From assembly GCF_001598915.1 (NCBI RefSeq), contig NZ_BDAP01000001.1, positions 310,001-374,000 of the forward strand: DNA of 64,000 nt. Reading direction: 5' to 3'. Below, in pieces: positions 1-64,000 of this stretch. Source of the DNA: Williamsia muralis NBRC 105860. Its GTDB lineage: Bacteria; Actinomycetota; Actinomycetes; Mycobacteriales; Mycobacteriaceae. Numbering within the stretch: the first letter of the stretch is position 1; every line of letters starts with the position of its first letter. A model generated the notes under the pieces. That model was not told the DNA's origin. It saw only the letters and a program-made list of their open reading frames with translations, and did no database searches. The translations under genes and the position numbers were made by a program.

Positions 1-1036
1 CCTCATCGTCGACGACGTGCACGGTCATCCCGTGCTGTGGGCGCCCAACGGTTCGAAACTGTACTTCGGGTGGATCGCTCGGCTCGGTCCCGCAGACCGT
101 CGGCGACTCGGTCATGGCGTAGCGGACGACAAGCGGCACGCCGATCAGTTCGGCGGTGCGCTTGACCAGTTCTGGGGAGGCCGGTGCGGTGGCGACCACT
201 CCGACCCGGAGATCGGGAAACGAACTCCGATCGAGACCGGGTTGTTCGAGCAGCTTTGCCCACTGGGTCGGCACTCCACCGCCGACCGTCACGCTTTCGT
301 CGGTCAGGGTGCGAGCCATCCCGGCCGCCGTCCACGGTGCCGGCGGGATGACGAGGGCGGTGCCCCAAAGCAATTGGTCCCACAGCTTCGACATGTAGCC
401 GGCGTGGGAGAACGGTGTCGACGTCATCCGGCGGTCATACGGCGCACTCATGATCCCGGCGGCCTGAGCGGACGCGGCAAGATTGTCGGCGTCGAACCAG
501 GCGCCCTTGGGCAGGCCGGTGGTCCCGCTGGTGAAGATGATGGCCACCGGATCGTCGCGGCCGATATCGACGGCCGGTAGATCGCCTTCCTTGTCGAAAT
601 ACCACGTTCGGAGTTCGTCGAGGCTCACGCTGGCTCTGATCGATTCCGATTCCGGCGGCTGCGATCCGTACACCACGAGCGCCGGTGTGGACACCTCCAG
701 AATGGAACTGGTTTCCGTCGGGCCGAGCCGTCCGTTGACACCCGTGGTGATGGCGCCGAGCATCGCGGCGGCGGCGTAACAGGTGGCGTAGTCGATTCCG
801 GAGGGCAGGAGCAGGGTGACGACGTCACCCTTTCCGACTCCCGTTGCGGCGAAGTGGCTCGCCACCGCTCGGGCACGGGACACCCACTGCACGAACGAAA
901 CCCGCGACCCGGGCTCGACGTACGCGTCCCGGTCGCCGTGCACCTTCGCGGCAGCCTCCAGGAGTTCCTTGGTGTTCGCGAAGGTGTCCGGCAGCGGCGG
1001 CGTGCTTCCGGTTGTGGCGGCAGCCGGAGCGCTCAC
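1..1036 (-). CDS. Acyl-CoA synthetase (AMP-forming), C-terminus cut by window edge
   Basis: Adenylate-forming ligase that would activate a carboxylic acid to its CoA thioester. About 345 codons are visible; the rest lies before base 1. The AMP-binding P-loop reads IIFTSGTTGLPKGAWF near residue 180, and a YAMTES motif matches the family's YGxTE adenylate-binding signature. The GTG start at 1036 overlaps the stop of the upstream thiolase-like gene by GTGA, so the two are probably translationally coupled. It is the most distal visible member of the minus-strand unit starting at 4398 with two acyl-CoA dehydrogenases, which suggests that the unit activates and beta-oxidises a side chain. Substrate cannot be read from sequence. 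Confidence 0.9.
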   Translation of the reverse strand, partial: MSAPAAATTGSTPPLPDTFANTKELLEAAAKVHGDRDAYVEPGSRVSFVQWVSRARAVASHFAATGVGKGDVVTLLLPSGIDYATCYAAAAMLGAITTGVNGRLGPTETSSILEVSTPALVVYGSQPPESESIRASVSLDELRTWYFDKEGDLPAVDIGRDDPVAIIFTSGTTGLPKGAWFDADNLAASAQAAGIMSAPYDRRMTSTPFSHAGYMSKLWDQLLWGTALVIPPAPWTAAGMARTLTDESVTVGGGVPTQWAKLLEQPGLDRSSFPDLRVGVVATAPASPELVKRTAELIGVPLVVRYAMTESPTVCGTEPSDPPEVQFRTVGRPQHGMTVHVVDDE

Positions 1037-2184
1037 GGTTTCTCCGAGCCGAGCAATACCGTCCCGCTCGAGCAGAACCAGCCCCCGGTTCCGCTGACAC
1101 AGGCGATCTTTGCGTCCGGGACCTGGCGAGCACCGCTTTCGCCCCGCAGTTGCCGGGCCGCCTCGACGAGGAGGAAGAGCCCACGCTGTCCGGGATGGCA
1201 GGCCGACAGACCGCCGCCGTCGGTGTTGGTCGGTAACTCGCCCCCGAGGCGCAGGCTCTGTTTGGCCGCAAAGGCCCCACCTTCGCCCTTTTCGCAGAAG
1301 CCGAGGTCTTCGATGGTCAGCAGGAGCATGTAGGTGAACGCGTCGTAGATCTCGGCGACATCGACGTCGGACGGCTTGAGACCGGCGCGTTCGAACGCGA
1401 GGGGACCGGTAACGGCGGCGGGACCGACGGTCATGTCGTCCCACTGGCTGGTCAGCATGTGCGAGGTGGCGTCTGCCGATCCCAGGACCCAGACCGGTGG
1501 CGACTTGAGGTCAGGCACTCGGTCTTCGGCGACCAGGATGACCGCGGCCCCACCGTCGGAGCGAATGCAGCAATGCAGTTTCGTGAACGGATCGGCGATC
1601 ATCGGTCCGGACAGCACGTCGTCGATGGTGATCGGGTCCCGGTACATCGCTTCGGGGTTCTCGGCGGCATTGAATCGCGCCGATACCGCGACCTCGGCGA
1701 GTTGCTCGATCGTTGTTCCGTACTGGTGCATATGCCGCCGGGCGGCCATGGCGTACTTGGAGATCAGGGTGTGCCCGTAGGGTGCATCCCACTGCAAGGG
1801 GCCGCGGGCGCCCCAGTTGATGTTCGCGCCTCGCAGTCCTTTCCTGATGTCGGCACGTGCGGTGGATCCGTAGGTCAGCAGGACGACGTCGGCGTGGCCG
1901 GCGGCGATCGCGTCGGTGGCGTGGGAGACCATGACCTCCCATGACGCCCCACCAACTGAGGTCGAGTCGATCCACCTCGGCTTGATGCCGAGGTATTCGC
2001 CGACATCGGTAGGGGGCAGCGTGCCCTGACTGGTCGATGCCAGCCCGTCGATGGCGGCGGGAGTCAGGCCGGTATCCGCGAGAGCTCGCCGACTGGCCTG
2101 GGCCATGAGTTCGTAAGCATTCTTGTTGTCTACCTTGCCCACATCGGACAGGGCGACACCGGCGATGGCAACTTTGCGATTCAC
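1033..2184 (-). CDS. SCP-x/Ltp-like thiolase-fold protein without catalytic cysteine
   Basis: 383-residue thiolase-superfamily protein of the lipid-transfer-protein (Ltp) branch. The segment where true SCP-x thiolases carry a CATG cysteine motif reads SVGGASWEVM, so the acyl-accepting cysteine is absent. Late motifs EIYDAFTY and ENLGF-type segments (here IEDLGFCEKG) and GGGLSACHPG are typical of the family. Relatives without the cysteine can act as retro-aldolases on beta-hydroxyacyl-CoA together with a DUF35 protein, but no DUF35 gene is adjacent here. The start is GTG; it overlaps the stop of the upstream acyl-CoA dehydrogenase by GTGA. Function as aldolase rather than thiolase is inference. 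Confidence 0.85.
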   Translation of the reverse strand: MNRKVAIAGVALSDVGKVDNKNAYELMAQASRRALADTGLTPAAIDGLASTSQGTLPPTDVGEYLGIKPRWIDSTSVGGASWEVMVSHATDAIAAGHADVVLLTYGSTARADIRKGLRGANINWGARGPLQWDAPYGHTLISKYAMAARRHMHQYGTTIEQLAEVAVSARFNAAENPEAMYRDPITIDDVLSGPMIADPFTKLHCCIRSDGGAAVILVAEDRVPDLKSPPVWVLGSADATSHMLTSQWDDMTVGPAAVTGPLAFERAGLKPSDVDVAEIYDAFTYMLLLTIEDLGFCEKGEGGAFAAKQSLRLGGELPTNTDGGGLSACHPGQRGLFLLVEAARQLRGESGARQVPDAKIACVSGTGGWFCSSGTVLLGSEKP

Positions 2185-3209
2185 TGTGCGGCCTCCAGAT
2201 CGAGCAGATCGGCGAGTACTTCGGATGCGCCGGCGAACAGCTGTTTGTAGACGATGGCCCGCTTCAGGTAGAGGTGGGCGTTGTGCTCGTAGGTGTAACC
2301 CATGCCACCGTGTACCTGAATGCTGCCGCTGCCGTTGCTGATCGCCGCCTGACCTGCGACCGTCTTGGCCGCCAGGATCTGGAACTCGGTGTCGGGGCGA
2401 CCTGCCTTGAGAGCGGCGGCCGCGAACAATGTTTGTGCCGAAGCAGATTCGGCACGAACAGCCATGTCCACGACGGCATGTTTGATGGCCTGGTGGACCC
2501 CGATCGGACGCCCGAACTGTTCGCGAGTTTTAGCGTGCTCGGTGCAGATCTCGGTGATCGCTTCGGCCAGACCGGCGAGATACGCCGAGGCGAGGATCTG
2601 ACCCCGGCCCCAGATCCACTCGGTCTCCGCCGGAAGCCAGGCCGTGACACGGCCCGAGGTGACCGTGGCCCCGGCCAATCGCGTTCCCGGATCCACCGAT
2701 TCGGCTGCGGTGATTTCTCCGAACTCGGTGAGCTCGATGAGTGCGGCGCCGTCGCGGGACACGAGCAGTGCGTGGCTGCATCCTGCACAGTCCAGGAGGT
2801 CGAACGACCCCTTGAACCCGTCGGCCCCGATCTCACCGTCACCGCGCAGTTCGGCAAGTCCGATCATCGCGTTTCCGCCGCCGATCTGGCGGACGAGTTC
2901 GTCCTCTCCGGTGGCGGCCGCAACCCGGGCGCCCAGCGTGGAAGCCAGGTACGGGCCGACCGCAAGGTGTTTGGCCAACTCCATGAACAGCATGACTTCG
3001 TCATCGATGGACTGGCCGGAACCGCCGAACTCCTCACCGAGACCAAGGGTGAGCAGACCCAGTTCCGCGCCTTCACGCCACACGCCGGGGTCGACCAGCG
3101 TCGGATCGTCGCGGTGTCTGCGGATCTCGTCGATGGGAGGCCGAGAACTGATGAAATCTCCAGCGGCGGCGACCAACTCGAGTTGGTCGTCCGATGGGAG
3201 CAGATTCAT
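2181..3209 (-). CDS. Acyl-CoA dehydrogenase, small/second subunit type
   Basis: 342-residue FAD-dependent acyl-CoA dehydrogenase. The ATG at 3209 is preferred to upstream in-frame starts because a GGAAAGAAG ribosome site lies just before it and the family N-terminus (MNLLPSDDQLELVAAAGDF) begins there. The C-terminal QVHGGMGYTYEHNAHLYLKR-type segment is characteristic of the subunit class found in heteromeric dehydrogenases of sterol side-chain catabolism. It lies 16 bases after another dehydrogenase (3226-4398), so the two probably form an alpha2beta2-type enzyme; that is inferred from order and from the divergent C-termini. Middle of the protein is short and poorly conserved compared with classic homotetrameric enzymes. 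Confidence 0.9.
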   Translation of the reverse strand: MNLLPSDDQLELVAAAGDFISSRPPIDEIRRHRDDPTLVDPGVWREGAELGLLTLGLGEEFGGSGQSIDDEVMLFMELAKHLAVGPYLASTLGARVAAATGEDELVRQIGGGNAMIGLAELRGDGEIGADGFKGSFDLLDCAGCSHALLVSRDGAALIELTEFGEITAAESVDPGTRLAGATVTSGRVTAWLPAETEWIWGRGQILASAYLAGLAEAITEICTEHAKTREQFGRPIGVHQAIKHAVVDMAVRAESASAQTLFAAAALKAGRPDTEFQILAAKTVAGQAAISNGSGSIQVHGGMGYTYEHNAHLYLKRAIVYKQLFAGASEVLADLLDLEAAQ

Positions 3210-3225
3210 GGTGTGCTTCTTTCCT

Positions 3226-4398
3226 TCAGCGCGGGAGTCCGAGGACCCGGTCGCCGACGATGTTTCGCTGGATCTCGGAGGTCCCGCCGCCGATGGACTG
3301 GGAGAACGCATAAAGGTAGTTGCCCACCCAGCCGTTCTTGTCCCAACGGGAGGTGCTGCGCAGGGCGTCCGTGCCGATGATGTCCATCGCCAGTTCGGCC
3401 ACTTGTTTGGCCAAGTCGGCGTAGAACAGTTTGAGCATCGACCCCTTGGGGCCCGGAGTGTCCGTCTGCATGCTTCGGCAGATGCCGACGTAGGTCATGG
3501 CCCGCAGCGATGTCACCGCTGCCCGGGCTCGCGCCAGACGCCGGGCGATCTCGTCGTCGGCGATCGCGGGACGGCGGCCGTCCGGTCCGACGTGGTCGCG
3601 GGAGAACTCGATGAGGTCCTCGACGACCTTGGCGAGACGGACCTGGTTGGCCGTGAATGCGGTGCCACGCTCGAACGAGAGCGTCGACATCGCAACACTC
3701 CAGCCGTCATTGATCTCGCCCACGATGTTGGACAACGGGATCCGAACGTTGTCGTAGAACACCTCGCAGAACTCGGCGCCGCCCTCGATGGTCTCGATCG
3801 GACGGATCTCGATGCCGGGCGTTGCCATGTCACAGATGATCCAGGTGATGCCCTGGTGTTTGGATCCGGTGTTGTCGGTGCGTACCAGCAGCTCCTGGTA
3901 ATCGGCGATCGTCGCGAAGCTGGTCCAGATCTTCTGGCCGTTGACCACGAGATGATCGCCGTCGATGACGGCCTTGGCGCGTAGTGAGGCGAGGTCGGAA
4001 CCGGCTTCGGGCTCCGAGAAACCCTGGCACCAGATCACCTCTCCACGCAGGATCTTTCGGAGGTGGAAGTCCTTCATGGCTTCGTCGGCCCTGGTGATCA
4101 GGGTGGGGCCGGCGTGCGAGAGTCCGACGAAGTTGGCGTCGATTCCTGGAAATCCCTGCGCCGCATACTCTTCGTACCAGATGAGCTGCTGCAGCAAGGT
4201 CAGGCCGCCGCCACCGTATTCCTTCGGCCAGGCAATGCCCGCCCAGCCACCGTTCCATTGGGTGCGCTGCCACGCGGTGTCGTACTCACGAATACCGTCG
4301 GCCTCGCGGGGGCGGGGCTCGGTGGGTTTGTTCTCCCGGAGCCACGTGCGCACCTCATCCCGGAACTCCAACTGTTCGGTGCTGAAGTCCAAATCCAT
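3226..4398 (-). CDS. Acyl-CoA dehydrogenase, large/first subunit type
   Basis: 390-residue acyl-CoA dehydrogenase with full-length N-terminal, middle and C-terminal domains. The FAD/substrate segment WCQGFSEPEAGSDLASLR lies near residues 125-142 and the C-terminal SIGGGTSEIQRNIVGDRVLG matches the nucleotide-binding GGTxEIxR signature. It leads a minus-strand unit that continues with a second dehydrogenase, an Ltp-like protein and a CoA ligase. Likely partner of the 2181-3209 product in a heteromeric enzyme that introduces an alpha,beta double bond into a bulky acyl-CoA. A palindrome-rich promoter region lies directly upstream (4440-4457). Confidence 0.92.
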   Translation of the reverse strand: MDLDFSTEQLEFRDEVRTWLRENKPTEPRPREADGIREYDTAWQRTQWNGGWAGIAWPKEYGGGGLTLLQQLIWYEEYAAQGFPGIDANFVGLSHAGPTLITRADEAMKDFHLRKILRGEVIWCQGFSEPEAGSDLASLRAKAVIDGDHLVVNGQKIWTSFATIADYQELLVRTDNTGSKHQGITWIICDMATPGIEIRPIETIEGGAEFCEVFYDNVRIPLSNIVGEINDGWSVAMSTLSFERGTAFTANQVRLAKVVEDLIEFSRDHVGPDGRRPAIADDEIARRLARARAAVTSLRAMTYVGICRSMQTDTPGPKGSMLKLFYADLAKQVAELAMDIIGTDALRSTSRWDKNGWVGNYLYAFSQSIGGGTSEIQRNIVGDRVLGLPR

Positions 4399-4439
4399 GT
4401 GGGGGCCTTCCGTCCTCGTGCGTCACCATCTTCGCTACT

Positions 4440-4457
4440 ATAGTGACACTATTGTCA
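4440..4457. promoter_or_regulatory. Two overlapping inverted repeats upstream of the dehydrogenase unit
   Basis: The 84-base gap between the aldolase (stop at 4483) and the dehydrogenase start (4398) holds ATAGTGACACTAT (4440-4452), a perfect 6-1-6 palindrome, interleaved with TGACACTATTGTCA (4444-4457), arms TGACA/TGTCA. This is a good operator candidate for a dimeric repressor controlling the 4398 unit and separates it from the hydrolase/hydratase/aldolase unit. The cognate regulator is not identifiable from sequence. Confidence 0.5.
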
Positions 4458-4482
4458 GATTTAAATCACTCGGAGTCAAGTG

Positions 4483-5271
4483 TCAGGTTTTGTCCGGTTG
4501 CGAGATGAAGCGTGCGGCCAGTGCCTCGCTTCCGCGGGCCAGCACCGTGACGTCGGCGCCGACCAAGACGAATGAGGCACCCGCAGCCATGTATCGCTGC
4601 GCGAGATCCGGGTTGAACGCATTGACGCCTGCCGCTTTGCCGGTGGCCTTGATCTGCGACAATGCCTTCTCGATCAGGGCCACCATCTCGGGATGTTCGG
4701 GCTTGCCCAGGTATCCCAACGACGCTGCCAGATCGGCCGGACCGATGAAGACGGCGTCGACGCCATCGACTGCGGCGATCTCTTCGAGGTGCTCGAGTGC
4801 GGCCGCGGATTCGACCTGGACGGTGAGTGACACGGAGGCATCAGCCGTAGCCAGATAGTCAGAAGTGCGGTTCCAGCGAGAGGCTCGGGCAAGGGCGCTA
4901 CCGACGCCCCGGATGCCCTCTGGTGGGTAGCGCGTGGCCGCCACCAGCGCTCGGGCCTCGTCGGCGGATTCGACCATCGGGATGATCAGATTCGTCGCAC
5001 CGATGTCGAGGAGCTGTTTGATCGCGATCGGGTCCCCGGACGCCGGCCGTACCAGCACCTGCACCGGGTAGGCCGCGAGGGCCTGGAGCTGCGACAGAGT
5101 GGACCTGATGTCGTTCGGTACGTGCTCGAGGTCGAGCATCAGCCAGTCGAGCCCGGCCCCGGCGCAGATCTCGGCGCTGTAGGCGTTGCCCGACGCGATC
5201 CACATCCCGATCTGGGCGCGGTCGCCGTGGATCTGCCGATTCCACGTGTTCGATTGCGCGGCGCTGCTCAT
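4483..5271 (-). CDS. HpcH/HpaI-family aldolase
   Basis: 262-residue class II (metal-dependent) pyruvate aldolase of the HpcH/HpaI family, which cleaves 4-hydroxy-2-oxo acids to pyruvate plus an aldehyde. Seen: [13 protein letters not shown] near residues 40-55, [14 protein letters not shown] near 150 and [13 protein letters not shown] near 172, all family signatures including the metal-binding acidic residues. Start codon overlaps the end of the hydratase gene by ATGA. With the upstream hydratase and hydrolase it forms the standard lower meta-cleavage sequence; use of this aldolase type instead of the usual DmpG/BphI-type aldolase resembles the homoprotocatechuate and p-cumate routes. The aldehyde released depends on the ring substituent and is unknown. 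Confidence 0.92.
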
Positions 5272-6098
5272 GAGGAACTCTCCTTGGCAAAATGGATCGA
5301 CACGGTCCCCATCGGTCCGTAGTCGGCGACGAGGGTGTCACCGGGCTCGGCAAAGACCGGCGCGGTGAAGGACCCGGCCAGGATCACCTCACCCGCATTC
5401 AACGAAACGCCATGGGGAGCAAGACGATTTGCGAGCCAGGCCACGCCGTTGGCCGGGTGGCCCAGCACCGACGCCGCGACGCCGGAATCCTCGATCGAGC
5501 CGTTCTTGAGCAGCAGGGCGGCAACCCACCGTAGGTCCACGTCCATCGGTTTCATCACGCGCCCTCCGAGGACGATGCCGGCGTCGGCTGCGTTGTCGCT
5601 GATGGTGTCGACGATGGTGCGGAGGTGTCCGGTCTCCGGGTCGGCCATCTGCACGCGCGCGTCGAGAATCTCGAGTGCCGGCGTCACGTACTCTGCTGCC
5701 CGCAGCACGTCGTACAGCGTGACACCGGGTCCGGACAGCGACTCGCCGAGGATGAACGCGAGTTCGACCTCGATGCGCGGCCGGATGAAGCGGTTGGCCG
5801 GCACGACTGCGCCGTCGTCGAAGAACATGTCGTCGAGTAACGCGCCATAATCGGGTTCGGTGATGGAGACCGCACGTTGCATGACCTTGGACGTGAGGCC
5901 GATCTTGCGACCCCGCACGACCGCGCCACCTTCGACCTTGAGACGAATGAGTTCCCGCTGCACCGCATACGAGTCCTCGATGGTCATCTCCGGATACTGC
6001 AGGGAGATCTGCCGGATCGGGACCCGGGTCTGTTCGGCCTCATGCAAGCGGCGCGCCAGCTCGGCGACGGCCGTATCGAGCAGGGTTGTGTTCGTCAT
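5268..6098 (-). CDS. 2-keto-4-pentenoate hydratase family protein
   Basis: 276 residues, full length for the MhpD/HpaH/BphH hydratase family, which adds water to 2-hydroxypenta-2,4-dienoates to give 4-hydroxy-2-oxo acids. The metal-binding stretch [11 protein letters not shown] lies near residue 105, and [13 protein letters not shown] near residue 62 is typical. It overlaps the hydrolase stop at 6095-6098 and the aldolase start at 5268-5271, each by 4 bases, so the three genes are co-translated in pathway order. It may accept either unsubstituted or dicarboxylic dienoates; sequence alone does not decide. Confidence 0.92.
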
Positions 6099-6991
6099 CG
6101 CCGCAAGAACTCCAGCGCCGCCGGATTGAAGGCAGCGGGATCCTCGAAGTGCGGCCAGTGCCGGACCGCGGCCATCTCGAACACCTCGGCGTTCGGGATC
6201 AGGCCGGCGACGATGTGCGCGGTGCTCTGATACTCACCGTCGTCCTTGCCCGATGCCACCACCATGGTCGGGGCGGCGATGGTCGCCCACTTCTCCTCGG
6301 GGATGAGGTTGCGATCACGGGCTTCGGCCTCCTGCAGGATCAGCAGGTGGTCGATCGTGGTGCGGGTGTCGTCGCGGCGGTAGATCGCCTGCCGGAGTGC
6401 GATGAGGTCGGGCAGCCGGTTCGATTCGTCCGCGATCAGGTGTGCGAAAACCTTGTGGAGGGACTCCCAGCTGGGGTTGTTGACCGCTTCGGTGCGCTCG
6501 GCGCGGATCCGGGCCATGTTCGACGCGGTGGCGATCAGGCCGGCGGGCGACATCAAGATCACCTTGTCGACCCGTTCCGGATGCTCCACCGCGATGGCAG
6601 CCGACACCCAGGCGCCTAGTGACATGCCGATGAAGTGCGCTTTCTCCATTCCGAAGTGCTCCATCACGCCCAGGATCTGTTTGACGTAGACCGCGATCTC
6701 GTAGTCGTAGTCGGGCTTGTCGGAGAAGCCGTTGCCGACCATGTCGATCGCGACGCAGTGGAAGTCCTCCGAGAGTGGTCCGAGGTTCGGTGCGAACGTC
6801 TCCCAGTGGCCGCCGGTGCCGTGCAGCAGGATGGCGTGCGGTTTGTCCGGGGATCCCGCCTCGACAAACCTGGTTCGCACTCCGCCGATGTCTGCGAAGC
6901 CCTGTCGGAACTCCAGTTCTCGCAGATGGCTCCAGATGCTGCGGTACTCGTCAGTGTCGGCCGCGGGGGCGGAAATCGCTGTCTCAGTCAT
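6095..6991 (-). CDS. Alpha/beta hydrolase, meta-cleavage-product (C-C) hydrolase type
   Basis: 298-residue alpha/beta hydrolase. Oxyanion segment LLHGTGGHWETFAPN near residue 55, nucleophile elbow FIGMSLGAWV near residue 123 and the C-terminal VRHWPHFEDPAAFN holding the catalytic histidine match MhpC/BphD/HsaD-type enzymes that split 2-hydroxy-6-oxo-dienoates into a hydroxypentadienoate plus a carboxylic acid. It is the first gene of a minus-strand unit followed by the hydratase and aldolase that would process its product. It is transcribed divergently from the dioxygenase cassette starting at 7239, sharing the region 6992-7238. No extradiol dioxygenase that would make its substrate is in the window. 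Confidence 0.88.
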   Translation of the reverse strand: MTETAISAPAADTDEYRSIWSHLRELEFRQGFADIGGVRTRFVEAGSPDKPHAILLHGTGGHWETFAPNLGPLSEDFHCVAIDMVGNGFSDKPDYDYEIAVYVKQILGVMEHFGMEKAHFIGMSLGAWVSAAIAVEHPERVDKVILMSPAGLIATASNMARIRAERTEAVNNPSWESLHKVFAHLIADESNRLPDLIALRQAIYRRDDTRTTIDHLLILQEAEARDRNLIPEEKWATIAAPTMVVASGKDDGEYQSTAHIVAGLIPNAEVFEMAAVRHWPHFEDPAAFNPAALEFLRR

Positions 6992-7238
6992 GGTCGGGGC
7001 CTCCGTTGTAGTACGTAATTTTCCACTGTGTGCACTTTCAGTCTTAGCACTTTCAGTGCCTTGAGCTGGGTAGGTATCAAATTCTGGGTCCCCAATTCTG
7101 CGAATCGAGGGATTGTTTCTGACACCCGTATACGATATGACTATGAGGCGGGATCACCGCAAGAGCAAGTGGCTTCCGACGAGTTGTTTCAACTTTTCGA
7201 GAAATCACCAGAGCAAGGTTGGGCGAGACGGGTCGTCG
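6992..7238. promoter_or_regulatory. Divergent promoter region with direct repeats
   Basis: 247 bases between two divergent units. An 11-base direct repeat GCACTTTCAGT occurs at 7032-7042 and 7047-7057 (15-base period), and the 8-base palindrome CGTATACG lies at 7127-7134 next to an AT-richer stretch that could hold a -10 element for the plus-strand operon. The arrangement fits a shared control region for the dioxygenase cassette and the hydrolase/hydratase/aldolase unit; no regulator gene is adjacent. Confidence 0.5.
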
Positions 7239-7544
7239 ATGACTATGACCAGACACGAACATGAAGATGCCGACGCCGATGCGCGCCGCGTGCGCCGCCG
7301 GGAGCTCGCATCTCTGATCAACGAGTTCGCGGCGGTACGCGTGTCGCTGGATTCGACCGGCAACGGGGACAGGCTGCTCGTCGAGGACCTCGAGAGTGAC
7401 GACTACATCTTCCTGTCACCACTCGAACTCGTCAGCCTGTGCCTGGCCACGCCCGACGACCGCGAGGACTGGCTGCGCGTCGGCAATTACCGCGACGAGC
7501 GCCGCGACCGCTCGTTGGGGCCCCTGCGGGGGAGATCATCGTGA
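7239..7544 (+). CDS. Small conserved-looking hypothetical protein
   Basis: 101 residues, charged and without predicted membrane segments: begins MTMTRHEHEDADADARR, then a more hydrophobic part with LLVEDLESDDYIFLSPLELV and a Trp-containing end. ATG at 7239 is taken as start, with ATG at 7245 as alternative; an in-frame upstream ATG at 7113 would place the start inside the promoter region. The stop overlaps the GTG of the thiolase-like gene by GTGA, so it is probably the first gene of the dioxygenase operon. I do not recognise the family. An accessory or regulatory role in the dioxygenase/side-chain cassette is only suggested by position. Confidence 0.65.
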   Translation: MTMTRHEHEDADADARRVRRRELASLINEFAAVRVSLDSTGNGDRLLVEDLESDDYIFLSPLELVSLCLATPDDREDWLRVGNYRDERRDRSLGPLRGRSS

Positions 7545-8689
7545 GTGCGTCGATCGTGGGCTTGGGGATGACCCCGATGTCCCTCAAGCCGGGGGACAGC
7601 CCGCTCGACCTCGCCTGTCGCGCGAGCCGAGATGCTGTGGCAGACGCCGGGATCGAGCTGTCGGACGTGGACGGACTTCTGGTCGGTTCGTCGCAGGGGA
7701 TCCGGCCGGACCGACTCGGCGTCGGGTTTGCATCGTCCGGCGGCTTCTCTGATCTGCGACTGCTCGAGCACGTGGAGATCAAGGGCGCCACCACGATTGC
7801 GATGATCCAGCGGGCTCAGCATGCGGTCGAGACCGGTGCCGCGCGCGTGGTCATGTGCGTTTTCGCCGACGCCCCCCTTGTCGCTGGAAAGGCCGCCGGC
7901 TCCACGTATGCGCGAAGTGGCGGCCAATCCGGATCACGTGGCCTGGAGCGTGCCAGTGGTGTGCTCGGCTCGGTGCCCACCTACGCCCTCCTCACCCAGC
8001 GGTGGATGCACGTCAGCGACGGTTCCCCCGAGGATCTCTGCGCGGTGGCCACCACGACCCGCGCCTGGGCGCTCGACAATCCCGACGCGGTGATCCGCAC
8101 ACCCCTCGACATCGAGGGCTACTTGGACAGTCCGATGATCTCCGATCCGCTGCGACGGCTCGACTGCGCACGGCCGGTCAACGGTGCCGTAGCCGTCATC
8201 GTCAGTGCCGATCCGGCAGTGGGAAACCCGGTGCGCGTGGACATCCGCGGTACCGGAAGAGACCATCCGGTCCGTCACCGGCGGTCCGGTGCCGAGTCCT
8301 GGTTCGGCGGCGGCAGGCGCTGCGTCGACGACGCGCTGGCCGCCGCCGGAATGACCCGCGACGACCTGGACACCGTTCAGCTGTACGACCCGTTCTCGGT
8401 CGTCACGTTGATCCTGCTCGAAGAATATGGTCTGACCGGGGGAGCGCCGGCCGGAAAGTTTGTGCGCGAAGGCAACACCGCCGCCGGAGGCACACTCCCC
8501 ACCAACACCGGCGGCGGTCAGCTGTCCGGGTTCTACCTGCAAGGCATGACCCCGCTGGCCGAGGCGCTCGTGCAGTTACGCGGCGACGGCGCCGGACGGC
8601 AGGTGTCCGATGCGACGACCGCACTGGTCGGCGGAATCGGTGGTCGGATCGATCACCACGCCGCCCTGATCCTGGAGCGTGCGGCATGA
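7541..8689 (+). CDS. Thiolase-like protein (IpfD/SCP-x type) of dioxygenase cassette
   Basis: 382-residue thiolase-superfamily protein. GTG at 7541 is chosen because it overlaps the previous stop (GTGA) and the family N-terminus starts there (SASIVGLGMTP). The nucleophile position lacks cysteine (EIKGATTIAM), while the C-terminal GGGQLSGFYLQGM segment keeps a tyrosine in the position used by Ltp-type retro-aldolases. It is followed without gap by a DUF35 protein, a two-subunit Rieske dioxygenase and a CoA ligase. In ibuprofen-degrading sphingomonads the equivalent SCP-x-like protein (IpfD) with a DUF35 partner (IpfE) removes the acyl-CoA side chain after ring 1,2-dioxygenation. The same role here is inferred from gene content. 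Confidence 0.87.
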   Translation: MSASIVGLGMTPMSLKPGDSPLDLACRASRDAVADAGIELSDVDGLLVGSSQGIRPDRLGVGFASSGGFSDLRLLEHVEIKGATTIAMIQRAQHAVETGAARVVMCVFADAPLVAGKAAGSTYARSGGQSGSRGLERASGVLGSVPTYALLTQRWMHVSDGSPEDLCAVATTTRAWALDNPDAVIRTPLDIEGYLDSPMISDPLRRLDCARPVNGAVAVIVSADPAVGNPVRVDIRGTGRDHPVRHRRSGAESWFGGGRRCVDDALAAAGMTRDDLDTVQLYDPFSVVTLILLEEYGLTGGAPAGKFVREGNTAAGGTLPTNTGGGQLSGFYLQGMTPLAEALVQLRGDGAGRQVSDATTALVGGIGGRIDHHAALILERAA

Positions 8690-9174
8690 CCGTCGCGACC
8701 GATTGGCTGCTCAGCGATTCACTCGGCCCCGTGGTGTCGGGTGACCCACTGGAACCGCTGTACACCGGGGCGGCCCGCGGCGCGCTGGTGCTCCCGTTCT
8801 GCGCCGCCTGCTCACTTCCACTCGACCTCGAACAGCACGTCTGCGACGGCTGCGGGTCCCACCGGATCGACTGGCTCGAAACAGCTCCCACCGGCGTCGT
8901 GCATTCGTCGACCACGATGCACCGCCTCGAACCGGGACTGGTCACCGCGACCGGCCCGTACCCGATCGTCGACATCGAACTCGCCGGCGGACACCGGCTG
9001 ATCATGACAACCGTCGACCCGGCAACCCGCGCCCCGCAGATCGGCGACGTCGTCGACATCGGTTTCAGAAATCTCGCGGGAACAGCGCTCCCGGCAGCAC
9101 AGCCCATCAATTCCACCGATACCGCACGGCCCATCAATTCCACCGATACGGAGGCCATCAATGACAACCACTGA
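8686..9174 (+). CDS. DUF35 zinc-ribbon/OB-fold protein (IpfE-like)
   Basis: 162 residues. An N-terminal rubredoxin-like zinc ribbon with two CxxC pairs (CAACSLPLDLEQHVCDGC, residues about 44-61) precedes an OB-fold (SSTTMHRLEPG, YPIVDIELAGG, IGDVVDIGF). Such proteins dock on Ltp/SCP-x partners and can bind acyl-CoA. Start overlaps the thiolase-like stop by ATGA. The C-terminal tail contains a tandem repeat, PINSTDTAR/PINSTDTEA, made by a 27-base DNA duplication whose third, degenerate copy runs into the start of the dioxygenase alpha gene (ATG at 9161), giving an unusual 14-base overlap. The tail is likely dispensable and recently duplicated. Confidence 0.9.
   Translation: MTVATDWLLSDSLGPVVSGDPLEPLYTGAARGALVLPFCAACSLPLDLEQHVCDGCGSHRIDWLETAPTGVVHSSTTMHRLEPGLVTATGPYPIVDIELAGGHRLIMTTVDPATRAPQIGDVVDIGFRNLAGTALPAAQPINSTDTARPINSTDTEAINDNH
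9102..9160 (+). repeat. 27-base tandem repeat at DUF35/dioxygenase junction
   Basis: GCCCATCAATTCCACCGATA occurs at 9102 and again at 9129, a 27-base period equal to nine codons; a degenerate third start (GCCATCAATGAC) at 9153 covers the ATG of the next gene. The repeat is translated as the end of the DUF35 protein and may influence the translational start of the dioxygenase alpha subunit. Confidence 0.85.
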
Positions 9175-10459
9175 GTCGAACCCCGGCACCGCCAGCGACT
9201 TCGACGTGTCGAAGATCGTGCAGGAAGATCGTGTGCACGGTTCCGTCTACACGTCACCGGAGATCTTCCAGCGCGAGATGGACACCATCTTCCGCACCGG
9301 TTGGGTCTACGTCGCCCATGACAGCGAGGTCGCCGAACCCGGCGACTACCTGACCCGGCGGATCGGCAGCGAACCGGTCGTCGTGTCCCATGGCAAGGAC
9401 GGTGAGATCAGGGTTCTGCTCAACCGGTGCTCGCACCGCGCCAACAAGCTGTGCAACGCCGAGAAGGGCAACGCCAGCTCGTTCCGGTGCCCGTACCACG
9501 GCTGGACGTTCAGCAATACCGGCTCGCTGACCGCTGTTCCGATGAAAGAGGGCTACGGCGAGGCTTTCCGCGCTGTCCGGTCCGAGCTCGGAATGGCCGA
9601 GGCGCCTCGGGTCGACAGCTACGGCGGCTTCATCTTCGCTTCACTGGCCGCCGAAGGCCCTTCGCTCACCGAACATCTCGGCGGTTCGATCGCGGCCTTC
9701 GACCGCCTGCTCAACCTGTCGCCGACCGGGACGATCGATCTGCGCGCCAACTGGATGAAGCACCTGCACCACGCAAACTGGAAAATGGTGGTGGAGAACA
9801 ACGTCGATGGTTACCACGCGCTGTTCACGCACGCGTCGGTGTACGACGCGATCCGGCCGGCCAAGGTATCGCACATCCCGTCGAAGACGGACGTCGTGGT
9901 GCGCGACATCGGCGACGGCCACTCCGAGATCGACTACTCGGCCGAATACCGCAAGCTGGATGAGGAGTTCATCTGGTACGGCCGGATGCCTCGCACCAAG
10001 CTGCCGAAATATGTTGCAGCGCTCGAAAAGAAGTACGGCGAGGAGAAGGCGCACGACTCCCTGGTCGTCGGCCCCCCGCACACCCTGATCTGGCCCAACC
10101 TGTTCCTCGCCGAAATGAACGTGATGTATGTCGAACCCATCGGCCCGGACGAGACGATCGCGTACACCACTGCAGCCCTCATCCCAGGACAAGACGATCT
10201 GAATGTGCGGACGCTGCGTCGCTCCGAGGGTGCCATGGGCCCGGCCGGCTTCCTCATCGCCGACGACGGCGAAATCGGAATGCGCAATCAGGCCGGTCTG
10301 GCAGCCAGGGACCCGGAATGGCTGCGGCTCTCGCGTGGGCTCGAAACCGACATCACCGACGAGACCGGAATCGTCAACAGCGACAAGAGCGCCGAGACTC
10401 CCCAACGGGGCTTCTACCGCCAGTGGGCCGGCGTCGTAGGACAGGAGATCACCCAATGA
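9161..10459 (+). CDS. Rieske ring-hydroxylating dioxygenase, alpha subunit
   Basis: 432 residues, standard length for a large terminal oxygenase subunit. The Rieske [2Fe-2S] ligands are C90, H92, C110 and H113 (CSH ... CPYHGW). The catalytic mononuclear iron site NNVDGYHALFTH supplies H219 and H224, with D216 as the electron-bridging aspartate of the NxxDxxH(x4)H pattern. It would add O2 across an aromatic ring of, by context, an aryl-acyl-CoA. It needs a ferredoxin and reductase; none lies next to it, although a KshB-like reductase is encoded at 38226. Followed by the beta subunit with an ATGA overlap. The gene order thiolase-like/DUF35/alpha/beta/ligase matches the ipf system of ibuprofen degraders. 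Confidence 0.95.
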   Translation: MTTTESNPGTASDFDVSKIVQEDRVHGSVYTSPEIFQREMDTIFRTGWVYVAHDSEVAEPGDYLTRRIGSEPVVVSHGKDGEIRVLLNRCSHRANKLCNAEKGNASSFRCPYHGWTFSNTGSLTAVPMKEGYGEAFRAVRSELGMAEAPRVDSYGGFIFASLAAEGPSLTEHLGGSIAAFDRLLNLSPTGTIDLRANWMKHLHHANWKMVVENNVDGYHALFTHASVYDAIRPAKVSHIPSKTDVVVRDIGDGHSEIDYSAEYRKLDEEFIWYGRMPRTKLPKYVAALEKKYGEEKAHDSLVVGPPHTLIWPNLFLAEMNVMYVEPIGPDETIAYTTAALIPGQDDLNVRTLRRSEGAMGPAGFLIADDGEIGMRNQAGLAARDPEWLRLSRGLETDITDETGIVNSDKSAETPQRGFYRQWAGVVGQEITQ

Positions 10460-10971
10460 GCACACTCGACGACACCGATGTCTTCTCCTCGGCGCTGCAA
10501 CCACTACCGGCACCGTCGCCGGAGGTGGCAGGGTTCCTGTACCTGGAGGCACGTCTGGCTGACGAAGCGCGCTACTCCGAGTGGGAACTGCTCTGGGACG
10601 ACGACGCCCTGTACTGGGTACCCATGCATCCCGACGACGACCCGGCGACCAACCTGTCGTACATCTACGACAACCGTCGCCGGATCAAAAGCCGTGTCGC
10701 ACAGTTGAACACCGGGAATCGGCATTCGCAGACCCCGCCGTCGGTGATGCGGCGCCAGTTGACCAACATGGAGGTCCTCGACTCCACCGTCGACACCGTG
10801 ACGGTCGGATCGAACTTCGCCCTTTTCGAATACCGGCACACCCAGCGAGTTTGGGCCGGCCGTGTGATCCACAAGGTCCGCCGTCACGCCGACGGATTCA
10901 AGTTGGCCGGCAAAACCGTCCACATGATCAGCGCCGGTGGACCGGTCGACACACTCGCTTTCCTGATCTGA
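10456..10971 (+). CDS. Ring-hydroxylating dioxygenase, beta subunit
   Basis: 171-residue small subunit of the NTF2/SnoaL-like fold that completes the alpha3beta3 oxygenase. Typical features are FLYLEARLADEARYSEWELL near the N-terminus, YIYDNRRRIKSRVAQL in the middle and a C-terminal AGKTVHMISAGGPVDTLAFLI-type strand pair (shorter pieces seen in order). Start ATG at 10456 overlaps the alpha stop. It has no catalytic metal; its role is structural and in substrate-pocket shaping. Confidence 0.94.
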   Translation: MSTLDDTDVFSSALQPLPAPSPEVAGFLYLEARLADEARYSEWELLWDDDALYWVPMHPDDDPATNLSYIYDNRRRIKSRVAQLNTGNRHSQTPPSVMRRQLTNMEVLDSTVDTVTVGSNFALFEYRHTQRVWAGRVIHKVRRHADGFKLAGKTVHMISAGGPVDTLAFLI

Positions 10972-11028
10972 ACGTCCATTCCATCCCGCGAAGGCCGTAC
11001 CTTCGCGCCGAAGTACCTGTGAGGCACC

Positions 11029-12597
11029 GTGCTTGTAGGCGACATCTCGAAGAACAACGCTCGTCGATACCCGGACAAGCCCGCCATCGTCGAATCCGGG
11101 CGGACGCACACCTGGAGTGACGTCGACGAGCGGGCCCGCCGCCTGGCCAACCACATGTTCGCCGCCGGACTGCAGAAGGGCGACCGGGTCATCGTGATCG
11201 CCCGCAACTGCATCGAGTGGCCGGAGATCACTTTTGCCTTCGCGAAGGCAGGACTTGTCACCGTGCCGGTGAACATCCGGCTGGCACCGGACGAGCTGGC
11301 CCATGTCCGGGACGACTCGGGGGCGGTGGCCGCGGTGGTCCACACCGATCAGGTCGAGCGGTTCGGTTCAGAGTTGGGCGATCTGAAGGCGCTTCTCGAA
11401 ATCGGCGGCGGCACAGTGGGAACTGATTACGAAACAGCCCTGCGCGCCGCCGACGACAGCGATCCCACGCCGGAATCGCTGCGGCCCGACGACATCCAGT
11501 TCATCCTCTACACGAGCGGCACGACGGGCCGTTCCAAGGGTGTGATCAACACCCACCGCGGCATGCTCGCGCAGGCCGTCGACACCAGTCTGGTCACCGA
11601 AACCAACCGCAGCGATGTGTTCCTCGCGACCACTCCGTTCTTCACCGCGGGCGGAATGGTCCGGACGCTGTCATGGACGTACCTGGGCCAGACGATGGTG
11701 ATCCACAAGCGCTTCGATCCGCAAGCGGTCATCGACGAGATCGAACGCAGTGGAGTCACTTTCACCACATTCATCCCGACCATGCTGCAGCGGACCCTCC
11801 GGATCCTCGAAGAGGGTCCGGCGCGCGACATGTCGAGTCTGCGCCGGATCAGCTACGGTTCGGCGCCCGTTCCTCCTGGCCTGGCCAAGAAGGCGATGGA
11901 TCTGCTCGGGTGTGACTTGCAGCAGCGCTACGGACTCACCGAATGTGGCGGCCAGGCAACCATCTTGACGCCCCAAGATCATCGCGACATGGTCGACGGG
12001 AAGACGAGCATCCTGACGTCCTGCGGCCAAGAGACCCCGATGTGTTCGATCCGCATCGTCGATGCCGACGGCAACGAACTGCCCACCGGCGAGGTCGGCG
12101 AGATCGTGATCGTCAGCGAAGCCAACGCAGTCGGTTATTGGAGGCGCCCGGATCAGACCAAGCAGTCGTTCCGCCCGAGCGGATTGTGGTCCGGTGACCT
12201 GGGATACCTCGACGCCGAGCGCTACTTGCACATCACCGGCCGTAAGACGGACATGATCATCTCCGGTGGCTTCAACGTGTACCCGGCCGAGATCGAACGC
12301 GTCATCGGCCATCATCCCGCCGTGGAGATGGTCGCGGTCGTCGGTGTCCCGGACCCGGAATGGGGCGAGACGCCCATCGCTGTTGTGGTCCCCAAGGGAG
12401 ACATCGACGAAGACGCCGTCACGGCCGAACTCACCGCGCTGTGCCGCGCCGAATTGGCCGGCTACAAGCAACCGAGACGTTTCGATTTCCGGACCGAGTT
12501 CCCGCTCGGACCGGCCGGCAAAATTCTCAAGCGGGTCATCGCCGATTCGCTGGTCCCCGTGCCGGAGAAGGTTGCGGCTTCCCAGGTGTCGTCGTGA
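11029..12597 (+). CDS. Acyl/aryl-CoA ligase (AMP-forming; IpfF-like position)
   Basis: 522 residues, complete ANL-family ligase. P-loop ILYTSGTTGRSKGV near residue 163, YGLTECGGQ near residue 302, GDLGYLD and GRKTDMIISGGFNVYPAEIE hinge region near 390-420, and the C-terminal catalytic lysine in GPAGKILKR. The GTG start has GAGG four bases upstream; the preceding gap of 57 bases contains no clear terminator. By position it should activate the carboxylic acid that the dioxygenase attacks, as the ligase does in the ipf pathway. Its stop overlaps the next ligase start by GTGA. Confidence 0.92.
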   Translation: MLVGDISKNNARRYPDKPAIVESGRTHTWSDVDERARRLANHMFAAGLQKGDRVIVIARNCIEWPEITFAFAKAGLVTVPVNIRLAPDELAHVRDDSGAVAAVVHTDQVERFGSELGDLKALLEIGGGTVGTDYETALRAADDSDPTPESLRPDDIQFILYTSGTTGRSKGVINTHRGMLAQAVDTSLVTETNRSDVFLATTPFFTAGGMVRTLSWTYLGQTMVIHKRFDPQAVIDEIERSGVTFTTFIPTMLQRTLRILEEGPARDMSSLRRISYGSAPVPPGLAKKAMDLLGCDLQQRYGLTECGGQATILTPQDHRDMVDGKTSILTSCGQETPMCSIRIVDADGNELPTGEVGEIVIVSEANAVGYWRRPDQTKQSFRPSGLWSGDLGYLDAERYLHITGRKTDMIISGGFNVYPAEIERVIGHHPAVEMVAVVGVPDPEWGETPIAVVVPKGDIDEDAVTAELTALCRAELAGYKQPRRFDFRTEFPLGPAGKILKRVIADSLVPVPEKVAASQVSS

Positions 12598-14966
12598 CCT
12601 CCACACAGAACAAACCGGTGGTCGCGATCGCGCAGGCGACGAACTACTGGGATCTCCTGAGCGAGCGGGTGGAACTGAGCCCGTCGCGGGAGTTCGCCGT
12701 CGACGAACACGGACGCCGCTTCACCTTCGCCGCCCTGGCCGATCTGGCAGAGAGCACGGCCGCAGCCCTTCACGCCCACGGCGTCCGGGCCGGCGACGTG
12801 GTGTCTTGGCAGCTGCCGAGCAGTGTCGAATCCATGGCGTTGTCGCTGGCCCTGTCGCGTCTGGGCGCCGTGCAGAATCCGATCATCCCGATGCTGCGGG
12901 AGAGTGAGGTCGCGTTCATCACCGGGCAGGTCGGCGCATCGCTGCTGATCGTGCCCACCGAGTTCCGGGGTTTCGATCACGGGGCCATGGCGAATGCGGT
13001 CGCCGAGCGGATCGACGGTCTGCGGACGCTGATCGTCGGTGACACGTGGATCTCCGGGGATTCCTCGACGCTGCCGACCCGCTCGGAGCGAGACGACAAC
13101 GCGGTGAGCTGGATCTTCTACACCTCCGGAACAACGGCGGCGCCCAAAGGCGTCAAGCACGGCGACGCCGGATTGATCTCCGCCGCGAAGACCTTCGTCA
13201 CCAATGTGCAGGTCACTCCCGATGAGCGTTGCGCCGCCTACGTACCGATCACCCACGTCGGAGGCATCGCCCACGTGCTGAGCAGCCTGCTGGTCGGGCA
13301 CACCCTGATCACCGCTGCCGCGTTTGTCCCCGAAGACAATGCGAAACAGCTGATCTCCGAGGGCGCCACCCTGATCGGCTCGGGCCTGCCGTTCACCACC
13401 GAATACCTTCGCATCTCACGGGAGAGCGGTGTTGCTCCGCTGTTCCCTCAGGCGCGTGCCACTCTCGGTGGCGGGTCGGGTCGACCGGCCGAATTGAGCC
13501 GTGCAACAGCACAACATCTCGGGGGAGTAGGCATCATCTCCGGATACGGGATGACCGAATGCCCGTACCTGACGTGGGGCAGTCCGGACGACACGGACGA
13601 CGAACATGCAGTCTTCGAAGGTACGCCCGGTCCGCAGGGCCGGGTGCGCATCGTGGGTGCCGACGGCACAGAATTGCCGGTCGGCGAAATCGGCGAGATC
13701 CGCGTGCACGGCCCGCAACTGTTCCACGGTTATGTGGACTCGGCCCAGGATGAGGGTGCGCTCGATGAGCAGGGATTCTTCCGGACGGGCGATCTCGGCT
13801 TCCTGAACGCTGCGGGCCGGCTCTCGGTGACGGGACGGATCAAGGACATCATCGTGCGCAAGATGGAGAACATCTCAGCGCGTGAGGTCGAGGAAGTGCT
13901 GATCAACGATCCCGCCATCGCCGATCTCACCGTGATCGGTATGCCCGACAACGCGTCAGGGGAGCGGGTGTGCGCGGTGGTGGTGCCCAGCGATCCGGCC
14001 GCACCGCCGAACCTCGATTCGATCCGCGCGTACCTCGCGACCACCACCCTGAACAAACGTAAATACCCGGAACAGGTTGAAGTAGTCGACCGGATTCCCC
14101 GCAACTCACTCGGGAAGATCACCAAGTCGCAATTGCGCAGCGATCTTCTCGACCCCGCCGCAAAGGTCTCGGTCTCCACGATGACGTCCGAATCACAGTA
14201 CACAACAGTGGAGTTCGAGGTCGCCGACCACATCGCCACCATCACGCTGAACCGGCCCGATCGGCTGAATTGTTTCAACGAGACGATGGCCAATGAAATT
14301 GCGGAGATCTGGGGACGGGTCCGCGATGACGACGACATCCGCGTCGCTGTCCTACAGGCCAACGGTGAGCGCGCCTTCTGCACCGGTGTGGACGTCAGCG
14401 AAGGCGCCTGGTGGACACACATCAACCGGTTCAACCAGGAAGACCCCGGCGTGCTGCTGGGACCGAAACAACACCGGGTCTGGAAACCGGTCGTCTGCGC
14501 CCTGCACGGCATGGTGGCCGGTGGCGCGATGTATTTCGTCAACGAGTCCGACATCGTCATCTGCAGCGACGACACGACCTTCTTCGACCCCCATGCCAAC
14601 GCCGGCATCGTCTCCGCGCTCGAACCTATGGGCATGCTGGCCCGTGGGATACCGCTGGGCGAGGTCTTGCGGTGGGCGCTGATCGGTAGTGACGAGAGGA
14701 TGACCGCTGACAGCGCTCTGCGGACCGGCATCGTCACCGAGATCACGTCCCGACCCGAACTGCGTGATCGTGCGCAGCAACTTGCAACCGAGATCGCCGG
14801 ACGGCGACCGGAGGCCATCCAGGGCACGGTGCGTGCGATCTGGGAGTCGCTGGACATGACGCCGTCCACCGCGCTGCGAACCGGCTTGTCGTACACGCAG
14901 ATCGGCAACGTCGGATCGGGTCGGAGCGATTCCCGGAAGAACAAGCGCACCCCGCGTTTTCGTTGA
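12594..14966 (+). CDS. CoA ligase joined in frame to enoyl-CoA hydratase (fusion or artefact)
   Basis: A single open frame of 790 codons. Residues about 1-525 form an AMP-dependent ligase: P-loop IFYTSGTTAAPKGVKHG, YGMTECPYL, GDLGFL, GRIKDIIVRKMENISAREVE and catalytic-lysine segment NSLGKITKSQL. Residues from the internal ATG at 14181 form a complete 261-residue crotonase: ATITLNRPDRLNCFNETMA, AFCTGVDVSEG and VVCALHGMVAGGAMYF. The GTG start overlaps the previous stop. The join is suspicious: if one C were absent from the run near 14151-14154, the ligase would end in a TGA overlapping ATG 14181 by ATGA, as at most junctions here. Either a true fusion or one base miscalled; both activities themselves are well supported. 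Confidence 0.8.
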   Translation: MTSTQNKPVVAIAQATNYWDLLSERVELSPSREFAVDEHGRRFTFAALADLAESTAAALHAHGVRAGDVVSWQLPSSVESMALSLALSRLGAVQNPIIPMLRESEVAFITGQVGASLLIVPTEFRGFDHGAMANAVAERIDGLRTLIVGDTWISGDSSTLPTRSERDDNAVSWIFYTSGTTAAPKGVKHGDAGLISAAKTFVTNVQVTPDERCAAYVPITHVGGIAHVLSSLLVGHTLITAAAFVPEDNAKQLISEGATLIGSGLPFTTEYLRISRESGVAPLFPQARATLGGGSGRPAELSRATAQHLGGVGIISGYGMTECPYLTWGSPDDTDDEHAVFEGTPGPQGRVRIVGADGTELPVGEIGEIRVHGPQLFHGYVDSAQDEGALDEQGFFRTGDLGFLNAAGRLSVTGRIKDIIVRKMENISAREVEEVLINDPAIADLTVIGMPDNASGERVCAVVVPSDPAAPPNLDSIRAYLATTTLNKRKYPEQVEVVDRIPRNSLGKITKSQLRSDLLDPAAKVSVSTMTSESQYTTVEFEVADHIATITLNRPDRLNCFNETMANEIAEIWGRVRDDDDIRVAVLQANGERAFCTGVDVSEGAWWTHINRFNQEDPGVLLGPKQHRVWKPVVCALHGMVAGGAMYFVNESDIVICSDDTTFFDPHANAGIVSALEPMGMLARGIPLGEVLRWALIGSDERMTADSALRTGIVTEITSRPELRDRAQQLATEIAGRRPEAIQGTVRAIWESLDMTPSTALRTGLSYTQIGNVGSGRSDSRKNKRTPRFR

Positions 14967-14991
14967 CCTGCCAGGTTTTTAAGGAGTTCAC

Positions 14992-16485
14992 GTGAGCACA
15001 CATACCCTCACCGACCAGATCGCCAGCTATCCGTTGCTCATCGGCGGCGACGAGGTGGCGGCGGAATCGGGCAAGACCTACGAGAGTGTCGATCCGTTCA
15101 CCGGGGAGCCCTGGGTACGGGTACCCGACGCCGGCGCCGCGGACATCGACAGGGCGGTGAAGGCCGCTCGCGCGGCGCTGTCGGGTCCGTGGGGCGACCT
15201 GACCGCCTCGGCCCGAGGCAAATTGATTTGGCGCTTGGCCGAGCTCATCGCACGGGATGCCGACGAGCTGGCCGAACTCGAGGTCCGTGACGGTGGCAAG
15301 TTGCTCCGTGAGATGTCTGGACAGATGCGCGGATTGCCCGAATATTTCTACTACTACGCGGGGATGGCCGACAAGCTCGAAGGCAGCGTCATCCCCACCG
15401 ACAAGCCCAATTTCCTCGTGTACACCACCCACGAGCCGGTCGGTGTGGTCGGCGCGATCACCCCGTGGAACTCCCCGCTTCTGTTGCTGTCGTGGAAATT
15501 GGCCGCCGGCCTCGCTGCAGGCTGCACGTTCGTGATCAAGCCGAGCGACCACACCCCGGCGTCCACCCTGGCATTCGGGAAGCTTTTCGCGGAAGCCGGC
15601 TTCCCGCCGGGCGTGGTCAACGTGGTCACCGGTTGGGGCCCGGAGACCGGTGCCGCGCTGGCCTCGCATCCCGATGTCGACAAGATCGCGTTCACGGGGT
15701 CGACCGGAACCGGAATCCGGGTCGGTCAGGCTGCGGTGGCGAACATGACCCGGTTCACCCTCGAACTCGGTGGGAAATCGGCGCAGGTGGTCTTCCCCGA
15801 TGCCGATCTCGATGCCGCTGCCAACGGGGTCATCTCCGGGATCTTTGCTGCCACCGGACAGACCTGTCTGGCGGGCTCCCGGTTGCTCGTCCACGAGAGT
15901 GTGGCCGACGAACTGATCAAGAAGGTCGTTGCCCGTGCGTCGACGATCGTCCTCGGCGATCCCAAGGACCCACGTACCGAGATGGGACCCGTGTCCAACG
16001 AGCCGCAGTATCAAAAGGTTTTGTCGCACTTCGACTCTGCGCGCGAACAGGGCGCAACCATCGCCTACGGCGGTGAGCCTGCCGGCGAACTGGGCGGGTA
16101 CTTCGTCAAACCGACCGTGCTGACCGGAGTCACCGCGGACATGCGCGCGGTCTCCGAGGAGATCTTCGGACCTGTGCTCACCGTTTCGACGTTCGCCGAC
16201 GAGGACGAGGCGATCACGGCTGCGAACTCCACTGAGTTCGGGCTGGCCGGTTCGGTGTGGACCAAGGATGTGCACCGCGCCCACCGGGTCGCCGCGAAGC
16301 TGCGGGCGGGCACGGTCTGGATCAACTCCTACCGGACCGTTGCACCACACGTCCCCTTCGGTGGAGTGGGTGCCAGCGGTATCGGCCGCGAGAACGGCAT
16401 CGACGCCGTCAAGGATTTTACCGAAACCAAATCCGTCTGGGTCGAACTCAGCGGTGCCACGCGCGACCCCTTCACGCTCGGCTGA
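14992..16485 (+). CDS. Aldehyde dehydrogenase (NAD(P)+)
   Basis: 497-residue ALDH-superfamily enzyme. Catalytic C292 lies in TGQTCLAGSR; the general-base glutamate lies in FTLELGGKSAQV; the cofactor site shows ITPWNSPLLLLSWK and FTGSTGTG. GTG start with AAGGAG at 14981-14986. It oxidises an aldehyde to the acid; the neighbouring hydratase, thiolase and SDR genes suggest an intermediate of side-chain breakdown, for example an aldehyde released by retro-aldol cleavage. The substrate is unknown. Lies 25 bases after the hydratase domain, probably in the same transcript. Confidence 0.94.
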   Translation: MSTHTLTDQIASYPLLIGGDEVAAESGKTYESVDPFTGEPWVRVPDAGAADIDRAVKAARAALSGPWGDLTASARGKLIWRLAELIARDADELAELEVRDGGKLLREMSGQMRGLPEYFYYYAGMADKLEGSVIPTDKPNFLVYTTHEPVGVVGAITPWNSPLLLLSWKLAAGLAAGCTFVIKPSDHTPASTLAFGKLFAEAGFPPGVVNVVTGWGPETGAALASHPDVDKIAFTGSTGTGIRVGQAAVANMTRFTLELGGKSAQVVFPDADLDAAANGVISGIFAATGQTCLAGSRLLVHESVADELIKKVVARASTIVLGDPKDPRTEMGPVSNEPQYQKVLSHFDSAREQGATIAYGGEPAGELGGYFVKPTVLTGVTADMRAVSEEIFGPVLTVSTFADEDEAITAANSTEFGLAGSVWTKDVHRAHRVAAKLRAGTVWINSYRTVAPHVPFGGVGASGIGRENGIDAVKDFTETKSVWVELSGATRDPFTLG

Positions 16486-16516
16486 GGCCGCGCACCCCGA
16501 ACGAAAGGTTCACACC

Positions 16517-17716
16517 ATGTCAGCCATCGAAGCCGTCATCGTCGCCGGAGCACGCACCCCGGTCGGCACCTCATTCAAGGGAACCCTGCGCGACACGACG
16601 GCGATGGAACTCGCCGAAGTCGTTGTCGCGGAGGTCCAGAAGCGCTCAGGCCTCGAGCCTTCGCAGATCGATGACATCATCCTCGCCGAGTCGAACTACG
16701 GCGGCGGCGATGTCGCGCGGCATGCGGCAGTGGTGACCGGGATGACCCAGGTACCCGGACAGGCCATCAACCGGCATTGTGCAGGCAGCCTGACCGCGGT
16801 CGGAAATGCGGCAGCACAGATCATCTCCGGAGCCGAGCGGGCAATCATCGCCGGCGGCACGCAATCCATCTCGACCAGCCCACTTCAGTCCTTCCGGACC
16901 CCCGGCACCGTCGACGAGTTCACCAACAAGTGGATGCCGCCGACCCATCCGGACAGCGCCGCGGCCCCGAACATGGACATGTCGATCACGGTCGGGTGGA
17001 ACACCGCCACCGAACTCGACCTGACCCGCGAGGAAATGGACGCCTGGGCACTCCGGTCCCATCAGCGCGCCATCGCCGCCATCGACGCGGGCGCCTTTGT
17101 CGACGAGATCATCCCGGTCTCGGCACGGCAGCAAGACGGCACGTTCGTGGAGTTCACCACGGACGAGCACCCGCGTCGCGACACGACTGCGGAACGGCTG
17201 GCTGGTCTGAAAACCCTGCATCCGGAGATCGAGGGATTCTCGATCACGGCCGGCAACTCCAGCGGCATCAATGACGCCGCCGCCGCCGTCATGGTGGTCG
17301 GCTCCGATCTCGCCGCGTCCGAAGAGCTCGAGGTCCTGGCCACGGTGAAGGCTTGGGCGGCTACCGGTATCAACCCGGCCCACACCGGCCTTGCAGTCCT
17401 CGACGTCATCCCGAAGGTCCTCGATCGCGCTGGCATCGGGGTGTCCGATGTGGCGCTATGGGAGATCAACGAGGCGTTCGCGGCGGTACCCGTTGCGGCC
17501 TGCAAGAAGCTGGGTATTAGCGACGACATCGTCAACGTCCTCGGTAGCGGATGCTCCATCGGTCATCCGGTGGCGGCGTCGGGTGCGCGAATGATCCTCT
17601 CTCTGATCAACGAATTGCGCCGCCGTGGCGGCGGATACGGTGTCGCCGCGATGTGTGCCGGTGGCGGACAGGCCGGAGCAGTGGTCATCGACGTTCCTGC
17701 GCCCGCGACCACATAG
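16517..17716 (+). CDS. Thiolase (acetyl-CoA acyltransferase)
   Basis: 399 residues, canonical thiolase. Acylated nucleophile C88 in NRHCAGSLTAV, histidine in GSGCSIGHPVAASG, and the second cysteine in AAMCAGGGQAGAVV are all present. ATG at 16517 is chosen over longer in-frame options because GAAAGG precedes it and VIVAGARTPVG begins the fold. It can carry out the thiolytic step of beta-oxidation, in contrast to the cysteine-less Ltp-like proteins in this window. Confidence 0.95.
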   Translation: MSAIEAVIVAGARTPVGTSFKGTLRDTTAMELAEVVVAEVQKRSGLEPSQIDDIILAESNYGGGDVARHAAVVTGMTQVPGQAINRHCAGSLTAVGNAAAQIISGAERAIIAGGTQSISTSPLQSFRTPGTVDEFTNKWMPPTHPDSAAAPNMDMSITVGWNTATELDLTREEMDAWALRSHQRAIAAIDAGAFVDEIIPVSARQQDGTFVEFTTDEHPRRDTTAERLAGLKTLHPEIEGFSITAGNSSGINDAAAAVMVVGSDLAASEELEVLATVKAWAATGINPAHTGLAVLDVIPKVLDRAGIGVSDVALWEINEAFAAVPVAACKKLGISDDIVNVLGSGCSIGHPVAASGARMILSLINELRRRGGGYGVAAMCAGGGQAGAVVIDVPAPATT

Positions 17717-17747
17717 ACCTTCTCCGAACCGAAACAAAGGACACGAC

Positions 17748-18332
17748 ATGACCGTAGACACCGACGCCGCAAACAAGGTCCTCGCCGGACTGCGCCCGTT
17801 CCCGGTTGCCATCACCACCATCGACGGGGGCTTCGCCAACGGCCTGATGTCGCTGTCGGCCGGATCTGCCAGCATCATCCCTGAGGCGCCACGCGCCACC
17901 GTGAGCCTCACCAAGTACAACCTGACTCACGACATGCTGCTGAGTTCAGGTGTTTTCGCGATGCACATGCTCAGCGCCGGCGACGACGAGGTCGACGCCT
18001 CGTTGGAGATCCTGATGACTCTCGGCGGCAGCTCCGGCCGCGACGGTGACAAGATCGGCAAACTGCGGACAAAGGAGGGTGTCACGGGTGCGCCGATCCT
18101 TCTCGATGCCCACAGCTACGTCGAATGCCGGGTGGTCGGATCCCTCGACGTCCAGGAGAGCACCATCTTCGTCGGTGACGTTGTCGCCTCCGAGGTGTTC
18201 AGCGAGGCTCAACGCATCAAGATCGGTGAGGCCTGGGGCAAACTGCCCGAGGACTGGATCGAGCAGTATGACGCCAACCACGTGCCGCAGTTGCAGAGCG
18301 CCAAGGACCACCGCTTCGGTCAGAAGGTCTGA
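17748..18332 (+). CDS. Flavin reductase-like (FMN-binding) protein
   Basis: 194 residues with the flavin reductase split-barrel fold: FPVAITTIDGGFANGLMSLS near the N-terminus, ATVSLTKYNLTHDMLL, FAMHMLSAGDD and SYVECRVVGSLDV. Such proteins supply reduced FMN/FAD to two-component monooxygenases or bind flavin themselves. The LLM-type oxidoreductase at 19539 is the only candidate flavin partner nearby. Start ATG at 17748 follows AAAGGA. Sits 31 bases after the thiolase, same direction. Confidence 0.85.
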   Translation: MTVDTDAANKVLAGLRPFPVAITTIDGGFANGLMSLSAGSASIIPEAPRATVSLTKYNLTHDMLLSSGVFAMHMLSAGDDEVDASLEILMTLGGSSGRDGDKIGKLRTKEGVTGAPILLDAHSYVECRVVGSLDVQESTIFVGDVVASEVFSEAQRIKIGEAWGKLPEDWIEQYDANHVPQLQSAKDHRFGQKV

Positions 18333-18340
18333 GGCCGCAT

Positions 18341-19528
18341 ATGACCGTCGACGCCGCCCTCGCAGTCGAAGGTCCACCGCTCGGCTCCTGGGAATTGCCC
18401 GAAGAACTGCGAATGCTCCGCGACACTGTTCGCCGGTTCATGGAGCGCGAGGTTCATCCGCTGGAGGCAACACTCCCGCACGACGCGGCCGGCCTTCCAC
18501 GGGACCAACTGATCCCGCTGCAGGACAAGGCCCGCCGTCTCGGCTTGTGGGCTCTGCAAACTCCCGAGGAGCACGGCGGTGCCGGACTCAGCGTGCTCGG
18601 TCAGGTGGTCGTTGCCGAAGAAGCTTCGAAGTGCCGGATGGGAGCCTTCTTTCCGGCGTTGGGGGCGTTCGGAGGCAACCCGCCGAATGTCATGTTCAAG
18701 GCGTCGGCGGAGCAGTTCGAGAAGTTTGCGCAACCGATCCTCGACGGTCGGATGACCAAGGCCTACACGGCCATCAGTGAGGCGACGGGTGGGTCGGATC
18801 CGGCCCGGGCCATCACCCTCAAGGCGGTTCGCGACGGAGACGTCTACGTTCTCAACGGCACCAAGATGTGGACATCGCACGCAGAGAACGCCGACTGGGG
18901 GGTGGTGTATGCGCGGACCGGGGAGGGTCGGGCCGGGATCTCCTGCTTCATTGTCGAAAAGGACACGCCTGGACTGTCGTTCAGCCGGATCGGCGTCATG
19001 GCGTCGTTCTCGCCGTACGAGCTGCATTTCGACAACGTGCGCCTGCCGTCGTCGAACCTGATCGGCGCCGAAGGCGGCGGGTTCAAACTGGCCAGCGACT
19101 TCCTGATCTACAGTCGGATCATCTACGCCGCCGGGCCGATCGGTATTGCGCAGGAAGCCCTGGACGCGGCGTGCTGCTGGGCCAAGGACCGAGAGGTCTT
19201 CGGCGGCAAACTCTCAGACAAACAAGGCATTGCCTGGATGTTGGTCGACGCCGAGGTAGAACTTCGGGCGGCCCGGCTGCTGATGTATCAGGCGGCCTGG
19301 AATGCCGACCTCGGCAAGGACGTCAAGGTCGATGCGTCGATCGCCAAGATGTACGGCACCGAGGTGGCCTACAAGGTCATCGACAAGTGCATTCAGGTCC
19401 ACGGTGCTCTCGGCCTTTCGGACGAATTACCCCTGGAGCGGTGGTTCCGCGATCTGCGCGTGAAGCGGCTCGGTGAAGGTGCCACCGAGGTGCAGCGCGT
19501 TGTGATCGCCCGCGAACTGTTCAAGTGA
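18341..19528 (+). CDS. Acyl-CoA dehydrogenase
   Basis: 395 residues, full-length acyl-CoA dehydrogenase. AYTAISEATGGSDPARAI near residue 145 replaces the usual TEPxAGSD; MWTSHAENADWGVV follows; the C-terminus has CIQVHGALGLSDELPLERW and RLGEGATEVQR. Only one dehydrogenase gene lies in this operon, so it is likely a homotetramer, unlike the paired genes elsewhere in the window. Eight bases separate it from the flavin reductase gene. Confidence 0.92.
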   Translation: MTVDAALAVEGPPLGSWELPEELRMLRDTVRRFMEREVHPLEATLPHDAAGLPRDQLIPLQDKARRLGLWALQTPEEHGGAGLSVLGQVVVAEEASKCRMGAFFPALGAFGGNPPNVMFKASAEQFEKFAQPILDGRMTKAYTAISEATGGSDPARAITLKAVRDGDVYVLNGTKMWTSHAENADWGVVYARTGEGRAGISCFIVEKDTPGLSFSRIGVMASFSPYELHFDNVRLPSSNLIGAEGGGFKLASDFLIYSRIIYAAGPIGIAQEALDAACCWAKDREVFGGKLSDKQGIAWMLVDAEVELRAARLLMYQAAWNADLGKDVKVDASIAKMYGTEVAYKVIDKCIQVHGALGLSDELPLERWFRDLRVKRLGEGATEVQRVVIARELFK

Positions 19529-19538
19529 AGGTGTGACG

Positions 19539-20483
19539 ATGGCTTTGAAGTTCAACCTGATGTTCCCGATGCGTGCGGTCAAGCACTACCGCGAGTGGAT
19601 CGGGGACGGCAGCCTCGGCGAGGTCGCAAAGTGTTGCGAAGACGCTGGATTCGACGGATTCTCGATGAGCGAGCACCCGTATCCGGATCGCGAGTGGCTC
19701 GCCAACGGTGGTCACCACGCGTTCGATCCGTTTGTGTCGCTGGCGATCGCGGCCGAGGCCACCAAGGACATCCGCTTGATCACCTACCTGATGGTCGTCG
19801 GCTACCGGAGTCCGTACCTCGGTGCCAAAGCTGTTGCCAGTCTCGACCTCTTGTCCGGCGGCCGGGTCACACTCGGGCTTGGTGCCGGTTACCTGGAATC
19901 GGAGTTCGAGGCGCTCCGCGCCGACTACAGAGGTCGCGGCAAACTCTTTGACGAGGGGATCGATGCGATGCGGGCGACCTGGCGAGGCGAGGAACACAGT
20001 GGCCCGGCGTTCGGCGTCACGGGGCACGTGGCGTTGCCGTTGCCACTGACCGTCGGTGGTCCTCCGATCTGGATCGGTGGGAACAGCAAGGCCGCTCGAC
20101 GTCGCGTGACCGAAAAGGCGGACGGCTGGATGCCCATTGCCCAGAAGGCTGAAATGGCGGCGATCACCAAAACCCCACCCCTGGAGGACATCGAGGCTCT
20201 CGGTGCTCAGATCACCGCGCAGAACAAGCTGCGCGCGGAGGCGGGCAAGTCCGACATCGACGTCTCGTTCGTACCGTTCGAGAGTGGAGCGCTGCGAAAG
20301 GGTGGTGCCGGCGATTTCGTCGCCGCGGTGGGACCCAAGCTGGATGCTTACGAAGATGCCGGGGTCACGTGGATCACCATCGAGCCGACCAGCCGCACGT
20401 TCGCAGACTTCAAGACAGACCTCGCCGTGATGAGCGCTGGACTCGTCAACCGGCAGGCCGCGCGTAGAAGGAATCACAGATGA
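19539..20483 (+). CDS. LLM-class flavin/F420-dependent oxidoreductase
   Basis: 314-residue TIM-barrel protein of the luciferase-like superfamily. Signatures: GFDGFSMSEHPYPDREWL, SLDLLSGGRVTLGLGAGYL and PPIWIGGNSKAARRRVTEKA. ATG at 19539 follows GAAGG; an in-frame GTG at 19533 lacks spacing. The cofactor (FMN or F420) cannot be fixed by eye; the GxGAGY and GGNSKAA patterns occur in F420-dependent mycobacterial members. It is clearly paralogous to the product at 30121. Start of the thioesterase gene overlaps its stop. Confidence 0.9.
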   Translation: MALKFNLMFPMRAVKHYREWIGDGSLGEVAKCCEDAGFDGFSMSEHPYPDREWLANGGHHAFDPFVSLAIAAEATKDIRLITYLMVVGYRSPYLGAKAVASLDLLSGGRVTLGLGAGYLESEFEALRADYRGRGKLFDEGIDAMRATWRGEEHSGPAFGVTGHVALPLPLTVGGPPIWIGGNSKAARRRVTEKADGWMPIAQKAEMAAITKTPPLEDIEALGAQITAQNKLRAEAGKSDIDVSFVPFESGALRKGGAGDFVAAVGPKLDAYEDAGVTWITIEPTSRTFADFKTDLAVMSAGLVNRQAARRRNHR

Positions 20484-21055
20484 CAGAGGCGCAGGCCTAC
20501 GACACCGACGTATTCGTCGACATGATCGAAGCGTTCCGCGAATTGCAGGCGACTCTCTGCCTGGTGGCGCCACCTCCCGGGGCGACGACAGAGCTGACGG
20601 CCGCCATCGCCGATGTGACGAACCGGCTCAAGGAATTCGAGGCACCAGAAGGAGCGCGTCCAGCACGTGACCTCGGGATGCGAGGTATCGCGCACCCCGT
20701 GTTGGTTCCTTATCAGTCGTACGACACCTCGGATAAGAAGTTGGTCGGAACGGTTCGTTTTAGTTATGCACACATGGGTGGGGGAGGAGCCGCCCACGGC
20801 GGAGTCATCACCATGTTGTTCGACGACCTCCTGGGAACTTTTGTCAGCCGAAGGGCCCAGCTCGGTTCCCGAACGGCCTACTTGAAGGTCGATTTCCGCA
20901 ACGTGACGCCCGTCCACTGTGACCTTCGGATAGACGCGTCGATAGACAGGATCGAAGGCCGCAAGACATTCGTGACCGGCACGATTCTGAATGGTGATGT
21001 CGTGTGCGCCACGGCAGAAGCCCTGTTCATACGCCTGCTGCCAGGTCAACCGTGA
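20480..21055 (+). CDS. Hot-dog fold thioesterase (PaaI-like)
   Basis: 191 residues. The hot-dog core appears in GGGGAAHGGVITMLFDDLLG near residue 105, followed by RTAYLKVDFRNVTPVH and a last strand with CATAEALFIRLLPG. HGG followed by an acidic residue on the central helix is the PaaI-type catalytic pattern. Likely hydrolyses an acyl-CoA intermediate or protects CoA pools in this operon. Start overlaps the LLM gene stop by ATGA; AAGGAA lies 9 bases upstream. Confidence 0.87.
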   Translation: MTEAQAYDTDVFVDMIEAFRELQATLCLVAPPPGATTELTAAIADVTNRLKEFEAPEGARPARDLGMRGIAHPVLVPYQSYDTSDKKLVGTVRFSYAHMGGGGAAHGGVITMLFDDLLGTFVSRRAQLGSRTAYLKVDFRNVTPVHCDLRIDASIDRIEGRKTFVTGTILNGDVVCATAEALFIRLLPGQP

Positions 21056-21094
21056 CCGCCGAGTCCAGCCGAAGGCATCAACCAAGGAGAGACG

Positions 21095-21841
21095 ATGACA
21101 TTTGAGAATGCCGGCGCATTGGTCACCGGAGCGGGATCCGGTCTGGGCCGGTCAATCGCGATCCGCCTGGCGAAAGATGGTGCGAAGGTGGTTGTTTCGG
21201 ACATCAGCGAAGAGGGCGGCGCAGCCACGGTTGACGCCATCGAGGCGGCGGGCGGTAAGGCTGCCTTCATCAAAGCGGACGTTTCCGACGCCGACAGCGT
21301 CGAGGCATTGATCGCGGGGTCGATCGACTACCTCGGCGGACTGGATCTGGCGGTGAACAACGCCGGTATCGCCCACACGCCGGGGGATCTGCACCAGCTG
21401 GCGATTGCGGAGTGGGACGCGGTGATGGGTGTCGACCTGCGCGGCACATTCCTGTGTATGCGGAGCGAATTGGCTCACATGGTCGAGGCGGGTCACGGCA
21501 AGATCGTGAACATGGCGTCGAACGCCGGCACCAAGAACGCGCCCGGCATGGCCGCCTACACGGCAGCGAAGCATGGTGTCGTCGGGCTGACGAAGAATGC
21601 CGCGCTGCAGTACGCGCGCCGCAACATTCAGGTCAACGCGGTCGGACCGGGCACGATCCTGACCGAAGGAATCATCGCTTTCGGCGCAGACCAGCAGGAG
21701 AAGTGGGCGGATCTGATCCCGGTCGGCCGCATGGGCAAGCCCGAAGAAGTCGCGGCAGCGGTCGCCTATCTGCTGTCGGACGAGGCGGGATTTGTCACCG
21801 GACACACCCTTCTGATCGACGGTGGCCTGATGTGGGATTGA
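21095..21841 (+). CDS. Short-chain dehydrogenase/reductase
   Basis: 248 residues, classical SDR. Cofactor motif TGAGSGLGRSIAI near residue 10, NNAGIAHTP near residue 88, and catalytic YTAAKHG (YxxxK) near residue 155. D at the end of beta-2 (VVSDISEEGG) suggests NAD(H) preference. ATG at 21095 has AAGGAGA upstream. Last gene of the 7239-21841 array; its stop lies only 5 bases from the stop of the convergent TetR gene. Could be a beta-hydroxyacyl-CoA or diol dehydrogenase. Confidence 0.93.
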   Translation: MTFENAGALVTGAGSGLGRSIAIRLAKDGAKVVVSDISEEGGAATVDAIEAAGGKAAFIKADVSDADSVEALIAGSIDYLGGLDLAVNNAGIAHTPGDLHQLAIAEWDAVMGVDLRGTFLCMRSELAHMVEAGHGKIVNMASNAGTKNAPGMAAYTAAKHGVVGLTKNAALQYARRNIQVNAVGPGTILTEGIIAFGADQQEKWADLIPVGRMGKPEEVAAAVAYLLSDEAGFVTGHTLLIDGGLMWD

Positions 21842-21846
21842 CGTCC

Positions 21847-22512
21847 CTACACGCCGCCGGCCGTGCCGAAACAACCGCCGGCCGTGCCCTTGTCCGCCTG
21901 CTCGATGGACGGTCGGGCGGCCTTGAAACCGTTGCGCACCAGAGCAAACGCTTCGTCGAGCAGTCGGTCCGGCCGCGCCTCGTCGGAGTCGGCCCATACC
22001 GTGAGAGCGGTCCAGCCGGCGCTGAACAGGCTCTGCGCCAACAACTTCGTGAACAGATCGTCGGCGCTGTGATGCGTCCGGTCCGTGATGAACCCGATGA
22101 CCACCGATTCCCAGGGATTGAACCGGGTCGATCCGAGAGGCCATCCGTTCGACGACTCCGCAATGATGGACACTTGGGTGCGCAACAGGTCTATCTCGGA
22201 ATCGAGATAGGTCAGCATCGCGGGAAGTTCTACGCAGAGGACGGCGATGGGATCCTCGGCTTCCGGCACCGTTCCCAGCTTCTCGGCCAGCGCGGTCACC
22301 TCGTCGGCGGACCGATCCCACAGGATGTCGGCCTTGGCGGCGAAGTACCGCAGGAGGGTGCTGCGTCCGATCCCGCATTCCTCGGCGATGTCAGCCATGG
22401 TGACCGAGTCGTAACCGCGATCGGCGAACAGCCGCAGCCCGACCGCTGCGATCGCGCTCTTGTCGGTGACGCGGGGCCGTCCACCCCGGTTCGTCTTCTG
22501 TAGATCGGTCAT
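21847..22512 (-). CDS. TetR-family transcriptional regulator
   Basis: 221 residues. N-terminal helix-turn-helix ADIAEECGIGRSTLLRYF near residues 40-58; the remaining all-helical part is a ligand-binding domain. Divergent from the aldehyde dehydrogenase at 22636, which it probably controls together with itself. The C-terminus ends in a repeat GTAGGCF/GTAGGV produced by two copies of CCGCCGGCCGTGCC at 21854-21867 and 21875-21888 (21-base period). Confidence 0.92.
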   Translation of the reverse strand: MTDLQKTNRGGRPRVTDKSAIAAVGLRLFADRGYDSVTMADIAEECGIGRSTLLRYFAAKADILWDRSADEVTALAEKLGTVPEAEDPIAVLCVELPAMLTYLDSEIDLLRTQVSIIAESSNGWPLGSTRFNPWESVVIGFITDRTHHSADDLFTKLLAQSLFSAGWTALTVWADSDEARPDRLLDEAFALVRNGFKAARPSIEQADKGTAGGCFGTAGGV

Positions 22513-22635
22513 CGGTCCTCCTTCCTGCGAACTCTACTACGCACAGGGGTTGTGGACCTGAGGCCCAAAAGATACCGTCTGTGACAGGGGACACAGGTCG
22601 CCCCGCACATGGATGTGCGGGATTGGAGGACACAA
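22513..22635. promoter_or_regulatory. TetR/aldehyde dehydrogenase divergent control region
   Basis: 123 bases. Contains CTGTG (22579-22583) and CACAG (22592-22596) as an inverted pair, and a perfect 9-base inverted repeat CCCGCACAT/ATGTGCGGG (22602-22610 and 22613-22621, 2-base spacer) ending four bases before the GGAGGA ribosome site of the aldehyde dehydrogenase. Either element could be the operator of the adjacent TetR protein; the second could also form a leader hairpin. Confidence 0.55.
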
Positions 22636-24132
22636 ATGTCAGCAGCACAACCGGTTTCCGTCACACACGAGGAGCGTTTTCTCCTCGATGGCACCCTGAG
22701 GCACTCCGAAAACGGAGCGACACTCGACGTCGTGAATCCGGCCACCGGCCAGAGCGTCGGCGTTGTCGCCGACGCCACCGGCGGGGACATGGACGCGACG
22801 ATCGCGGCAGCTCGCCGGGCCTTCGACACCACGTCGTGGGCAACGGATCTCGAGTTCCGCCAACGGTGCTTGCGCCAACTTCACGAGGCGATCAGTTCCG
22901 AAGTCGAGGACCTTCGACTGGAGCTGGTCACCGAGGTGGGTGCACCGCTCATGACCACGTATATGGCACAACTCGATTGGCCACTGTCCGACGGTCTCCT
23001 GTGGCCCGCGGAGGCAGTCGGAGACTTTCCCTGGCACCGGCGCATCGCCGACAGTTCACTGCTCGGTATGACCAACATGCGTTATGTCTTCAAAGAGCCC
23101 GTCGGCGTCGTGGCGGGCATCATCCCGTGGAACTTCCCTTTCGAGATCCTCATCAGCAAGCTCGGTCCCATCCTGGCGACCGGGAACACGGTGGTCATCA
23201 AGGCGGCGTCGGAGACACCGTGGAATGCCACCCGCGTCGGGCGGTTGATCGCGGAGAAGACCGACATCCCTGCCGGCGTCGTCAACATCATCACGACCGG
23301 CGACACCGCCGTCGCGCAGCAGCTGGTCACCGACCCTCGTGTCGACATGATCTCGTTCACCGGATCCACCAGGACCGGGCAGCTGATCACCGAGAAGTCC
23401 GCTCCGACGTTCAAGAAGCTGCTGCTCGAGCTGGGTGGCAAGAGCGCCGGAATCATTTTAGAAGACGCAGATCTCGCGTTGGCGCTGCCGTCGGCGATGT
23501 CGGCGTGCATGCATGCCGGTCAAGGGTGCGCGCTGCCGACTCGTCTGCTTGTTCATCGGTCCAAGTACGACGAGGCCGTCGCCACTTTGGAGCAGGTTTA
23601 TGCCGCACTCCCTTACGGCGATCCCGCTGATCCCGGTGTGTTCTGTGGTCCGGTGATCACCGAGAAGCAGCGGACCAACATTCTCGATCTGATCGCCCGC
23701 GGTCAGTCCGAGGGTGGGCGGTTGGTCGTCGGCGGCAAGATCCCCGAGGACCAGCCCAATGGCTACTTCGTGCAGCCGACGCTGTTCGCCGACGTGGACA
23801 ATTCGGCCACGATCTCCCAGACCGAGATCTTCGGCCCGGTCTTGTCGGTGACACCGTTCGACGACGACGCCGATGCCATCAGGATCGCCAACGACAGCGT
23901 CTACGGGTTGTCCGGCAACGTGTTCACGTCCTCGTCCGAGCGCGGGTTGACGATCGCCCGCGGGGTCCGCACCGGTTCCTTCATGATCAACGGCGGCATG
24001 TTCTACGGATCCGACTCGCCGTACGGCGGCTACAAACACAGCGGTGTCGGCAGGCAGGGTGGCATTGAAGGCCTCGAGACCTACCTTGAGACCAAGGCGG
24101 TCGCGACCACGCTCCCGCTCGACATCCCCTGA
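22636..24132 (+). CDS. Aldehyde dehydrogenase
   Basis: 498 residues. Catalytic C298 in HAGQGCALPTR, glutamate in LLLELGGKSAGII, cofactor segments IIPWNFPFEILISK and FTGSTRTGQ. ATG at 22636 is chosen over the in-frame ATG at 22609 because GGAGGA (22625-22630) fits the former. Followed 45 bases later by a mycofactocin-type SDR; an alcohol to aldehyde to acid sequence is plausible for this two-gene unit. The Q-G-C-A motif is common in terpenoid and alicyclic aldehyde dehydrogenases of actinobacteria, but the substrate is not determined. Confidence 0.94.
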   Translation: MSAAQPVSVTHEERFLLDGTLRHSENGATLDVVNPATGQSVGVVADATGGDMDATIAAARRAFDTTSWATDLEFRQRCLRQLHEAISSEVEDLRLELVTEVGAPLMTTYMAQLDWPLSDGLLWPAEAVGDFPWHRRIADSSLLGMTNMRYVFKEPVGVVAGIIPWNFPFEILISKLGPILATGNTVVIKAASETPWNATRVGRLIAEKTDIPAGVVNIITTGDTAVAQQLVTDPRVDMISFTGSTRTGQLITEKSAPTFKKLLLELGGKSAGIILEDADLALALPSAMSACMHAGQGCALPTRLLVHRSKYDEAVATLEQVYAALPYGDPADPGVFCGPVITEKQRTNILDLIARGQSEGGRLVVGGKIPEDQPNGYFVQPTLFADVDNSATISQTEIFGPVLSVTPFDDDADAIRIANDSVYGLSGNVFTSSSERGLTIARGVRTGSFMINGGMFYGSDSPYGGYKHSGVGRQGGIEGLETYLETKAVATTLPLDIP

Positions 24133-24177
24133 ACACCACACACATCATCATCGAGAACTGAACGAGGAGAACACATC

Positions 24178-25047
24178 ATGGCGGGAAGAGTCGAAGGCAA
24201 AGTTGCTTTCATCACCGGTGCGGCACGCGGCCAGGGCCGTAGTCACGCGGTGCGACTGGCCGAAGAAGGCGCCGACATCATCGCAGTCGACATCTGTGAG
24301 CAGATCGAGTCGAACCCCTATCCACTTGCCACCGAGGAAGATCTGGCCGAGACCGCCAAGTTGGTCGAGAAGCTGGACCGCAGGATCGTGACAGTCAAGG
24401 CCGATGTGCGCGACCGGTCACGGCTGAAATCTGCACTCGACGAAGGATTGGCCGCGCTCGGCCATCTCGACATCGTGGTCGCCAACGCCGGCATTCTGCC
24501 GATGGCGATGGGTGACCCGCACGCGTCCGACTTCGTCGATGCGGTGGACGTCGACCTCGTCGGTGTGATGAACGCGGTCGCGGTGTCGATGCCGCACCTG
24601 GGCAAGCACGCTTCCGTCGTGATCACCGGATCGACGGCGGCGATGCTGCCGGGTACAACGGATAATCCGGCGATGGGGCCCGGTTCTGCTGGATATGGTT
24701 GGGCCAAGAAGACATTGATGGGGTACTCCGAGCAGCTTGCGCTGCATTTGGCGCCGGAGTTCATCCGCGTCAACGTGATCCATCCCACAAACGTAAACAC
24801 CCATCTCCTGCACAACGACGGTCTTTACTCGATGTTCCGTCCGGACCTGGAGAACCCGACGCGTGAGGATGTCGAGCCCGCGTTCACGATGTTCCAGGCG
24901 ATGCCCATCCCATACGTGGAACCCGTGGACATCTCCAACGCAGTGCTCTTCTTCGCGTCGGACGAATCCCGCTACGTCACAGGGCAGCAACTGCGCGTCG
25001 ATGCCGGTTCGCTCCTGAAGATGCCGGGCGGCCCCACCAACATGTAG
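24178..25047 (+). CDS. Mycofactocin-coupled-type SDR oxidoreductase
   Basis: 289 residues. The glycine motif GAARGQGRSHAVRLAEEGAD matches the carveol-dehydrogenase/TIGR03971 family of SDRs that keep their NAD(H) bound and re-oxidise it through mycofactocin. An insertion after beta-2 (residues about 40-65) is also typical of the family. NAGILPM near residue 100 and the YGWAKK active site near residue 180 are present. ATG at 24178 follows GAGGAGA. Likely oxidises a secondary or terpenoid alcohol whose aldehyde or ketone feeds the neighbouring dehydrogenase. The mycofactocin genes themselves are not in the window. Confidence 0.9.
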   Translation: MAGRVEGKVAFITGAARGQGRSHAVRLAEEGADIIAVDICEQIESNPYPLATEEDLAETAKLVEKLDRRIVTVKADVRDRSRLKSALDEGLAALGHLDIVVANAGILPMAMGDPHASDFVDAVDVDLVGVMNAVAVSMPHLGKHASVVITGSTAAMLPGTTDNPAMGPGSAGYGWAKKTLMGYSEQLALHLAPEFIRVNVIHPTNVNTHLLHNDGLYSMFRPDLENPTREDVEPAFTMFQAMPIPYVEPVDISNAVLFFASDESRYVTGQQLRVDAGSLLKMPGGPTNM

Positions 25048-25062
25048 GTGGCCGCTCTATGC

Positions 25063-25095
25063 CCTGTGGTCACCCTGCAGAAGGGTGACCACAGG
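25063..25095 (+). terminator. Hairpin terminator after the SDR gene
   Basis: A perfect 14-base stem CCTGTGGTCACCCT / AGGGTGACCACAGG with a 5-base loop, 15 bases after the stop at 25047. The trailing sequence TGTTGATT is only weakly T-rich, as is usual in high-GC actinobacteria. Confidence 0.75.
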
Positions 25096-25354
25096 TGTTG
25101 ATTGGGTCAGCGCTTGCCGGCGTTCTGCGGCCGTCCGTTTCGAAGACAGCTTTGCTGGACTGCGCACCGGCACTCACTTCGGCGGTCCAGGCCCGGTTGA
25201 TCTCAGTCTCTCGGCCGAGCGCCTCTGCGATTGCGTCGTCGGACAGTCCGTCGTAGAGCGACCAGACCTGCTCCTGTGTGGCCGAATCGACCGCGGTGGA
25301 GGCTTCGGCGACGGCCAGTCCGCGGTCGTGCAACGCTGTCGGTTGCGCTTTCAT
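25070..25354 (-). pseudogene. Remnant of enoyl-CoA hydratase C-terminus
   Basis: A 94-codon frame whose residues about 8-70 match the last part of the crotonase at 49603: DRGLAVAEAS, then EQVWSLYDGLSDDAIAEALG and REINRAW-like (here ETEINRAW) correspond to QRGLAIAEAF, AEVWQLYDAISQDQIAHAVD and EAEINKAW. The N-terminal two thirds, including the oxyanion-hole glycines, are missing, and its tail overlaps the terminator. It is therefore a gene fragment, not a functional enzyme. Confidence 0.75.
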
Positions 25355-25446
25355 ATTCAGCCATGCGTGGGGTGACTCTCGATTCCGGACAGTTGGCGGC
25401 GCGCGGTGGGTGAAGAATCGTACGTCGTCGGCGGCTCGGGTAGCGG

Positions 25447-25725
25447 GTGTGCCCGCTCGGCCCGGTAGGCGTCGAGCATGAGTTTTCAGCGGTAGCGAAC
25501 TACGGGGAACCGCTGACCGGCAGGATCCTCGTCGACATCTCCAACACGTTCAACGCCGACGCCAGCGGACTGGCAACTGCCACAGGCACATCGGCGGCCC
25601 AGGAGATCGCGGTTGTCGCCCATGAGAGCGCACACGTCGTGAAGGCATTGAATACGATCTTCGGCCACGTCCTTGCTCAAGACAAGCCCTTGGACGCGTT
25701 CGGTGCCATCGACCGGGTAGATTGA
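25447..25725 (+). pseudogene. Remnant of NADPH-dependent F420 reductase-like gene
   Basis: The frame holds GEPLTGRILVDISNTFNADA and HVVKALNTIFGHVLA, motifs of the Rossmann-type F420H2:NADP oxidoreductase family (LxGKxLVDITNPxNAD ... VVKAFNTxFG). Both the N-terminal NADP-binding glycine motif and the C-terminal domain are missing; the frame ends abruptly after GAIDRVD. Judged to be debris of a once complete gene. Confidence 0.65.
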
Positions 25726-25758
25726 CCTTCGTTGAAAGGCTGAGCCCCGGCGTCGGCG

Positions 25759-26289
25759 CTAGTGCGGCTCAGGTCGGTGGAAGGTGGCCAGCTGTGCACC
25801 TGCGGCAACCAGCCCGAGACCGGCAGCCAATGCCGCAGCGTGATTTCCACTGACCTTGGTGTCGAGTCCGAGCGCCCGATCGACACTCCAACGACCGGGA
25901 CCGATGCCAGCCAGGGCGACAGCGCCGACGGCGAGGTTGGCGACGTACTCCCATCCTTCCGAGGTGATGAAGAAACCGTTCGGTACGTGCACTGAGCGGG
26001 CCGCGACGGCCATCGTCCCGACCACCGCCGCGGCAGCCAGCGGCGTTGCGGCGCCGGCGACTATCGCCGCGCCGGAACCGACTTCTACGAACGCACTGGT
26101 CTGGGCCTGAAGTTTGGGCCGGCGAAAGCCAATCGATCCGAACCAGCCGGCCGTGCCGTCGATGCTGCGGCCGTGCTTGACGCCATGAGCGATCATTGTG
26201 CCGCCGATTGCCGCGCGCAGTAGCAGCTGGACGCTGGAGTGGCCGGAATGGGTTGTTGCTGAATCGGGTTCGATTCGCACGCGGGTCAT
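25759..26289 (-). CDS. DoxX-family membrane protein
   Basis: 176 residues from the ATG at 26289, which has AAGGA upstream; an in-frame ATG at 26337 would extend it. Four hydrophobic segments: around LLLRAAIGGTMIAHGVKHG, AFVEVGSGAAIVAGAATPLA, VVGTMAVAARSV and YVANLAVGAVALAGIG. G-x(3)-AHG-x-KH and the W-FGSIGF segment are typical of DoxX/DUF6 proteins annotated as quinol oxidase subunit-like. Role is uncertain, possibly redox homeostasis at the membrane. Confidence 0.85.
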   Translation of the reverse strand: MTRVRIEPDSATTHSGHSSVQLLLRAAIGGTMIAHGVKHGRSIDGTAGWFGSIGFRRPKLQAQTSAFVEVGSGAAIVAGAATPLAAAAVVGTMAVAARSVHVPNGFFITSEGWEYVANLAVGAVALAGIGPGRWSVDRALGLDTKVSGNHAAALAAGLGLVAAGAQLATFHRPEPH

Positions 26290-26365
26290 ATGTGTAGTCC
26301 TTGGATCGGATGACGCGAGTGCGGGCTTGCGGCACACTCCTGCCGCAAACCCGATCCCCGGCTGC

Positions 26366-27577
26366 TCACAAGATGGCGGAGCTGATCTTGAGTTCGATGA
26401 TCTCTTCTTCGCTCAGACCGAGCTCGGTGAGGATCGCGTCGGTGTGCTCACCATGGCTCGGGGCCCGACGAAGTTCCAATGGTGCCTCGTCGAATTGAAC
26501 GGGACTCGCCGCGAGCGCGAACTCGTTGCCGCTGCTGTCCGAAGTCCTCGGCAAATAGCCGTTTGCGATGACCTGCGGGTCGCTGTGCACCTCGTATGGG
26601 GTTCGCAGAACGTCCCAGACGCCGTCAAAGCCGCTAAACGCAGCTTCCCAGTGGCTCAACGGTTTCGACTCGAATGTGCCCCGCAGCTCCGTGATGCATT
26701 CGACCCGATTCTGAAAACGGAGGAGCGCGTGTGAGAAGCGCTCGTCCTCGATGAGGTCGGTGCGACCGAGTCGGGTGCAGAAATCACTCCAGAATCGATC
26801 GGCCTGCAGCAATACGAAGCTGATGAATCGGTTGTCCTGAGTCTTGTAGATGTTGGCCACTGGGTTCGGCATGGCGCTCAGATCGAACTTGGGGATGTCG
26901 GCGCCGAGAACCCCGGCGCCAACGATGTCTGGCCCCAGTTGCCAGATGGCGGCGTTCAGAAGTGAGACGTCAACGACAGATCCTTCTCCGGTGCGTTCGC
27001 GCTTGAGCAAGGCCGCAGTGATGCCTGCGGCAATCGCGAGCCCGCCATACGAGTCGCCGAAAGCGGGCCGCTGTACCGGTGGGTAGTCGCCGTTGCCGGC
27101 CGAATAAGCTTCGGCGATGCCGCCGCGCGACCAGTAGGCCGCCAGATCGTAGCCACCCTGCACGGCCAGGTCGCCCTTTGTGCCGTAGCCGTGTCCGCGT
27201 GCGTAGATGATCTTCGGGTTACGGGCGCGGATGGCGCCGACATCGACGCCCATGCGCGCACGCGAATCAGGCAGCAGGTTTGTCACGAACACATCGGCGG
27301 TCTCGACCAGCTTCATCAGGACTTCGAGGCCTTCGGGGGTTCCTGTGTCGATACCGACACTTCGCTTGCCGCGATTGGGTTGCTCGACGAAGTGATTGAC
27401 GCCTCCGGAGCCGGTGACCACCCCGGAACTGATCAGTCCGCGCTGAGGATCGCCGGTCTCAGGGTGTTCGATCTTGATCACGTCGGCGCCCCAGTCCGCG
27501 AGCACTGCGCCGGCAGCGGGAACAAAAGTCCAGGCAGCGAGCTCGACTACGCGGATACCGGAGAGGGTGTCGTTCAT
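26366..27577 (-). CDS. CaiB/BaiF family (type III) CoA transferase
   Basis: 403 residues. ATG at 27577 is used because AAAGGAAA precedes it; an in-frame ATG 15 bases upstream lies in that site. Family features: GIRVVELAAWTFVPAAGAVL and GADVIKIEHPETGDPQRG at the N-terminus, and catalytic aspartate in GGYDLAAYWSRGG near residue 155. Transfers CoA between acids or isomerises alpha-methyl acyl-CoAs; closest by motif to formyl-CoA/L-carnitine-type transferases. Divergent from the thioesterase gene at 27770. Confidence 0.92.
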   Translation of the reverse strand: MNDTLSGIRVVELAAWTFVPAAGAVLADWGADVIKIEHPETGDPQRGLISSGVVTGSGGVNHFVEQPNRGKRSVGIDTGTPEGLEVLMKLVETADVFVTNLLPDSRARMGVDVGAIRARNPKIIYARGHGYGTKGDLAVQGGYDLAAYWSRGGIAEAYSAGNGDYPPVQRPAFGDSYGGLAIAAGITAALLKRERTGEGSVVDVSLLNAAIWQLGPDIVGAGVLGADIPKFDLSAMPNPVANIYKTQDNRFISFVLLQADRFWSDFCTRLGRTDLIEDERFSHALLRFQNRVECITELRGTFESKPLSHWEAAFSGFDGVWDVLRTPYEVHSDPQVIANGYLPRTSDSSGNEFALAASPVQFDEAPLELRRAPSHGEHTDAILTELGLSEEEIIELKISSAIL

Positions 27578-27769
27578 GGCGTTTCCTTTCATGCCGTCGA
27601 ATCGGCAAAGCGACAGGCGGCGACCGAATAGCCCTCACAAGCGAGGTTTGGTGAGTCCGGCGGGACCTTGAGCCACAACTCGGCCCGCGAACTCTCTTAG
27701 TGTATATCCGTATAGGTAACTAATTAACCGGTTTTGCAGAATCGGACATATCCTGACGGGGTGTACTAC
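27578..27769. promoter_or_regulatory. Divergent promoter with GGTAACTAATTAACC palindrome
   Basis: 192 bases, AT-richer than the surroundings near 27700-27730. The near-palindrome GGTAACTAATTAACC lies at 27715-27729. A closely related sequence (GGTAGCTAATTGA) occurs in reverse orientation at 53473-53485 in another divergent promoter, and TAACTGATTA/G variants occur upstream of several other units. Candidate binding site of a shared regulator. Confidence 0.5.
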
Positions 27770-28627
27770 ATGACCGAGCCTCATGCGGATTCGGCTGAAC
27801 TGGAGGACGCGGCCGGAAGCCGACCGGCGGTGGCAGCGGTGGAGCCGACCCCTGTCGAACGCAGGTTCGGCATAACGATCGTGGAGGCTGATCCGAGGAC
27901 CGGTCGCAGTTTGCTGACCATGGATGTCGCCTCTCTCGAGAACACGGAGACGGGAGTAAGGAGCCTGGGGCCACTGGCGTTGATGCTCGACGGATCCGGT
28001 GGGTTGTCGAACCATGTTGTGCGACCGGACGACACGTGGACCGTCACCAGCGAGCTGTCGATGGATTTGAATCGAGCGGCCATGGTCAGCTCCGGCGAGG
28101 TGGTCGCGTCCTTCCGGTCGATCGGTTTCGATTCGGTACAAGCATTGTCGCTGACCACTTTTCGAATTGGCGGCATCGAAGTCGGTACAGGGTTGATCCG
28201 TTCGGTCTTCGTTCCGGCGCGAGGCGTCGATTTGCAGCGTCCGAGAAACCCCGCGTCCCCGTCCCGGCACGCAACGTTGTTGGAGCAATTGTCACTCCGG
28301 GTGGACGGCGCCTCGTCCGGATACAGCTTGATTCCGATGCTCGATCCAGACCTGAACAACGACATCGGAAGTGTGCATGGCGGCGTCGTGGCCATAGCGT
28401 TGGAACTGGTGGCTGTCGGTGCCCTGCAATCGAAGCAGGGTGATTCGGATGCCCACTATTCTGGCTCATTGCGTATCAACTACCTCCGGCCAATGAAGGT
28501 GGGGGATGGGGCCCGTTACAACGCGACCCCGGTTCGGATCGGGCGCGGCACCGCAGTGGCCGACAGCGTGGCCATCGGCGCCGATGGCCAGGCATCGGCA
28601 ATAGCGCGCGTCACCAGGTACCGATAA
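27770..28627 (+). CDS. Acyl-CoA thioesterase, double hot-dog
   Basis: 285 residues with two hot-dog halves. The first contains GPLALMLDGSGGLSNHVV; the second contains DIGSVHGGVVAIALELVAVG and GSLRINYLRPMKVGD, the PaaI-type HGG and strand signatures. ATG at 27770 follows a GACGGGG purine stretch; in-frame GTG at 27761 is possible. Hydrolyses acyl-CoA to acid and CoA. Divergent partner is a type III CoA transferase, so both may handle the same acyl-CoA pool. Confidence 0.85.
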   Translation: MTEPHADSAELEDAAGSRPAVAAVEPTPVERRFGITIVEADPRTGRSLLTMDVASLENTETGVRSLGPLALMLDGSGGLSNHVVRPDDTWTVTSELSMDLNRAAMVSSGEVVASFRSIGFDSVQALSLTTFRIGGIEVGTGLIRSVFVPARGVDLQRPRNPASPSRHATLLEQLSLRVDGASSGYSLIPMLDPDLNNDIGSVHGGVVAIALELVAVGALQSKQGDSDAHYSGSLRINYLRPMKVGDGARYNATPVRIGRGTAVADSVAIGADGQASAIARVTRYR

Positions 28628-28821
28628 TCGGTGCCACCGACCGGAAGCACCGCTGTGGAACCCATCTTCGACGTCTGACATCGGGCGGTGCTGATCTATG
28701 ACACCCGCCGCATTGTGCGAAAGTGTTCCGTCTTGTCTGGATCGGGTATAGCGTTATGAGGTCGTTCATTTAACTATATGCTCCACTAGGGTGCGCAAAG
28801 GCAGCATACGGAGGTTGTGCG
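28628..28821. promoter_or_regulatory. Promoter region of the 28822 unit
   Basis: 194 bases without a gene. The stretch 28762-28782 contains TTAACTATATG, a variant of the TAACTGATTA-like motif seen in other promoters, about 50 bases before the GGAGG ribosome site. No strong hairpin terminator for the upstream thioesterase gene was seen. Confidence 0.35.
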
Positions 28822-29280
28822 TTGAACGTCGAACATCTCATCGCTCGGGAGCTGGTTCGGGACCGGTACGCCCGATACAACCGGGCGGGTGACAAGGGCC
28901 GACTGGTCGAGCTCGCGGCATGCTTCACCGAGGATGGGTCTCTGGAGGCGCGAAACTCCTTTAACGCCACAGGGCGACAGAACATCATCGACACGCTGAC
29001 CTCGGTATCTGCCGAACTGGTGGCGCATGCCACCGCTGCGGCGACGACGACGCGACCCATCGTCCGGCACTTTGTCGCGAGCCTTCGCTTCGATTCGATC
29101 ACGCCCGATCGGATCGAATCCTCGGCCTACTTCGCGGTGTTTCAAGCCGATGCCGCCGATCACTGGGGCACGTATCGCGATGTTCTGGTGCCCGTGGGCG
29201 ATGAGTGGTTGTTCAAGCGCCGACTCGTCGTGATCGACGGATCGCGCCCGGGCTCGTCTGCCGCATCGAGCAAGGCCTGA
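28822..29280 (+). CDS. SnoaL-like/NTF2-fold protein
   Basis: 152 residues from a TTG start with GGAGG seven bases upstream. RELVRDRYARYNRAGDKGRL followed by ELAACFTEDGSLEAR is the standard N-terminus of SnoaL-like proteins; RPIVRHFVASLRFD and WGTYRDVLVPVGDEWLFKRR form the later strands. Relatives act as isomerases, dehydratases or have unknown roles. First gene of a three-gene plus-strand group with an SDR and an LLM oxidoreductase. Confidence 0.85.
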   Translation: MNVEHLIARELVRDRYARYNRAGDKGRLVELAACFTEDGSLEARNSFNATGRQNIIDTLTSVSAELVAHATAAATTTRPIVRHFVASLRFDSITPDRIESSAYFAVFQADAADHWGTYRDVLVPVGDEWLFKRRLVVIDGSRPGSSAASSKA

Positions 29281-29295
29281 GGATAAGGACTCGTC

Positions 29296-30105
29296 ATGGA
29301 TTTACAGCTCAATGGCAAACGCGCACTGGTGACCGGTAGTAACGGAGGCATCGGCGCCGCAATCGCTCAGGCACTCGCCGACGAAGGGGTGTCGGTGGTG
29401 CTTCACGGGCGCAACGAGGCAAAACTGGCCGCGGCTGAGGCCGCGATCTCTGCTCGCGGTGGCGCAGTCGCGACGGCCGCCGGTGATCTGTCGACCGATG
29501 CGGGCGCCGACGACGTCGCCGCGAGGGCCGTTGATGCATTCGGTGGCATCGACATCCTGGTGAACAATGCCGGGGGCGCCTCGGAGTCCGGCAGAGGGTC
29601 GTGGTTCGATCTGCCGCCGAGTGACTGGGCCGCCACGTATCAGAGCAACGTCATCTCGGCCGGACGACTTATCCACCACGTGGTACCCGGCATGAAGGCC
29701 GACAAGTGGGGTCGGATCATCCAGATATCCAGTGCCGCAGGCATCATCCCGACGTCCGGGCAGCCCGACTACGGTCCGTCCAAAGCGGCCCTGGTCAACA
29801 TGTCGATGGGCCTGTCGAAGGCGCTTGCCGGCTCGGGAATCACCGTGAACACGGTGTCGCCCGGCATGATCATGACCGACAAGCTCGTCGAGTTCCTGCG
29901 CACGTTCGCCGACAAACGCGGCTGGGGCGACGATGTCGACCGAGCGGCCGAGTACGTGCTCAAGGGGACCGGTCAAACCGTCACCCGGATCGGGCAGGTC
30001 GAGGACATCGCGTATGCGGTGACCATGCTCGCCAGCCCCGCCTCCGGTTTCATCAACGGGGTGAACCTCCACCTCGACGGCGGCGGAACCGGATCCATCT
30101 ACTAG
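29296..30105 (+). CDS. Short-chain dehydrogenase/reductase
   Basis: 269 residues. TGSNGGIGAAIAQAL cofactor motif near residue 13, NNAGGASESG near residue 93, catalytic YGPSKAA near residue 158. Arginine after beta-2 (VLHGRNEAKL) suggests NADP(H). An insertion near residues 205-225 (TFADKRGWGDDVDRAAEY) lengthens the substrate loop. Ribosome site AAGGA lies before the ATG. Followed after 15 bases by an LLM oxidoreductase. Confidence 0.93.
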   Translation: MDLQLNGKRALVTGSNGGIGAAIAQALADEGVSVVLHGRNEAKLAAAEAAISARGGAVATAAGDLSTDAGADDVAARAVDAFGGIDILVNNAGGASESGRGSWFDLPPSDWAATYQSNVISAGRLIHHVVPGMKADKWGRIIQISSAAGIIPTSGQPDYGPSKAALVNMSMGLSKALAGSGITVNTVSPGMIMTDKLVEFLRTFADKRGWGDDVDRAAEYVLKGTGQTVTRIGQVEDIAYAVTMLASPASGFINGVNLHLDGGGTGSIY

Positions 30106-30120
30106 CGGTCGGAGGCCGAG

Positions 30121-31035
30121 ATGAAACTCAATTTTCAATTTCCCACCGGGGCCGTCAAGCACTGGGACACCTGGATCGGTGCACACGAGTTCGCCGAGAT
30201 CGCCGTGGTGGCAGAGTCCAGCGGATTCGACGTCGTCTCCACCACGGATCACCCGTTTCCCTCGGAGGAGTGGTTGGTGGGCGGAGGCCACCACGCGCTG
30301 GACCCCTTTGTGGCGCTGTCGTTCATGGCTGCTGCAACGTCACGGATCCGGTTGCTGACCTTCATTCTCGTTGCGGGATACCGCAATCCGTACACGACAG
30401 CGAAGTCGGTGGCGTCGCTGGATCTGTTGTCCGGCGGCCGGGTGATTGCCGGTATGGGTGCGGGATACCAGGCGAATGAGTTCGACGTCCTGGGTGCGTC
30501 GTTCGATGACCGCGGACCGCGTTTCGACGAGGCGATCGTGGCGATGCAGGAGGCGTGGACCGGCGAGGTGATCGACCGGGAGGGACCGTTCTTTCCCGCT
30601 CACGGGCACCGGATGCTCCCACGTCCGGCGCAGCGTCCGGGCCCGCCGATCTGGATCGGCGGGAACAGTAAGGCGTCGATCCGCCGGGTCGCCGAGCTCG
30701 CCGACGGCTGGTTGCCGTTCGAGCAATCCGCGGCAATGTCTGCCATCACGAATACGCCACAGCTGCAGACCGATCAGCTCGCCGAGCGGATCGATCAGAT
30801 CAGGGACAAGCGGCGCGCTCTGGGGCGGCCCGCGGACTTCGAGGTGTGCTTCACGCCGACCGCGCGACGTGACTCCGATGAGACGGCCGACGCAGTGGCA
30901 CAGCAGATCGGGCCGTTGTCCGAGGCCGGCGTCACCCACATCTCGGTGGAATCGAAGACGCGCAGCATGGATGCCTGCTTGGCGGAGATCGAACTGCTGG
31001 GCACACGACTGGCCGGTGTCGGAACAGTCGGTTGA
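30121..31035 (+). CDS. LLM-class flavin/F420-dependent oxidoreductase
   Basis: 304 residues. Shares with the product at 19539 the N-terminus (KLNFQFPTGAVKHWDTWIG), SLDLLSGGRVIAGMGAGYQ and PPIWIGGNSKASIRRVAELA, so the two are paralogs. GGAGG precedes the ATG. Probable role: oxidation or reduction of a catabolic intermediate using FMN or F420; the pairing with an SDR and a SnoaL-like protein repeats the LLM+SDR combination of the first operon. Confidence 0.9.
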   Translation: MKLNFQFPTGAVKHWDTWIGAHEFAEIAVVAESSGFDVVSTTDHPFPSEEWLVGGGHHALDPFVALSFMAAATSRIRLLTFILVAGYRNPYTTAKSVASLDLLSGGRVIAGMGAGYQANEFDVLGASFDDRGPRFDEAIVAMQEAWTGEVIDREGPFFPAHGHRMLPRPAQRPGPPIWIGGNSKASIRRVAELADGWLPFEQSAAMSAITNTPQLQTDQLAERIDQIRDKRRALGRPADFEVCFTPTARRDSDETADAVAQQIGPLSEAGVTHISVESKTRSMDACLAEIELLGTRLAGVGTVG

Positions 31036-31209
31036 GGTGTCACTGCTGCCGTTACGCGGCGGTTATGACAACTATGTCACCGCCTCGGGAAGGCTATAAT
31101 CGCTCGTCAAGAAGTTGATAGACCTGCCGCATCGCCATTTATTGACGTTTACGTCAAACTCATGCAAGCTGGACGAAGACTTCAGCCACCCGATAGAAAA
31201 GGCCTACCC
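31036..31209. promoter_or_regulatory. Promoter of amidohydrolase gene with TTGACG/CGTCAA repeat
   Basis: 174 bases between genes. TTGACG (31142-31147) and CGTCAA (31152-31157) form a perfect 6-base inverted repeat with 4-base spacer, 52 bases before the ATG at 31210. Suits a repressor operator for the amidohydrolase gene, which lacks an adjacent regulator on the same strand; the convergent TetR at 32559 is a candidate. Confidence 0.45.
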
Positions 31210-32442
31210 ATGATCGATTTGAACGATGTTCCGATTTTCGACGCCGATACGCACATGTACGAGACGCCGGATGCCCTGACCAAGTTCCTGCCTGAAAAGT
31301 TCTCGCCGGCGGTGCAATTCGTCCAGGTCGGTAAGCGCACCCGGATCGCGATCCTGAACAAGATCACGGAGTTCATCCCGAATCCGACCTTCGAGAAGGT
31401 GGCCGCGCCTGGTGCCCACGAGAAGTTCTACTCCGGTCAAAATGTCGAAGGTCTGACCTTGCGTGAGATGCAGGGAACGGCCATCGAGGCGCCGCCTGCC
31501 TCACGGGAACCCCGCGCGCGCATCGAAGAGATCAACCGACAGGGCGTGGACGCCGCGCTCGTCTACCCGACCCTGGCCAACCTGGTGGAGCATTCTGCCG
31601 CCGAGGATCCCGACCTCACCGTCGCGATGATCCATGCCCTCAACCAGTGGATGCTCGAGACGTGGGGCTTCACCCACGAGAACCGGCTGTTCATGACGCC
31701 GGTCATCACGTGCGCTCTTGTCGATGAGGCACGTCGCGAGCTGGAATACCTGGTCGACAACGGTGCCAAGGTGGTGCTGATCAAGCCCGCCCCCGTCAAC
31801 GGCTACAGAGGCTGGCGGTCGCCGGCATTGCCCGAGTTCGACCCGTTCTGGAAAGACGTCGAGGATGCGGGTATGCCGGTGGTGCTGCACGCCAGCCAGC
31901 CTCCGCTCGACGAATACATCAACAAGTGGGAACCGCCGTCCACCAACAACTTCATGACCATGAGCTCTTTCCGCTGGCTGGCGCTGGGTCACCGGGAGAT
32001 CTCGGACATGCTGGGGTCGCTCATCTGCCACGGCACCCTGACCCGTTTTCCGAAGCTGCGCATCGCGTCGGTGGAGAACGGCAGCGCCTGGATTCATCCG
32101 CTGTTCCACGACCTCGCGGATCTGAACAAGAAGATGCCGCAGAACTTCCCGGAGGACCCGCTCGAGGTCTTCCGTCGAAACGTCTGGGTGAGCCCCTTCT
32201 GGGAAGGGTCGGTCAGCGATGTTGTGGAAACAGTCGGCTGGGACAAGGTCATGTTCGGTTCGGACTACCCGCATCCCGAAGGGCTGACCGAGCCGAAGGG
32301 CTTCTACAAGTATGCCGAGGGCATGAGTGAACGGCGTGCCTACGATTTCATGGGTGACAACGCACGCCGGTTCCTCGGTCTACCGCTGCGTAACCCGAGT
32401 CCGGACGCCGCCGAGGCGCCCGCGGACGCCGTCTCGGTCTGA
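31210..32442 (+). CDS. Amidohydrolase family protein (ACMSD-like)
   Basis: 410 residues. Amidohydrolase-2 (TIM-barrel metal-dependent hydrolase/decarboxylase) fold: FDADTHMYE near residue 11 in place of the usual HxH, MPVVLHASQPP near residue 220 and MFGSDYPHPEG near residue 355 supplying metal and catalytic ligands. ATG at 31210 follows GAAAAGG. Such proteins hydrolyse or decarboxylate carboxylated ring or ring-opened intermediates; related sequences are common in actinobacterial sterol and terpenoid clusters. A second, distant member is at 55827. Confidence 0.9.
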   Translation: MIDLNDVPIFDADTHMYETPDALTKFLPEKFSPAVQFVQVGKRTRIAILNKITEFIPNPTFEKVAAPGAHEKFYSGQNVEGLTLREMQGTAIEAPPASREPRARIEEINRQGVDAALVYPTLANLVEHSAAEDPDLTVAMIHALNQWMLETWGFTHENRLFMTPVITCALVDEARRELEYLVDNGAKVVLIKPAPVNGYRGWRSPALPEFDPFWKDVEDAGMPVVLHASQPPLDEYINKWEPPSTNNFMTMSSFRWLALGHREISDMLGSLICHGTLTRFPKLRIASVENGSAWIHPLFHDLADLNKKMPQNFPEDPLEVFRRNVWVSPFWEGSVSDVVETVGWDKVMFGSDYPHPEGLTEPKGFYKYAEGMSERRAYDFMGDNARRFLGLPLRNPSPDAAEAPADAVSV

Positions 32443-32464
32443 CCCGCACCACATACGGAAAATG

Positions 32465-32499
32465 CCAGGGCCGCGAGCACATTGTGCTCGCGGCCCTGG
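32465..32499. terminator. Strong hairpin between convergent genes
   Basis: Perfect 16-base stem CCAGGGCCGCGAGCAC / GTGCTCGCGGCCCTGG with a 3-base loop, between the amidohydrolase stop (32442) and the convergent TetR stop (32559). Likely terminates transcription from both sides. Confidence 0.8.
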
Positions 32500-32558
32500 T
32501 CCATTCGTGTCCCAGGAATCGTCGTGTCCGGTTCAGATCCGCGCCCGGCCTCCCGTGT

Positions 32559-33170
32559 TCAGGGGCCGCTGTCCTGGTAGTTGCCGATCAACCCGTGAAG
32601 GGTCTCGAACTCAGAACGCATCACGTCTTCGGGTGCCGAGCCCGGCGACCGTATCCACCGGTCGATCGAGCGTTCGACGACCAGCATCCCGACTGAAGCC
32701 AGGAGGATGCACCGCTCGTCGGCCACCGCGATCTTCCGACGCTCCGCGATGGCGTCAGAGACCGTCCTGGCGCTGGTGTCGTGGTTCTTTCGTTCTTGGC
32801 CGATGAGCTTGACCGATGAAGCGACAGCCTCCCGATAGAGCGTGATGCGCTCCCGCTGCCTCGACAATCCTGGTGCCAAAGTGATGAAAGCCTGTGCCAT
32901 CGCATTGAGTTCGGACATCGACTCCGGTTGCGCCAGGTACACGCCGCTGAAAGCCCGTACGAAGTCGTACTCACCGAGGAAGAGAACCGATTCCTTCGTC
33001 GGGAAGTAGCGGAAGAACGTCCGCGGTGACACGCCGGCACCCTTGGCGATCTGATCCGTGGTGGTCTGATCGAAACCGTTCGTGCTGAACAGGTTCAACG
33101 CCGCGTCGACCAATGCCAGTCGCGTCTGGGTGGCACGATCTTGCCGCCGTGACCGGTCGCCGGATTGCAT
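32559..33170 (-). CDS. TetR-family transcriptional regulator
   Basis: 203 residues. Helix-turn-helix TDQIAKGAGVSPRTFFRYFP near residues 40-60; C-terminal ligand domain is helical with HDTSARTVSDAIAERRK. Divergent from the EthD-like/Ltp/DUF35 genes that begin at 33450, its most likely target. Confidence 0.92.
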   Translation of the reverse strand: MQSGDRSRRQDRATQTRLALVDAALNLFSTNGFDQTTTDQIAKGAGVSPRTFFRYFPTKESVLFLGEYDFVRAFSGVYLAQPESMSELNAMAQAFITLAPGLSRQRERITLYREAVASSVKLIGQERKNHDTSARTVSDAIAERRKIAVADERCILLASVGMLVVERSIDRWIRSPGSAPEDVMRSEFETLHGLIGNYQDSGP

Positions 33171-33449
33171 CTCTGTGGTGGTCCTTTCGAAACGGCACCT
33201 GCCTTCGGTGTATGTCGCCGGGATGTCGACCGTCCCGCGCAGTGATCACCATACTGCGCTATCGACACTCAACTGTCATTGTGACGCGGCGCATGGCGGC
33301 ACGGACGCCGGGCGGCTCCAATACGGATCGGGTTGATTGCAAGCCATCTGGCGAGTACTCAACCAACATCGTCGTTGACGTGTGACAGTCGACTGCCATA
33401 AAGTCGAGAATGCGAACTGCGAAACATTTCCAGCGAAAGTGGGCGCCAT
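33171..33449. promoter_or_regulatory. TetR/Ltp-unit divergent control region
   Basis: 279 bases. TGACAGTCGACTGCCA at 33383-33398 is a 16-base near-palindrome (14 of 16 positions symmetric) about 50 bases before the ATG at 33450. Further upstream GACACTCAACTGTC (near 33263) is a weaker inverted repeat close to the TetR start. Both are operator candidates for the adjacent TetR protein. Confidence 0.5.
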
Positions 33450-33819
33450 ATGTCGGACAGCTATCTCTTTGTCTTCTCCAATCCGACAGAGGGCAACGAC
33501 GACGAGTTCAACAGCTGGTACGAGACCCGGCACGTCCCTGACGTTCTCGAGGTCGAGGGGGTCACCGCCGCGCAACGCTACGATTTGGCTCCGATGACAC
33601 CGCCGGAGGCTGAGGGAATCGCCGCGCCCCAGGCCCCGGCACACCGCTATCTCGCGGTCTATGAACTCGACCGCGACCCCGACATCGTGATGGGGTCATT
33701 TCTCGATCGGGTCGGTTCCGGGCCAGATGGCGCTGAGCGGTTCTCTCGACCTCGCGGGGGTGTCGATGGCGGTATGGCGGCCACGAGGCGAGCGGAAAGT
33801 CGCGGGACCAGTCAGGTGA
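33450..33819 (+). pseudogene. EthD/dimeric alpha-beta barrel protein with frameshift near 33723
   Basis: The N-terminal frame gives SDSYLFVFSNPTEGNDDEFN, then WYETRHVPDVLEVEGVTAAQ, typical of EthD-like ferredoxin-fold proteins. From about 33723 the correct continuation is in the +1 frame: MALSGSLDLAGVSMAVWRP, a typical family C-terminus, ending in TGA at 33817-33819, exactly overlapping the GTG of the next gene (GTGA). One surplus C at 33723-33724 explains the break. As given, the frame instead runs on into the thiolase-like gene, making a false 500-residue fusion. Either a sequencing error or a recent mutation; the intact product would be about 122 residues, of unknown substrate. Confidence 0.75.
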
Positions 33820-34952
33820 GTTGTGCAGTTGTCGGCATCGGCAGAACCGAGTATTCGTGCCGATCGAACCGAACCCCACTCGCAATGGCCATCGAGGCGT
33901 GCCGTGGTGCCATCGACGATGCGGGATTGACCCCTGCGGACGTCGACGGGATAAGTACCTTCATGGTCAACGACTCAGCCCAACCGATCACCGTCGGTTG
34001 GGGATTGGGCATCGACGAGTTGTCGTGGGCCAATGCCATGTATGGCGGCGGTAACCTGGTTGCCGATCAGATCGCAACGGCGGCAGCGGTGATCGAGGCC
34101 GGGATGTGCCGGGCAGTTCTGGTGTATCGATCCCTCAACGGCCGGTCCGGACACCGTTTCGGAACGGTGGAAGGTCCGATGCTGGTGGATCAGGAAAACC
34201 AGTTCGACGCCGCGTCGGGATTCCTTGTGCCCCCGCAGTGGTTCGCGATGTGGGCGCGGCGCCACCAGCATGACCACGGTTCCACCGGAGAGGATCTCGG
34301 TCACATCGCGATCACCCAGCGAACCCACGCCGGGCCCAACGAACATGCGCTGCGGCGTGAACCACTGACCATGGACGACTACCTCGGCGCGCGCTGGATC
34401 AACGAGCCCTTCCGGGTGCTCGATTGCACGTCTGAGGTCGACGGCGCGGTGGCCGTGCTCGTGGTGGGCGAGGACCTCGCAGCCGACACCGCACACGATC
34501 CGGTGTGGCTGGTCGGGTCATCCAATTCGCAGAGCGGAGCGGGATGGACACAGTGGGATGACCCGGCCGCGATGTACGCGCGATCGGCCGGCCCAAAGAT
34601 CTGGGAGCGCACCGGACTCGGGCCGGGCGACATGGATGTGGCGTGCATGTACGACTGCTTCACGTACACGGTGATGGCCACCATGGAAGGATACGGATTC
34701 TGCGAGAAGGGAGGGGTCGGCACGTTCTTCGCCACGGGGCGAGCAACCTATGGCGGCGACGTGGTGGTCAATCCGCACGGAGGCCTGTTGTCCGAGGGGT
34801 ACATACACGGTCTCAATCACCACTTCGAAGCCGTCAGCCAGCTACGGAATTCGGCCGGGGCGCGGCAGGTCGAGGGAGCCGAACTCGCGCTGGTCACCGC
34901 CGGCGGTGGCCCGTTCGGCGGCGCCAACATCTACAGCAGGCAGCACCCATGA
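33816..34952 (+). CDS. Ltp2-like thiolase-fold protein (probable retro-aldolase)
   Basis: 378 residues from GTG at 33816. Cysteine at the thiolase nucleophile position is replaced (NAMYGGGNLVADQ), and the C-terminal half carries CMYDCFTYTVMATMEGYGF and GGLLSEGYIHGLNHH; the tyrosines in these two segments match the catalytic tyrosines described for the Ltp2 aldolase of steroid side-chain catabolism. The DUF35 gene overlaps its stop by ATGA, giving the Ltp2-ChsH2-type pair that splits a beta-hydroxyacyl-CoA by retro-aldol reaction. The apparent N-terminal fusion to an EthD-like domain is explained by a frameshift. Confidence 0.87.
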   Translation: MSCAVVGIGRTEYSCRSNRTPLAMAIEACRGAIDDAGLTPADVDGISTFMVNDSAQPITVGWGLGIDELSWANAMYGGGNLVADQIATAAAVIEAGMCRAVLVYRSLNGRSGHRFGTVEGPMLVDQENQFDAASGFLVPPQWFAMWARRHQHDHGSTGEDLGHIAITQRTHAGPNEHALRREPLTMDDYLGARWINEPFRVLDCTSEVDGAVAVLVVGEDLAADTAHDPVWLVGSSNSQSGAGWTQWDDPAAMYARSAGPKIWERTGLGPGDMDVACMYDCFTYTVMATMEGYGFCEKGGVGTFFATGRATYGGDVVVNPHGGLLSEGYIHGLNHHFEAVSQLRNSAGARQVEGAELALVTAGGGPFGGANIYSRQHP

Positions 34953-35383
34953 CCGACGCACTCATGTTGGCGCCGCTGCCCGTTCCCGATCCTGACTCGG
35001 CGCCGTACTGGGATGCCCTCGCGGAGGGCAAGCTCAAGATCTGCCGTTGCGTGGACACCGGTACATGGATCCACCCACCCCTCGAACGCAGCCGGATAAC
35101 CGGCGGGCCGGTCCGGTTCGACGAAGTGAGCGGTTACGGAACGATATTCAGCTTCATCGTCATTCGTCAGCCCACGGTGCCCGGCCACCGGCCGCCGTAT
35201 GTGACAGCCCTCATCGAACTCGATGAACAGCCGGGACTTCGCATGAGCGCGGTGGTGAACGCGCAGCCGCACACGATTCGGATCGGCCAGCGGGTGAGAG
35301 CCCGGATCGTCGAGATCGTCGAGATCGGCGACAGCGGCGTGTATGCGCCCGAGTTCGTCCCGATCGGCACCGACGAAGAATGA
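34949..35383 (+). CDS. DUF35 OB-fold protein, degenerate zinc ribbon
   Basis: 144 residues, partner-type protein for the preceding Ltp-like gene. The zinc ribbon is degenerate: LKICRCVDTGTWIHPPLE has CxC but the second pair is absent (ERSRITGG). The OB-fold is normal (SGYGTIFSFIVIRQP, PPYVTALIELDEQPGLRMSA, IGQRVRARIVEI). In homologous aldolase complexes the zinc ribbon is structural, so loss may alter assembly rather than catalysis. ATGA overlap with the upstream gene. Confidence 0.9.
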   Translation: MTDALMLAPLPVPDPDSAPYWDALAEGKLKICRCVDTGTWIHPPLERSRITGGPVRFDEVSGYGTIFSFIVIRQPTVPGHRPPYVTALIELDEQPGLRMSAVVNAQPHTIRIGQRVRARIVEIVEIGDSGVYAPEFVPIGTDEE

Positions 35384-35465
35384 AGGCAGGGGCCCGAGTG
35401 CACGCAGGTCGGCCCGGAGCGTCACATCCGGCCCTGTGAGCGCGACCTGTGTGCAACCGGGCACG

Positions 35466-35490
35466 CTGAACGACCCACGTGGACGTTCAG
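35466..35490. terminator. Hairpin between convergent DUF35 and SDR genes
   Basis: CTGAACG ... CGTTCAG arms around a CCACGTGG core form a long, nearly perfect hairpin at the end of the minus-strand SDR gene (stop at 35487), facing the plus-strand DUF35 stop at 35383. No T-tract is visible; bidirectional termination is likely but not certain. The 35384-35465 stretch otherwise shows nothing. Confidence 0.45.
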
Positions 35491-36284
35491 AACGCCGATC
35501 GGTGATGTGCTCCGTCGACACAGATGTAATGGCCGTTGAGATAGCCGGCCTGGTCTGAACACAGATAGGCGATCGTCGACGCGATCTCCTCGGGCTCACC
35601 CGCCCGGCCTGCCGGCACTCCGGCCTTCTCCATCAGCCACTGCTTGCGAGCGGCGTCGTCGGTGAGCCCCTCGTGAGTGGAGAGGTACCAGTTGGTGGTC
35701 TTGGTCGCGATCCATCCAGGGGCCACCGTGTTGATGGTGATACCGAACTGGGCGTATTCGTCGGCGACACTCTTGAGGAGTCCGACCGTCGACGGACGTG
35801 TCGCGTTGGCGACCGTGTGCGGCGGCAGACTCTGCGGCTCCTTGGCGGTCCCCGACCCGATGTGGACAAAGCGACCCCATCCGGCCTCGCGCATGGCGGG
35901 CAGTACGGCACGGAGCATGTGCACCTGGCTGAGCGTGTACGTCCGGTATGAGTCGACGTAGTCTTCGGCGCGGGTGATCTCTTCGAAGTAACCGCGCACG
36001 TGAAAGTCGGCCTGTGTCACCACGATCAGAGGGGCACCGAGCTGCTCGGTGATTGTCGCGACAGCGGATTCGATGCCTTCCTGCGAACTCATGTCCGCAG
36101 GCACCCCGAGTGCCTCGCCGCCGGCTGCGGTGATCTCCTCGACCGCGCGGTCGATGTGTTTCTGGGTACGGGCGACGATGGCGACGCGGCTGCCCTCGGC
36201 GGCGAGCATCTTCGCCGTCTCCTTGCCGATGCCTTTGCTGCCACCGACGACAAGTGCCACTCGTCCTTTGATCAGGTAGTCCAT
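35487..36284 (-). CDS. Short-chain dehydrogenase/reductase
   Basis: 265 residues. VGGSKGIGKETAKMLAAEGS cofactor motif near residue 14; ARTQKHID after beta-2 suggests NADP(H). The usual NNAG is replaced by VTQADFH near residue 92, and the active-site YxxxK is not obvious: the region after IGSGTAKEPQSLPPHTVANA lacks the tyrosine-lysine pair in its normal place (PHTVANATRP). It may be an atypical SDR or a non-catalytic member. Divergent from the KshA-like gene at 36594. Confidence 0.85.
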   Translation of the reverse strand: MDYLIKGRVALVVGGSKGIGKETAKMLAAEGSRVAIVARTQKHIDRAVEEITAAGGEALGVPADMSSQEGIESAVATITEQLGAPLIVVTQADFHVRGYFEEITRAEDYVDSYRTYTLSQVHMLRAVLPAMREAGWGRFVHIGSGTAKEPQSLPPHTVANATRPSTVGLLKSVADEYAQFGITINTVAPGWIATKTTNWYLSTHEGLTDDAARKQWLMEKAGVPAGRAGEPEEIASTIAYLCSDQAGYLNGHYICVDGAHHRSAF

Positions 36285-36593
36285 GGATGTGTCCTTTGAT
36301 CGCTTGTGGTACTCGGCAGCCGAGCATGGGCCGGGGACTGAAGCCGCGTATGACGTATATCACTATTCAGTTAGATGAATCAACGAGTTACGCCCTTTGG
36401 TGGCAGGAGCTGATCTCGATTCACATCCTGTAAACATCTGCCGTGCAGCATGATTAGTGCGGAAGGGGCGTATGTGGAGATATTCGACAACGGTTTGGTG
36501 TTTACAGATGGGCGCTCACGGGCGTATGGTCGGGCTATCAATTTTTGACGTCCGCGCCAAAAATGTCAGCGAATTCTTCAGGAGGTCTGATCG
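36285..36593. promoter_or_regulatory. Divergent region upstream of KshA-like oxygenase
   Basis: 309 bases. TATTCAGTTA at 36364-36373 (reverse of TAACTGAATA) is another variant of the recurrent AT-rich motif. TTTTTG (36542-36547) and CAAAAA (36558-36563) form an inverted repeat around a GC core, followed by a strong AGGAGG ribosome site at 36580-36585. No gene is supported here. Confidence 0.45.
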
Positions 36594-37598
36594 ATGGGTC
36601 AGCTCAGCATGCATCCCACCGGATGGTTCCAGGTCGCGTGGTCGGCCGATCTGGCGATCGGTGATGTCGTCCCCTTGCACTACTTCGGTGCCGAATTGGT
36701 CGCGTATCGCGGCAACGACGGCCTTGCGCACGTGCTCGATGCCCACTGCCAGCATCTCGGCGCCAATCTCGCCTTCGGTGGTTGTGTTGTGGACGACGGG
36801 ATCCAGTGCCCGTTTCACGGGTGGGTCTGGGATGGGCGAGGGCGTAATGTCCGGATTCCTTACGAGGCGAAACCGAACCGTGCCCGCAAGGTACGCAGCT
36901 GGCCGGTCAGCGAGCGCAATGATTCCATCTACGTCTGGCATGACCTTCTCGGCCGAGACCCGATGTGGGAGGTGCCGGACGCTCTGCAGAGTCTGGGTGA
37001 CCACATCAGCGCAACAACGTTCCGGCCGGTCGAAGCGAACGCACGTGTGCTCACCAAGAACGTGCGGGTTCATCCGCAGACCATTGCGGAGAATGCGGTC
37101 GACCCGCATCACTTCCGATATGTGCATCGCACACCGATCAGCCCGGTTGTCCTGCGGGAGAGCACCGATGACGCCTCGTGGGCGGCCAAGGTGGGATTCG
37201 GCAACAAGTGGCAGCACGGCGTGGACGACCCTGACGACACCATCAACACGCTCGAAATCCTCTGGAGCGGAGTGGGGTTGAGCTTCAGCGGTGAGCACAT
37301 GCGCAACGGCATCCGGGTCACCGGGATCTGCCCGACACCGGTCGATGACGAGGTGAGTGACATCTTCGGCACGTACTGGATCGACGAGGGCAGCGACGAC
37401 CCCGAAGGGTTCATCGAAAACGGCAAGGGTGCGCTGGTCGACGACGTCAAGATCTGGAATCACCAGCGCTACATGGATCCTCCGGGGCTGTCTCCGTCCG
37501 AGGCGGCCGGATTCCGCAAGCTGCGCTCGTGGGCGCGCAGTTTCTATCCGCCGGCCGAGAACGCCGAGGTCGAACGTCAGACCGTCTCCGCAGAGTAA
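36594..37598 (+). CDS. Rieske oxygenase, KshA-like single-component terminal oxygenase
   Basis: 334 residues. Rieske ligands C52, H54, C72, H75 (DAHCQHLGAN ... QCPFHGW); mononuclear iron motif NAVDPHHFRYVH gives N167, D170, H173 and H178. Length, lack of a beta subunit and the C-terminal domain resemble 3-ketosteroid 9-alpha-hydroxylase oxygenase (KshA) and related monooxygenases acting on steroid or bile-acid-like rings. A KshB-like reductase is two genes downstream. Strong AGGAGG eight bases before the ATG. Substrate unknown. Confidence 0.9.
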   Translation: MGQLSMHPTGWFQVAWSADLAIGDVVPLHYFGAELVAYRGNDGLAHVLDAHCQHLGANLAFGGCVVDDGIQCPFHGWVWDGRGRNVRIPYEAKPNRARKVRSWPVSERNDSIYVWHDLLGRDPMWEVPDALQSLGDHISATTFRPVEANARVLTKNVRVHPQTIAENAVDPHHFRYVHRTPISPVVLRESTDDASWAAKVGFGNKWQHGVDDPDDTINTLEILWSGVGLSFSGEHMRNGIRVTGICPTPVDDEVSDIFGTYWIDEGSDDPEGFIENGKGALVDDVKIWNHQRYMDPPGLSPSEAAGFRKLRSWARSFYPPAENAEVERQTVSAE

Positions 37599-37606
37599 TT
37601 CGCCCG

Positions 37607-38239
37607 GTGAAACTGAGTGAAGCGAAGCATCCGAAGTCGGCGGTGACGCGACAAGCGTTCCTTGACGCGGCCCGGGACGTGTTCGAGCGCAAGGGTTATT
37701 CCGGTACTCAGGTGAAAGACATCACCGATCGGCTTTCGGTCGCGCGGGGTAGTTTCTACTACTACTTCCGAGACAAGCGGCACATCTTCATCGAGCTGGG
37801 TACCGTCACCACACGCGAGACAGCGGACGCCGTGCGGGCGCTCGAGCTCATCGAAATCGGTGCTGACAAGTCCGCCTTCGAAGCATGGGTACGTCAGCTG
37901 TTCGACTATCTCGACCGAACCGGAGCCTTCTCGATCAGGTCCGTCGATGATTCGCCACCGGACGCCCGGTTCCAGGCAGCGGTGGCACGAGTTCATGCCG
38001 AGACAGCCGGCGTCATCGGTCGCGAGCTGGAACGACTGTCCGGGCGCTCCCTGAGCGATCCCGCCACCTCGGGGGTGTGTGTGATGGCGATGTTGGAGCG
38101 GTCGTGGTTCCTCGCACGCAACACCAAGGCTCAAATGACCCGGGAGGGCACGATCGCGGCGATCACCGATTTGATATATGCGATGGTGGGTCCTTCGCGC
38201 GTCGAGAGTTCACCGGTGTCTGCCCGTGTCGCCCGCTGA
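37607..38239 (+). CDS. TetR-family regulator between oxygenase and reductase
   Basis: 210 residues from GTG at 37607, eight bases after the oxygenase stop; longer in-frame starts would overlap the oxygenase gene. HTH segment KDITDRLSVARGSFYYYF near residue 38 is typical; the ligand domain follows with ELERLSGRSLSDPATSG. Co-transcription with the oxygenase implies autoregulation of the unit, and the reductase gene start at 38226 overlaps its end. Confidence 0.9.
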   Translation: MKLSEAKHPKSAVTRQAFLDAARDVFERKGYSGTQVKDITDRLSVARGSFYYYFRDKRHIFIELGTVTTRETADAVRALELIEIGADKSAFEAWVRQLFDYLDRTGAFSIRSVDDSPPDARFQAAVARVHAETAGVIGRELERLSGRSLSDPATSGVCVMAMLERSWFLARNTKAQMTREGTIAAITDLIYAMVGPSRVESSPVSARVAR

Positions 38240-39311
38240 TCAGGCGACCGGCAGCGAGCTTGGGGCGCCCGCACCGACACCCCCGGGGGCGGTCGCGCTA
38301 CGGGTGCGAGAGGTCATTGCCGAGACCCCCGATGCCAAGACGATCGTGTTCGATCCTCCCGGTGATCAATTCTCCTATCGGCCTGGACAATTCCTCACCC
38401 TGAGGATTCCGAGTGATCGCACGGGATCGGTGGCGCGGTGTTACTCGCTGTCGAGCTCGCCGAGACACGACGACCTGCTGATGGTCACCGTCAAACGGAC
38501 ACTCGACGGCTACGGATCCAACTGGTTGTGCGACACCGTCGCCGCGGGTCAGGTCATCGAAAGTCTGCCTCCGGCGGGCGCATTCACGCCCAAAGATCTC
38601 GACCGCGACCTACTGCTGGTCGGTGCCGGGAGTGGCATCACACCGTTGTTGTCCATCGTGAAGACCGCGCTCCTGGACGGCAGTGGACGTGTGGTGCTGT
38701 TCTATGCCAATCGTGATCTCGAGTCGGTGATCTTCGCGGCCCAGTTGCGCTCTCTGTTCGGCGAGTATCCTGAGAGACTCACGGTGGTGCACTGGATCGA
38801 GAGTGTGCAAGGGTTGCCGACACACCTTGCGCTGCGGTCGGTGTTGCAACCGTACGGGGACTTCGAAGCGTTCATCTGTGGTCCGAAACCCTTCATGCAG
38901 GGAGCACGCCAGGCGCTCGAACAGATCGGACTACCGCGGGCCCGGATCCATATCGAGAACTTCGTGTCGCTGTCCGACGATCCGTTCGGCCACCACGGGC
39001 CGGCAATTGTCACTGCGGACAGCGTTGAGGACATGCGGGATGCCGCCAGGGTCACCGTTGAGCTCGACGGCGCCACCCACGAACTCGCCTGGCCCCGCAC
39101 GAAAACGCTGATCGACGTACTACTCGCTCACGGAGTGGAGGCGCCGTACTCATGCCGGGAGGGTGAATGCGGGTCGTGCCAGGCCACGGTGCTCTCCGGA
39201 CAGGTCGAGATGGCGAACCCCGGCGCCCTCGACGAGGAAGACATGGCGGACGGGCTCATTCTCGGCTGCCAGGCACGTCCGGTGTCCGACCATGTGGCTG
39301 TCGAGTTCTGA
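38226..39311 (+). CDS. KshB-like ferredoxin reductase (FAD, NAD, plant-type 2Fe-2S)
   Basis: 361 residues from GTG at 38226, overlapping the TetR gene by 14 bases. Domain order: FAD-binding barrel with RCYSLSSSPR near residue 80, NAD-binding domain with LLVGAGSGITPLLSIV near residue 135 and ICGPKPFM, then a C-terminal [2Fe-2S] ferredoxin domain with CREGECGSCQATVLSG and a fourth cysteine in LILGCQARP. This is the KshB/HmpX/PaaE-type reductase that feeds electrons to Rieske oxygenases; partner is probably the 36594 product, possibly also the dioxygenase at 9161, which has no reductase nearby. Confidence 0.92.
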   Translation: MSPADQATGSELGAPAPTPPGAVALRVREVIAETPDAKTIVFDPPGDQFSYRPGQFLTLRIPSDRTGSVARCYSLSSSPRHDDLLMVTVKRTLDGYGSNWLCDTVAAGQVIESLPPAGAFTPKDLDRDLLLVGAGSGITPLLSIVKTALLDGSGRVVLFYANRDLESVIFAAQLRSLFGEYPERLTVVHWIESVQGLPTHLALRSVLQPYGDFEAFICGPKPFMQGARQALEQIGLPRARIHIENFVSLSDDPFGHHGPAIVTADSVEDMRDAARVTVELDGATHELAWPRTKTLIDVLLAHGVEAPYSCREGECGSCQATVLSGQVEMANPGALDEEDMADGLILGCQARPVSDHVAVEF

Positions 39312-39399
39312 TTGTCGGCAGTGACTTACGGCTACTGGCGACCGGACCTGCCCCTACGCGGTGTAGGCATCACGGACGGCCCGTGGCTGACGATCACAT

Positions 39400-39687
39400 C
39401 GGCTGTCACGGCATCTTGAGCGCCTACGGTCTCACCGGATGTCTGATCGTCGGGTCCGTCATGGGACGACGACAACGACTTTCTCGGCGCGTCGACGTTT
39501 TGTCCCCGTCCCTGCTGTAGCGGTACGCATCACCGACGCGGAGGGAAACGAGGTGTCCCCGGGCTTCCCGGGTGAGCTTCGTCTGCGTGGCCCGCAACTG
39601 TTCTCGGGATACCTTAATCCGGCCCTGATCGGAATCGTTCGACAGTGCCGGCCATGTCAGGACCGGCGATGTGGCCGGCGGTTCCTG
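39400..39687 (+). pseudogene. Decayed acyl-CoA ligase remnant
   Basis: Three frames carry successive ligase motifs: ILSAYGLTGCLIVGSV (adenylate motif YGLTE with E changed) near 39413-39460, then VRITDAEGNEVSPGFPGELR and LRGPQLFSGYLNPAL at 39523-39630, then HVRTGDVAGGS ending in TGA at 39685-39687. No single frame connects them and the P-loop and C-terminal domain are missing. The stretch 39312-39399 before it shows nothing recognisable. Confidence 0.75.
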
Positions 39688-40044
39688 AAGGTGGCACCAA
39701 GGAGAAGGAAGCGGGTCTGCTGCGCCAAGACAGTACCCGACGGGTGCGAAGTCTGACGTCACTCAACAGTCCATTGTGAGTGCGAGGCGAATAACAGTTG
39801 CGCGCAGAGGATTGGATTCCCACAGTGGCACAACAGCTTCCCCCTCGAACGCGAAGAGGAAATGGTACATCTGCTACCAGGCGGCGCCACTCACCGTGGT
39901 CGCGGCACCTTTTGAAACGAATATGGCTGCGCTGCACAGGTATTGCATGTCTTGACACTGGTGCCGTACTCTGGGGTACGGTCGAGATGCCGGTATTCAC
40001 GGCCCGAAGAAGGGTGTCTTCAGTGGCATTGGGAGCAGCGCAGG

Positions 40045-40432
40045 CTCCATCAAACTCGGCCTGCTTATTGATTTCGCGATTCCGCCGCCCGCGACGTATG
40101 ACCTCACAGTCAGATTGGCTCGCCGGACTTCGCCTGGCATTCACCGAAGCCGTCGACGCCGGACACCTGGACCGCGACGTCGCGTTGATCGAGCGGTCGG
40201 TCGAAGGGTTGGCTCGTGGGGAGGTGAAGGTGGTCGTCGATGCCCGGCAAGAACTGGCCGACGAGAGATGTCTTGCGATCATCGGGCCGATGGTCTCGGA
40301 GAACGCCTCTCCGGGAACGTTGTCGAACGAGGCGGTTTTGTACCGACGCTGTCGTGGGGCGGTACTGCCGATTGGCTCGGGCGACTGCCGAAAGAGTTCA
40401 GCGCCATCCATCTCCGTGGCAGCTTCATCTGA
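40045..40432 (+). pseudogene. Remnant of ABC transporter substrate-binding protein
   Basis: SIKLGLLIDFAIPPPATYD in one frame, then SDWLAGLRLAFTEAVDAG, RDVALIERSVEGLARGEVK and CLAIIGPMVSENA in another, then LSWGGTADWLGRLPKEF in a third. This order matches branched-chain-amino-acid-type periplasmic binding proteins (Peripla_BP_6). No signal peptide, and the C-terminal lobe is absent. Frames shift at least twice, so it is not functional. The preceding 39688-40044 holds no convincing gene. Confidence 0.6.
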
Positions 40433-40513
40433 CCGCCGTTATCGTCCGCGACTCCTGAAGGAATCAACGCGTCTCCCAGTCTGATTGCGGTCGATCCGCG
40501 TACCACAGCGGTC

Positions 40514-41092
40514 GTGTGTATCGAATGCCAGCAGGGAATCCTCGGCGAGCAGTCGATACTGCCGGAACTGCAACGTGATTCGTCGAGATTGGGTCCGGCG
40601 ATCGGTCTCCTGCTCGATGCGGCCCGGACTTCGGGCGCCATCGTGGTGCATGCAACGTTCGAAGGACCGCTAGGTGGTGAACCGTCGGGCACCGCAGGGG
40701 TGTGGCGCAGCATGGGGCCGGCGACACGGGACTGGACGCCCGGGTCCGAGCCCACTCGGGTCATCTCGGCGTTGCATGCAACCGGCGACCTTGTGATACC
40801 GCGCCACCACGGGTTGTTCCCGACCTCGGACTCCGAACTGATGGCGGTCCTGCGCGGGCGTGGTGTACGGACCGTCGTCCTCGTCGGGGTGTCGCTAAAT
40901 CTCGCGATCCCGCACACCGTCGGCGACCTGTCGCAGGCGGGCTTCCGGGTTTTTGTACCCCGTGACGCCGTCGCGGGTACTCCGGCGGAGTACGGGGACC
41001 AGGTCCTGCGTAACACCGTTGCCCTCATGGCCAGGATCACCACCACCGGCGACCTGATCGCGCACTGGAGCGGGCAGACCGTGCAGCCGTGA
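40514..41092 (+). CDS. Isochorismatase-like hydrolase, start uncertain
   Basis: 192 codons from the first standard start (GTG at 40514), but the fold's first strand (TTAVVCIECQQGILG) begins upstream, so the true N-terminus lies further 5'. With AAGGA at 40458-40462, the best-spaced in-frame codon is GCG at 40469, one base from GTG; the start codon may have been lost. The usual catalytic cysteine is absent (VGVSLNLAIPHTV replaces GxxTxxCV), and the N-terminal aspartate is E, as in a known actinobacterial subfamily. It adjoins a graveyard of fragments, so it may be decaying. Function unknown. Confidence 0.65.
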   Translation: MCIECQQGILGEQSILPELQRDSSRLGPAIGLLLDAARTSGAIVVHATFEGPLGGEPSGTAGVWRSMGPATRDWTPGSEPTRVISALHATGDLVIPRHHGLFPTSDSELMAVLRGRGVRTVVLVGVSLNLAIPHTVGDLSQAGFRVFVPRDAVAGTPAEYGDQVLRNTVALMARITTTGDLIAHWSGQTVQP

Positions 41093-41153
41093 CGGCCGAT
41101 GCCGGCGACCGAACCTCTTGTCGCGGGCCTTGCGGAACGACGCACCTACACAA

Positions 41154-41186
41154 AAAGACGATCCGCCCAGCAGGCGGATCGTCTTT
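41154..41186. terminator. Bidirectional intrinsic terminator
   Basis: Perfect 14-base stem AAAGACGATCCGCC / GGCGGATCGTCTTT, 5-base loop, flanked by A-tract on the left and TTT on the right; it lies between the convergent stops of the isochorismatase-like gene (41092) and the ligase gene (41210). Confidence 0.88.
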
Positions 41187-41209
41187 CGTATCTCAGGGTG
41201 TGCGAGGTC

Positions 41210-42709
41210 TCAGGCGTTACCGGTGACCGGGCTCAGTTCCTGGATCAAGGTGCGGCGCAGGATCTTACCGGTCGCCGTGGTGGGAAGTACGTCCCGGAAG
41301 ACCACCCGGTCGGGGGTTCGGGAACCACGCAGCGCCTTGCGCGCGTATGCCCGCAACTCATCGCCGTCTGGCTCGGTACCTGGCTCCGGCACTACGATCG
41401 CGACGATGCTCTGACCCCACTCCGGGTCCTCCACACCGATTACGACAACCTGGTGCACTGCAGGGTGTTCGACGAGGACATCCTCGAGTTCGGCGGGAGC
41501 GATGTTCTCACCCCCGCGGATGATGGTGTCGTCGGATCGCCCGGTGATGAACAGGTAACCGTCGGCGTCCAGTGTCGCGATGTCTTTGGTGGGAAACCAG
41601 CCCTCCTCATCGAGAACCGATCCGATCTCGTCGTATTTGCCCGATACCTGTTCGCCGCGGACGTACAACTCACCCGGCTCGCCCTGCGGGGCCACCTCGC
41701 CGTCCGCGCCACGGATCTGTAATTCGATTCCGGGTACGGGTTGGCCCACCGAAGCGAGCCGCGCGGCCACGTCGGGATCGGACGAACTGAGCGCCGCCCG
41801 ATGATCGTCCGGTGTCAGGACGGCGATAGTAGAACTCGTCTCGGTCAGACCGTATGCGTTGACGAATCCGACGTCGGGCAGCAGCGCGAGAGCCTTGCGT
41901 ACCAGCGGCAGACCCACCTTTGCGCCACCGTAGGCGAGGTTGCGCAGCGTGGGCAGTTCCACCGGATTCTGCTCGAGCGTGGTGATGATCCGGTCGAGCA
42001 TCGTCGGAACGACGGTGGCAGTGGTGACGCCCTCTTGCCGGACGAGGCGAATCCACTCCACGGGATCAAAGCGACGCAGGTACACCATCTTGCGCCCGCT
42101 GTAGACGTTCGACAGGGCGGCTCCGACGCCCGCGATGTGGTAGGGCGGGACCGCGATCAGAACGGCATCTTCTGTTGCGGCGCTGTCGAACTCGACCGTT
42201 TGCATGACGTAGCTGGTGAGATTGCTGTGCGACAGCTGAACTGCTTTCGGCCGCGACGTGGTGCCGGAGGTGAACAGCACCACCGCGAGATCGTCCGGGT
42301 CGGCGAAGGTGGTGTACGGCTCGGCAGTGTGCGCCCGGTCGAGGAGTTCGTCCGAATCCATGATGCGATCCGGCGGTACGTCGACCATGTCCCGGTAATC
42401 GAGGTCCACAACGACCAGTGGATCACGGAGGCGGGCGATGAGACCGTTGATGCCCTCGGCACTGAGGCGGTAGTTCAGCGGGGTGAACGGTATCCCCGCC
42501 TGAGCGGACGCGAACAGCAGGAAAGGCAGATGGGCGCCTCCGGTGCCCACGTACACCACGTGCTCGGCACCGGACTCGGCGATCACACCGGCACCGCCCG
42601 CTGTGACGGTGGCCAGTTCGGCAACGGTCAACCGCAGTTCGTCGGTCACCACCGCGATCCGGTCCGGATGGGCAGAGGCCGCCATTTCCAGCAAGAGAGA
42701 GATCGACAC
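41210..42709 (-). CDS. Acyl-CoA synthetase (AMP-forming)
   Basis: 499 residues from GTG at 42709, which has GGAAGGA upstream; an in-frame ATG at 42754 would place that site inside the gene. P-loop VLFTSGTTSRPKAVQLSHSN, AYGLTETSST, KDIATLDADGYLFITGR and catalytic-lysine segment TATGKILRR are intact. Activates an unidentified acid. Last gene of a minus-strand group with the SCP-x thiolase (42815) and the HMG-CoA-synthase-like/OB protein (43972), 105 bases away. Confidence 0.92.
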   Translation of the reverse strand: MSISLLLEMAASAHPDRIAVVTDELRLTVAELATVTAGGAGVIAESGAEHVVYVGTGGAHLPFLLFASAQAGIPFTPLNYRLSAEGINGLIARLRDPLVVVDLDYRDMVDVPPDRIMDSDELLDRAHTAEPYTTFADPDDLAVVLFTSGTTSRPKAVQLSHSNLTSYVMQTVEFDSAATEDAVLIAVPPYHIAGVGAALSNVYSGRKMVYLRRFDPVEWIRLVRQEGVTTATVVPTMLDRIITTLEQNPVELPTLRNLAYGGAKVGLPLVRKALALLPDVGFVNAYGLTETSSTIAVLTPDDHRAALSSSDPDVAARLASVGQPVPGIELQIRGADGEVAPQGEPGELYVRGEQVSGKYDEIGSVLDEEGWFPTKDIATLDADGYLFITGRSDDTIIRGGENIAPAELEDVLVEHPAVHQVVVIGVEDPEWGQSIVAIVVPEPGTEPDGDELRAYARKALRGSRTPDRVVFRDVLPTTATGKILRRTLIQELSPVTGNA

Positions 42710-42814
42710 GCTTTGTCCTTCCGATGGCACCGGCTCCCCAGAGCAAAAGCCCATGAAAGCTGTGTAATTCGACTGATATGTTCGAGCGCCCCGGCGATTG
42801 CCCGGTGGACGGGT

Positions 42815-43975
42815 TCAGCCGCGGTCGCTGGACAGGATGGTCACCGCCGACACCGCCGTCGGTCCACCGATGTTGTGGGCCAGCGCGATCCGTGCACTCT
42901 CGACTTGATTCTCGGACTCGCCACGCAACTGGTTGAACAGTTCGTAGCACTGCGCCACCCCGGTCGCGCCCGGCGGGTGGCCTTTGGCCTTGAGTCCACC
43001 ACTGGGGTTGATCGGGATCGATCCACCCACGTAGTGTTCGCGCGTTTCGACCAGCTTGTACGCCTCGAAGCGGTCGGCGAAACCGAGGTCCTCGTAGCTG
43101 ATCAATTCGACACCGGTGAAGCAATCGTGGACTTCGGCCACGTCGATGTCGGACGGGGTCACGCCGGCCATCGTCATGGCTGCCTTGGCGGCCTTGACGG
43201 TGGGCGGGAAGGTGGTCATGTCCTTCTTGTGCTGATGCATCACCCGATCCATCCCCAGGCCGACACCGCGAACCCACACCGGCCGATCGGTGAATCGGTC
43301 CACCGCGTCCTCCGATGCGAGGATCACCGCTGCCGCTCCGTCGCTCTGCGGCGTGCAGTCGTAGAGTCCGAACGGGGCGACGACCGTGGGCGCCGCCAGC
43401 GCCTGTTCGACCGTGATCTCATAACGCAGTTGCGCTTTCGGGTTGTTCAGCGCGTGGAAGTGATTCTTGACCGCGACCATCGCCATGTGCTCTTTGGTGG
43501 CTGGCGACTCGTGGAGGTACCTGGTGACGTGCAGGGCGAAGTTGGCGGGCGCCACTAGGCCGAGGGGATAATCCCAGGCGTTGTCGCGCGTCATGGCCGC
43601 CCACTCCCAGAAGGTGGTGTTCGACGCCGTCTCGCGGACCTTGTCCGCACCCACCACCAGCGCCACGTCGTGGAGTCCGGACGCGATCGCGAGCGTCGCG
43701 TTCCGGATGGCGTCGTTGCCGGTGGCGCAAGCGTTTTCCACGCGGGTCACCGGAATGTCGGTCAGGTCCAGGGTGTCGGCGAGAATCCCCGAGGGAAAGC
43801 CGTCGGTGGTGGCGAGCTCGCCGAACCAGGCAGCCTCGATGTCGGCCTTGCGCAGACCCTTGTCCACATTCCCTGCGGCCTCGGCGTAGGCCATCGGGAT
43901 GAGATCTTTGATGCCGAGATCGAAATGCTCGGCGAACGGCGTCATTCCGGCGCCGACGATGGCAACTTTCCTCAT
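42815..43975 (-). CDS. SCP-x-type thiolase with intact nucleophile
   Basis: 386 residues. Unlike most Ltp-like proteins in the window it keeps the cysteine (VENACATGNDAIRNA, near residue 80) and the GHPPGATGVAQ histidine motif near residue 340, so it can act as a beta-ketoacyl-CoA thiolase. HDCFTGVELISYEDLGF is the family signature. Start ATG overlaps the stop of the cysteine-free HMG-CoA-synthase-like/OB protein by ATGA, implying a complex. Confidence 0.92.
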   Translation of the reverse strand: MRKVAIVGAGMTPFAEHFDLGIKDLIPMAYAEAAGNVDKGLRKADIEAAWFGELATTDGFPSGILADTLDLTDIPVTRVENACATGNDAIRNATLAIASGLHDVALVVGADKVRETASNTTFWEWAAMTRDNAWDYPLGLVAPANFALHVTRYLHESPATKEHMAMVAVKNHFHALNNPKAQLRYEITVEQALAAPTVVAPFGLYDCTPQSDGAAAVILASEDAVDRFTDRPVWVRGVGLGMDRVMHQHKKDMTTFPPTVKAAKAAMTMAGVTPSDIDVAEVHDCFTGVELISYEDLGFADRFEAYKLVETREHYVGGSIPINPSGGLKAKGHPPGATGVAQCYELFNQLRGESENQVESARIALAHNIGGPTAVSAVTILSSDRG

Positions 43976-45222
43976 TGACGTGCTCCTTCGGTCGCGGCAG
44001 CGGTCACCGCGTGTGTGGGTTCGGCGGGCCGCCCAGGCCAGAATGCGTATCCGTAATCGGGGATGCCGCTGCGCAGGGCAACGCGGCGCAGGACGACGGC
44101 ACCGGTTTGCCCGATCTCGACGTTCCCGGCAACCGCGCCGGTGACCTTCAGGAGCACGCGAACCGGACTGTCATCGAGCTGGACCAGCGCGATGGAGTAA
44201 GGACTGGGCAGGTCGGGCACGGGGATCTCGATGGTCGTATGGGTGTACACCTCGCCGGTGCGTGGAAGCGGCTGCAGGGTGTAATCGGATTGCAGCTTGC
44301 CGGCGTCGTCGACCCGGCGTCGCGGCGGGAACACCGGTTCATCATCGCCGGGGAAGATCGCTGCTTCCCATCGCAGTTTCGGCTCGAAGGCGCGCGCGTA
44401 GGCGGCCAGCGAGATCGGGATACCGATTCCCGGTGCCACCGTTGCTTTCGGCAGTTCCCCGGAGATCGACTCGTCGCGAGACACAACAGCGGTGGTATCT
44501 CCGAGGTGCAGCGTGGCAACGGTGGCGACCGACTGTTCGGTGGCCAAGATCAGTCCGGCCTGCCCGGTTTCGACCGCGTCGGCGAGCACGCGGATCGCGG
44601 CACTCGTCGAGGTGCTGGGATCGTTGATCGGCGCCTTCTTGTACGCGCCACCGATGTGCGCGGCCCTGACGCCGGCGACTGCGGCCACCACGAGATCGGG
44701 CTGATCGGACACGTTTAGCCGGGTGATCGTTGCTTTTGCCCCGACCTCCCGCTGCAGTCGCGGATCGGCGTACTCACGGCGTTCACCTCGGTCGTTGCGC
44801 ACCACCACGGGCAGGCTCCGGGTCTGCCCGCCGGCCGCGACCAGGCGGGTGCCTGTGGGCCCGGTACCGGTCAACACGGCCCCGGCGCCGGCTGCTGTCG
44901 GGGAATCGTCGGCCGCGATCACCAGCGTGTGTGGGTCGGCAGCGGCCACTTGGTCCAGGACCGCCGGAGCACCTCCGAGGACCTCGGTGATGGGCACATC
45001 CGGATCGAGGGACAGGCCGGCGAGCACAACCGCGGCGTTGCCTCCTTCGATGAGCGGCATGTTGCGCGACACGACGACGACCCGCTGTGCGCGACGGTCG
45101 GGATCGGCGGCCCGCCCGGCTGCGACGGCCATGGTCACAGCGTCCTCGTCCGGCCCGCGAACTCGCTTACCCGCCGTGGTCCACGGCGGCAGATAGGTCC
45201 CGATCGCTACGATCTCACTCAA
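43972..45222 (-). CDS. HMG-CoA synthase-like/OB-fold fusion without any cysteine
   Basis: 416 residues. The N-terminal part resembles the HMG-CoA synthase/KAS III fold (IVAIGTYLPPWTTAGKRV, then DEDAVTMAVAAGRAA; AAHIGGAYKKAPINDPSTST); the C-terminal 130 residues form a DUF35-type OB-fold (YTHTTIEIPVPDLPSPYSIA, VQLDDSPVRVLLKVTG). I find no cysteine in the entire protein, so neither a catalytic nucleophile nor a zinc ribbon exists. Archaeal thiolase and HMG-CoA synthase are bridged by a DUF35 protein, and this may be a fused scaffold version serving the adjacent thiolase. TTG start at 45222, no strong ribosome site. Catalytic role unclear. Confidence 0.85.
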   Translation of the reverse strand: MSEIVAIGTYLPPWTTAGKRVRGPDEDAVTMAVAAGRAADPDRRAQRVVVVSRNMPLIEGGNAAVVLAGLSLDPDVPITEVLGGAPAVLDQVAAADPHTLVIAADDSPTAAGAGAVLTGTGPTGTRLVAAGGQTRSLPVVVRNDRGERREYADPRLQREVGAKATITRLNVSDQPDLVVAAVAGVRAAHIGGAYKKAPINDPSTSTSAAIRVLADAVETGQAGLILATEQSVATVATLHLGDTTAVVSRDESISGELPKATVAPGIGIPISLAAYARAFEPKLRWEAAIFPGDDEPVFPPRRRVDDAGKLQSDYTLQPLPRTGEVYTHTTIEIPVPDLPSPYSIALVQLDDSPVRVLLKVTGAVAGNVEIGQTGAVVLRRVALRSGIPDYGYAFWPGRPAEPTHAVTAAATEGARQ

Positions 45223-45352
45223 GGTTGTGCCATTCGTCCAATGTGAGCCTGGAGCGGCTCAGCAACTTTTTAATAGGGTATATAGTTAACTGATTACGGG
45301 CAACTGTGCGTTGGTACAGCAGACGGGCGTCGGTGCCCGGAAGGGAATCCAC
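45223..45352. promoter_or_regulatory. Divergent promoter with TAACTGATTA motif
   Basis: 130 bases, AT-rich between 45265 and 45300. TAACTGATTA at 45287-45296 overlaps the palindrome AGTTAACT (45284-45291), about 60 bases before the ATG at 45353. Related motifs are at 27717, 53473, 54617 and 57054, suggesting common control of several units. Confidence 0.5.
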
Positions 45353-46525
45353 ATGAGCGGTTCATTTGCCCTACTGGGTATGCATCATCAGGAGCTCGAC
45401 GAGGTTCGTGCCCGAACACGCGAGTTCCTTGCCGCCGACCGCGAAGAGTTCGGCTGGCGGCCCGCGGTGGATTCCTGGCTGTCGCGGTGGGATGGCGACT
45501 TCAGCGTCCGCCTCGCCGAAGCCGGGCTGCTGGGACTGACGATTCCCGAGAGCTATGGTGGCCGCGGCAGTGAGCACCTGCATCGATACGTCGTGACCGA
45601 AGAACTACTCGCGCAGGGTGCACCCGTGGCGGCCCACTGGGTGGCCGACCGTCAGGTGGCGCCCACCTTGCTGCGATTCGGCACCGAAGAACAAAAGACC
45701 CGAATACTTCCCCAGATTGCCGGCGGCCGTTTCTATTCGGCGATCGGCATGAGCGAGCACGGCGCCGGCTCGGATCTGGCGGCGGTCAAGACCAAGGCCA
45801 CCAGAACAGACGGTGGCTGGATCATCAACGGCACCAAGGTGTGGACGAGCGGTGCCCACCACGCGCACATGGTGGTGGTGCTGGCCAGGACCGCACCCGC
45901 GGATCCGAAGGCCCGGCACGCGGGATTCAGCCAGTTCCTGGTTTCGACCGACGCCGAGGGCGTCGATATCAGTCCGATCGAATTGCTCTCAGGTGATCAT
46001 CATTTCAACGAGGTGTTGTTGACGGACGCGTTCGTGCCCGACTCCGAGGTTCTGGGTGAGATCGGCAACGGTTGGCACCAGGTGACCGCCGAACTGTCGT
46101 ATGAGCGCAGCGGTCCGGAGCGGTTCCTCTCCACGATGCCACTGCTGGTGGCCGTCATCGGATGGCTGGGCTCCGACGATGTGTCACCCTCGCCGTCGGT
46201 CACGGCGGCCGTCGGCGACCTGGGGGCGCGAGTGATCGCGCTGCGTCAGTTGTCCACGGCCGTGGCACGGGCACTGGAGGCCGGTGAATCTCCCGCGAAC
46301 CAGGCAGCTCTGGTGAAGGATCTGGGGACCAGGTTCGAGCAGGACTCCATCGATCTCGTCGCGCGATTGCTGGACGACGTCGAGGCCGACACCGGACGAG
46401 CGCCCACGCTCGAGATCGCCGAACTCCTGCGGGATGCCCGGTTGCATCAGGCGCTGTTCACCCTGCGCGGCGGTACCAACGAGGTGTTGCGTGGTGTTGT
46501 CGCCCGCGGCTTGGGTCTGCGGTAG
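45353..46525 (+). CDS. Acyl-CoA dehydrogenase, first subunit
   Basis: 390 residues; ATG at 45353 follows AAGGGA. FYSAIGMSEHGAGSDLAAVK and WIINGTKVWTSGAHHAHMVV form the flavin/substrate domain; TLRGGTNEVLRGVVARGLGL is the C-terminal nucleotide-binding signature. Twelve bases before a second, divergent dehydrogenase gene, so a heteromeric enzyme is likely. Confidence 0.92.
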   Translation: MSGSFALLGMHHQELDEVRARTREFLAADREEFGWRPAVDSWLSRWDGDFSVRLAEAGLLGLTIPESYGGRGSEHLHRYVVTEELLAQGAPVAAHWVADRQVAPTLLRFGTEEQKTRILPQIAGGRFYSAIGMSEHGAGSDLAAVKTKATRTDGGWIINGTKVWTSGAHHAHMVVVLARTAPADPKARHAGFSQFLVSTDAEGVDISPIELLSGDHHFNEVLLTDAFVPDSEVLGEIGNGWHQVTAELSYERSGPERFLSTMPLLVAVIGWLGSDDVSPSPSVTAAVGDLGARVIALRQLSTAVARALEAGESPANQAALVKDLGTRFEQDSIDLVARLLDDVEADTGRAPTLEIAELLRDARLHQALFTLRGGTNEVLRGVVARGLGLR

Positions 46526-46537
46526 AAGGAGCAGAAC

Positions 46538-47671
46538 ATGACAACAGTGGACCCTGGAAGGGATGCGATGGCCGGGCTCGGCGAGACCCCATCGGATGAT
46601 GACAACAATGATGTGAGAAGCCTGGTCGCCGATCTCGGTGCCCGGTCGCGCGATCGACTCACTGGACAGCGCAGTCGACCGGCCCGCCTCGATGAGGTTC
46701 TCTGGGCCAATCTCGAAGAGACGGGCCTCAGCCGGCTCACGACCACAGTCGATTTCGATGCGGGGCCCGCGCAGGCGGCGGTGCTGCTGAGCGAGTTGGC
46801 AGGCTTCGCGTGTCCGGTCCCGATCGCCGAGACCGATTTGCTGGCGGCGTGGCTGTCGGCGGAAACCGCGTCCGTAGTACCCGAATCCGGGCCGCTGACA
46901 GTCGGATTCGGCATCGCAAGCGAGGACGGTGACACGCTGACCGCGACTGTGGACGACGTTCCGTGGGCAGCCGATTGTGCGGCGGTGCTGCTGGTGCTCG
47001 AGCGCGACAAAGGCCGATTCATCACCGTGATCGACCCGTCGGCACACCCGCTGAGCACGACCGAAAGCCTCGCCAGTGAGCCGCGCGGACGCATCGACGT
47101 GTCGGTGCGCCGCGACGACTGCACCGAACTACCCGCGCCGGTGTACGCCGAACTGATTCGTAGGGGCGCGTGGGCACGGTGTCTGCAGACGATGGGAAGT
47201 CTGCAGTCAACGATGGAACTCACCGTCTCGCACACCCGCGAACGGCAACAGTTCGGTCGGAGCCTCAGCAAGTTCCAGTCGGTGCAACACCAACTGGCGG
47301 CGATGGCCGGATCGCTCGAGAAGGGCAGGGCGTCAGTGGCACTGGCAGTGGCCGCGGCTGACGACATGGGTTTCGGCGCCGACGAGACGGACTTCGCCGT
47401 CGCCGTCGCAAAGGTCACTCTCGGCCACTGCGTCGACGACATCGTCAGCAGCGCGCACCAGTTGCACGGCGCCATCGGGGTCACCGCCGAACACTCACTC
47501 TGGTTGCACACCATGCGAGCTCGCAGCGCGATCGGCGAATACGGATCACCGCGACGGTGGTCGGAGAAGCTCGGCAGCAGACTGCTTGCCGCAGGAAATC
47601 CCTGGGACGTGCTGACGGTCACGATTGGTGCCGATTCTGCCGAGGATGCGAAAGGCGCGCACGTTGGCTGA
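46538..47671 (+). CDS. Acyl-CoA dehydrogenase, second subunit
   Basis: 377 residues with AGAAGGAG before the ATG. The N-terminal two thirds are divergent; the C-terminal domain is clear: SHTRERQQFGRSLSKFQSVQ, and ISSAHQLHGAIGVTAEHSLW-like segment (IVSSAHQLHGAIGVTAEHSL). This fits the auxiliary subunit of alpha2beta2 dehydrogenases. Eight-base overlap with the following hydratase gene supports co-translation. Confidence 0.9.
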   Translation: MTTVDPGRDAMAGLGETPSDDDNNDVRSLVADLGARSRDRLTGQRSRPARLDEVLWANLEETGLSRLTTTVDFDAGPAQAAVLLSELAGFACPVPIAETDLLAAWLSAETASVVPESGPLTVGFGIASEDGDTLTATVDDVPWAADCAAVLLVLERDKGRFITVIDPSAHPLSTTESLASEPRGRIDVSVRRDDCTELPAPVYAELIRRGAWARCLQTMGSLQSTMELTVSHTRERQQFGRSLSKFQSVQHQLAAMAGSLEKGRASVALAVAAADDMGFGADETDFAVAVAKVTLGHCVDDIVSSAHQLHGAIGVTAEHSLWLHTMRARSAIGEYGSPRRWSEKLGSRLLAAGNPWDVLTVTIGADSAEDAKGAHVG

Positions 47672-48449
47672 CTTCGAGTGGAAGGTCGACGACCGCATCG
47701 GAACGTTGACGCTGAACCGGCCGGACCGCGGTAACGCCTTCACCTTCACGATGGTCGATGCGATGACCGACGTGCTGCGGCGGGCGGTCATAGACGACGC
47801 CGTGCGCGTCATCGTGGTTACCGGCCACGGCGACCGTTCGTTCTGCTCGGGTATGGATACCCGCGAGTTCGCCGGGCTCGAGCTGACACCACTGCGGCGC
47901 AAGAGTCAGCTTCACGAGCACGTGCACGAGCTGATCAGAGCGATCGTTGCATGTGACAAACCAATCATCGCGGCGATCAACGGGAACGCTCAGGGCGCCG
48001 GTCTCGATCTTGCGCTCGCGTGCGACATGCGGGTGATGTCGCGCAGTGCGCGGGTATCGGAGGTGTACGTCTCGCTCGGTCTGACATCCGGGGCCGGCGG
48101 CGCCTATTTCCTGCCGCGCCTGGTGGGCCGGGCCAAGGCGATGGAATTGTTGCTGAGCGGTACCGCGATCGACGCCGAGGAGGCCGAGAAGATCGGTTTG
48201 GTCAACAGCCTTGCCGACAGCGCCGATCTGCAGGCGAGCGCCCGCACCCTGGCTGCATCGATTGCCCGACACGCACCCACAACGGTTCGGGTGATGAAAC
48301 GGTCCATCGATCAGGCTTCGCGCTCCGATCTCGACACCTCACTGGATCTGCTGTCGTCGCACTATGCCGTCTTGGCAACCACCGACGATGCCGCCGAGGC
48401 GATCGCCGCGTTGCGGGACAAGCGAACTCCGAACTACACCGGGAACTGA
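47664..48449 (+). CDS. Enoyl-CoA hydratase/isomerase (crotonase)
   Basis: 261 residues from TTG at 47664 with AAAGG eight bases upstream; an ATG at 47646 is the alternative. Oxyanion-hole segments SFCSGMDTREFAGLE near residue 65 and NGNAQGAGLDLALACD near residue 112 are intact. EVYVSLGLTSGAGGAYFLPR places serine or threonine near the position of one catalytic glutamate, so the reaction could be hydration, isomerisation or ring hydrolysis. Completes a three-gene unit with the two dehydrogenase subunits. Confidence 0.9.
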   Translation: MADFEWKVDDRIGTLTLNRPDRGNAFTFTMVDAMTDVLRRAVIDDAVRVIVVTGHGDRSFCSGMDTREFAGLELTPLRRKSQLHEHVHELIRAIVACDKPIIAAINGNAQGAGLDLALACDMRVMSRSARVSEVYVSLGLTSGAGGAYFLPRLVGRAKAMELLLSGTAIDAEEAEKIGLVNSLADSADLQASARTLAASIARHAPTTVRVMKRSIDQASRSDLDTSLDLLSSHYAVLATTDDAAEAIAALRDKRTPNYTGN

Positions 48450-48461
48450 GCGCCGCGCTCG

Positions 48462-49606
48462 TCAATCCGCGTCGCCTGCCCAGACGCCGTGGATTGAGCG
48501 TTCGTGCACCGGCAGTGTCGGCGGTGGCGATGGGGTTCGGGAAAAGCCCGGAGCCGCAGCGGGCTGCGCGACACCCTCGAACTCGATGATCGAGTCGCGG
48601 TGACGGAACTGCGGATCGTCGGGGGCTTCGGAAAAGTCGAGGACCGGGGTGACGCAGCAGTCCACGGTCGCGAAGATCTGCGCCCACTGGTCACGTGGCT
48701 TTCGTAGAAAGCGGTCGGCGATCATTATGCGCAACGCCGGCCAGGCATCTCGGTCGTCCTGTGCCGGCGTGGCGGCCTGGTCGATGTCGAGTGTGGTCAG
48801 AAACCGGGAATAGAACTGCGCCTCAAACGCTCCCACCGCCATGTATCGACCATCGGCGCACTCGTAGGTATCCCAGAACGGGCAGCTGCCTCAACAAGGT
48901 TCGTTCCGCGGATGTCGGACCAGCAGCCGCTGGGCCGCAGTGGCCATACCTGCTGGCTCAGCGACAGGGCGCCCTCGGCCATCGCGACGTCGATGACTTG
49001 TCCCTGACCGGACGTGGTGCGTTCCCAGAGGGCCGACAGGATGCCGGTCACCGCGAACATGGATCCACCGGCGAATCCGGCAACCAGATTCAGTGGCGGA
49101 GTGGGCCGAGAACCGGCCGGGCCCATCGAGTGCAGGATGCCGGTGGGGGCAATGAAGTTGATGTCGTGGCCGGCCGCGCCGCTGCAGGGCCCGTCCTGTC
49201 CCCAACCCGTGAGACGGGCGAACACGAGACGCCGATTGCGCTCGAGGAGTTCATCTGGTCCCAGGCCCAGACGTTCGGCCACCCCGGGGCGAAATCCCTC
49301 GAGCAGCACGTCGGCGCGCGTGGCCAGGGCAATGACGTCGGCGATCGCGGCAGGGTCCTTGAGATCGGCGCTGATGATCCGTCGTCCTCGAAGCATGTGC
49401 TGGGGTGTGCCGGCATCGCCCGGGCGCTGCACTCGAACGACATCGGCACCGAGGTCGGCAAGCACCATCGCCGCGTGGGCGGTGGGACCGATGTTGGCCA
49501 GTTCGATCACTTTCAGTCCGGCCAGGGGACCCCCGGACCCGGCGGTGTCCCCGGAGTCGGATGCTCGGCCGCCTGAACCGCCTGAACTGTCCGGCTTCCG
49601 GGTCAA
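48462..49606 (-). pseudogene. Alpha-methylacyl-CoA racemase/CaiB-BaiF protein, frameshifted near 48881
   Basis: TTG start at 49606 overlaps the hydratase stop (TTGA). The first frame gives LAGLKVIELANIGPTAHAAM, FARLTGWGQDGP and AGHDINFIAPTGILH (catalytic H and D region), then shifts: after GTNLVEA the frame continues wrongly, while the other frame resumes with PFWDTYECADGRYMAVGAFE and runs to the stop at 48462. One C missing from a three-base run (GGG on the plus strand, 48880-48882) explains it. Without the shift the product would be about 380 residues, normal for racemases that invert the alpha-methyl centre of acyl-CoAs. A glycine/serine-rich linker follows the start. Confidence 0.85.
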
Positions 49607-50379
49607 CGTGACGTCCTGTTCTGCGCGCGCCCGTGCTCGAGCACCGCCGTGGTGCTGTCGGCCAATGCGGCGGCCTGTGCCGACCACGCCTTGTTGATCT
49701 CTGCCTCGCGGTCGACGGCGTGAGCGATCTGGTCCTGCGAAATCGCGTCGTAGAGCTGCCAGACCTCGGCAAGAGTGGCGGGCTCGGTGGCGGTGAAGGC
49801 CTCGGCGATCGCCAGTCCACGCTGGCGCAGCGCAGCGGACTCCACAACCTCGTTGACCAGACCCCAGCGCAGGGCCGTTGCGGCATCGATGTATTGGCCG
49901 GTGCCGCTCATCTGCCGGGCTCGGCGGACCCCGATCACCTCGGCCAGACGTGCCGTGAGCCCGCCGCCCGGGACGATACCGACCCGCGCGTGGGTATCGG
50001 CAAATCGTGCACGCTGCGAGGCGATGAGGAAATCACACGCCAGCGCGAGTTCGAAACCACCGGTCACCGCCGGTCCGTCGATCAGACCGATCACCGGCGT
50101 GCGGCAGTTCGACACCCGATCGATGCAGTTCTCGGTCTTCTCGGTGCCGGTGAATCCCCGTTCGGCCAGCTCCTTGAGGTCCATTCCGGCGCAGAACGCG
50201 CCACCGGCGCCCGCCAGGAGGATGACCGAGGTGTCCCCGTCGGTGTCGGCCGCCGCCAAGGCGTCGATGAGCTGCCAATTCAGGGCTTGGGACAGTGCAT
50301 TGCGGGCCTCGGGCCGGTTCAGCGTGATGAGGCGGCCCGCACCGATCTGTTCGATGAGTACCAGTTCTGGGGATGTCAT
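49603..50379 (-). CDS. Enoyl-CoA hydratase/isomerase
   Basis: 258 residues, complete crotonase. GAFCAGMDLKELAERGF near residue 60 and DGPAVTGGFELALACD near residue 102 form the oxyanion hole; the C-terminal AIAEAF...EVWQLYDAI region matches the fragment at 25070. Start overlaps the GntR gene stop by ATGA, and its own stop overlaps the racemase start. It belongs to a tightly coupled minus-strand unit (53454 to 48462). Confidence 0.93.
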   Translation of the reverse strand: MTSPELVLIEQIGAGRLITLNRPEARNALSQALNWQLIDALAAADTDGDTSVILLAGAGGAFCAGMDLKELAERGFTGTEKTENCIDRVSNCRTPVIGLIDGPAVTGGFELALACDFLIASQRARFADTHARVGIVPGGGLTARLAEVIGVRRARQMSGTGQYIDAATALRWGLVNEVVESAALRQRGLAIAEAFTATEPATLAEVWQLYDAISQDQIAHAVDREAEINKAWSAQAAALADSTTAVLEHGRAQNRTSR

Positions 50380-51092
50380 GACTCTCCTCTTGTGGGCAAG
50401 GATGGAATGCGGGTGGAGGAGACCGATCGGCGACGGCTCATTCCGCGGATGCGACGGCGAACGCTGCGAACCGCCGCCACGGTGTCACCGACCTCGAGCG
50501 CCTCGACGAGTTCGACGCTGTGTTTGTGTATCCACTGGTGTTCACTCTGCGAAGGACGGACGCCGTGTGTGCGCGCGAGATTGTTTCCGATGTGGATGAA
50601 CAACGAGAGCACGGGATTGCCCGACAGCCGTGCCAGCTCGGTGTAGACGGTCACCGGCTCGAACCGCAGGTCGCCGACATCGACCTCGGCCGCGAGTACC
50701 TCTCGAAGTCGGGCCAGGCCCTCGGCGTCGATGGTCGCCGAAACATGCTCGACAGCAGCAACCTCGAGAAGTTCCATTATCTGGAACAGGTCGTCAGCAG
50801 CGAATCCGTCGTACTCCAGGAACAGTGATGCCTGGTCGAGCACGGCCGACCGGTCAGGGGCCGTCACCACAAGCCCTCCACCTGGCCCTCGGCGCGGTGT
50901 GGCGACGTGGCGGCTCTCCAGGATCCGAAAGGCCTCGCGCACAACTGATCTGCCGACCTCGAATCGAGCCATGAATGCGGTCTCGGACCCGAGGGCGGTG
51001 CCCACACGCCAGCCGTCGGCTATCACCTCGTCTTCGATACGGCGGGCGATCTCGGCAGCGCGGGTGCGCGAACCGTCTGGGCCGATGGTCAT
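50376..51092 (-). CDS. GntR-family (FCD/FadR subfamily) regulator embedded in operon
   Basis: 238 residues from ATG at 51092, which overlaps the dehydrogenase stop; longer in-frame starts lie inside the dehydrogenase gene. N-terminal winged helix-turn-helix: AAEIARRIEDEVIADGW, then GRSVVREAFRILESRHV and RRGPGGGLVV. The rest is an FCD-type ligand domain. Both neighbours overlap by ATGA, so the regulator is made with the enzymes it probably controls; an acyl-CoA ligand is plausible. Confidence 0.92.
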   Translation of the reverse strand: MTIGPDGSRTRAAEIARRIEDEVIADGWRVGTALGSETAFMARFEVGRSVVREAFRILESRHVATPRRGPGGGLVVTAPDRSAVLDQASLFLEYDGFAADDLFQIMELLEVAAVEHVSATIDAEGLARLREVLAAEVDVGDLRFEPVTVYTELARLSGNPVLSLFIHIGNNLARTHGVRPSQSEHQWIHKHSVELVEALEVGDTVAAVRSVRRRIRGMSRRRSVSSTRIPSLPTRGES

Positions 51093-52264
51093 ACGTGGAC
51101 GGGGTTCGGCGTCGGCTCGGCGAGACCGATCAGGCGGGCGAGGGTGCTTTTGTGAACCTCGGCATCGCCGAATACCACGGTGTCGGCGAACGCGCGCTTG
51201 AGGTACAGGTGGAGCGGATGATCCCAGGTGAAACCGATGCCACCGTGCATCTGAATCGTTTCTTCGACTACTCGCAAGGCCGTTGCACCGCAATAGGTCT
51301 GGGCGAGTGCTGCCGCGATCGTGTGGTCGGCGACCGCGTCTGCCAGGGTCGAGGCCGCATAGATCGCCGCCGCCCGAGCATGGTTGATATCGATCCACAG
51401 GTGGGCGGCGCGGTGCCGCAGCGTCTGATAGGAACCGATCGGGCGGCCGAACTGGTGACGAACCGTGAGGTATTCGGTGGCCTGGGCCAACGCCCATTCG
51501 CAGATTCCGACCTGCTCGGACGCGAGCAGCGCCGCTCCCGTCTCCAGCGCAGTCGCCACCGCGTCGCCGGCCTCCACGCCTGTCGCGATGACCGTGCCGC
51601 TGACCTCATCGAGGCCCAGATCCCGCGTGGGCCGGGTGCTGTCGACATTGGTTCGCCGGGTGGCCCTGACTTTCGGTGTGTCAGCGGTGACCAGCGCCAG
51701 GACAAGGTCGTCGCCGCGTCGCGCCGGCACCACAAGGGCAAGTGAATCTGCGGTACCGATGACCTGTTTGACGGTGCCGGTCAACACAACCGTATCCTTG
51801 CCGGTGTTCGTTGCCCGTACGGTCGGCTCGGCACCGTCGACGAACGACTGGGTGGCGGGGACGGCGAGGGCGGCGATCGCACCGTCGGCGAGTCGGGCGA
51901 CCACGTCTGCGGCAGCCGACGACCCGTTACGTGCGCAGTGCACCAGCGCGGTGGTCGCGACCACCGCACTCGACAAGTACGGCACCGGTGCCAGTGCGCG
52001 GCCGAGTTCGATTACTACCGCGGCGCTTTCGCGCGCCGACGCACCGGCGCCACCGAGGTCTTCGGGAATGAGTAGCCCGGCGAGGCCCAGATCACGCGAG
52101 AGGTCCGACCACAGTGCGTTGTCGAAATCTTCACCGCCGGCGACGAATTCGAGCCCGAAAGCGGGTGTACAACGGGCGTCCAACAGCGAACGCACAGTGG
52201 CCCGGACCTCCTGGGCGGTGGAGTCTTCCACCATGGGAACCGGCGGGGGAGTGATGATCGTCAT
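51089..52264 (-). CDS. Acyl-CoA dehydrogenase, second subunit
   Basis: 391 residues from ATG at 52264 (overlapping the preceding stop at 52261). N-terminal halves are alanine-rich and divergent; C-terminal signatures are AQATEYLTVRHQFGRPIGSY, EETIQMHGGIGFTWDHPLHL and YLKRAFADTVVFGDAEVH. These are features of the partner subunit in heteromeric dehydrogenases. Encoded directly after the first subunit (52261-53454). Confidence 0.92.
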   Translation of the reverse strand: MTIITPPPVPMVEDSTAQEVRATVRSLLDARCTPAFGLEFVAGGEDFDNALWSDLSRDLGLAGLLIPEDLGGAGASARESAAVVIELGRALAPVPYLSSAVVATTALVHCARNGSSAAADVVARLADGAIAALAVPATQSFVDGAEPTVRATNTGKDTVVLTGTVKQVIGTADSLALVVPARRGDDLVLALVTADTPKVRATRRTNVDSTRPTRDLGLDEVSGTVIATGVEAGDAVATALETGAALLASEQVGICEWALAQATEYLTVRHQFGRPIGSYQTLRHRAAHLWIDINHARAAAIYAASTLADAVADHTIAAALAQTYCGATALRVVEETIQMHGGIGFTWDHPLHLYLKRAFADTVVFGDAEVHKSTLARLIGLAEPTPNPVHV

Positions 52265-53454
52265 TTCGGGATGTCCTGCCACGGGAGGTTCGGACCCAGC
52301 TTGAGTTCGCGCGGGAGATCGAGGATTCGGTCGGCAATCTGACCGAGGAGGATCTCGGTGGTTCCCCCCTCGATGGTGTTGGCCCTCGCCCGTAGATAAT
52401 GGAAGGTCTCAGGCCGGATCGCCGCGTCGTACTCCACCGACCAATCGTCGTAGTCCAGTGCAGCCGACGGATCGAGTTGAGCAAGTAATCGGGTGATGAT
52501 CTGGTTGTTGGTGGCGGCGGTGACCTTGGCTCCCGAGCCCTCCACACCGGGCTCGCCGGAAACCATCAATTGGCGGGTCCGCTCATTCGACAGTCGTGCA
52601 ACCTCTGCGCAAATCCATGCATCTACCACTGCGCTGAACCTGTCACCGGTTCGCAACTCCGGCCGCTTTCTCCACATCTCGGTGAGTCGACCCATGTGGC
52701 CGTCTTCTCTACGTGGCTCGTTGCCGCCGATGATGGCCCGTTCGTTCACCAGTGTTGTGCGTGCGGTGGACCATCCTGCTCCCGGCTCGCTGATCCGGTA
52801 GTTATCGGAGATCCTGACGTCGTCCAGGAAGACCTCGTTGAAGTCCGCCTGGCCGGTGGCCTGGCGAAGTGGCCGAGCGTGCACCCCGGGAGTTGTCATG
52901 TCCAGAAGAAAATAGGTCATACCGGTGTGTTTGGGCGCGGACGGATCAGTTCGGGCCAGCAGCATCGCCCACTTCGAGATGTGCGCGTAAGTGGTCCATA
53001 CCTTCTGGCCGTTGATGATCCAGTCGTCGCCGTCCGCAATGGCGCGCGTGGCCAGCCCTGCCAGGTCCGAGCCGGCCCCTGGTTCGGAGAACAGCTGACA
53101 CCACATTTCTTCGCCCGTCCACAACGGGCGAAGGAGCCGCGACTTCAGTTCGGGTGCGGCATGTGCCAGCAAGGTCGGTGCCGCCATCCCGAGTCCGATC
53201 GGGTTGCGCATGATGTCGGCATGCTCGGCGCCGGCGGCTTCCATGGCCTGCTCCACGTCGGCCTGCAGGCCGCGCTCCCAGCCCAATCCGCCTGAACCCA
53301 CCGGTGCGTGGACCCAGGCCAGCCCCGCGTCGAAGCGGCGCCCGAGGAACTCGATCGCTGACATCGCGGTGGGATCGTTCTGCGCGAGGAAATTGCGAAG
53401 TGTCTGTGCAATACCGTCGCGGCGCGCCGCCGGAGTCTGGTGTGTTGCTGTCAT
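52261..53454 (-). CDS. Acyl-CoA dehydrogenase, first subunit
   Basis: 397 residues. WCQLFSEPGAGSDLAGLATR near residue 115, WIINGQKVWTTYAHISKWAM near 145, and ARANTIEGGTTEILLGQIA near the C-terminus are intact. First gene of a five-gene, fully overlapping minus-strand unit with the second subunit, GntR regulator, hydratase and racemase. The promoter carries the GGTAGCTAATTGA motif. Confidence 0.93.
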   Translation of the reverse strand: MTATHQTPAARRDGIAQTLRNFLAQNDPTAMSAIEFLGRRFDAGLAWVHAPVGSGGLGWERGLQADVEQAMEAAGAEHADIMRNPIGLGMAAPTLLAHAAPELKSRLLRPLWTGEEMWCQLFSEPGAGSDLAGLATRAIADGDDWIINGQKVWTTYAHISKWAMLLARTDPSAPKHTGMTYFLLDMTTPGVHARPLRQATGQADFNEVFLDDVRISDNYRISEPGAGWSTARTTLVNERAIIGGNEPRREDGHMGRLTEMWRKRPELRTGDRFSAVVDAWICAEVARLSNERTRQLMVSGEPGVEGSGAKVTAATNNQIITRLLAQLDPSAALDYDDWSVEYDAAIRPETFHYLRARANTIEGGTTEILLGQIADRILDLPRELKLGPNLPWQDIPK

Positions 53455-53573
53455 CGGGCCAACTCTCTGGAGTCAATTAGCTACCGAAATAGACTGTATC
53501 TGCTGTTACATTCTCTGGGAAGAGGCGGAATAGAGTTAATTCCGCCGACGTTATTGCCCGATTAGGGAGTGTC
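53455..53573. promoter_or_regulatory. Divergent promoter with GGTAGCTAATTGA motif
   Basis: 119 bases. TCAATTAGCTACC at 53473-53485 reads GGTAGCTAATTGA on the minus strand, 11 of 13 positions identical to the palindrome at 27715-27727. It lies about 20 bases upstream of the dehydrogenase ATG (53454), a position suited to repression. GGGAG before 53574 serves the plus-strand LLM gene. Confidence 0.5.
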
Positions 53574-54623
53574 ATGACAACAGAGATGAAAACCTCGGCA
53601 GCGCTTGACGTGGCGATCGACCCGGGGATGGGCAGGGTCGGCGAGATCGCGGCCGATGTGGAGCGAAGCGGCTTCGGCGGAATGTTCCTCGGGGAAACGT
53701 GCCACGACCCCCTGCTGTTGCTGGCGGCCGCATCCCAGACGACATCGACCTTGCGTCTGGGTACCAGCATCTATGTGGCGTTCGCCCGTAGTCCCATGGT
53801 GACGGCGATCGCCGCGAACGACGTCCAGGCCCTGTCGGCAGGCCGATTGACGCTGGGTCTGGGAAGTCAGGTCAAGCCGCACATCACCCGCAGGTTCTCG
53901 ATGCCGTGGTCGCGGCCGGCAGCACGGATGCGCGAGTATGTGCTCGCCCTGCGGGCGATCTGGGCGAGCTGGGAGAACTCTGCCCCGCTGCGATTCGAGG
54001 GTGAGTTCTACACACACAGCTTGATGACCCCGATGTTCGATCCAGGGCCCAATCCATACGGGAATCCGCCGGTGATCGTCGCCGGGGTCGGTGAGCACAT
54101 GACCCGGGTGGCCGGGGAGGTGGCCGATGGCCTGCTGGTGCATTCCTTTGTCACCAAACGCTATCTCCAGGAGGTTCTGTTGCCCAATGTCGAAGGTGCA
54201 CTCGCGGCGGCCGGTCGCTCCCGGGCACAGTTCGAGGTGATCGTCTCTCCCATGTTCGCCACCGGTTCTACCGACGAGGAGGTTGCCGAGGCGCGGGAGT
54301 TCGTCCGCGGTCAGATTGCCTTCTACGGTTCGACGCCGGCGTATCGCGGTGTCCTCGATGTGCACGGCTGGGCCGGTTTGCACGAGGATCTGTACCGCCT
54401 GTCCAAGCAGGGAGATTGGGCGCAGATGCCGTTGATGGTGTCCGACGAGGTGGTCGACGAATTCGCCGTGTCGGCTCCGGTTGAGCGTGCGGCAGCCGAG
54501 GTCGACCGGCGTTGGGGTCCGGTGGCCGACCGGATCTCGGTGACGGCAGCCACCGACGCTGCGCTGTCGGCCTGGCGGGACGCACCGAAGTTCTACGGTG
54601 GTCGGTCCCAATCAGATAAATGA
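53574..54623 (+). CDS. LLM-class F420/flavin-dependent oxidoreductase
   Basis: 349 residues, TIM-barrel luciferase-like protein. SGFGGMFLGETCHDPLLLL near residue 35, DVQALSAGRLTLGLGSQVKP near residue 85 and HITRRFSMPWSRPAARMREY are characteristic of the F420-dependent TIGR03617-type mycobacterial subgroup. More distant from the 19539 and 30121 products than those are from each other. Stands alone on the plus strand, divergent from the 53454 unit. Confidence 0.9.
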   Translation: MTTEMKTSAALDVAIDPGMGRVGEIAADVERSGFGGMFLGETCHDPLLLLAAASQTTSTLRLGTSIYVAFARSPMVTAIAANDVQALSAGRLTLGLGSQVKPHITRRFSMPWSRPAARMREYVLALRAIWASWENSAPLRFEGEFYTHSLMTPMFDPGPNPYGNPPVIVAGVGEHMTRVAGEVADGLLVHSFVTKRYLQEVLLPNVEGALAAAGRSRAQFEVIVSPMFATGSTDEEVAEAREFVRGQIAFYGSTPAYRGVLDVHGWAGLHEDLYRLSKQGDWAQMPLMVSDEVVDEFAVSAPVERAAAEVDRRWGPVADRISVTAATDAALSAWRDAPKFYGGRSQSDK

Positions 54624-55729
<1,106 letters not shown>

Positions 55730-55772
55730 CACCGCCAGGACGCCGGGCCCCGTCGGATGGTCCCCGGATCGA

Positions 55773-55813
55773 CGAGAACGGCGATCCGCACACTGTGCGG
55801 ATCGCCGTTCTCG
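55773..55813. terminator. 19-base perfect hairpin between convergent genes
   Basis: CGAGAACGGCGATCCGCAC / GTGCGGATCGCCGTTCTCG with a 3-base loop lies between the stops at 55729 (plus) and 55827 (minus). It is the longest perfect stem seen in the window and probably terminates both transcripts. Confidence 0.85.
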
Positions 55814-55826
55814 ATGCCGAGTGTCG

Positions 55827-56999
55827 TCAGACGCGCGGGAAGTTGAGCATCCGGCGAGCGTTGGTCTCGGTGATCATCTCGACCTCGTTGTCAGGAACGT
55901 TGGCGAGTACCTCGGCCGCGCGCTTGCGGCTGTTCGGCCAGTTCGAGTCCGAGTGCGGGTAGTCGATCTCCAGCATGATGCGGTCGATCCCCGCCTTGTG
56001 GCGGTTCTCGACACCGAACTCATCGTCGATGAAGCAGCCCCAGAAGTGCTTGAAGTAGAGATCTGAGGGACGGCTGTCGAAATCGATCGGCTGGTAGTAG
56101 CGGTGACGCTCCCAGACGAAGTCGGCCCGTTCGAGGATGTACGGGATCCACCCGATGCCACCCTCGGCCAGCGAGAATTGCAGTTTCGGATGCCGTTGCA
56201 GCACACCGGAGAACATGAGATCCACCAACGACCACATCAGGTTCGTGGAGAACACGGTGATCGCCACCGCGAAGGGTGCGTCGGGCAGTACTACCTGACC
56301 GGGTATCGCTTTTGTTCCCGAGAACGAGAAGCCGGGAACATACGATCCGGAGCCGAAGTGCAGGGACAGCACCTGACCGGTCTCCTCGCAGGCGTCCCAC
56401 ACCGGTTCCCAATAGGTCTTGTCGTGGAACGACGGCAATCCCAGCGGAACAGGAGCGTCCGGGAAGCTGATGGTGCGTGAACCCATGGCGGCGGTTCGGC
56501 GGATCTCCGCGGCGGACAGTTCCGGATCCCACATCGGAATCAGCGACATCGGGATGAATCGGCTGGGCGCGGTGGCGCACCACTCGTCGATGTAGAAGTC
56601 GTTCCAGGCCTTGACATTCAGGAGCGCAAGATCTTTGTCCTTGGCACGCTGGAAGACGCCGCCGCCGAAGCCGGGAAGAGACGGGAAGCACAGCGCCGCT
56701 TCCACACCGTCGACGTCCATGTCCTTCACCCGGGCCTTGGGGTCATAGCAACCGGGAATCATGTCTTCGTAACGGACCGGATCGATGCCCCACTCCTCCG
56801 GGGGCTTGCCGGCCACGGCGTTGAGACCTACCGTCGGGAAGATGTCACCGTCGTAGTGCCACACGTGCTTATTGTTCTGCTCGATGATCCGTGGGCCACG
56901 CTCTTTGAGCTTTTCTGGAAGGCGATCCTGCCACACCATGGGGTGCTCGATGAGGTGGTCGTCGACCGAGACGATCTGGTGATAGTCCTGCAGTGGCAT
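55827..56999 (-). CDS. Amidohydrolase family protein
   Basis: 390 residues. VSVDDHLIEHPMVWQDRLPE at the N-terminus (D-D-H in place of HxH), VLSLHFGSGSYVPG near residue 220 and MLEIDYPHSDSNWPNSRK near residue 350 provide metal/catalytic ligands of the amidohydrolase-2 (ACMSD/gamma-resorcylate decarboxylase-like) family. Single gene with divergent promoter facing the 57292 group. Function could be hydrolysis or non-oxidative decarboxylation; substrate unknown. Confidence 0.9.
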   Translation of the reverse strand: MPLQDYHQIVSVDDHLIEHPMVWQDRLPEKLKERGPRIIEQNNKHVWHYDGDIFPTVGLNAVAGKPPEEWGIDPVRYEDMIPGCYDPKARVKDMDVDGVEAALCFPSLPGFGGGVFQRAKDKDLALLNVKAWNDFYIDEWCATAPSRFIPMSLIPMWDPELSAAEIRRTAAMGSRTISFPDAPVPLGLPSFHDKTYWEPVWDACEETGQVLSLHFGSGSYVPGFSFSGTKAIPGQVVLPDAPFAVAITVFSTNLMWSLVDLMFSGVLQRHPKLQFSLAEGGIGWIPYILERADFVWERHRYYQPIDFDSRPSDLYFKHFWGCFIDDEFGVENRHKAGIDRIMLEIDYPHSDSNWPNSRKRAAEVLANVPDNEVEMITETNARRMLNFPRV

Positions 57000-57291
57000 T
57001 GTTGCGTCTCCTTTGACGAGGATCGTTGGCTGCTCGTCCTAAGCGGAAGTATCTAACTGATTGGCCTATTTCGGCCGCCATTCCAGTGAACCAGATCACG
57101 TCACCAGATGCGAGGCATTGGCGCACCTTTTTTGGCTATCTTGTTTGGCTTCGGTCGGGCCGCCGGTCAGGGGTCCAGTTCAGCGCTGGGTCGGCGACGG
57201 CGATGGTCCTCGATAAGCGCATTTATTAACCTGATTGCGACTGACCGAGTACGATTCTGGTCAGATACCGTTCGAGACGATGGAGGTCGCG
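57000..57291. promoter_or_regulatory. Divergent control region
   Basis: 292 bases. TAACTGATTG at 57054-57063 lies 55 bases upstream of the amidohydrolase start; TTAACCTGATTG at 57227-57237 is a looser copy near the plus-strand genes. CTGACC (57241-57246) and GGTCAG (57259-57264) form an inverted repeat around TACGAT, a possible -10 element for the 57292 unit. No gene is supported between. Confidence 0.45.
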
Positions 57292-57573
57292 ATGGCGGAG
57301 AACGTTGGTAACGCCCCAGAGCGTGACGACAAGGACGATCACGATCTGCTCACCTACAGTGAGGCGGCCGTCCGGTTGCACGAGGAGATCGAGTCCCTCA
57401 AACAGCGGGTGCGTGACCTCGGTGCCGCCGGAGAGTCGGAAGCGCTGACGAAGGCCCAGGAACGACTGGCCGCCCTGGAAGGCGCTCGCGATCGCAACAG
57501 CCGGCAGCCCATCAACGACGAGAACTTCGAAAAGTTCTTCGGCTACAAGGGCGTTGCGAGACGGAACGTCTGA
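57292..57573 (+). CDS. Small acidic coiled-coil hypothetical protein
   Basis: 93 residues from ATG at 57292, with GGAGG five bases upstream. Highly charged and helical: LLTYSEAAVRLHEEIESLKQ then RVRDLGAAGESEALTKAQER with heptad-like leucine spacing, ending in a conserved-looking ENFEKFFGYKG. No membrane segment or known catalytic motif. Directly abuts a hot-dog protein gene, then an alpha/beta hydrolase; probably an accessory of this unit. Family not recognised. Confidence 0.75.
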   Translation: MAENVGNAPERDDKDDHDLLTYSEAAVRLHEEIESLKQRVRDLGAAGESEALTKAQERLAALEGARDRNSRQPINDENFEKFFGYKGVARRNV

Positions 57574-57999
57574 GTGCGGCGGTCCGCGGCACTGGTCAAG
57601 GTCTACACCGCTCCACTCGCTCACCGTCCTGAGCGTGACGGCACCATCCCCGGCAGCGCACACGTGCCCTTCTACCTTGCGATGGAGTACTCCGCGGCCG
57701 CGTGGCGTTCGCTGCTCGTCGAGACGTGCGGCGATCTGCTCACCGCCGGCGACCTCGGTGTTGTGGACGTGTCCGCGCAGTTCTCTCGCGAGATGTTCGT
57801 CGGCGAGGCGTCGGCCGAGGTGAGCCTGGTCCGACTCGGTTCCAGCAGTCTGGGGTTTCGGGTCGCCATCTTCCAGGACGGCGCGGCATGTGCGGTGATC
57901 ACCAACGTTCTCGTGCGACTTGCCCCCGGCCGCACCAGTTCACTACCTCTGACGCCCGCCCAACGTGCCGCACTGAGCCGAGTTCTGATAGAGCAGTGA
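57574..57999 (+). CDS. Hot-dog fold thioesterase-like protein
   Basis: 141 residues from GTG at 57574, immediately after the preceding stop. HVPFYLAMEYSAAAWRSLLV forms the central helix entry, DVSAQFSREMFVGEASAEVS and VRLGSSSLGFRVAIFQD the strands of a FcbC/YbgC-type hot-dog fold. The usual helix aspartate or glutamate is replaced by Glu in MEYSAAAW. Likely acyl-CoA thioesterase; substrate unknown. Confidence 0.8.
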   Translation: MRRSAALVKVYTAPLAHRPERDGTIPGSAHVPFYLAMEYSAAAWRSLLVETCGDLLTAGDLGVVDVSAQFSREMFVGEASAEVSLVRLGSSSLGFRVAIFQDGAACAVITNVLVRLAPGRTSSLPLTPAQRAALSRVLIEQ

Positions 58000-58061
58000 G
58001 GTAGGGCCACGCGTTGCGCGCGACGTGGCGGGAAACGTCAACGACAAGACCAGGAGATCCG

Positions 58062-58970
58062 TTGGGTACAGAAAAAGCCACTGGAAACAAGCGTGTTGAT
58101 CTGCCTGGCGCCGGACTCACGATGGCTGCCGATCGCTGGTCCGACGCCACCGGTCCAGACAAGGGAGTGGTCGTGCTGTTGCACGGCGGCGGACAGACCC
58201 GGCATTCGTGGCGTGCGACGGGTGAGCGGTTGGGAGGGCTCGGTTGGATCGCCTACGCCGTCGACCTTCGTGGCCACGGCGACAGCGAGTGGGCCGAGCA
58301 GGGCGAATATGGTCTCACCGCTCACCTCGGTGATGTGCTGGCCCTCGTCGGCGAGATCCGTCGCCGCGAACCCGGACTGCCGATTGCGCTTGTGGGTGCA
58401 TCCCTCGGTGGGGTGGTGTCGCTGATCGCCACCGGGGAGAACCCGGGTATTGCGCAGGCACTGGTGCTTGTCGATGTTGTGGTGAAAGTCGAGGAGACCG
58501 GGAGCGCCCGGGTGCGCGATTTCATGATGAGTGCGCCGGACGGATTTGAGAGTCTCGAAGACGCGTCGGCCGCGATCGCGTCGTACAACCCGCATCGGCG
58601 GCGGAGCGGCAGCCTCGAGGGCTTGAAGAAGAACCTGCGTCTTCGCGGCGGCCGATGGCACTGGCACTGGGATCCTCGCAGCATGGACATCGACTACACG
58701 CAGACCAATCCCGAGCTCCCCAATAGCGCTGTGTCGTATGAGCGGTCCAAGAGTGCCGCGCGCGACATCACGTGCCCGGTGCTGCTCGTCCGGGGCAAGA
58801 TGTCCGACGTCGTGTCGGACGAAGGTGTGGCCGAGATGCGCGAACTCGTTCCGCAGACGCGTGTGGTGGATATCCGAGACGCCGGCCACATGGTGGCGGG
58901 TGACGACAACGATGTATTCACCGACGGACTGGTCGAGTTCCTCGACACCTCGATCTCCATATCTCGCTGA
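58062..58970 (+). CDS. Alpha/beta hydrolase
   Basis: 302 residues from TTG at 58062 with CAGGAG upstream; the longer in-frame GTG start lacks a ribosome site. LLHGGGQTRHSW oxyanion segment, DLRGHGDSEWAEQGEYGL, nucleophile elbow LVGASLGGVVSL near residue 110, and DAGHMVAGDDNDVF with the catalytic histidine. Resembles peroxidase-like or epoxide/ester hydrolases rather than the ring-fission hydrolase at 6095. Convergent with the ligase at 59010; the 39 bases between show no hairpin. Confidence 0.9.
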   Translation: MGTEKATGNKRVDLPGAGLTMAADRWSDATGPDKGVVVLLHGGGQTRHSWRATGERLGGLGWIAYAVDLRGHGDSEWAEQGEYGLTAHLGDVLALVGEIRRREPGLPIALVGASLGGVVSLIATGENPGIAQALVLVDVVVKVEETGSARVRDFMMSAPDGFESLEDASAAIASYNPHRRRSGSLEGLKKNLRLRGGRWHWHWDPRSMDIDYTQTNPELPNSAVSYERSKSAARDITCPVLLVRGKMSDVVSDEGVAEMRELVPQTRVVDIRDAGHMVAGDDNDVFTDGLVEFLDTSISISR

Positions 58971-59009
58971 CAACCGCGGGACGGGCACACCAAGTCGGTG
59001 GAAAAAGCG

Positions 59010-60479
59010 TCAGACCAGGGGGCGCCGAGCCAGCTCTTCGACCTCGCCGAGACGGCGTCGCTGTACCTTGCCGACTCCCGGATCGCGCGGAAGCGCGTCC
59101 GTCTGGATCATCCACGCCGGTCGCATGAACCTCGGCAGGTCGTCGAGAAGCCCGGACACCGCGGAGGGATCGGGACTGCCGACGATGTAGACGGCAAGCT
59201 CTGCGGTGTCCTCGGTGGTCCACGCCGAAGCTTCCTCCACGCCTTCGAGTTTCGCGAAGACGCTGTCGAGATACGACAGGGGTACGTACTCGCCCCTCAT
59301 CCGGACCGATTCGCCCATCCGCTCGATGAACACCAGTTCATCGCCTTCGGCCCGGCCACGATCACCGGTGCGGATCCATCCGTGGTCGGCGGGAGTCGGG
59401 TTCACCACCCCATCCCGCAGATAGCCGCTCAGGAACACCCCGGGACGCTGCGCGCGGAGCTCGATCTCACCGTCGGTGCCGAGGCGCCACTCGACGCCGG
59501 GCCGGGCTCTGCCCGCCAGCGCGGTCATGCCCTCCGGAATGCTCACCCGTTCTCCGTGTCGCCACAACCTAGTGTGGGTCAATCCACCGAACTCGGTGGA
59601 ACCATAGCCCGCGACCCCGAGTGAAATACGGAAACGACTCAGGAATTCCTCGTTGGCGAAGAATGCGGCGCGCACCGTGTGTGTGCCGGTGGGCCCCGGA
59701 GTCTTGAGCAGGATCTGAACCGGGGGTCCGTGCAAGATCAGGACGGTCGCATGGTATTCGGCGACCGTCGCCCAGAACCGGGATGCCGAGAAGCGCGGTG
59801 AGGTGGCAAAGTCCGACAGCCCACACACAGCGCCCATCAGTCCGTATCCGAGTGGGTTGATTTGGAACAGCGGCAACGGCGCGTACACGACGTCGGCGGG
59901 CGACAGGCAGAAGGTTTCCGCCACATACTGGCCGAGCTCGAGCAGATAGCGGTGCGATTGTGCGCACAGTTTGGGCTTTCCCGACGTACCCGAGGTGTAC
60001 ATCAGCGTGGCGATGTCGAGCGGGTCGCGGTCGGTTCCCCAGTCGCCTCGCCGATCACCGGCCCGCAGCACCCCGTCAACGGATACGGCGCCGGACAGCA
60101 CGGCCGAATAGTCGATCTGGTGACCGTCGCCTGCCGCGACCGACCCGGACTCAGAGGCGACTGCAGCGGCATGCACCTCGCCGATGGGGTCGGCCATCAA
60201 ATCGGCCGGATACTCGGGGTTCATCATGATCGCCTGCAGTCCGGCGATCTGTGCCGCGAACCAGAACACCGTGTACTCGAGGGAATTGGTGCCGACGAGG
60301 ACGAGGGTGGATCCAGGACGCAGGCCGAGGTCGGACAGTGCTGCCGAGACCCGCTGTGCCGCATCGATCGCCACGCCGAGGGTGGTGGACGATTCGCCCA
60401 CGTCGATCCTGAGATCAGGACGTTCGCCGGCGGCCCGCAGCAGGCGCTCGGCGAGATTCAGAGCGGTCGCCGAACTCAC
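59010..60479 (-). CDS. Acyl-CoA synthetase (AMP-forming)
   Basis: 489 residues from GTG at 60479, overlapping the dehydrogenase stop (GTGA); the much longer open frame upstream lies inside that gene and is not used. P-loop LMYTSGTSGKPKLCAQSHRY, YGSTEFGGLTH adenylate motif, TGDRGRAEGDELVFIERMGE hinge and the lysine in GVGKVQRRRL are present. The tail after GESVRMRGEYVPLSYLD departs from typical fatty-acid ligases, resembling crotonobetaine/carnitine-CoA ligase-like enzymes. Last gene of the 63259-59010 set. Confidence 0.9.
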   Translation of the reverse strand: MSSATALNLAERLLRAAGERPDLRIDVGESSTTLGVAIDAAQRVSAALSDLGLRPGSTLVLVGTNSLEYTVFWFAAQIAGLQAIMMNPEYPADLMADPIGEVHAAAVASESGSVAAGDGHQIDYSAVLSGAVSVDGVLRAGDRRGDWGTDRDPLDIATLMYTSGTSGKPKLCAQSHRYLLELGQYVAETFCLSPADVVYAPLPLFQINPLGYGLMGAVCGLSDFATSPRFSASRFWATVAEYHATVLILHGPPVQILLKTPGPTGTHTVRAAFFANEEFLSRFRISLGVAGYGSTEFGGLTHTRLWRHGERVSIPEGMTALAGRARPGVEWRLGTDGEIELRAQRPGVFLSGYLRDGVVNPTPADHGWIRTGDRGRAEGDELVFIERMGESVRMRGEYVPLSYLDSVFAKLEGVEEASAWTTEDTAELAVYIVGSPDPSAVSGLLDDLPRFMRPAWMIQTDALPRDPGVGKVQRRRLGEVEELARRPLV

Positions 60480-61630
60480 CGGAGCCCGCCGAGGTCGTCG
60501 GAGCGCAAGATCTGCTTCGCGATGAAGTTGCGCAACACTTCCCGTGACCCACCGGCGGTCCGGAGAACTTTGATGTCGGCGAGCGTGCGCCAGTACGGCT
60601 GGTCGTTGTAGAGGCCGTGTCCGCCGACGAGACCGAACATCACCTTGCCGGTGAGTTCGGCGGCATCGATGGCCGCGGACTTCGCGAGCGAGGTGGCAAA
60701 CGACGGGTCCGCACCGGACGCGATCATCGTCGCAGCTTCGTCCCGAAACCGGATGGCAGCCGAAATCGCCTGGTAGCAGTCTGTCAACTCCCACTGCAGG
60801 CGCTGGAAGTCGGTGACCACGTTCTTTCCGACCTCACGTGCGCCCGCGTAGTCGACCGCCTCGATGAATCCTCGGCGTGCCAATCCGATGAGTTCGCTGG
60901 CATTTCCGAGCCGGCTGGTGTTGAAGGTGCTCAGGAAGGTCTTCAGGCCCTGGCCGGGCGAGCCGAGGACCGCTGACGACGGGACTCGCACGTCGTCGAA
61001 GTCGACTCGGCGGTGGGGATCAGCCGAAGACCGATCGGATCGGTGGCTCGGGTTGTCACGCCGGGTGTGTCCATCGGCACCAGGAATGCGGTGAGACCTT
61101 CGTCGGCGACCGCGTACACCACGGTGAGACTGCTCTCCGCGCCCAGGTTGACGTACGTCTTGCGCCCGTTGATCACCCACACATCACCGTCGCGTACCGC
61201 GGTCGAGGTGACCGATCGTAGCGCCGAGCCGACCCCGGGTTCTGAGATCGATTCACTGAAGACGATGTCGCCCTTGGCCAATCCCGGCAGCAGTTCGGCC
61301 TTCTGCTCATCGGTACCCCAATCGAGCAGCCACAGTTCGCCCTGGATGGCCGTCTGCGGTGAGACGATGCCGAGTCGACCCACCTCCTCGGCGACAACGC
61401 AGTACTCCCAGATGCCACCTCCGCTGCCCCCGAACTCCGGCGGCGTCACCGAGCCCACCCAGCCGCGACGGCCCATCTCCCGGTAGAGATCAAGGGGGAA
61501 CTCGCCCCGGCGTTCAGCGTCGTCGAATGTGCGACGGTGCTCGGCGGCAAACCGCCAGATCCTTGCGCAGTGCGGCGGTCTCGCTACTGTTCGCGGAGGT
61601 GATCTCGCCTGACTGTGTACCGGATGCCAT
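60476..61630 (-). pseudogene. Acyl-CoA dehydrogenase interrupted by two frameshifts
   Basis: ATG at 61630 (GAAGGG upstream) opens a frame MASGTQSGEITSANSSETAA that fails after about 24 codons; the next frame resumes with RFAAEHRRTFDDAERRGEFP and continues through DIVFSESISEPGVGSALRSV to PIGLRLIPT; a third frame resumes with RRVDFDDVRVPSSAVLG and ends normally with GGSREVLRNFIAKQI. Breaks are near 61552-61557 and at the G run 61015-61018 (one G short). Restored, the enzyme would be about 384 residues with all domains. Two indels in one gene favour real decay or a poor sequence stretch. Confidence 0.85.
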
Positions 61631-61641
61631 GTGGTGGCCCT

Positions 61642-62079
61642 TCACTCTTCGATGAGTCGGAACTGGGGGAGTGTCACTCCGTCGAGTGTGTCGTCGAAAT
61701 GGACTTCGACACGTGCACCGACCGCGACGTCGGCCGGTGCGCAATCGGTGACATTGGTGATGACAAACAATCTCGGCTGTTCGTCGAGCTCGATCATCGC
61801 CACCACATGCGGAGGCCGGTCCCGGTATCCGGCAACCCTGCTGCCATGCACGGTGATTCGGCTGTAGATCGTTCCCTTGCCCGACATGTCACGCCAATCG
61901 AGCGCATCGCCGCGGTGGCACCCGGGGCAGCGGGCGACCGGAGCGTGGATGAATCGTTCACAAAGGCCGCACCTCTGGATGGCGAGGGCGCCGCGGGAGG
62001 CCGACTCCCAGTAAGGGCGGGTGACGTCATCGACAATCGGTTTCATCCGGCCGGACCCCGCCTGCGTGGTGCCGGTCAT
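61642..62079 (-). CDS. DUF35 zinc-ribbon/OB-fold protein
   Basis: 145 residues from ATG at 62079, overlapping the Ltp-like stop by ATGA. Zinc ribbon CGLCERFIHAPVARCPGC is intact near residues 36-53, followed by OB-fold segments GTIYSRITVHGSRVAGYRD and PPHVVAMIELDEQPRLFVIT. Partner for the 62076 Ltp-like protein, forming a ChsH2/Ltp2-type pair. Similar in its OB core (PPxVxAxIELDEQPxL) to the DUF35 protein at 34949. Confidence 0.92.
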   Translation of the reverse strand: MTGTTQAGSGRMKPIVDDVTRPYWESASRGALAIQRCGLCERFIHAPVARCPGCHRGDALDWRDMSGKGTIYSRITVHGSRVAGYRDRPPHVVAMIELDEQPRLFVITNVTDCAPADVAVGARVEVHFDDTLDGVTLPQFRLIEE

Positions 62080-63221
62080 GCCGCCGAACCGAGGATGAGG
62101 GCGCTGCCACGGGTGGAGCTGTATCCCGACACCAAGGCGAGCCGGGCATCGTGCACCTGGCGATCGCCTGCCGCGCCCCGTAACTGCGTCACCGCTTCGG
62201 CGACGTTGTTGAGTCCGTGGATATATCCCTCGGACAGCAGGCCGCCATTCGGGTTGATCGGCAATGCGCCGCCCGCCGCGATCTCTCCCGAGCCGGCGTA
62301 TTCGCCTCCGAGACCCTTGTCGCAGAACCCGAAGTCCTCGATCTGACACAGGACCGAATAGGTGAACGCGTCGTATAGGCACGCCACGTCGATGTCGGCC
62401 GGACCCACCCCGGCCCGTTCGAACAACTGGTCACGCAGCCAGACCGGGAACATGGCCGTCACGTCCGGATATTTTTCGTAGGGAACCACCGAATGCGGCC
62501 CGGCTCCGTATGCCCAGGAACGGATCTCGACTACCGGCCGCCGCTCCGAACCTGTTGGCAAGGCGACGACGATCGCGACGGCGCCGTCGGTCTCGAGGCA
62601 GCAGTCGAGCAGGTGCAGGGGCTCGGCGATCGGGCGGCAACCGAGGTAGTCGTCCATCGTCATCGGACGCCCGTTCATCACGGCATTCGGATTGTGTTGC
62701 GCGTTCTCGCGCAGCGTCACCGCAATGGCCCCGAGGTGCTCGCGGGTGGTTCCGTACTCCGCCATGTGCCGGGCGGTGGCCATGGCGGCGACCTCCACCG
62801 GTGCCGCGTAGCCGTACGGAGCCATGAACTGCCGGTATCCGGCCGCAGATCCAGTGCCGTAGTCGCCCATCCGCACTCCGGACGCGCCGTTCATGGCGCG
62901 GTAGATCAGGACGTGTGAGGCGCGCCCGTCGGCCACCACGTCCGCTGCTGTGCCGATGAGCGCACACAACTCGGATCCGCCGCCGACCACCGCCTGTGAC
63001 CAGGTCAATGGTCCGGTGCCCAGGTCGGATGCCACTTCGGAAGGCGCTGCGGTGTCGTTGTCGTGGTAGGTCGCGACCGCATCGACGTCGTCCACCGTGA
63101 TACCGGCATCGGCGATGGCGGCCAGTGCCGCCTCGGTGGCCAATTGCAGAACCGTTCGACCGGATCTGCGCGAGAACGCGGTCCGGCCGACACCTGCGAT
63201 GACCGGGATGCCGCTGGTCAA
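62076..63221 (-). CDS. Ltp2-like thiolase-fold protein (probable retro-aldolase)
   Basis: 381 residues from TTG at 63221. Thiolase cysteine replaced (QAVVGGGSELCALIG); CLYDAFTYSVLCQIEDFGF at 281-299 and GGLLSEGYIHGLNN at 326-339 carry the tyrosines expected of Ltp2 aldolases. Closely similar in motifs to the 33816 product. Coupled to a DUF35 gene, a dehydrogenase and a ligase, so the set could run activation, dehydrogenation and aldol cleavage of one side chain, with a true thiolase upstream. Confidence 0.9.
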   Translation of the reverse strand: MTSGIPVIAGVGRTAFSRRSGRTVLQLATEAALAAIADAGITVDDVDAVATYHDNDTAAPSEVASDLGTGPLTWSQAVVGGGSELCALIGTAADVVADGRASHVLIYRAMNGASGVRMGDYGTGSAAGYRQFMAPYGYAAPVEVAAMATARHMAEYGTTREHLGAIAVTLRENAQHNPNAVMNGRPMTMDDYLGCRPIAEPLHLLDCCLETDGAVAIVVALPTGSERRPVVEIRSWAYGAGPHSVVPYEKYPDVTAMFPVWLRDQLFERAGVGPADIDVACLYDAFTYSVLCQIEDFGFCDKGLGGEYAGSGEIAAGGALPINPNGGLLSEGYIHGLNNVAEAVTQLRGAAGDRQVHDARLALVSGYSSTRGSALILGSAA

Positions 63222-63258
63222 GTTCCCGTTTCGGCAGCCTGCGCCGAGATGGCGTCCA

Positions 63259-64000
63259 CTAGAGGCGCTCGAAGATGGTGGCGTTGGCGGTACCGCCGCC
63301 CTCGCACATCGACTGCAGGCCGTACCTGCCGCCCGTGCGCTGCAGGTAAGCCAGCAATGTCGTGGTCAGGCGAGTGCCCGACGCCCCGAGTGGGTGGCCG
63401 AGTGCGACCGCGCCGCCCGCCGGATTGAGCTTGGCGTCGGCGGCCCCGGTTTCGATCTGCCAGGCCAGCGGTACCGGTGCGAACGCCTCGTTGATCTCGA
63501 ACGCGTCGATGTCGTCGATGGTGAGCCCGGATCGTTTGAGAGCCAACGCTGTTGCCGGAATGGGCCCGGTCAGCATCTTGACCGGATCGTCCCCGGTGAC
63601 CACTGCGGTGTGCACCCGTGCGATGGGCGTGAGTCCGAGTGATGCGGCCTTCTCCGAGGTCATGACCAGGACGGCCGACGCGCCGTCGGAGATCTGCGAC
63701 GCGTTGCCGGCGCTGATCACGCCACCGTCGAGGAACGGGGTCTTGAGCGTTCCGAGTTTCTCGACGGTTGATCCCGGCCGGATGCCCTCGTCACGGCTGA
63801 TCACGTCCTCGCCCACCGTGATCGGGACGATTTCCGCATCGAAGTCGCCGTTCTTCTGCGCTGCCGCCGCTCGCTCGTGAGAACGCACGGCGTACTCATC
63901 AACCTGTTGACGGGACAGTTTCCACTCGCGGGCGATCTGCTCGGCGCCGGCGCCTTGGTTGAAGGAACCGAAGAATCCGGGACCGGTGAGTTCCTCGGCG
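63259..64000 (-). CDS. Thiolase (acetyl-CoA acetyltransferase), N-terminus beyond window
   Basis: The last 247 codons of a canonical thiolase; the frame is open to the window edge and begins mid-protein with GPGFFGSFNQGAGAEQIARE. Conserved blocks: SAGNASQISDGASAVLVM, INEAFAPVPLAWQIE, GGAVALGHPLGASGTR with the catalytic histidine, and LQSMCEGGGTANATIF with the second cysteine. The first catalytic cysteine lies outside the window. Stop is 37 bases from the Ltp-like start. Confidence 0.93.
   Translation of the reverse strand, partial: AEELTGPGFFGSFNQGAGAEQIAREWKLSRQQVDEYAVRSHERAAAAQKNGDFDAEIVPITVGEDVISRDEGIRPGSTVEKLGTLKTPFLDGGVISAGNASQISDGASAVLVMTSEKAASLGLTPIARVHTAVVTGDDPVKMLTGPIPATALALKRSGLTIDDIDAFEINEAFAPVPLAWQIETGAADAKLNPAGGAVALGHPLGASGTRLTTTLLAYLQRTGGRYGLQSMCEGGGTANATIFERL

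Follow-up and report, generated by a model that had tools for sequence, protein, structure and literature searches.

A conserved actinobacterial gene cluster with a probable Ipf-type route for removing aryl-acyl-CoA side chains

Introduction

The IpfABDEF and IpfHI proteins have a published role in the removal of ibuprofen's acid side chain by sphingomonads. When a review of 2018 looked for the ipf cluster, the organisms it listed were proteobacteria only (PMC6063337). Genes of the same families lie together in Williamsia muralis NBRC 105860, raising the question of whether an actinobacterium encodes an analogous route, as a preliminary description of this DNA had proposed. The window analyzed here comprises 64,000 nt (NZ_BDAP01000001.1, positions 310,001–374,000), and all coordinates below refer to it. 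We find that it probably contains an actinobacterial catabolic unit of the Ipf type, acting in removal of side chains from aryl-acyl-CoA. The upper step of the earlier proposal is supported, with a thiolase-like protein that is sister to IpfD and an oxygenase that groups with CoA-associated enzymes, but its view of the lower genes and of a 101-residue 'extra' protein is not, and the substrate class is presumptive.

Organization of the cluster

Six plus-strand genes form the cassette: hyp101 (7239–7544, ATG start), an SCP-x thiolase-like gene (7541–8689, GTG start), a DUF35/ChsH2 OB-fold gene that is the IpfE counterpart (8686–9174, ATG start; PF01796), Rieske dioxygenase alpha (9161–10459, ATG start; PF00355, PF00848) and beta (10456–10971, ATG start; PF00866) genes corresponding to IpfA and IpfB, and an acyl/aryl-CoA ligase that is the IpfF counterpart by position (11029–12597, GTG start; PF00501/PF13193). 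The last five are mutually adjacent, as in Ipf-type clusters. Successive reading frames overlap by 4 bases (hyp101/thiolase-like, thiolase-like/DUF35 and alpha/beta) or 14 bases (DUF35/alpha), and the ligase begins 57 bases past beta. These starts and ends, together with matches to Thiolase_C_1, OB_ChsH2_C, Rieske plus Ring_hydroxyl_A, Ring_hydroxyl_B and AMP-binding domains, bear out the six-gene chain as originally described.

The span of 7239–12597 proposed for the cassette has the right genes but ends too early, because a further gene overlaps the ligase by 4 bases. This gene (12594–14966, plus strand) encodes a conserved 790-residue fusion of a CoA ligase and an enoyl-CoA hydratase (AMP-binding plus ECH_1), and the same strand continues to about 21055 with a non-acylating aldehyde dehydrogenase (14992–16485; BADH/HpaE/SSADH-like, with scores under the cut-offs), a canonical acetyl-CoA acyltransferase or thiolase (16517–17716; TIGR01930 over cut-off), a flavin reductase-like protein (17748–18332; PF01613, syntenic), a syntenic acyl-CoA dehydrogenase whose model match is to acryloyl/cyclohexane-carbonyl-CoA dehydrogenases (18341–19528), an F420-dependent LLM oxidoreductase (19533–20483; TIGR03619 over cut-off) and a PaaI/4HBT thioesterase-like protein found in some syntenic clusters (20480–21055; PF03061). 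The whole unit thus occupies 1–21 kb of the window as two divergent operons. The ligase–hydratase fusion has a cyclohexanecarboxylate-CoA ligase-like match under the cut-off, and in Frankia and others it is represented by two separate genes.

The thiolase-like protein and its DUF35 partner

A phylogenetic tree pairs the thiolase-like protein with IpfD as its sister (support 100/99) and so does not put it in an unrelated Ltp clade; membership of the steroid Ltp2 clade is ruled out by the same tree. It had been called cysteine-less, which holds at the catalytic position, where it reads EIKGATT as compared with ENACATG in the window's canonical paralogue (42815–43975), but other cysteines are present elsewhere in the protein. 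Tyr282 (YDPF) and Tyr332 (SGFYLQGM) align with Ltp2 Y294 and Y344, for which catalytic roles are established (PMC12329534). All 16 of the 16 members of the window and IpfD clades carry this tyrosine pair and are missing the nucleophilic cysteine. The YDHF histidine, which forms the oxyanion hole in Ltp2, is replaced by proline in the window clade and by alanine in Ipf; its replacement in Ltp2 causes just a 14-fold loss (PMC12329534). The DUF35 protein matches IpfE faintly (E 7e-4) and has the intact Cys4 zinc ribbon noted earlier, CAACSLPLDLEQHVCDGC, a motif present in 52/52 loci.

The absence of the nucleophilic cysteine, the presence of both tyrosines and the adjacent zinc-ribbon DUF35 gene are the features of Ltp2/Sal-type enzymes and make the thiolase-like protein a candidate IpfD/Ltp2-type retro-aldolase. 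It shares with the Ltp2-ChsH2 steroid retro-aldolase the fold family, a DUF35 partner bearing a Cys4 zinc ribbon, the catalytic tyrosine pair and presumably the substrate logic, with a tertiary beta-alcohol on a ring and acyl-CoA as leaving group. However, it differs in having YDPF rather than YDHF, in lying outside the Ltp2 clade, in its stand-alone DUF35 partner and in its linkage to a Rieske dioxygenase.

The Rieske dioxygenase and the CoA ligase

The alpha subunit contains the Rieske motif at residues 90–113 and the iron site ENNVDGYHALFTH at residues 212–224. In a tree that includes few well-characterized reference oxygenases, it falls nearest to IpfA, though the support is not strong (86/76), and both lie in a clade whose genes neighbour CoA ligases (95/99); the AU test does not reject placing the clade instead with other CoA-linked oxygenases or with IadD (p 0.12 for each). 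Among the enzymes sampled, HcaE, NBDO and the Ant-type and PdxA-linked oxygenases, which represent hydrocarbon, cinnamate and other acid oxygenases, lie elsewhere in the tree, and the grouping with free-acid oxygenases that would have counted against the earlier proposal is therefore not seen. The closest solved structures are PDB 7yls/8h2t, which we take to be the indole-3-acetate dioxygenase IadD/E, and 9o71. The IadD/E dioxygenase works on the free acid. The alpha subunit scores 326 bits with IpfA and 219 with the 7yls/8h2t enzyme, values that come from different databases. The CoA ligase is nearest to the IpfF group, weakly (83/75).

The divergent operon and the intergenic region

The minus-strand operon begins with a meta-cleavage-product C-C hydrolase (6095–6991; closest solved structures BphD, CumD and HsaD), and both this gene and the operon are divergent from hyp101 in every syntenic locus whose sequence covers that stretch. 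It is followed by an HpaH-type 2-oxohept-4-ene-1,7-dioate hydratase (5268–6098; TIGR02312 at 416.5 bits against a cut-off of 351.5, and about 60% identity to annotated HpaH), an HpaI-type class II pyruvate aldolase (4483–5271; TIGR02311 at 346.6 bits, slightly under the cut-off of 368.8), an acyl-CoA dehydrogenase resembling the pimeloyl-CoA dehydrogenase large subunit (3226–4398; TIGR03204 at 240.7 bits, under cut-off), a second acyl-CoA dehydrogenase in the small-subunit position (2181–3209; by ORF and synteny), a second SCP-x thiolase-like protein of a different clade, also without the nucleophilic cysteine (1033–2184; tree, and NF004811 over cut-off), and the 5' part of a CoA ligase (1–1032, approximate boundary; lig0 match of 70% in locus L007) that runs on upstream of the window. 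Past the window edge the operon carries tyrosine-phosphatase and small ferredoxin genes (in locus L007 a phosphatase, and a ferredoxin at 58%). The core contains no reductase, and this small ferredoxin gene lies at the operon's distal end; on pIBU218 ipfH and ipfI likewise lie some kb from the ipf cluster. The ferredoxin of Rhodococcus sp. DK17 carries Fer4_15.

The lower genes had been thought to fit a catechol product, but by gene content the operon is homoprotocatechuate/tetralin-like, resembling ThnD–K and not the plain catechol route of the Ipf strains. Shared with the thn tetralin lower pathway (ThnD-E-F-G, ThnJ/K) are the C-C hydrolase, homoprotocatechuate-type hydratase, class II aldolase, non-acylating aldehyde dehydrogenase and pimeloyl-CoA dehydrogenase-like pair, a hint that the substrate is ring-fused or carries an omega-carboxyl group. 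Thn differs in that its upper steps remove no CoA-bound side chain and in encoding both an extradiol dioxygenase and a dihydrodiol dehydrogenase of its own. The window's cluster contains no extradiol dioxygenase, and a VOC gene with an extradiol-like H-H-E pattern is present in ten other loci; the Streptomyces VOC protein has weak relatives only (E 1e-5) in the window's genome. HsaC-like, 272-residue VOC and LigB extradiol candidates lie outside the cluster, none assignable to the pathway.

Alignment of four intergenic regions identifies a candidate regulatory region between the operons (7032–7141), with a direct repeat GCACTTTCAGT at 7032 and 7047 and TTGTTT-N17-TATGAC at 7113–7141, a match to consensus only, which is no evidence of function. 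Both elements are kept in Williamsia and largely in Gordonia.

Distribution and the hyp101 family

Synteny of the cassette extends to 49 other actinobacterial genome loci and four plasmid loci from soil actinobacteria of about ten genera, many mycobacteria and Frankia among them. All cassette genes are under purifying selection (dN/dS 0.02–0.32), and this together with the common order in the 49 genome loci shows that the arrangement is not due to chance.

The product of hyp101 had been regarded as an extra specific to this cassette. To judge from its relatives, however, it is a member of an unnamed actinobacterial family associated with Rieske dioxygenases: it is present in 49/49 syntenic genome loci, and for 27 of 27 family members a Rieske beta gene lies no more than 5 kb away. 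A chance ORF is ruled out by its conservation, synteny and dN/dS of 0.08–0.30. No Pfam or NCBIfam model matches it; an AlphaFold model (core pLDDT about 85) has four strands and then helices, and a fold search against the PDB found no significant match (best E 0.92). We found neither hyp101-like proteins nor actinobacterial ipf clusters in the open-access literature searched, which does not prove their absence.

Discussion

From gene content, synteny, phylogeny and residues we infer a route in which an aryl-acetic or 2-aryl-alkanoic acid would be activated by the CoA ligase and dihydroxylated by the Rieske enzyme at the ring carbon bearing the acyl-CoA and its neighbour, with electrons from an unlinked or nearby ferredoxin/reductase and hyp101 perhaps as an accessory; the product would be a beta-hydroxyacyl-CoA whose ring bears a tertiary alcohol. 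The thiolase-like/DUF35 pair would then carry out an Ltp2-like retro-aldol cleavage, the ring-hydroxyl proton passing to Tyr282 as the C-C bond breaks and Tyr332 protonating the acyl-CoA enolate; acetyl- or propionyl-CoA would be released and the ring rearomatized to a catechol, making a dihydrodiol dehydrogenase unnecessary. Extradiol cleavage would fall to an unlinked enzyme (in the Frankia and Streptomyces versions probably the small VOC protein), after which the C-C hydrolase, HpaH hydratase and HpaI aldolase may yield pyruvate and an aldehyde, probably omega-carboxylated, to be finished by beta-oxidation via the aldehyde dehydrogenase, ligase–hydratase fusion, acyl-CoA dehydrogenases and thiolase.

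It is also conceivable, but unlikely, that the unit performs side-chain chemistry only. A hydratase would then make the beta-hydroxyacyl-CoA from which the pair removes acetyl- or propionyl-CoA, or the Rieske enzyme would make it by oxidizing an alicyclic or benzylic carbon (compare Ltp2 on steroids); in either case the dioxygenase would not act at an arene ipso carbon. Relatives of the pair elsewhere neighbour a P450 or no Rieske gene, and beta-oxidation genes abound nearby, together with those for acyl-CoA dehydrogenases and alicyclic-type ligase and dehydrogenases; however, those relatives branch outside the clade of the window and IpfD proteins, and the constant linkage of the C-C hydrolase/HpaH/HpaI set points to an aromatic meta-cleavage product. 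That an ordinary free-acid or hydrocarbon dioxygenase operon simply lies beside a beta-oxidation set is improbable, given the position of alpha in the tree. Although alpha matches benzoate, cinnamate and anthranilate dioxygenase models and its best structure matches are other aromatic-acid dioxygenases, its family scores are all far under cut-off (BenA 191 against 781 bits), and the core conserved in the 49 genome loci has neither a dihydrodiol dehydrogenase, as expected if retro-aldol cleavage rearomatizes the ring, nor PdxA.

A direct ibuprofen/NSAID pathway transferred from sphingomonads seems very improbable indeed. The five families are identical to those of ipfABDEF(HI) in Sphingomonas Ibu-2 and Rhizorhabdus wittichii MPO218 (pIBU218), where they are likewise adjacent, with a thiolase-like sister clade, Ltp2-type tyrosines and the closest alpha subunit. 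But identity to the Ipf proteins is only 40–43%, the actinobacterial proteins form a deep separate clade, and in mycobacteria and Frankia the cluster lies on large chromosomal contigs. The gene order also differs (thiolase-DUF35-alpha-beta-ligase versus alpha-beta-thiolase-DUF35-ligase in ipf), as do hyp101, the ligase–hydratase fusion, the pimeloyl-type dehydrogenases and the lower genes, which in ipf are catechol 2,3-dioxygenase with Dmp-type genes in place of the divergent HpaH/HpaI/hydrolase operon. The wide natural distribution points instead to a natural substrate class; a lead to naphthenic acids yielded no gene-level link.

The Ipf-type side-chain removal that we favour has been described in sphingomonads, and its conserved actinobacterial version, if real, would trace ibuprofen degradation to old natural chemistry and provide new enzymes against pollutants of the substituted aryl-alkanoic type; the Ltp2 tyrosines make the unsolved IpfD/E chemistry testable. 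A bolder proposal, which we regard as plausible yet somewhat doubtful, is that hyp101 founds an unrecognized actinobacterial family of functional partners of Rieske dioxygenases generally (assembly factor, extra subunit, or electron-transfer or regulatory adaptor), with genes next to those of the beta subunits, and that the cassette represents a natural route, widespread in actinobacteria, by which ring-fused or carboxyalkyl-substituted arenes lose acyl-CoA chains. As the companion of many Rieske dioxygenases in actinobacteria, a hyp101-type protein could be a component missing when these enzymes are reconstituted. Beyond the actinobacteria, similar gene sets occur in Variovorax, Nitratireductor and Paraburkholderia, besides the genuine ipf genes.

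Organization of the operon

The preliminary description placed a five-gene chain with a small leading ORF at 7239-12597, and these positions hold exactly. Genes for a 101-residue protein (hyp101; 7239-7544), an SCP-x type thiolase-like protein (7541-8689), a DUF35 protein (8686-9174), Rieske dioxygenase alpha (9161-10459) and beta (10456-10971) subunits and a CoA ligase (11029-12597) lie on the forward strand with successive overlaps of 4, 4, 14 and 4 bases, and a 57-base gap between beta and the ligase. The unit does not end at 12597: the ligase is followed directly, with a 4-base overlap, by a CoA ligase-enoyl-CoA hydratase fusion and then, in order, by an ALDH, a canonical thiolase, a flavin reductase, an acyl-CoA dehydrogenase, an LLM oxidoreductase and a thioesterase. 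A divergent operon running leftwards from 6991 encodes a C-C hydrolase, an HpaH-type hydratase, an HpaI-type aldolase, two acyl-CoA dehydrogenases, a second thiolase-like protein and a ligase that runs out of the window. Two copies of a direct repeat, CCCATCAATTCCACCGATAC, at 9108-9160 code for the DUF35 tail PINSTDTARPINSTDTEAIN immediately before the alpha start.

Predicted functions of the encoded enzymes

The closest solved structure to the thiolase-like protein is a lipid-transfer protein (PDB 6ok1, E 3e-39) whose tyrosine numbering agrees with that of Ltp2, the steroid side-chain retro-aldolase in which Tyr294 of YDHF is the catalytic base and Tyr344 the acid (PMC12329534). These residues align with Tyr282 (YDPF) and Tyr332 (SGFYLQGM) of the window's protein, which lacks the nucleophilic cysteine, and both tyrosines are conserved in every orthologue examined and in IpfD, its counterpart in sphingomonad ibuprofen degradation. 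In a maximum-likelihood tree, 12 actinobacterial cassette proteins form the sister group of four Ipf-type proteins (100/99 support), and relatives counted as lacking a Rieske gene, among which locus L067 is unannotated, fall outside this clade with YDCY. Ltp2 acts on a ring-borne tertiary beta-alcohol, and from established chemistry the proposed Ipf dihydrodiol-CoA would have the same geometry; this would account for the lack of a conserved dihydrodiol dehydrogenase in the cluster among the syntenic loci compared.

IpfDE-like pairs without a Rieske gene, and with YDCY replacing YDPF, are present on two Rhodococcus plasmids (L103, 8968-10625; L104, 6291-10588). One adjoins a P450-ferredoxin-reductase set, and P450-driven retro-aldol side-chain removal is possible.

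The Rieske and iron-site motifs of the alpha subunit are complete, and the protein scores far under the cut-offs for the BenA, HcaE and anthranilate models. It belongs to a 13-member clade (100/100) whose probable sister is the Ipf clade (86/76), both nested in a 22-member clade (95/99) whose genes adjoin those for CoA ligases, thiolases or enoyl-CoA hydratases. Placements with other CoA-linked oxygenases or with IadD are not rejected (p 0.12 each). The CoA ligase is nearest, weakly, to IpfF (83/75). Plasmids of Variovorax sp. WDL1 (L064, 6941-11957) and Nitratireductor thuwali (L066, 7962-12509) carry ipf-like clusters of alpha, beta, ligase and thiolase-like genes, with DUF35 annotated only in that of WDL1.

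Among the lower-pathway proteins, the hydratase scores above the HpaH cut-off (~60% identity to annotated HpaH), the aldolase slightly under that for HpaI, the C-C hydrolase is of the BphD/CumD/HsaD kind, and the large acyl-CoA dehydrogenase resembles pimeloyl-CoA dehydrogenase with a score below the cut-off. Tetralin degradation employs the same set of hydrolase, hydratase, aldolase and pimeloyl-type dehydrogenase, with pyruvate and pimelic semialdehyde as products (PMC6563040). From this tetralin-type gene set we infer that the catechol would bear an omega-carboxyl chain or a fused ring; 1,4-phenylenediacetate, giving homoprotocatechuate, is one hypothetical substrate.

In ten loci (Frankia, Streptomyces, Streptosporangiaceae and others) a 182-aa VOC protein distantly similar to extradiol dioxygenases is encoded between the hydrolase and hyp101. 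Its extradiol signature is nearly complete when compared with the PROSITE pattern, relaxed here to allow the one departing residue. No close copy of this protein occurs in the genome to which the window belongs; any ring-cleaving enzyme must therefore be unlinked.

Distribution of the cassette

A profile of the thiolase-like protein, run against one genome per GTDB species, identified 49 loci, all actinobacterial, in Williamsia (96% identical), Gordonia hydrophobica, Rhodococcus, Nocardia, Nocardioides, many Mycobacterium/Mycolicibacterium, Frankia, Pseudonocardia, Tomitella, Streptomyces and others. Four further loci are on plasmids (Rhodococcus sp. DK17 pDK3, R. erythropolis X5, R. rhodochrous GD02 and Streptomyces NBC_00564). 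The divergent order hydrolase/HpaH/HpaI - hyp101/thiolase-like/DUF35/alpha/beta is conserved in all of these wherever the sequence spans the region, some loci covering it only in part and single genes being missed in a few. All six leading genes are under purifying selection, and the cassette is patchy within the window's genus (3/9 genomes). Some Rhodococcus copies (L001, 25753-29740; L003, 23735-27721) contain an inserted 2-oxoacid:ferredoxin oxidoreductase pair and a second alpha/beta hydrolase, both absent from the window.

A 2018 review lists ipfABDEF clusters in proteobacteria only (PMC6063337), and no earlier description of an actinobacterial ipf-type unit was found in the open-access literature searched. 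The actinobacterial unit is probably a variant of the known ipf type with an uncharacterised, putatively accessory family, hyp101.

The hyp101 family

Hyp101 matches no named family in the libraries searched, and its AlphaFold model, which has a small confident core, has no match in the PDB. When used to build a profile, the cassette copies recover small ORFs directly 3' of the Rieske beta gene in unrelated operons of actinobacteria, among them those of M. avium, R. opacus PD630, Rhodococcus WAY2 and pNAPH. Across 246 sampled actinobacterial genomes, each of the 27 matches is within 5 kb of a beta gene, where ~0.05% of positions fall, and 23 are immediately downstream of it; 24 of the 44 beta genes have a family member. 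Three genomes have tandem copies directly after beta (G032:C54:20393-20743, L089/L095; G065:C6:187492-187968, L091/L096; G130:C40:9121-9519, L090/L097). In the cassette, by contrast, hyp101 heads the operon. Judging by gene location, hyp101 may help the dioxygenase.

A probable separate catabolic region

Elsewhere in the window (33450-34949, 36594-39311 and 62076-63221) are genes for two Ltp2-like thiolases with a SEGYIHG motif, a KshA-type Rieske oxygenase, a TetR regulator and a KshB-like flavin/2Fe-2S reductase, and this is probably a distinct region devoted to steroid- or terpenoid-type degradation.
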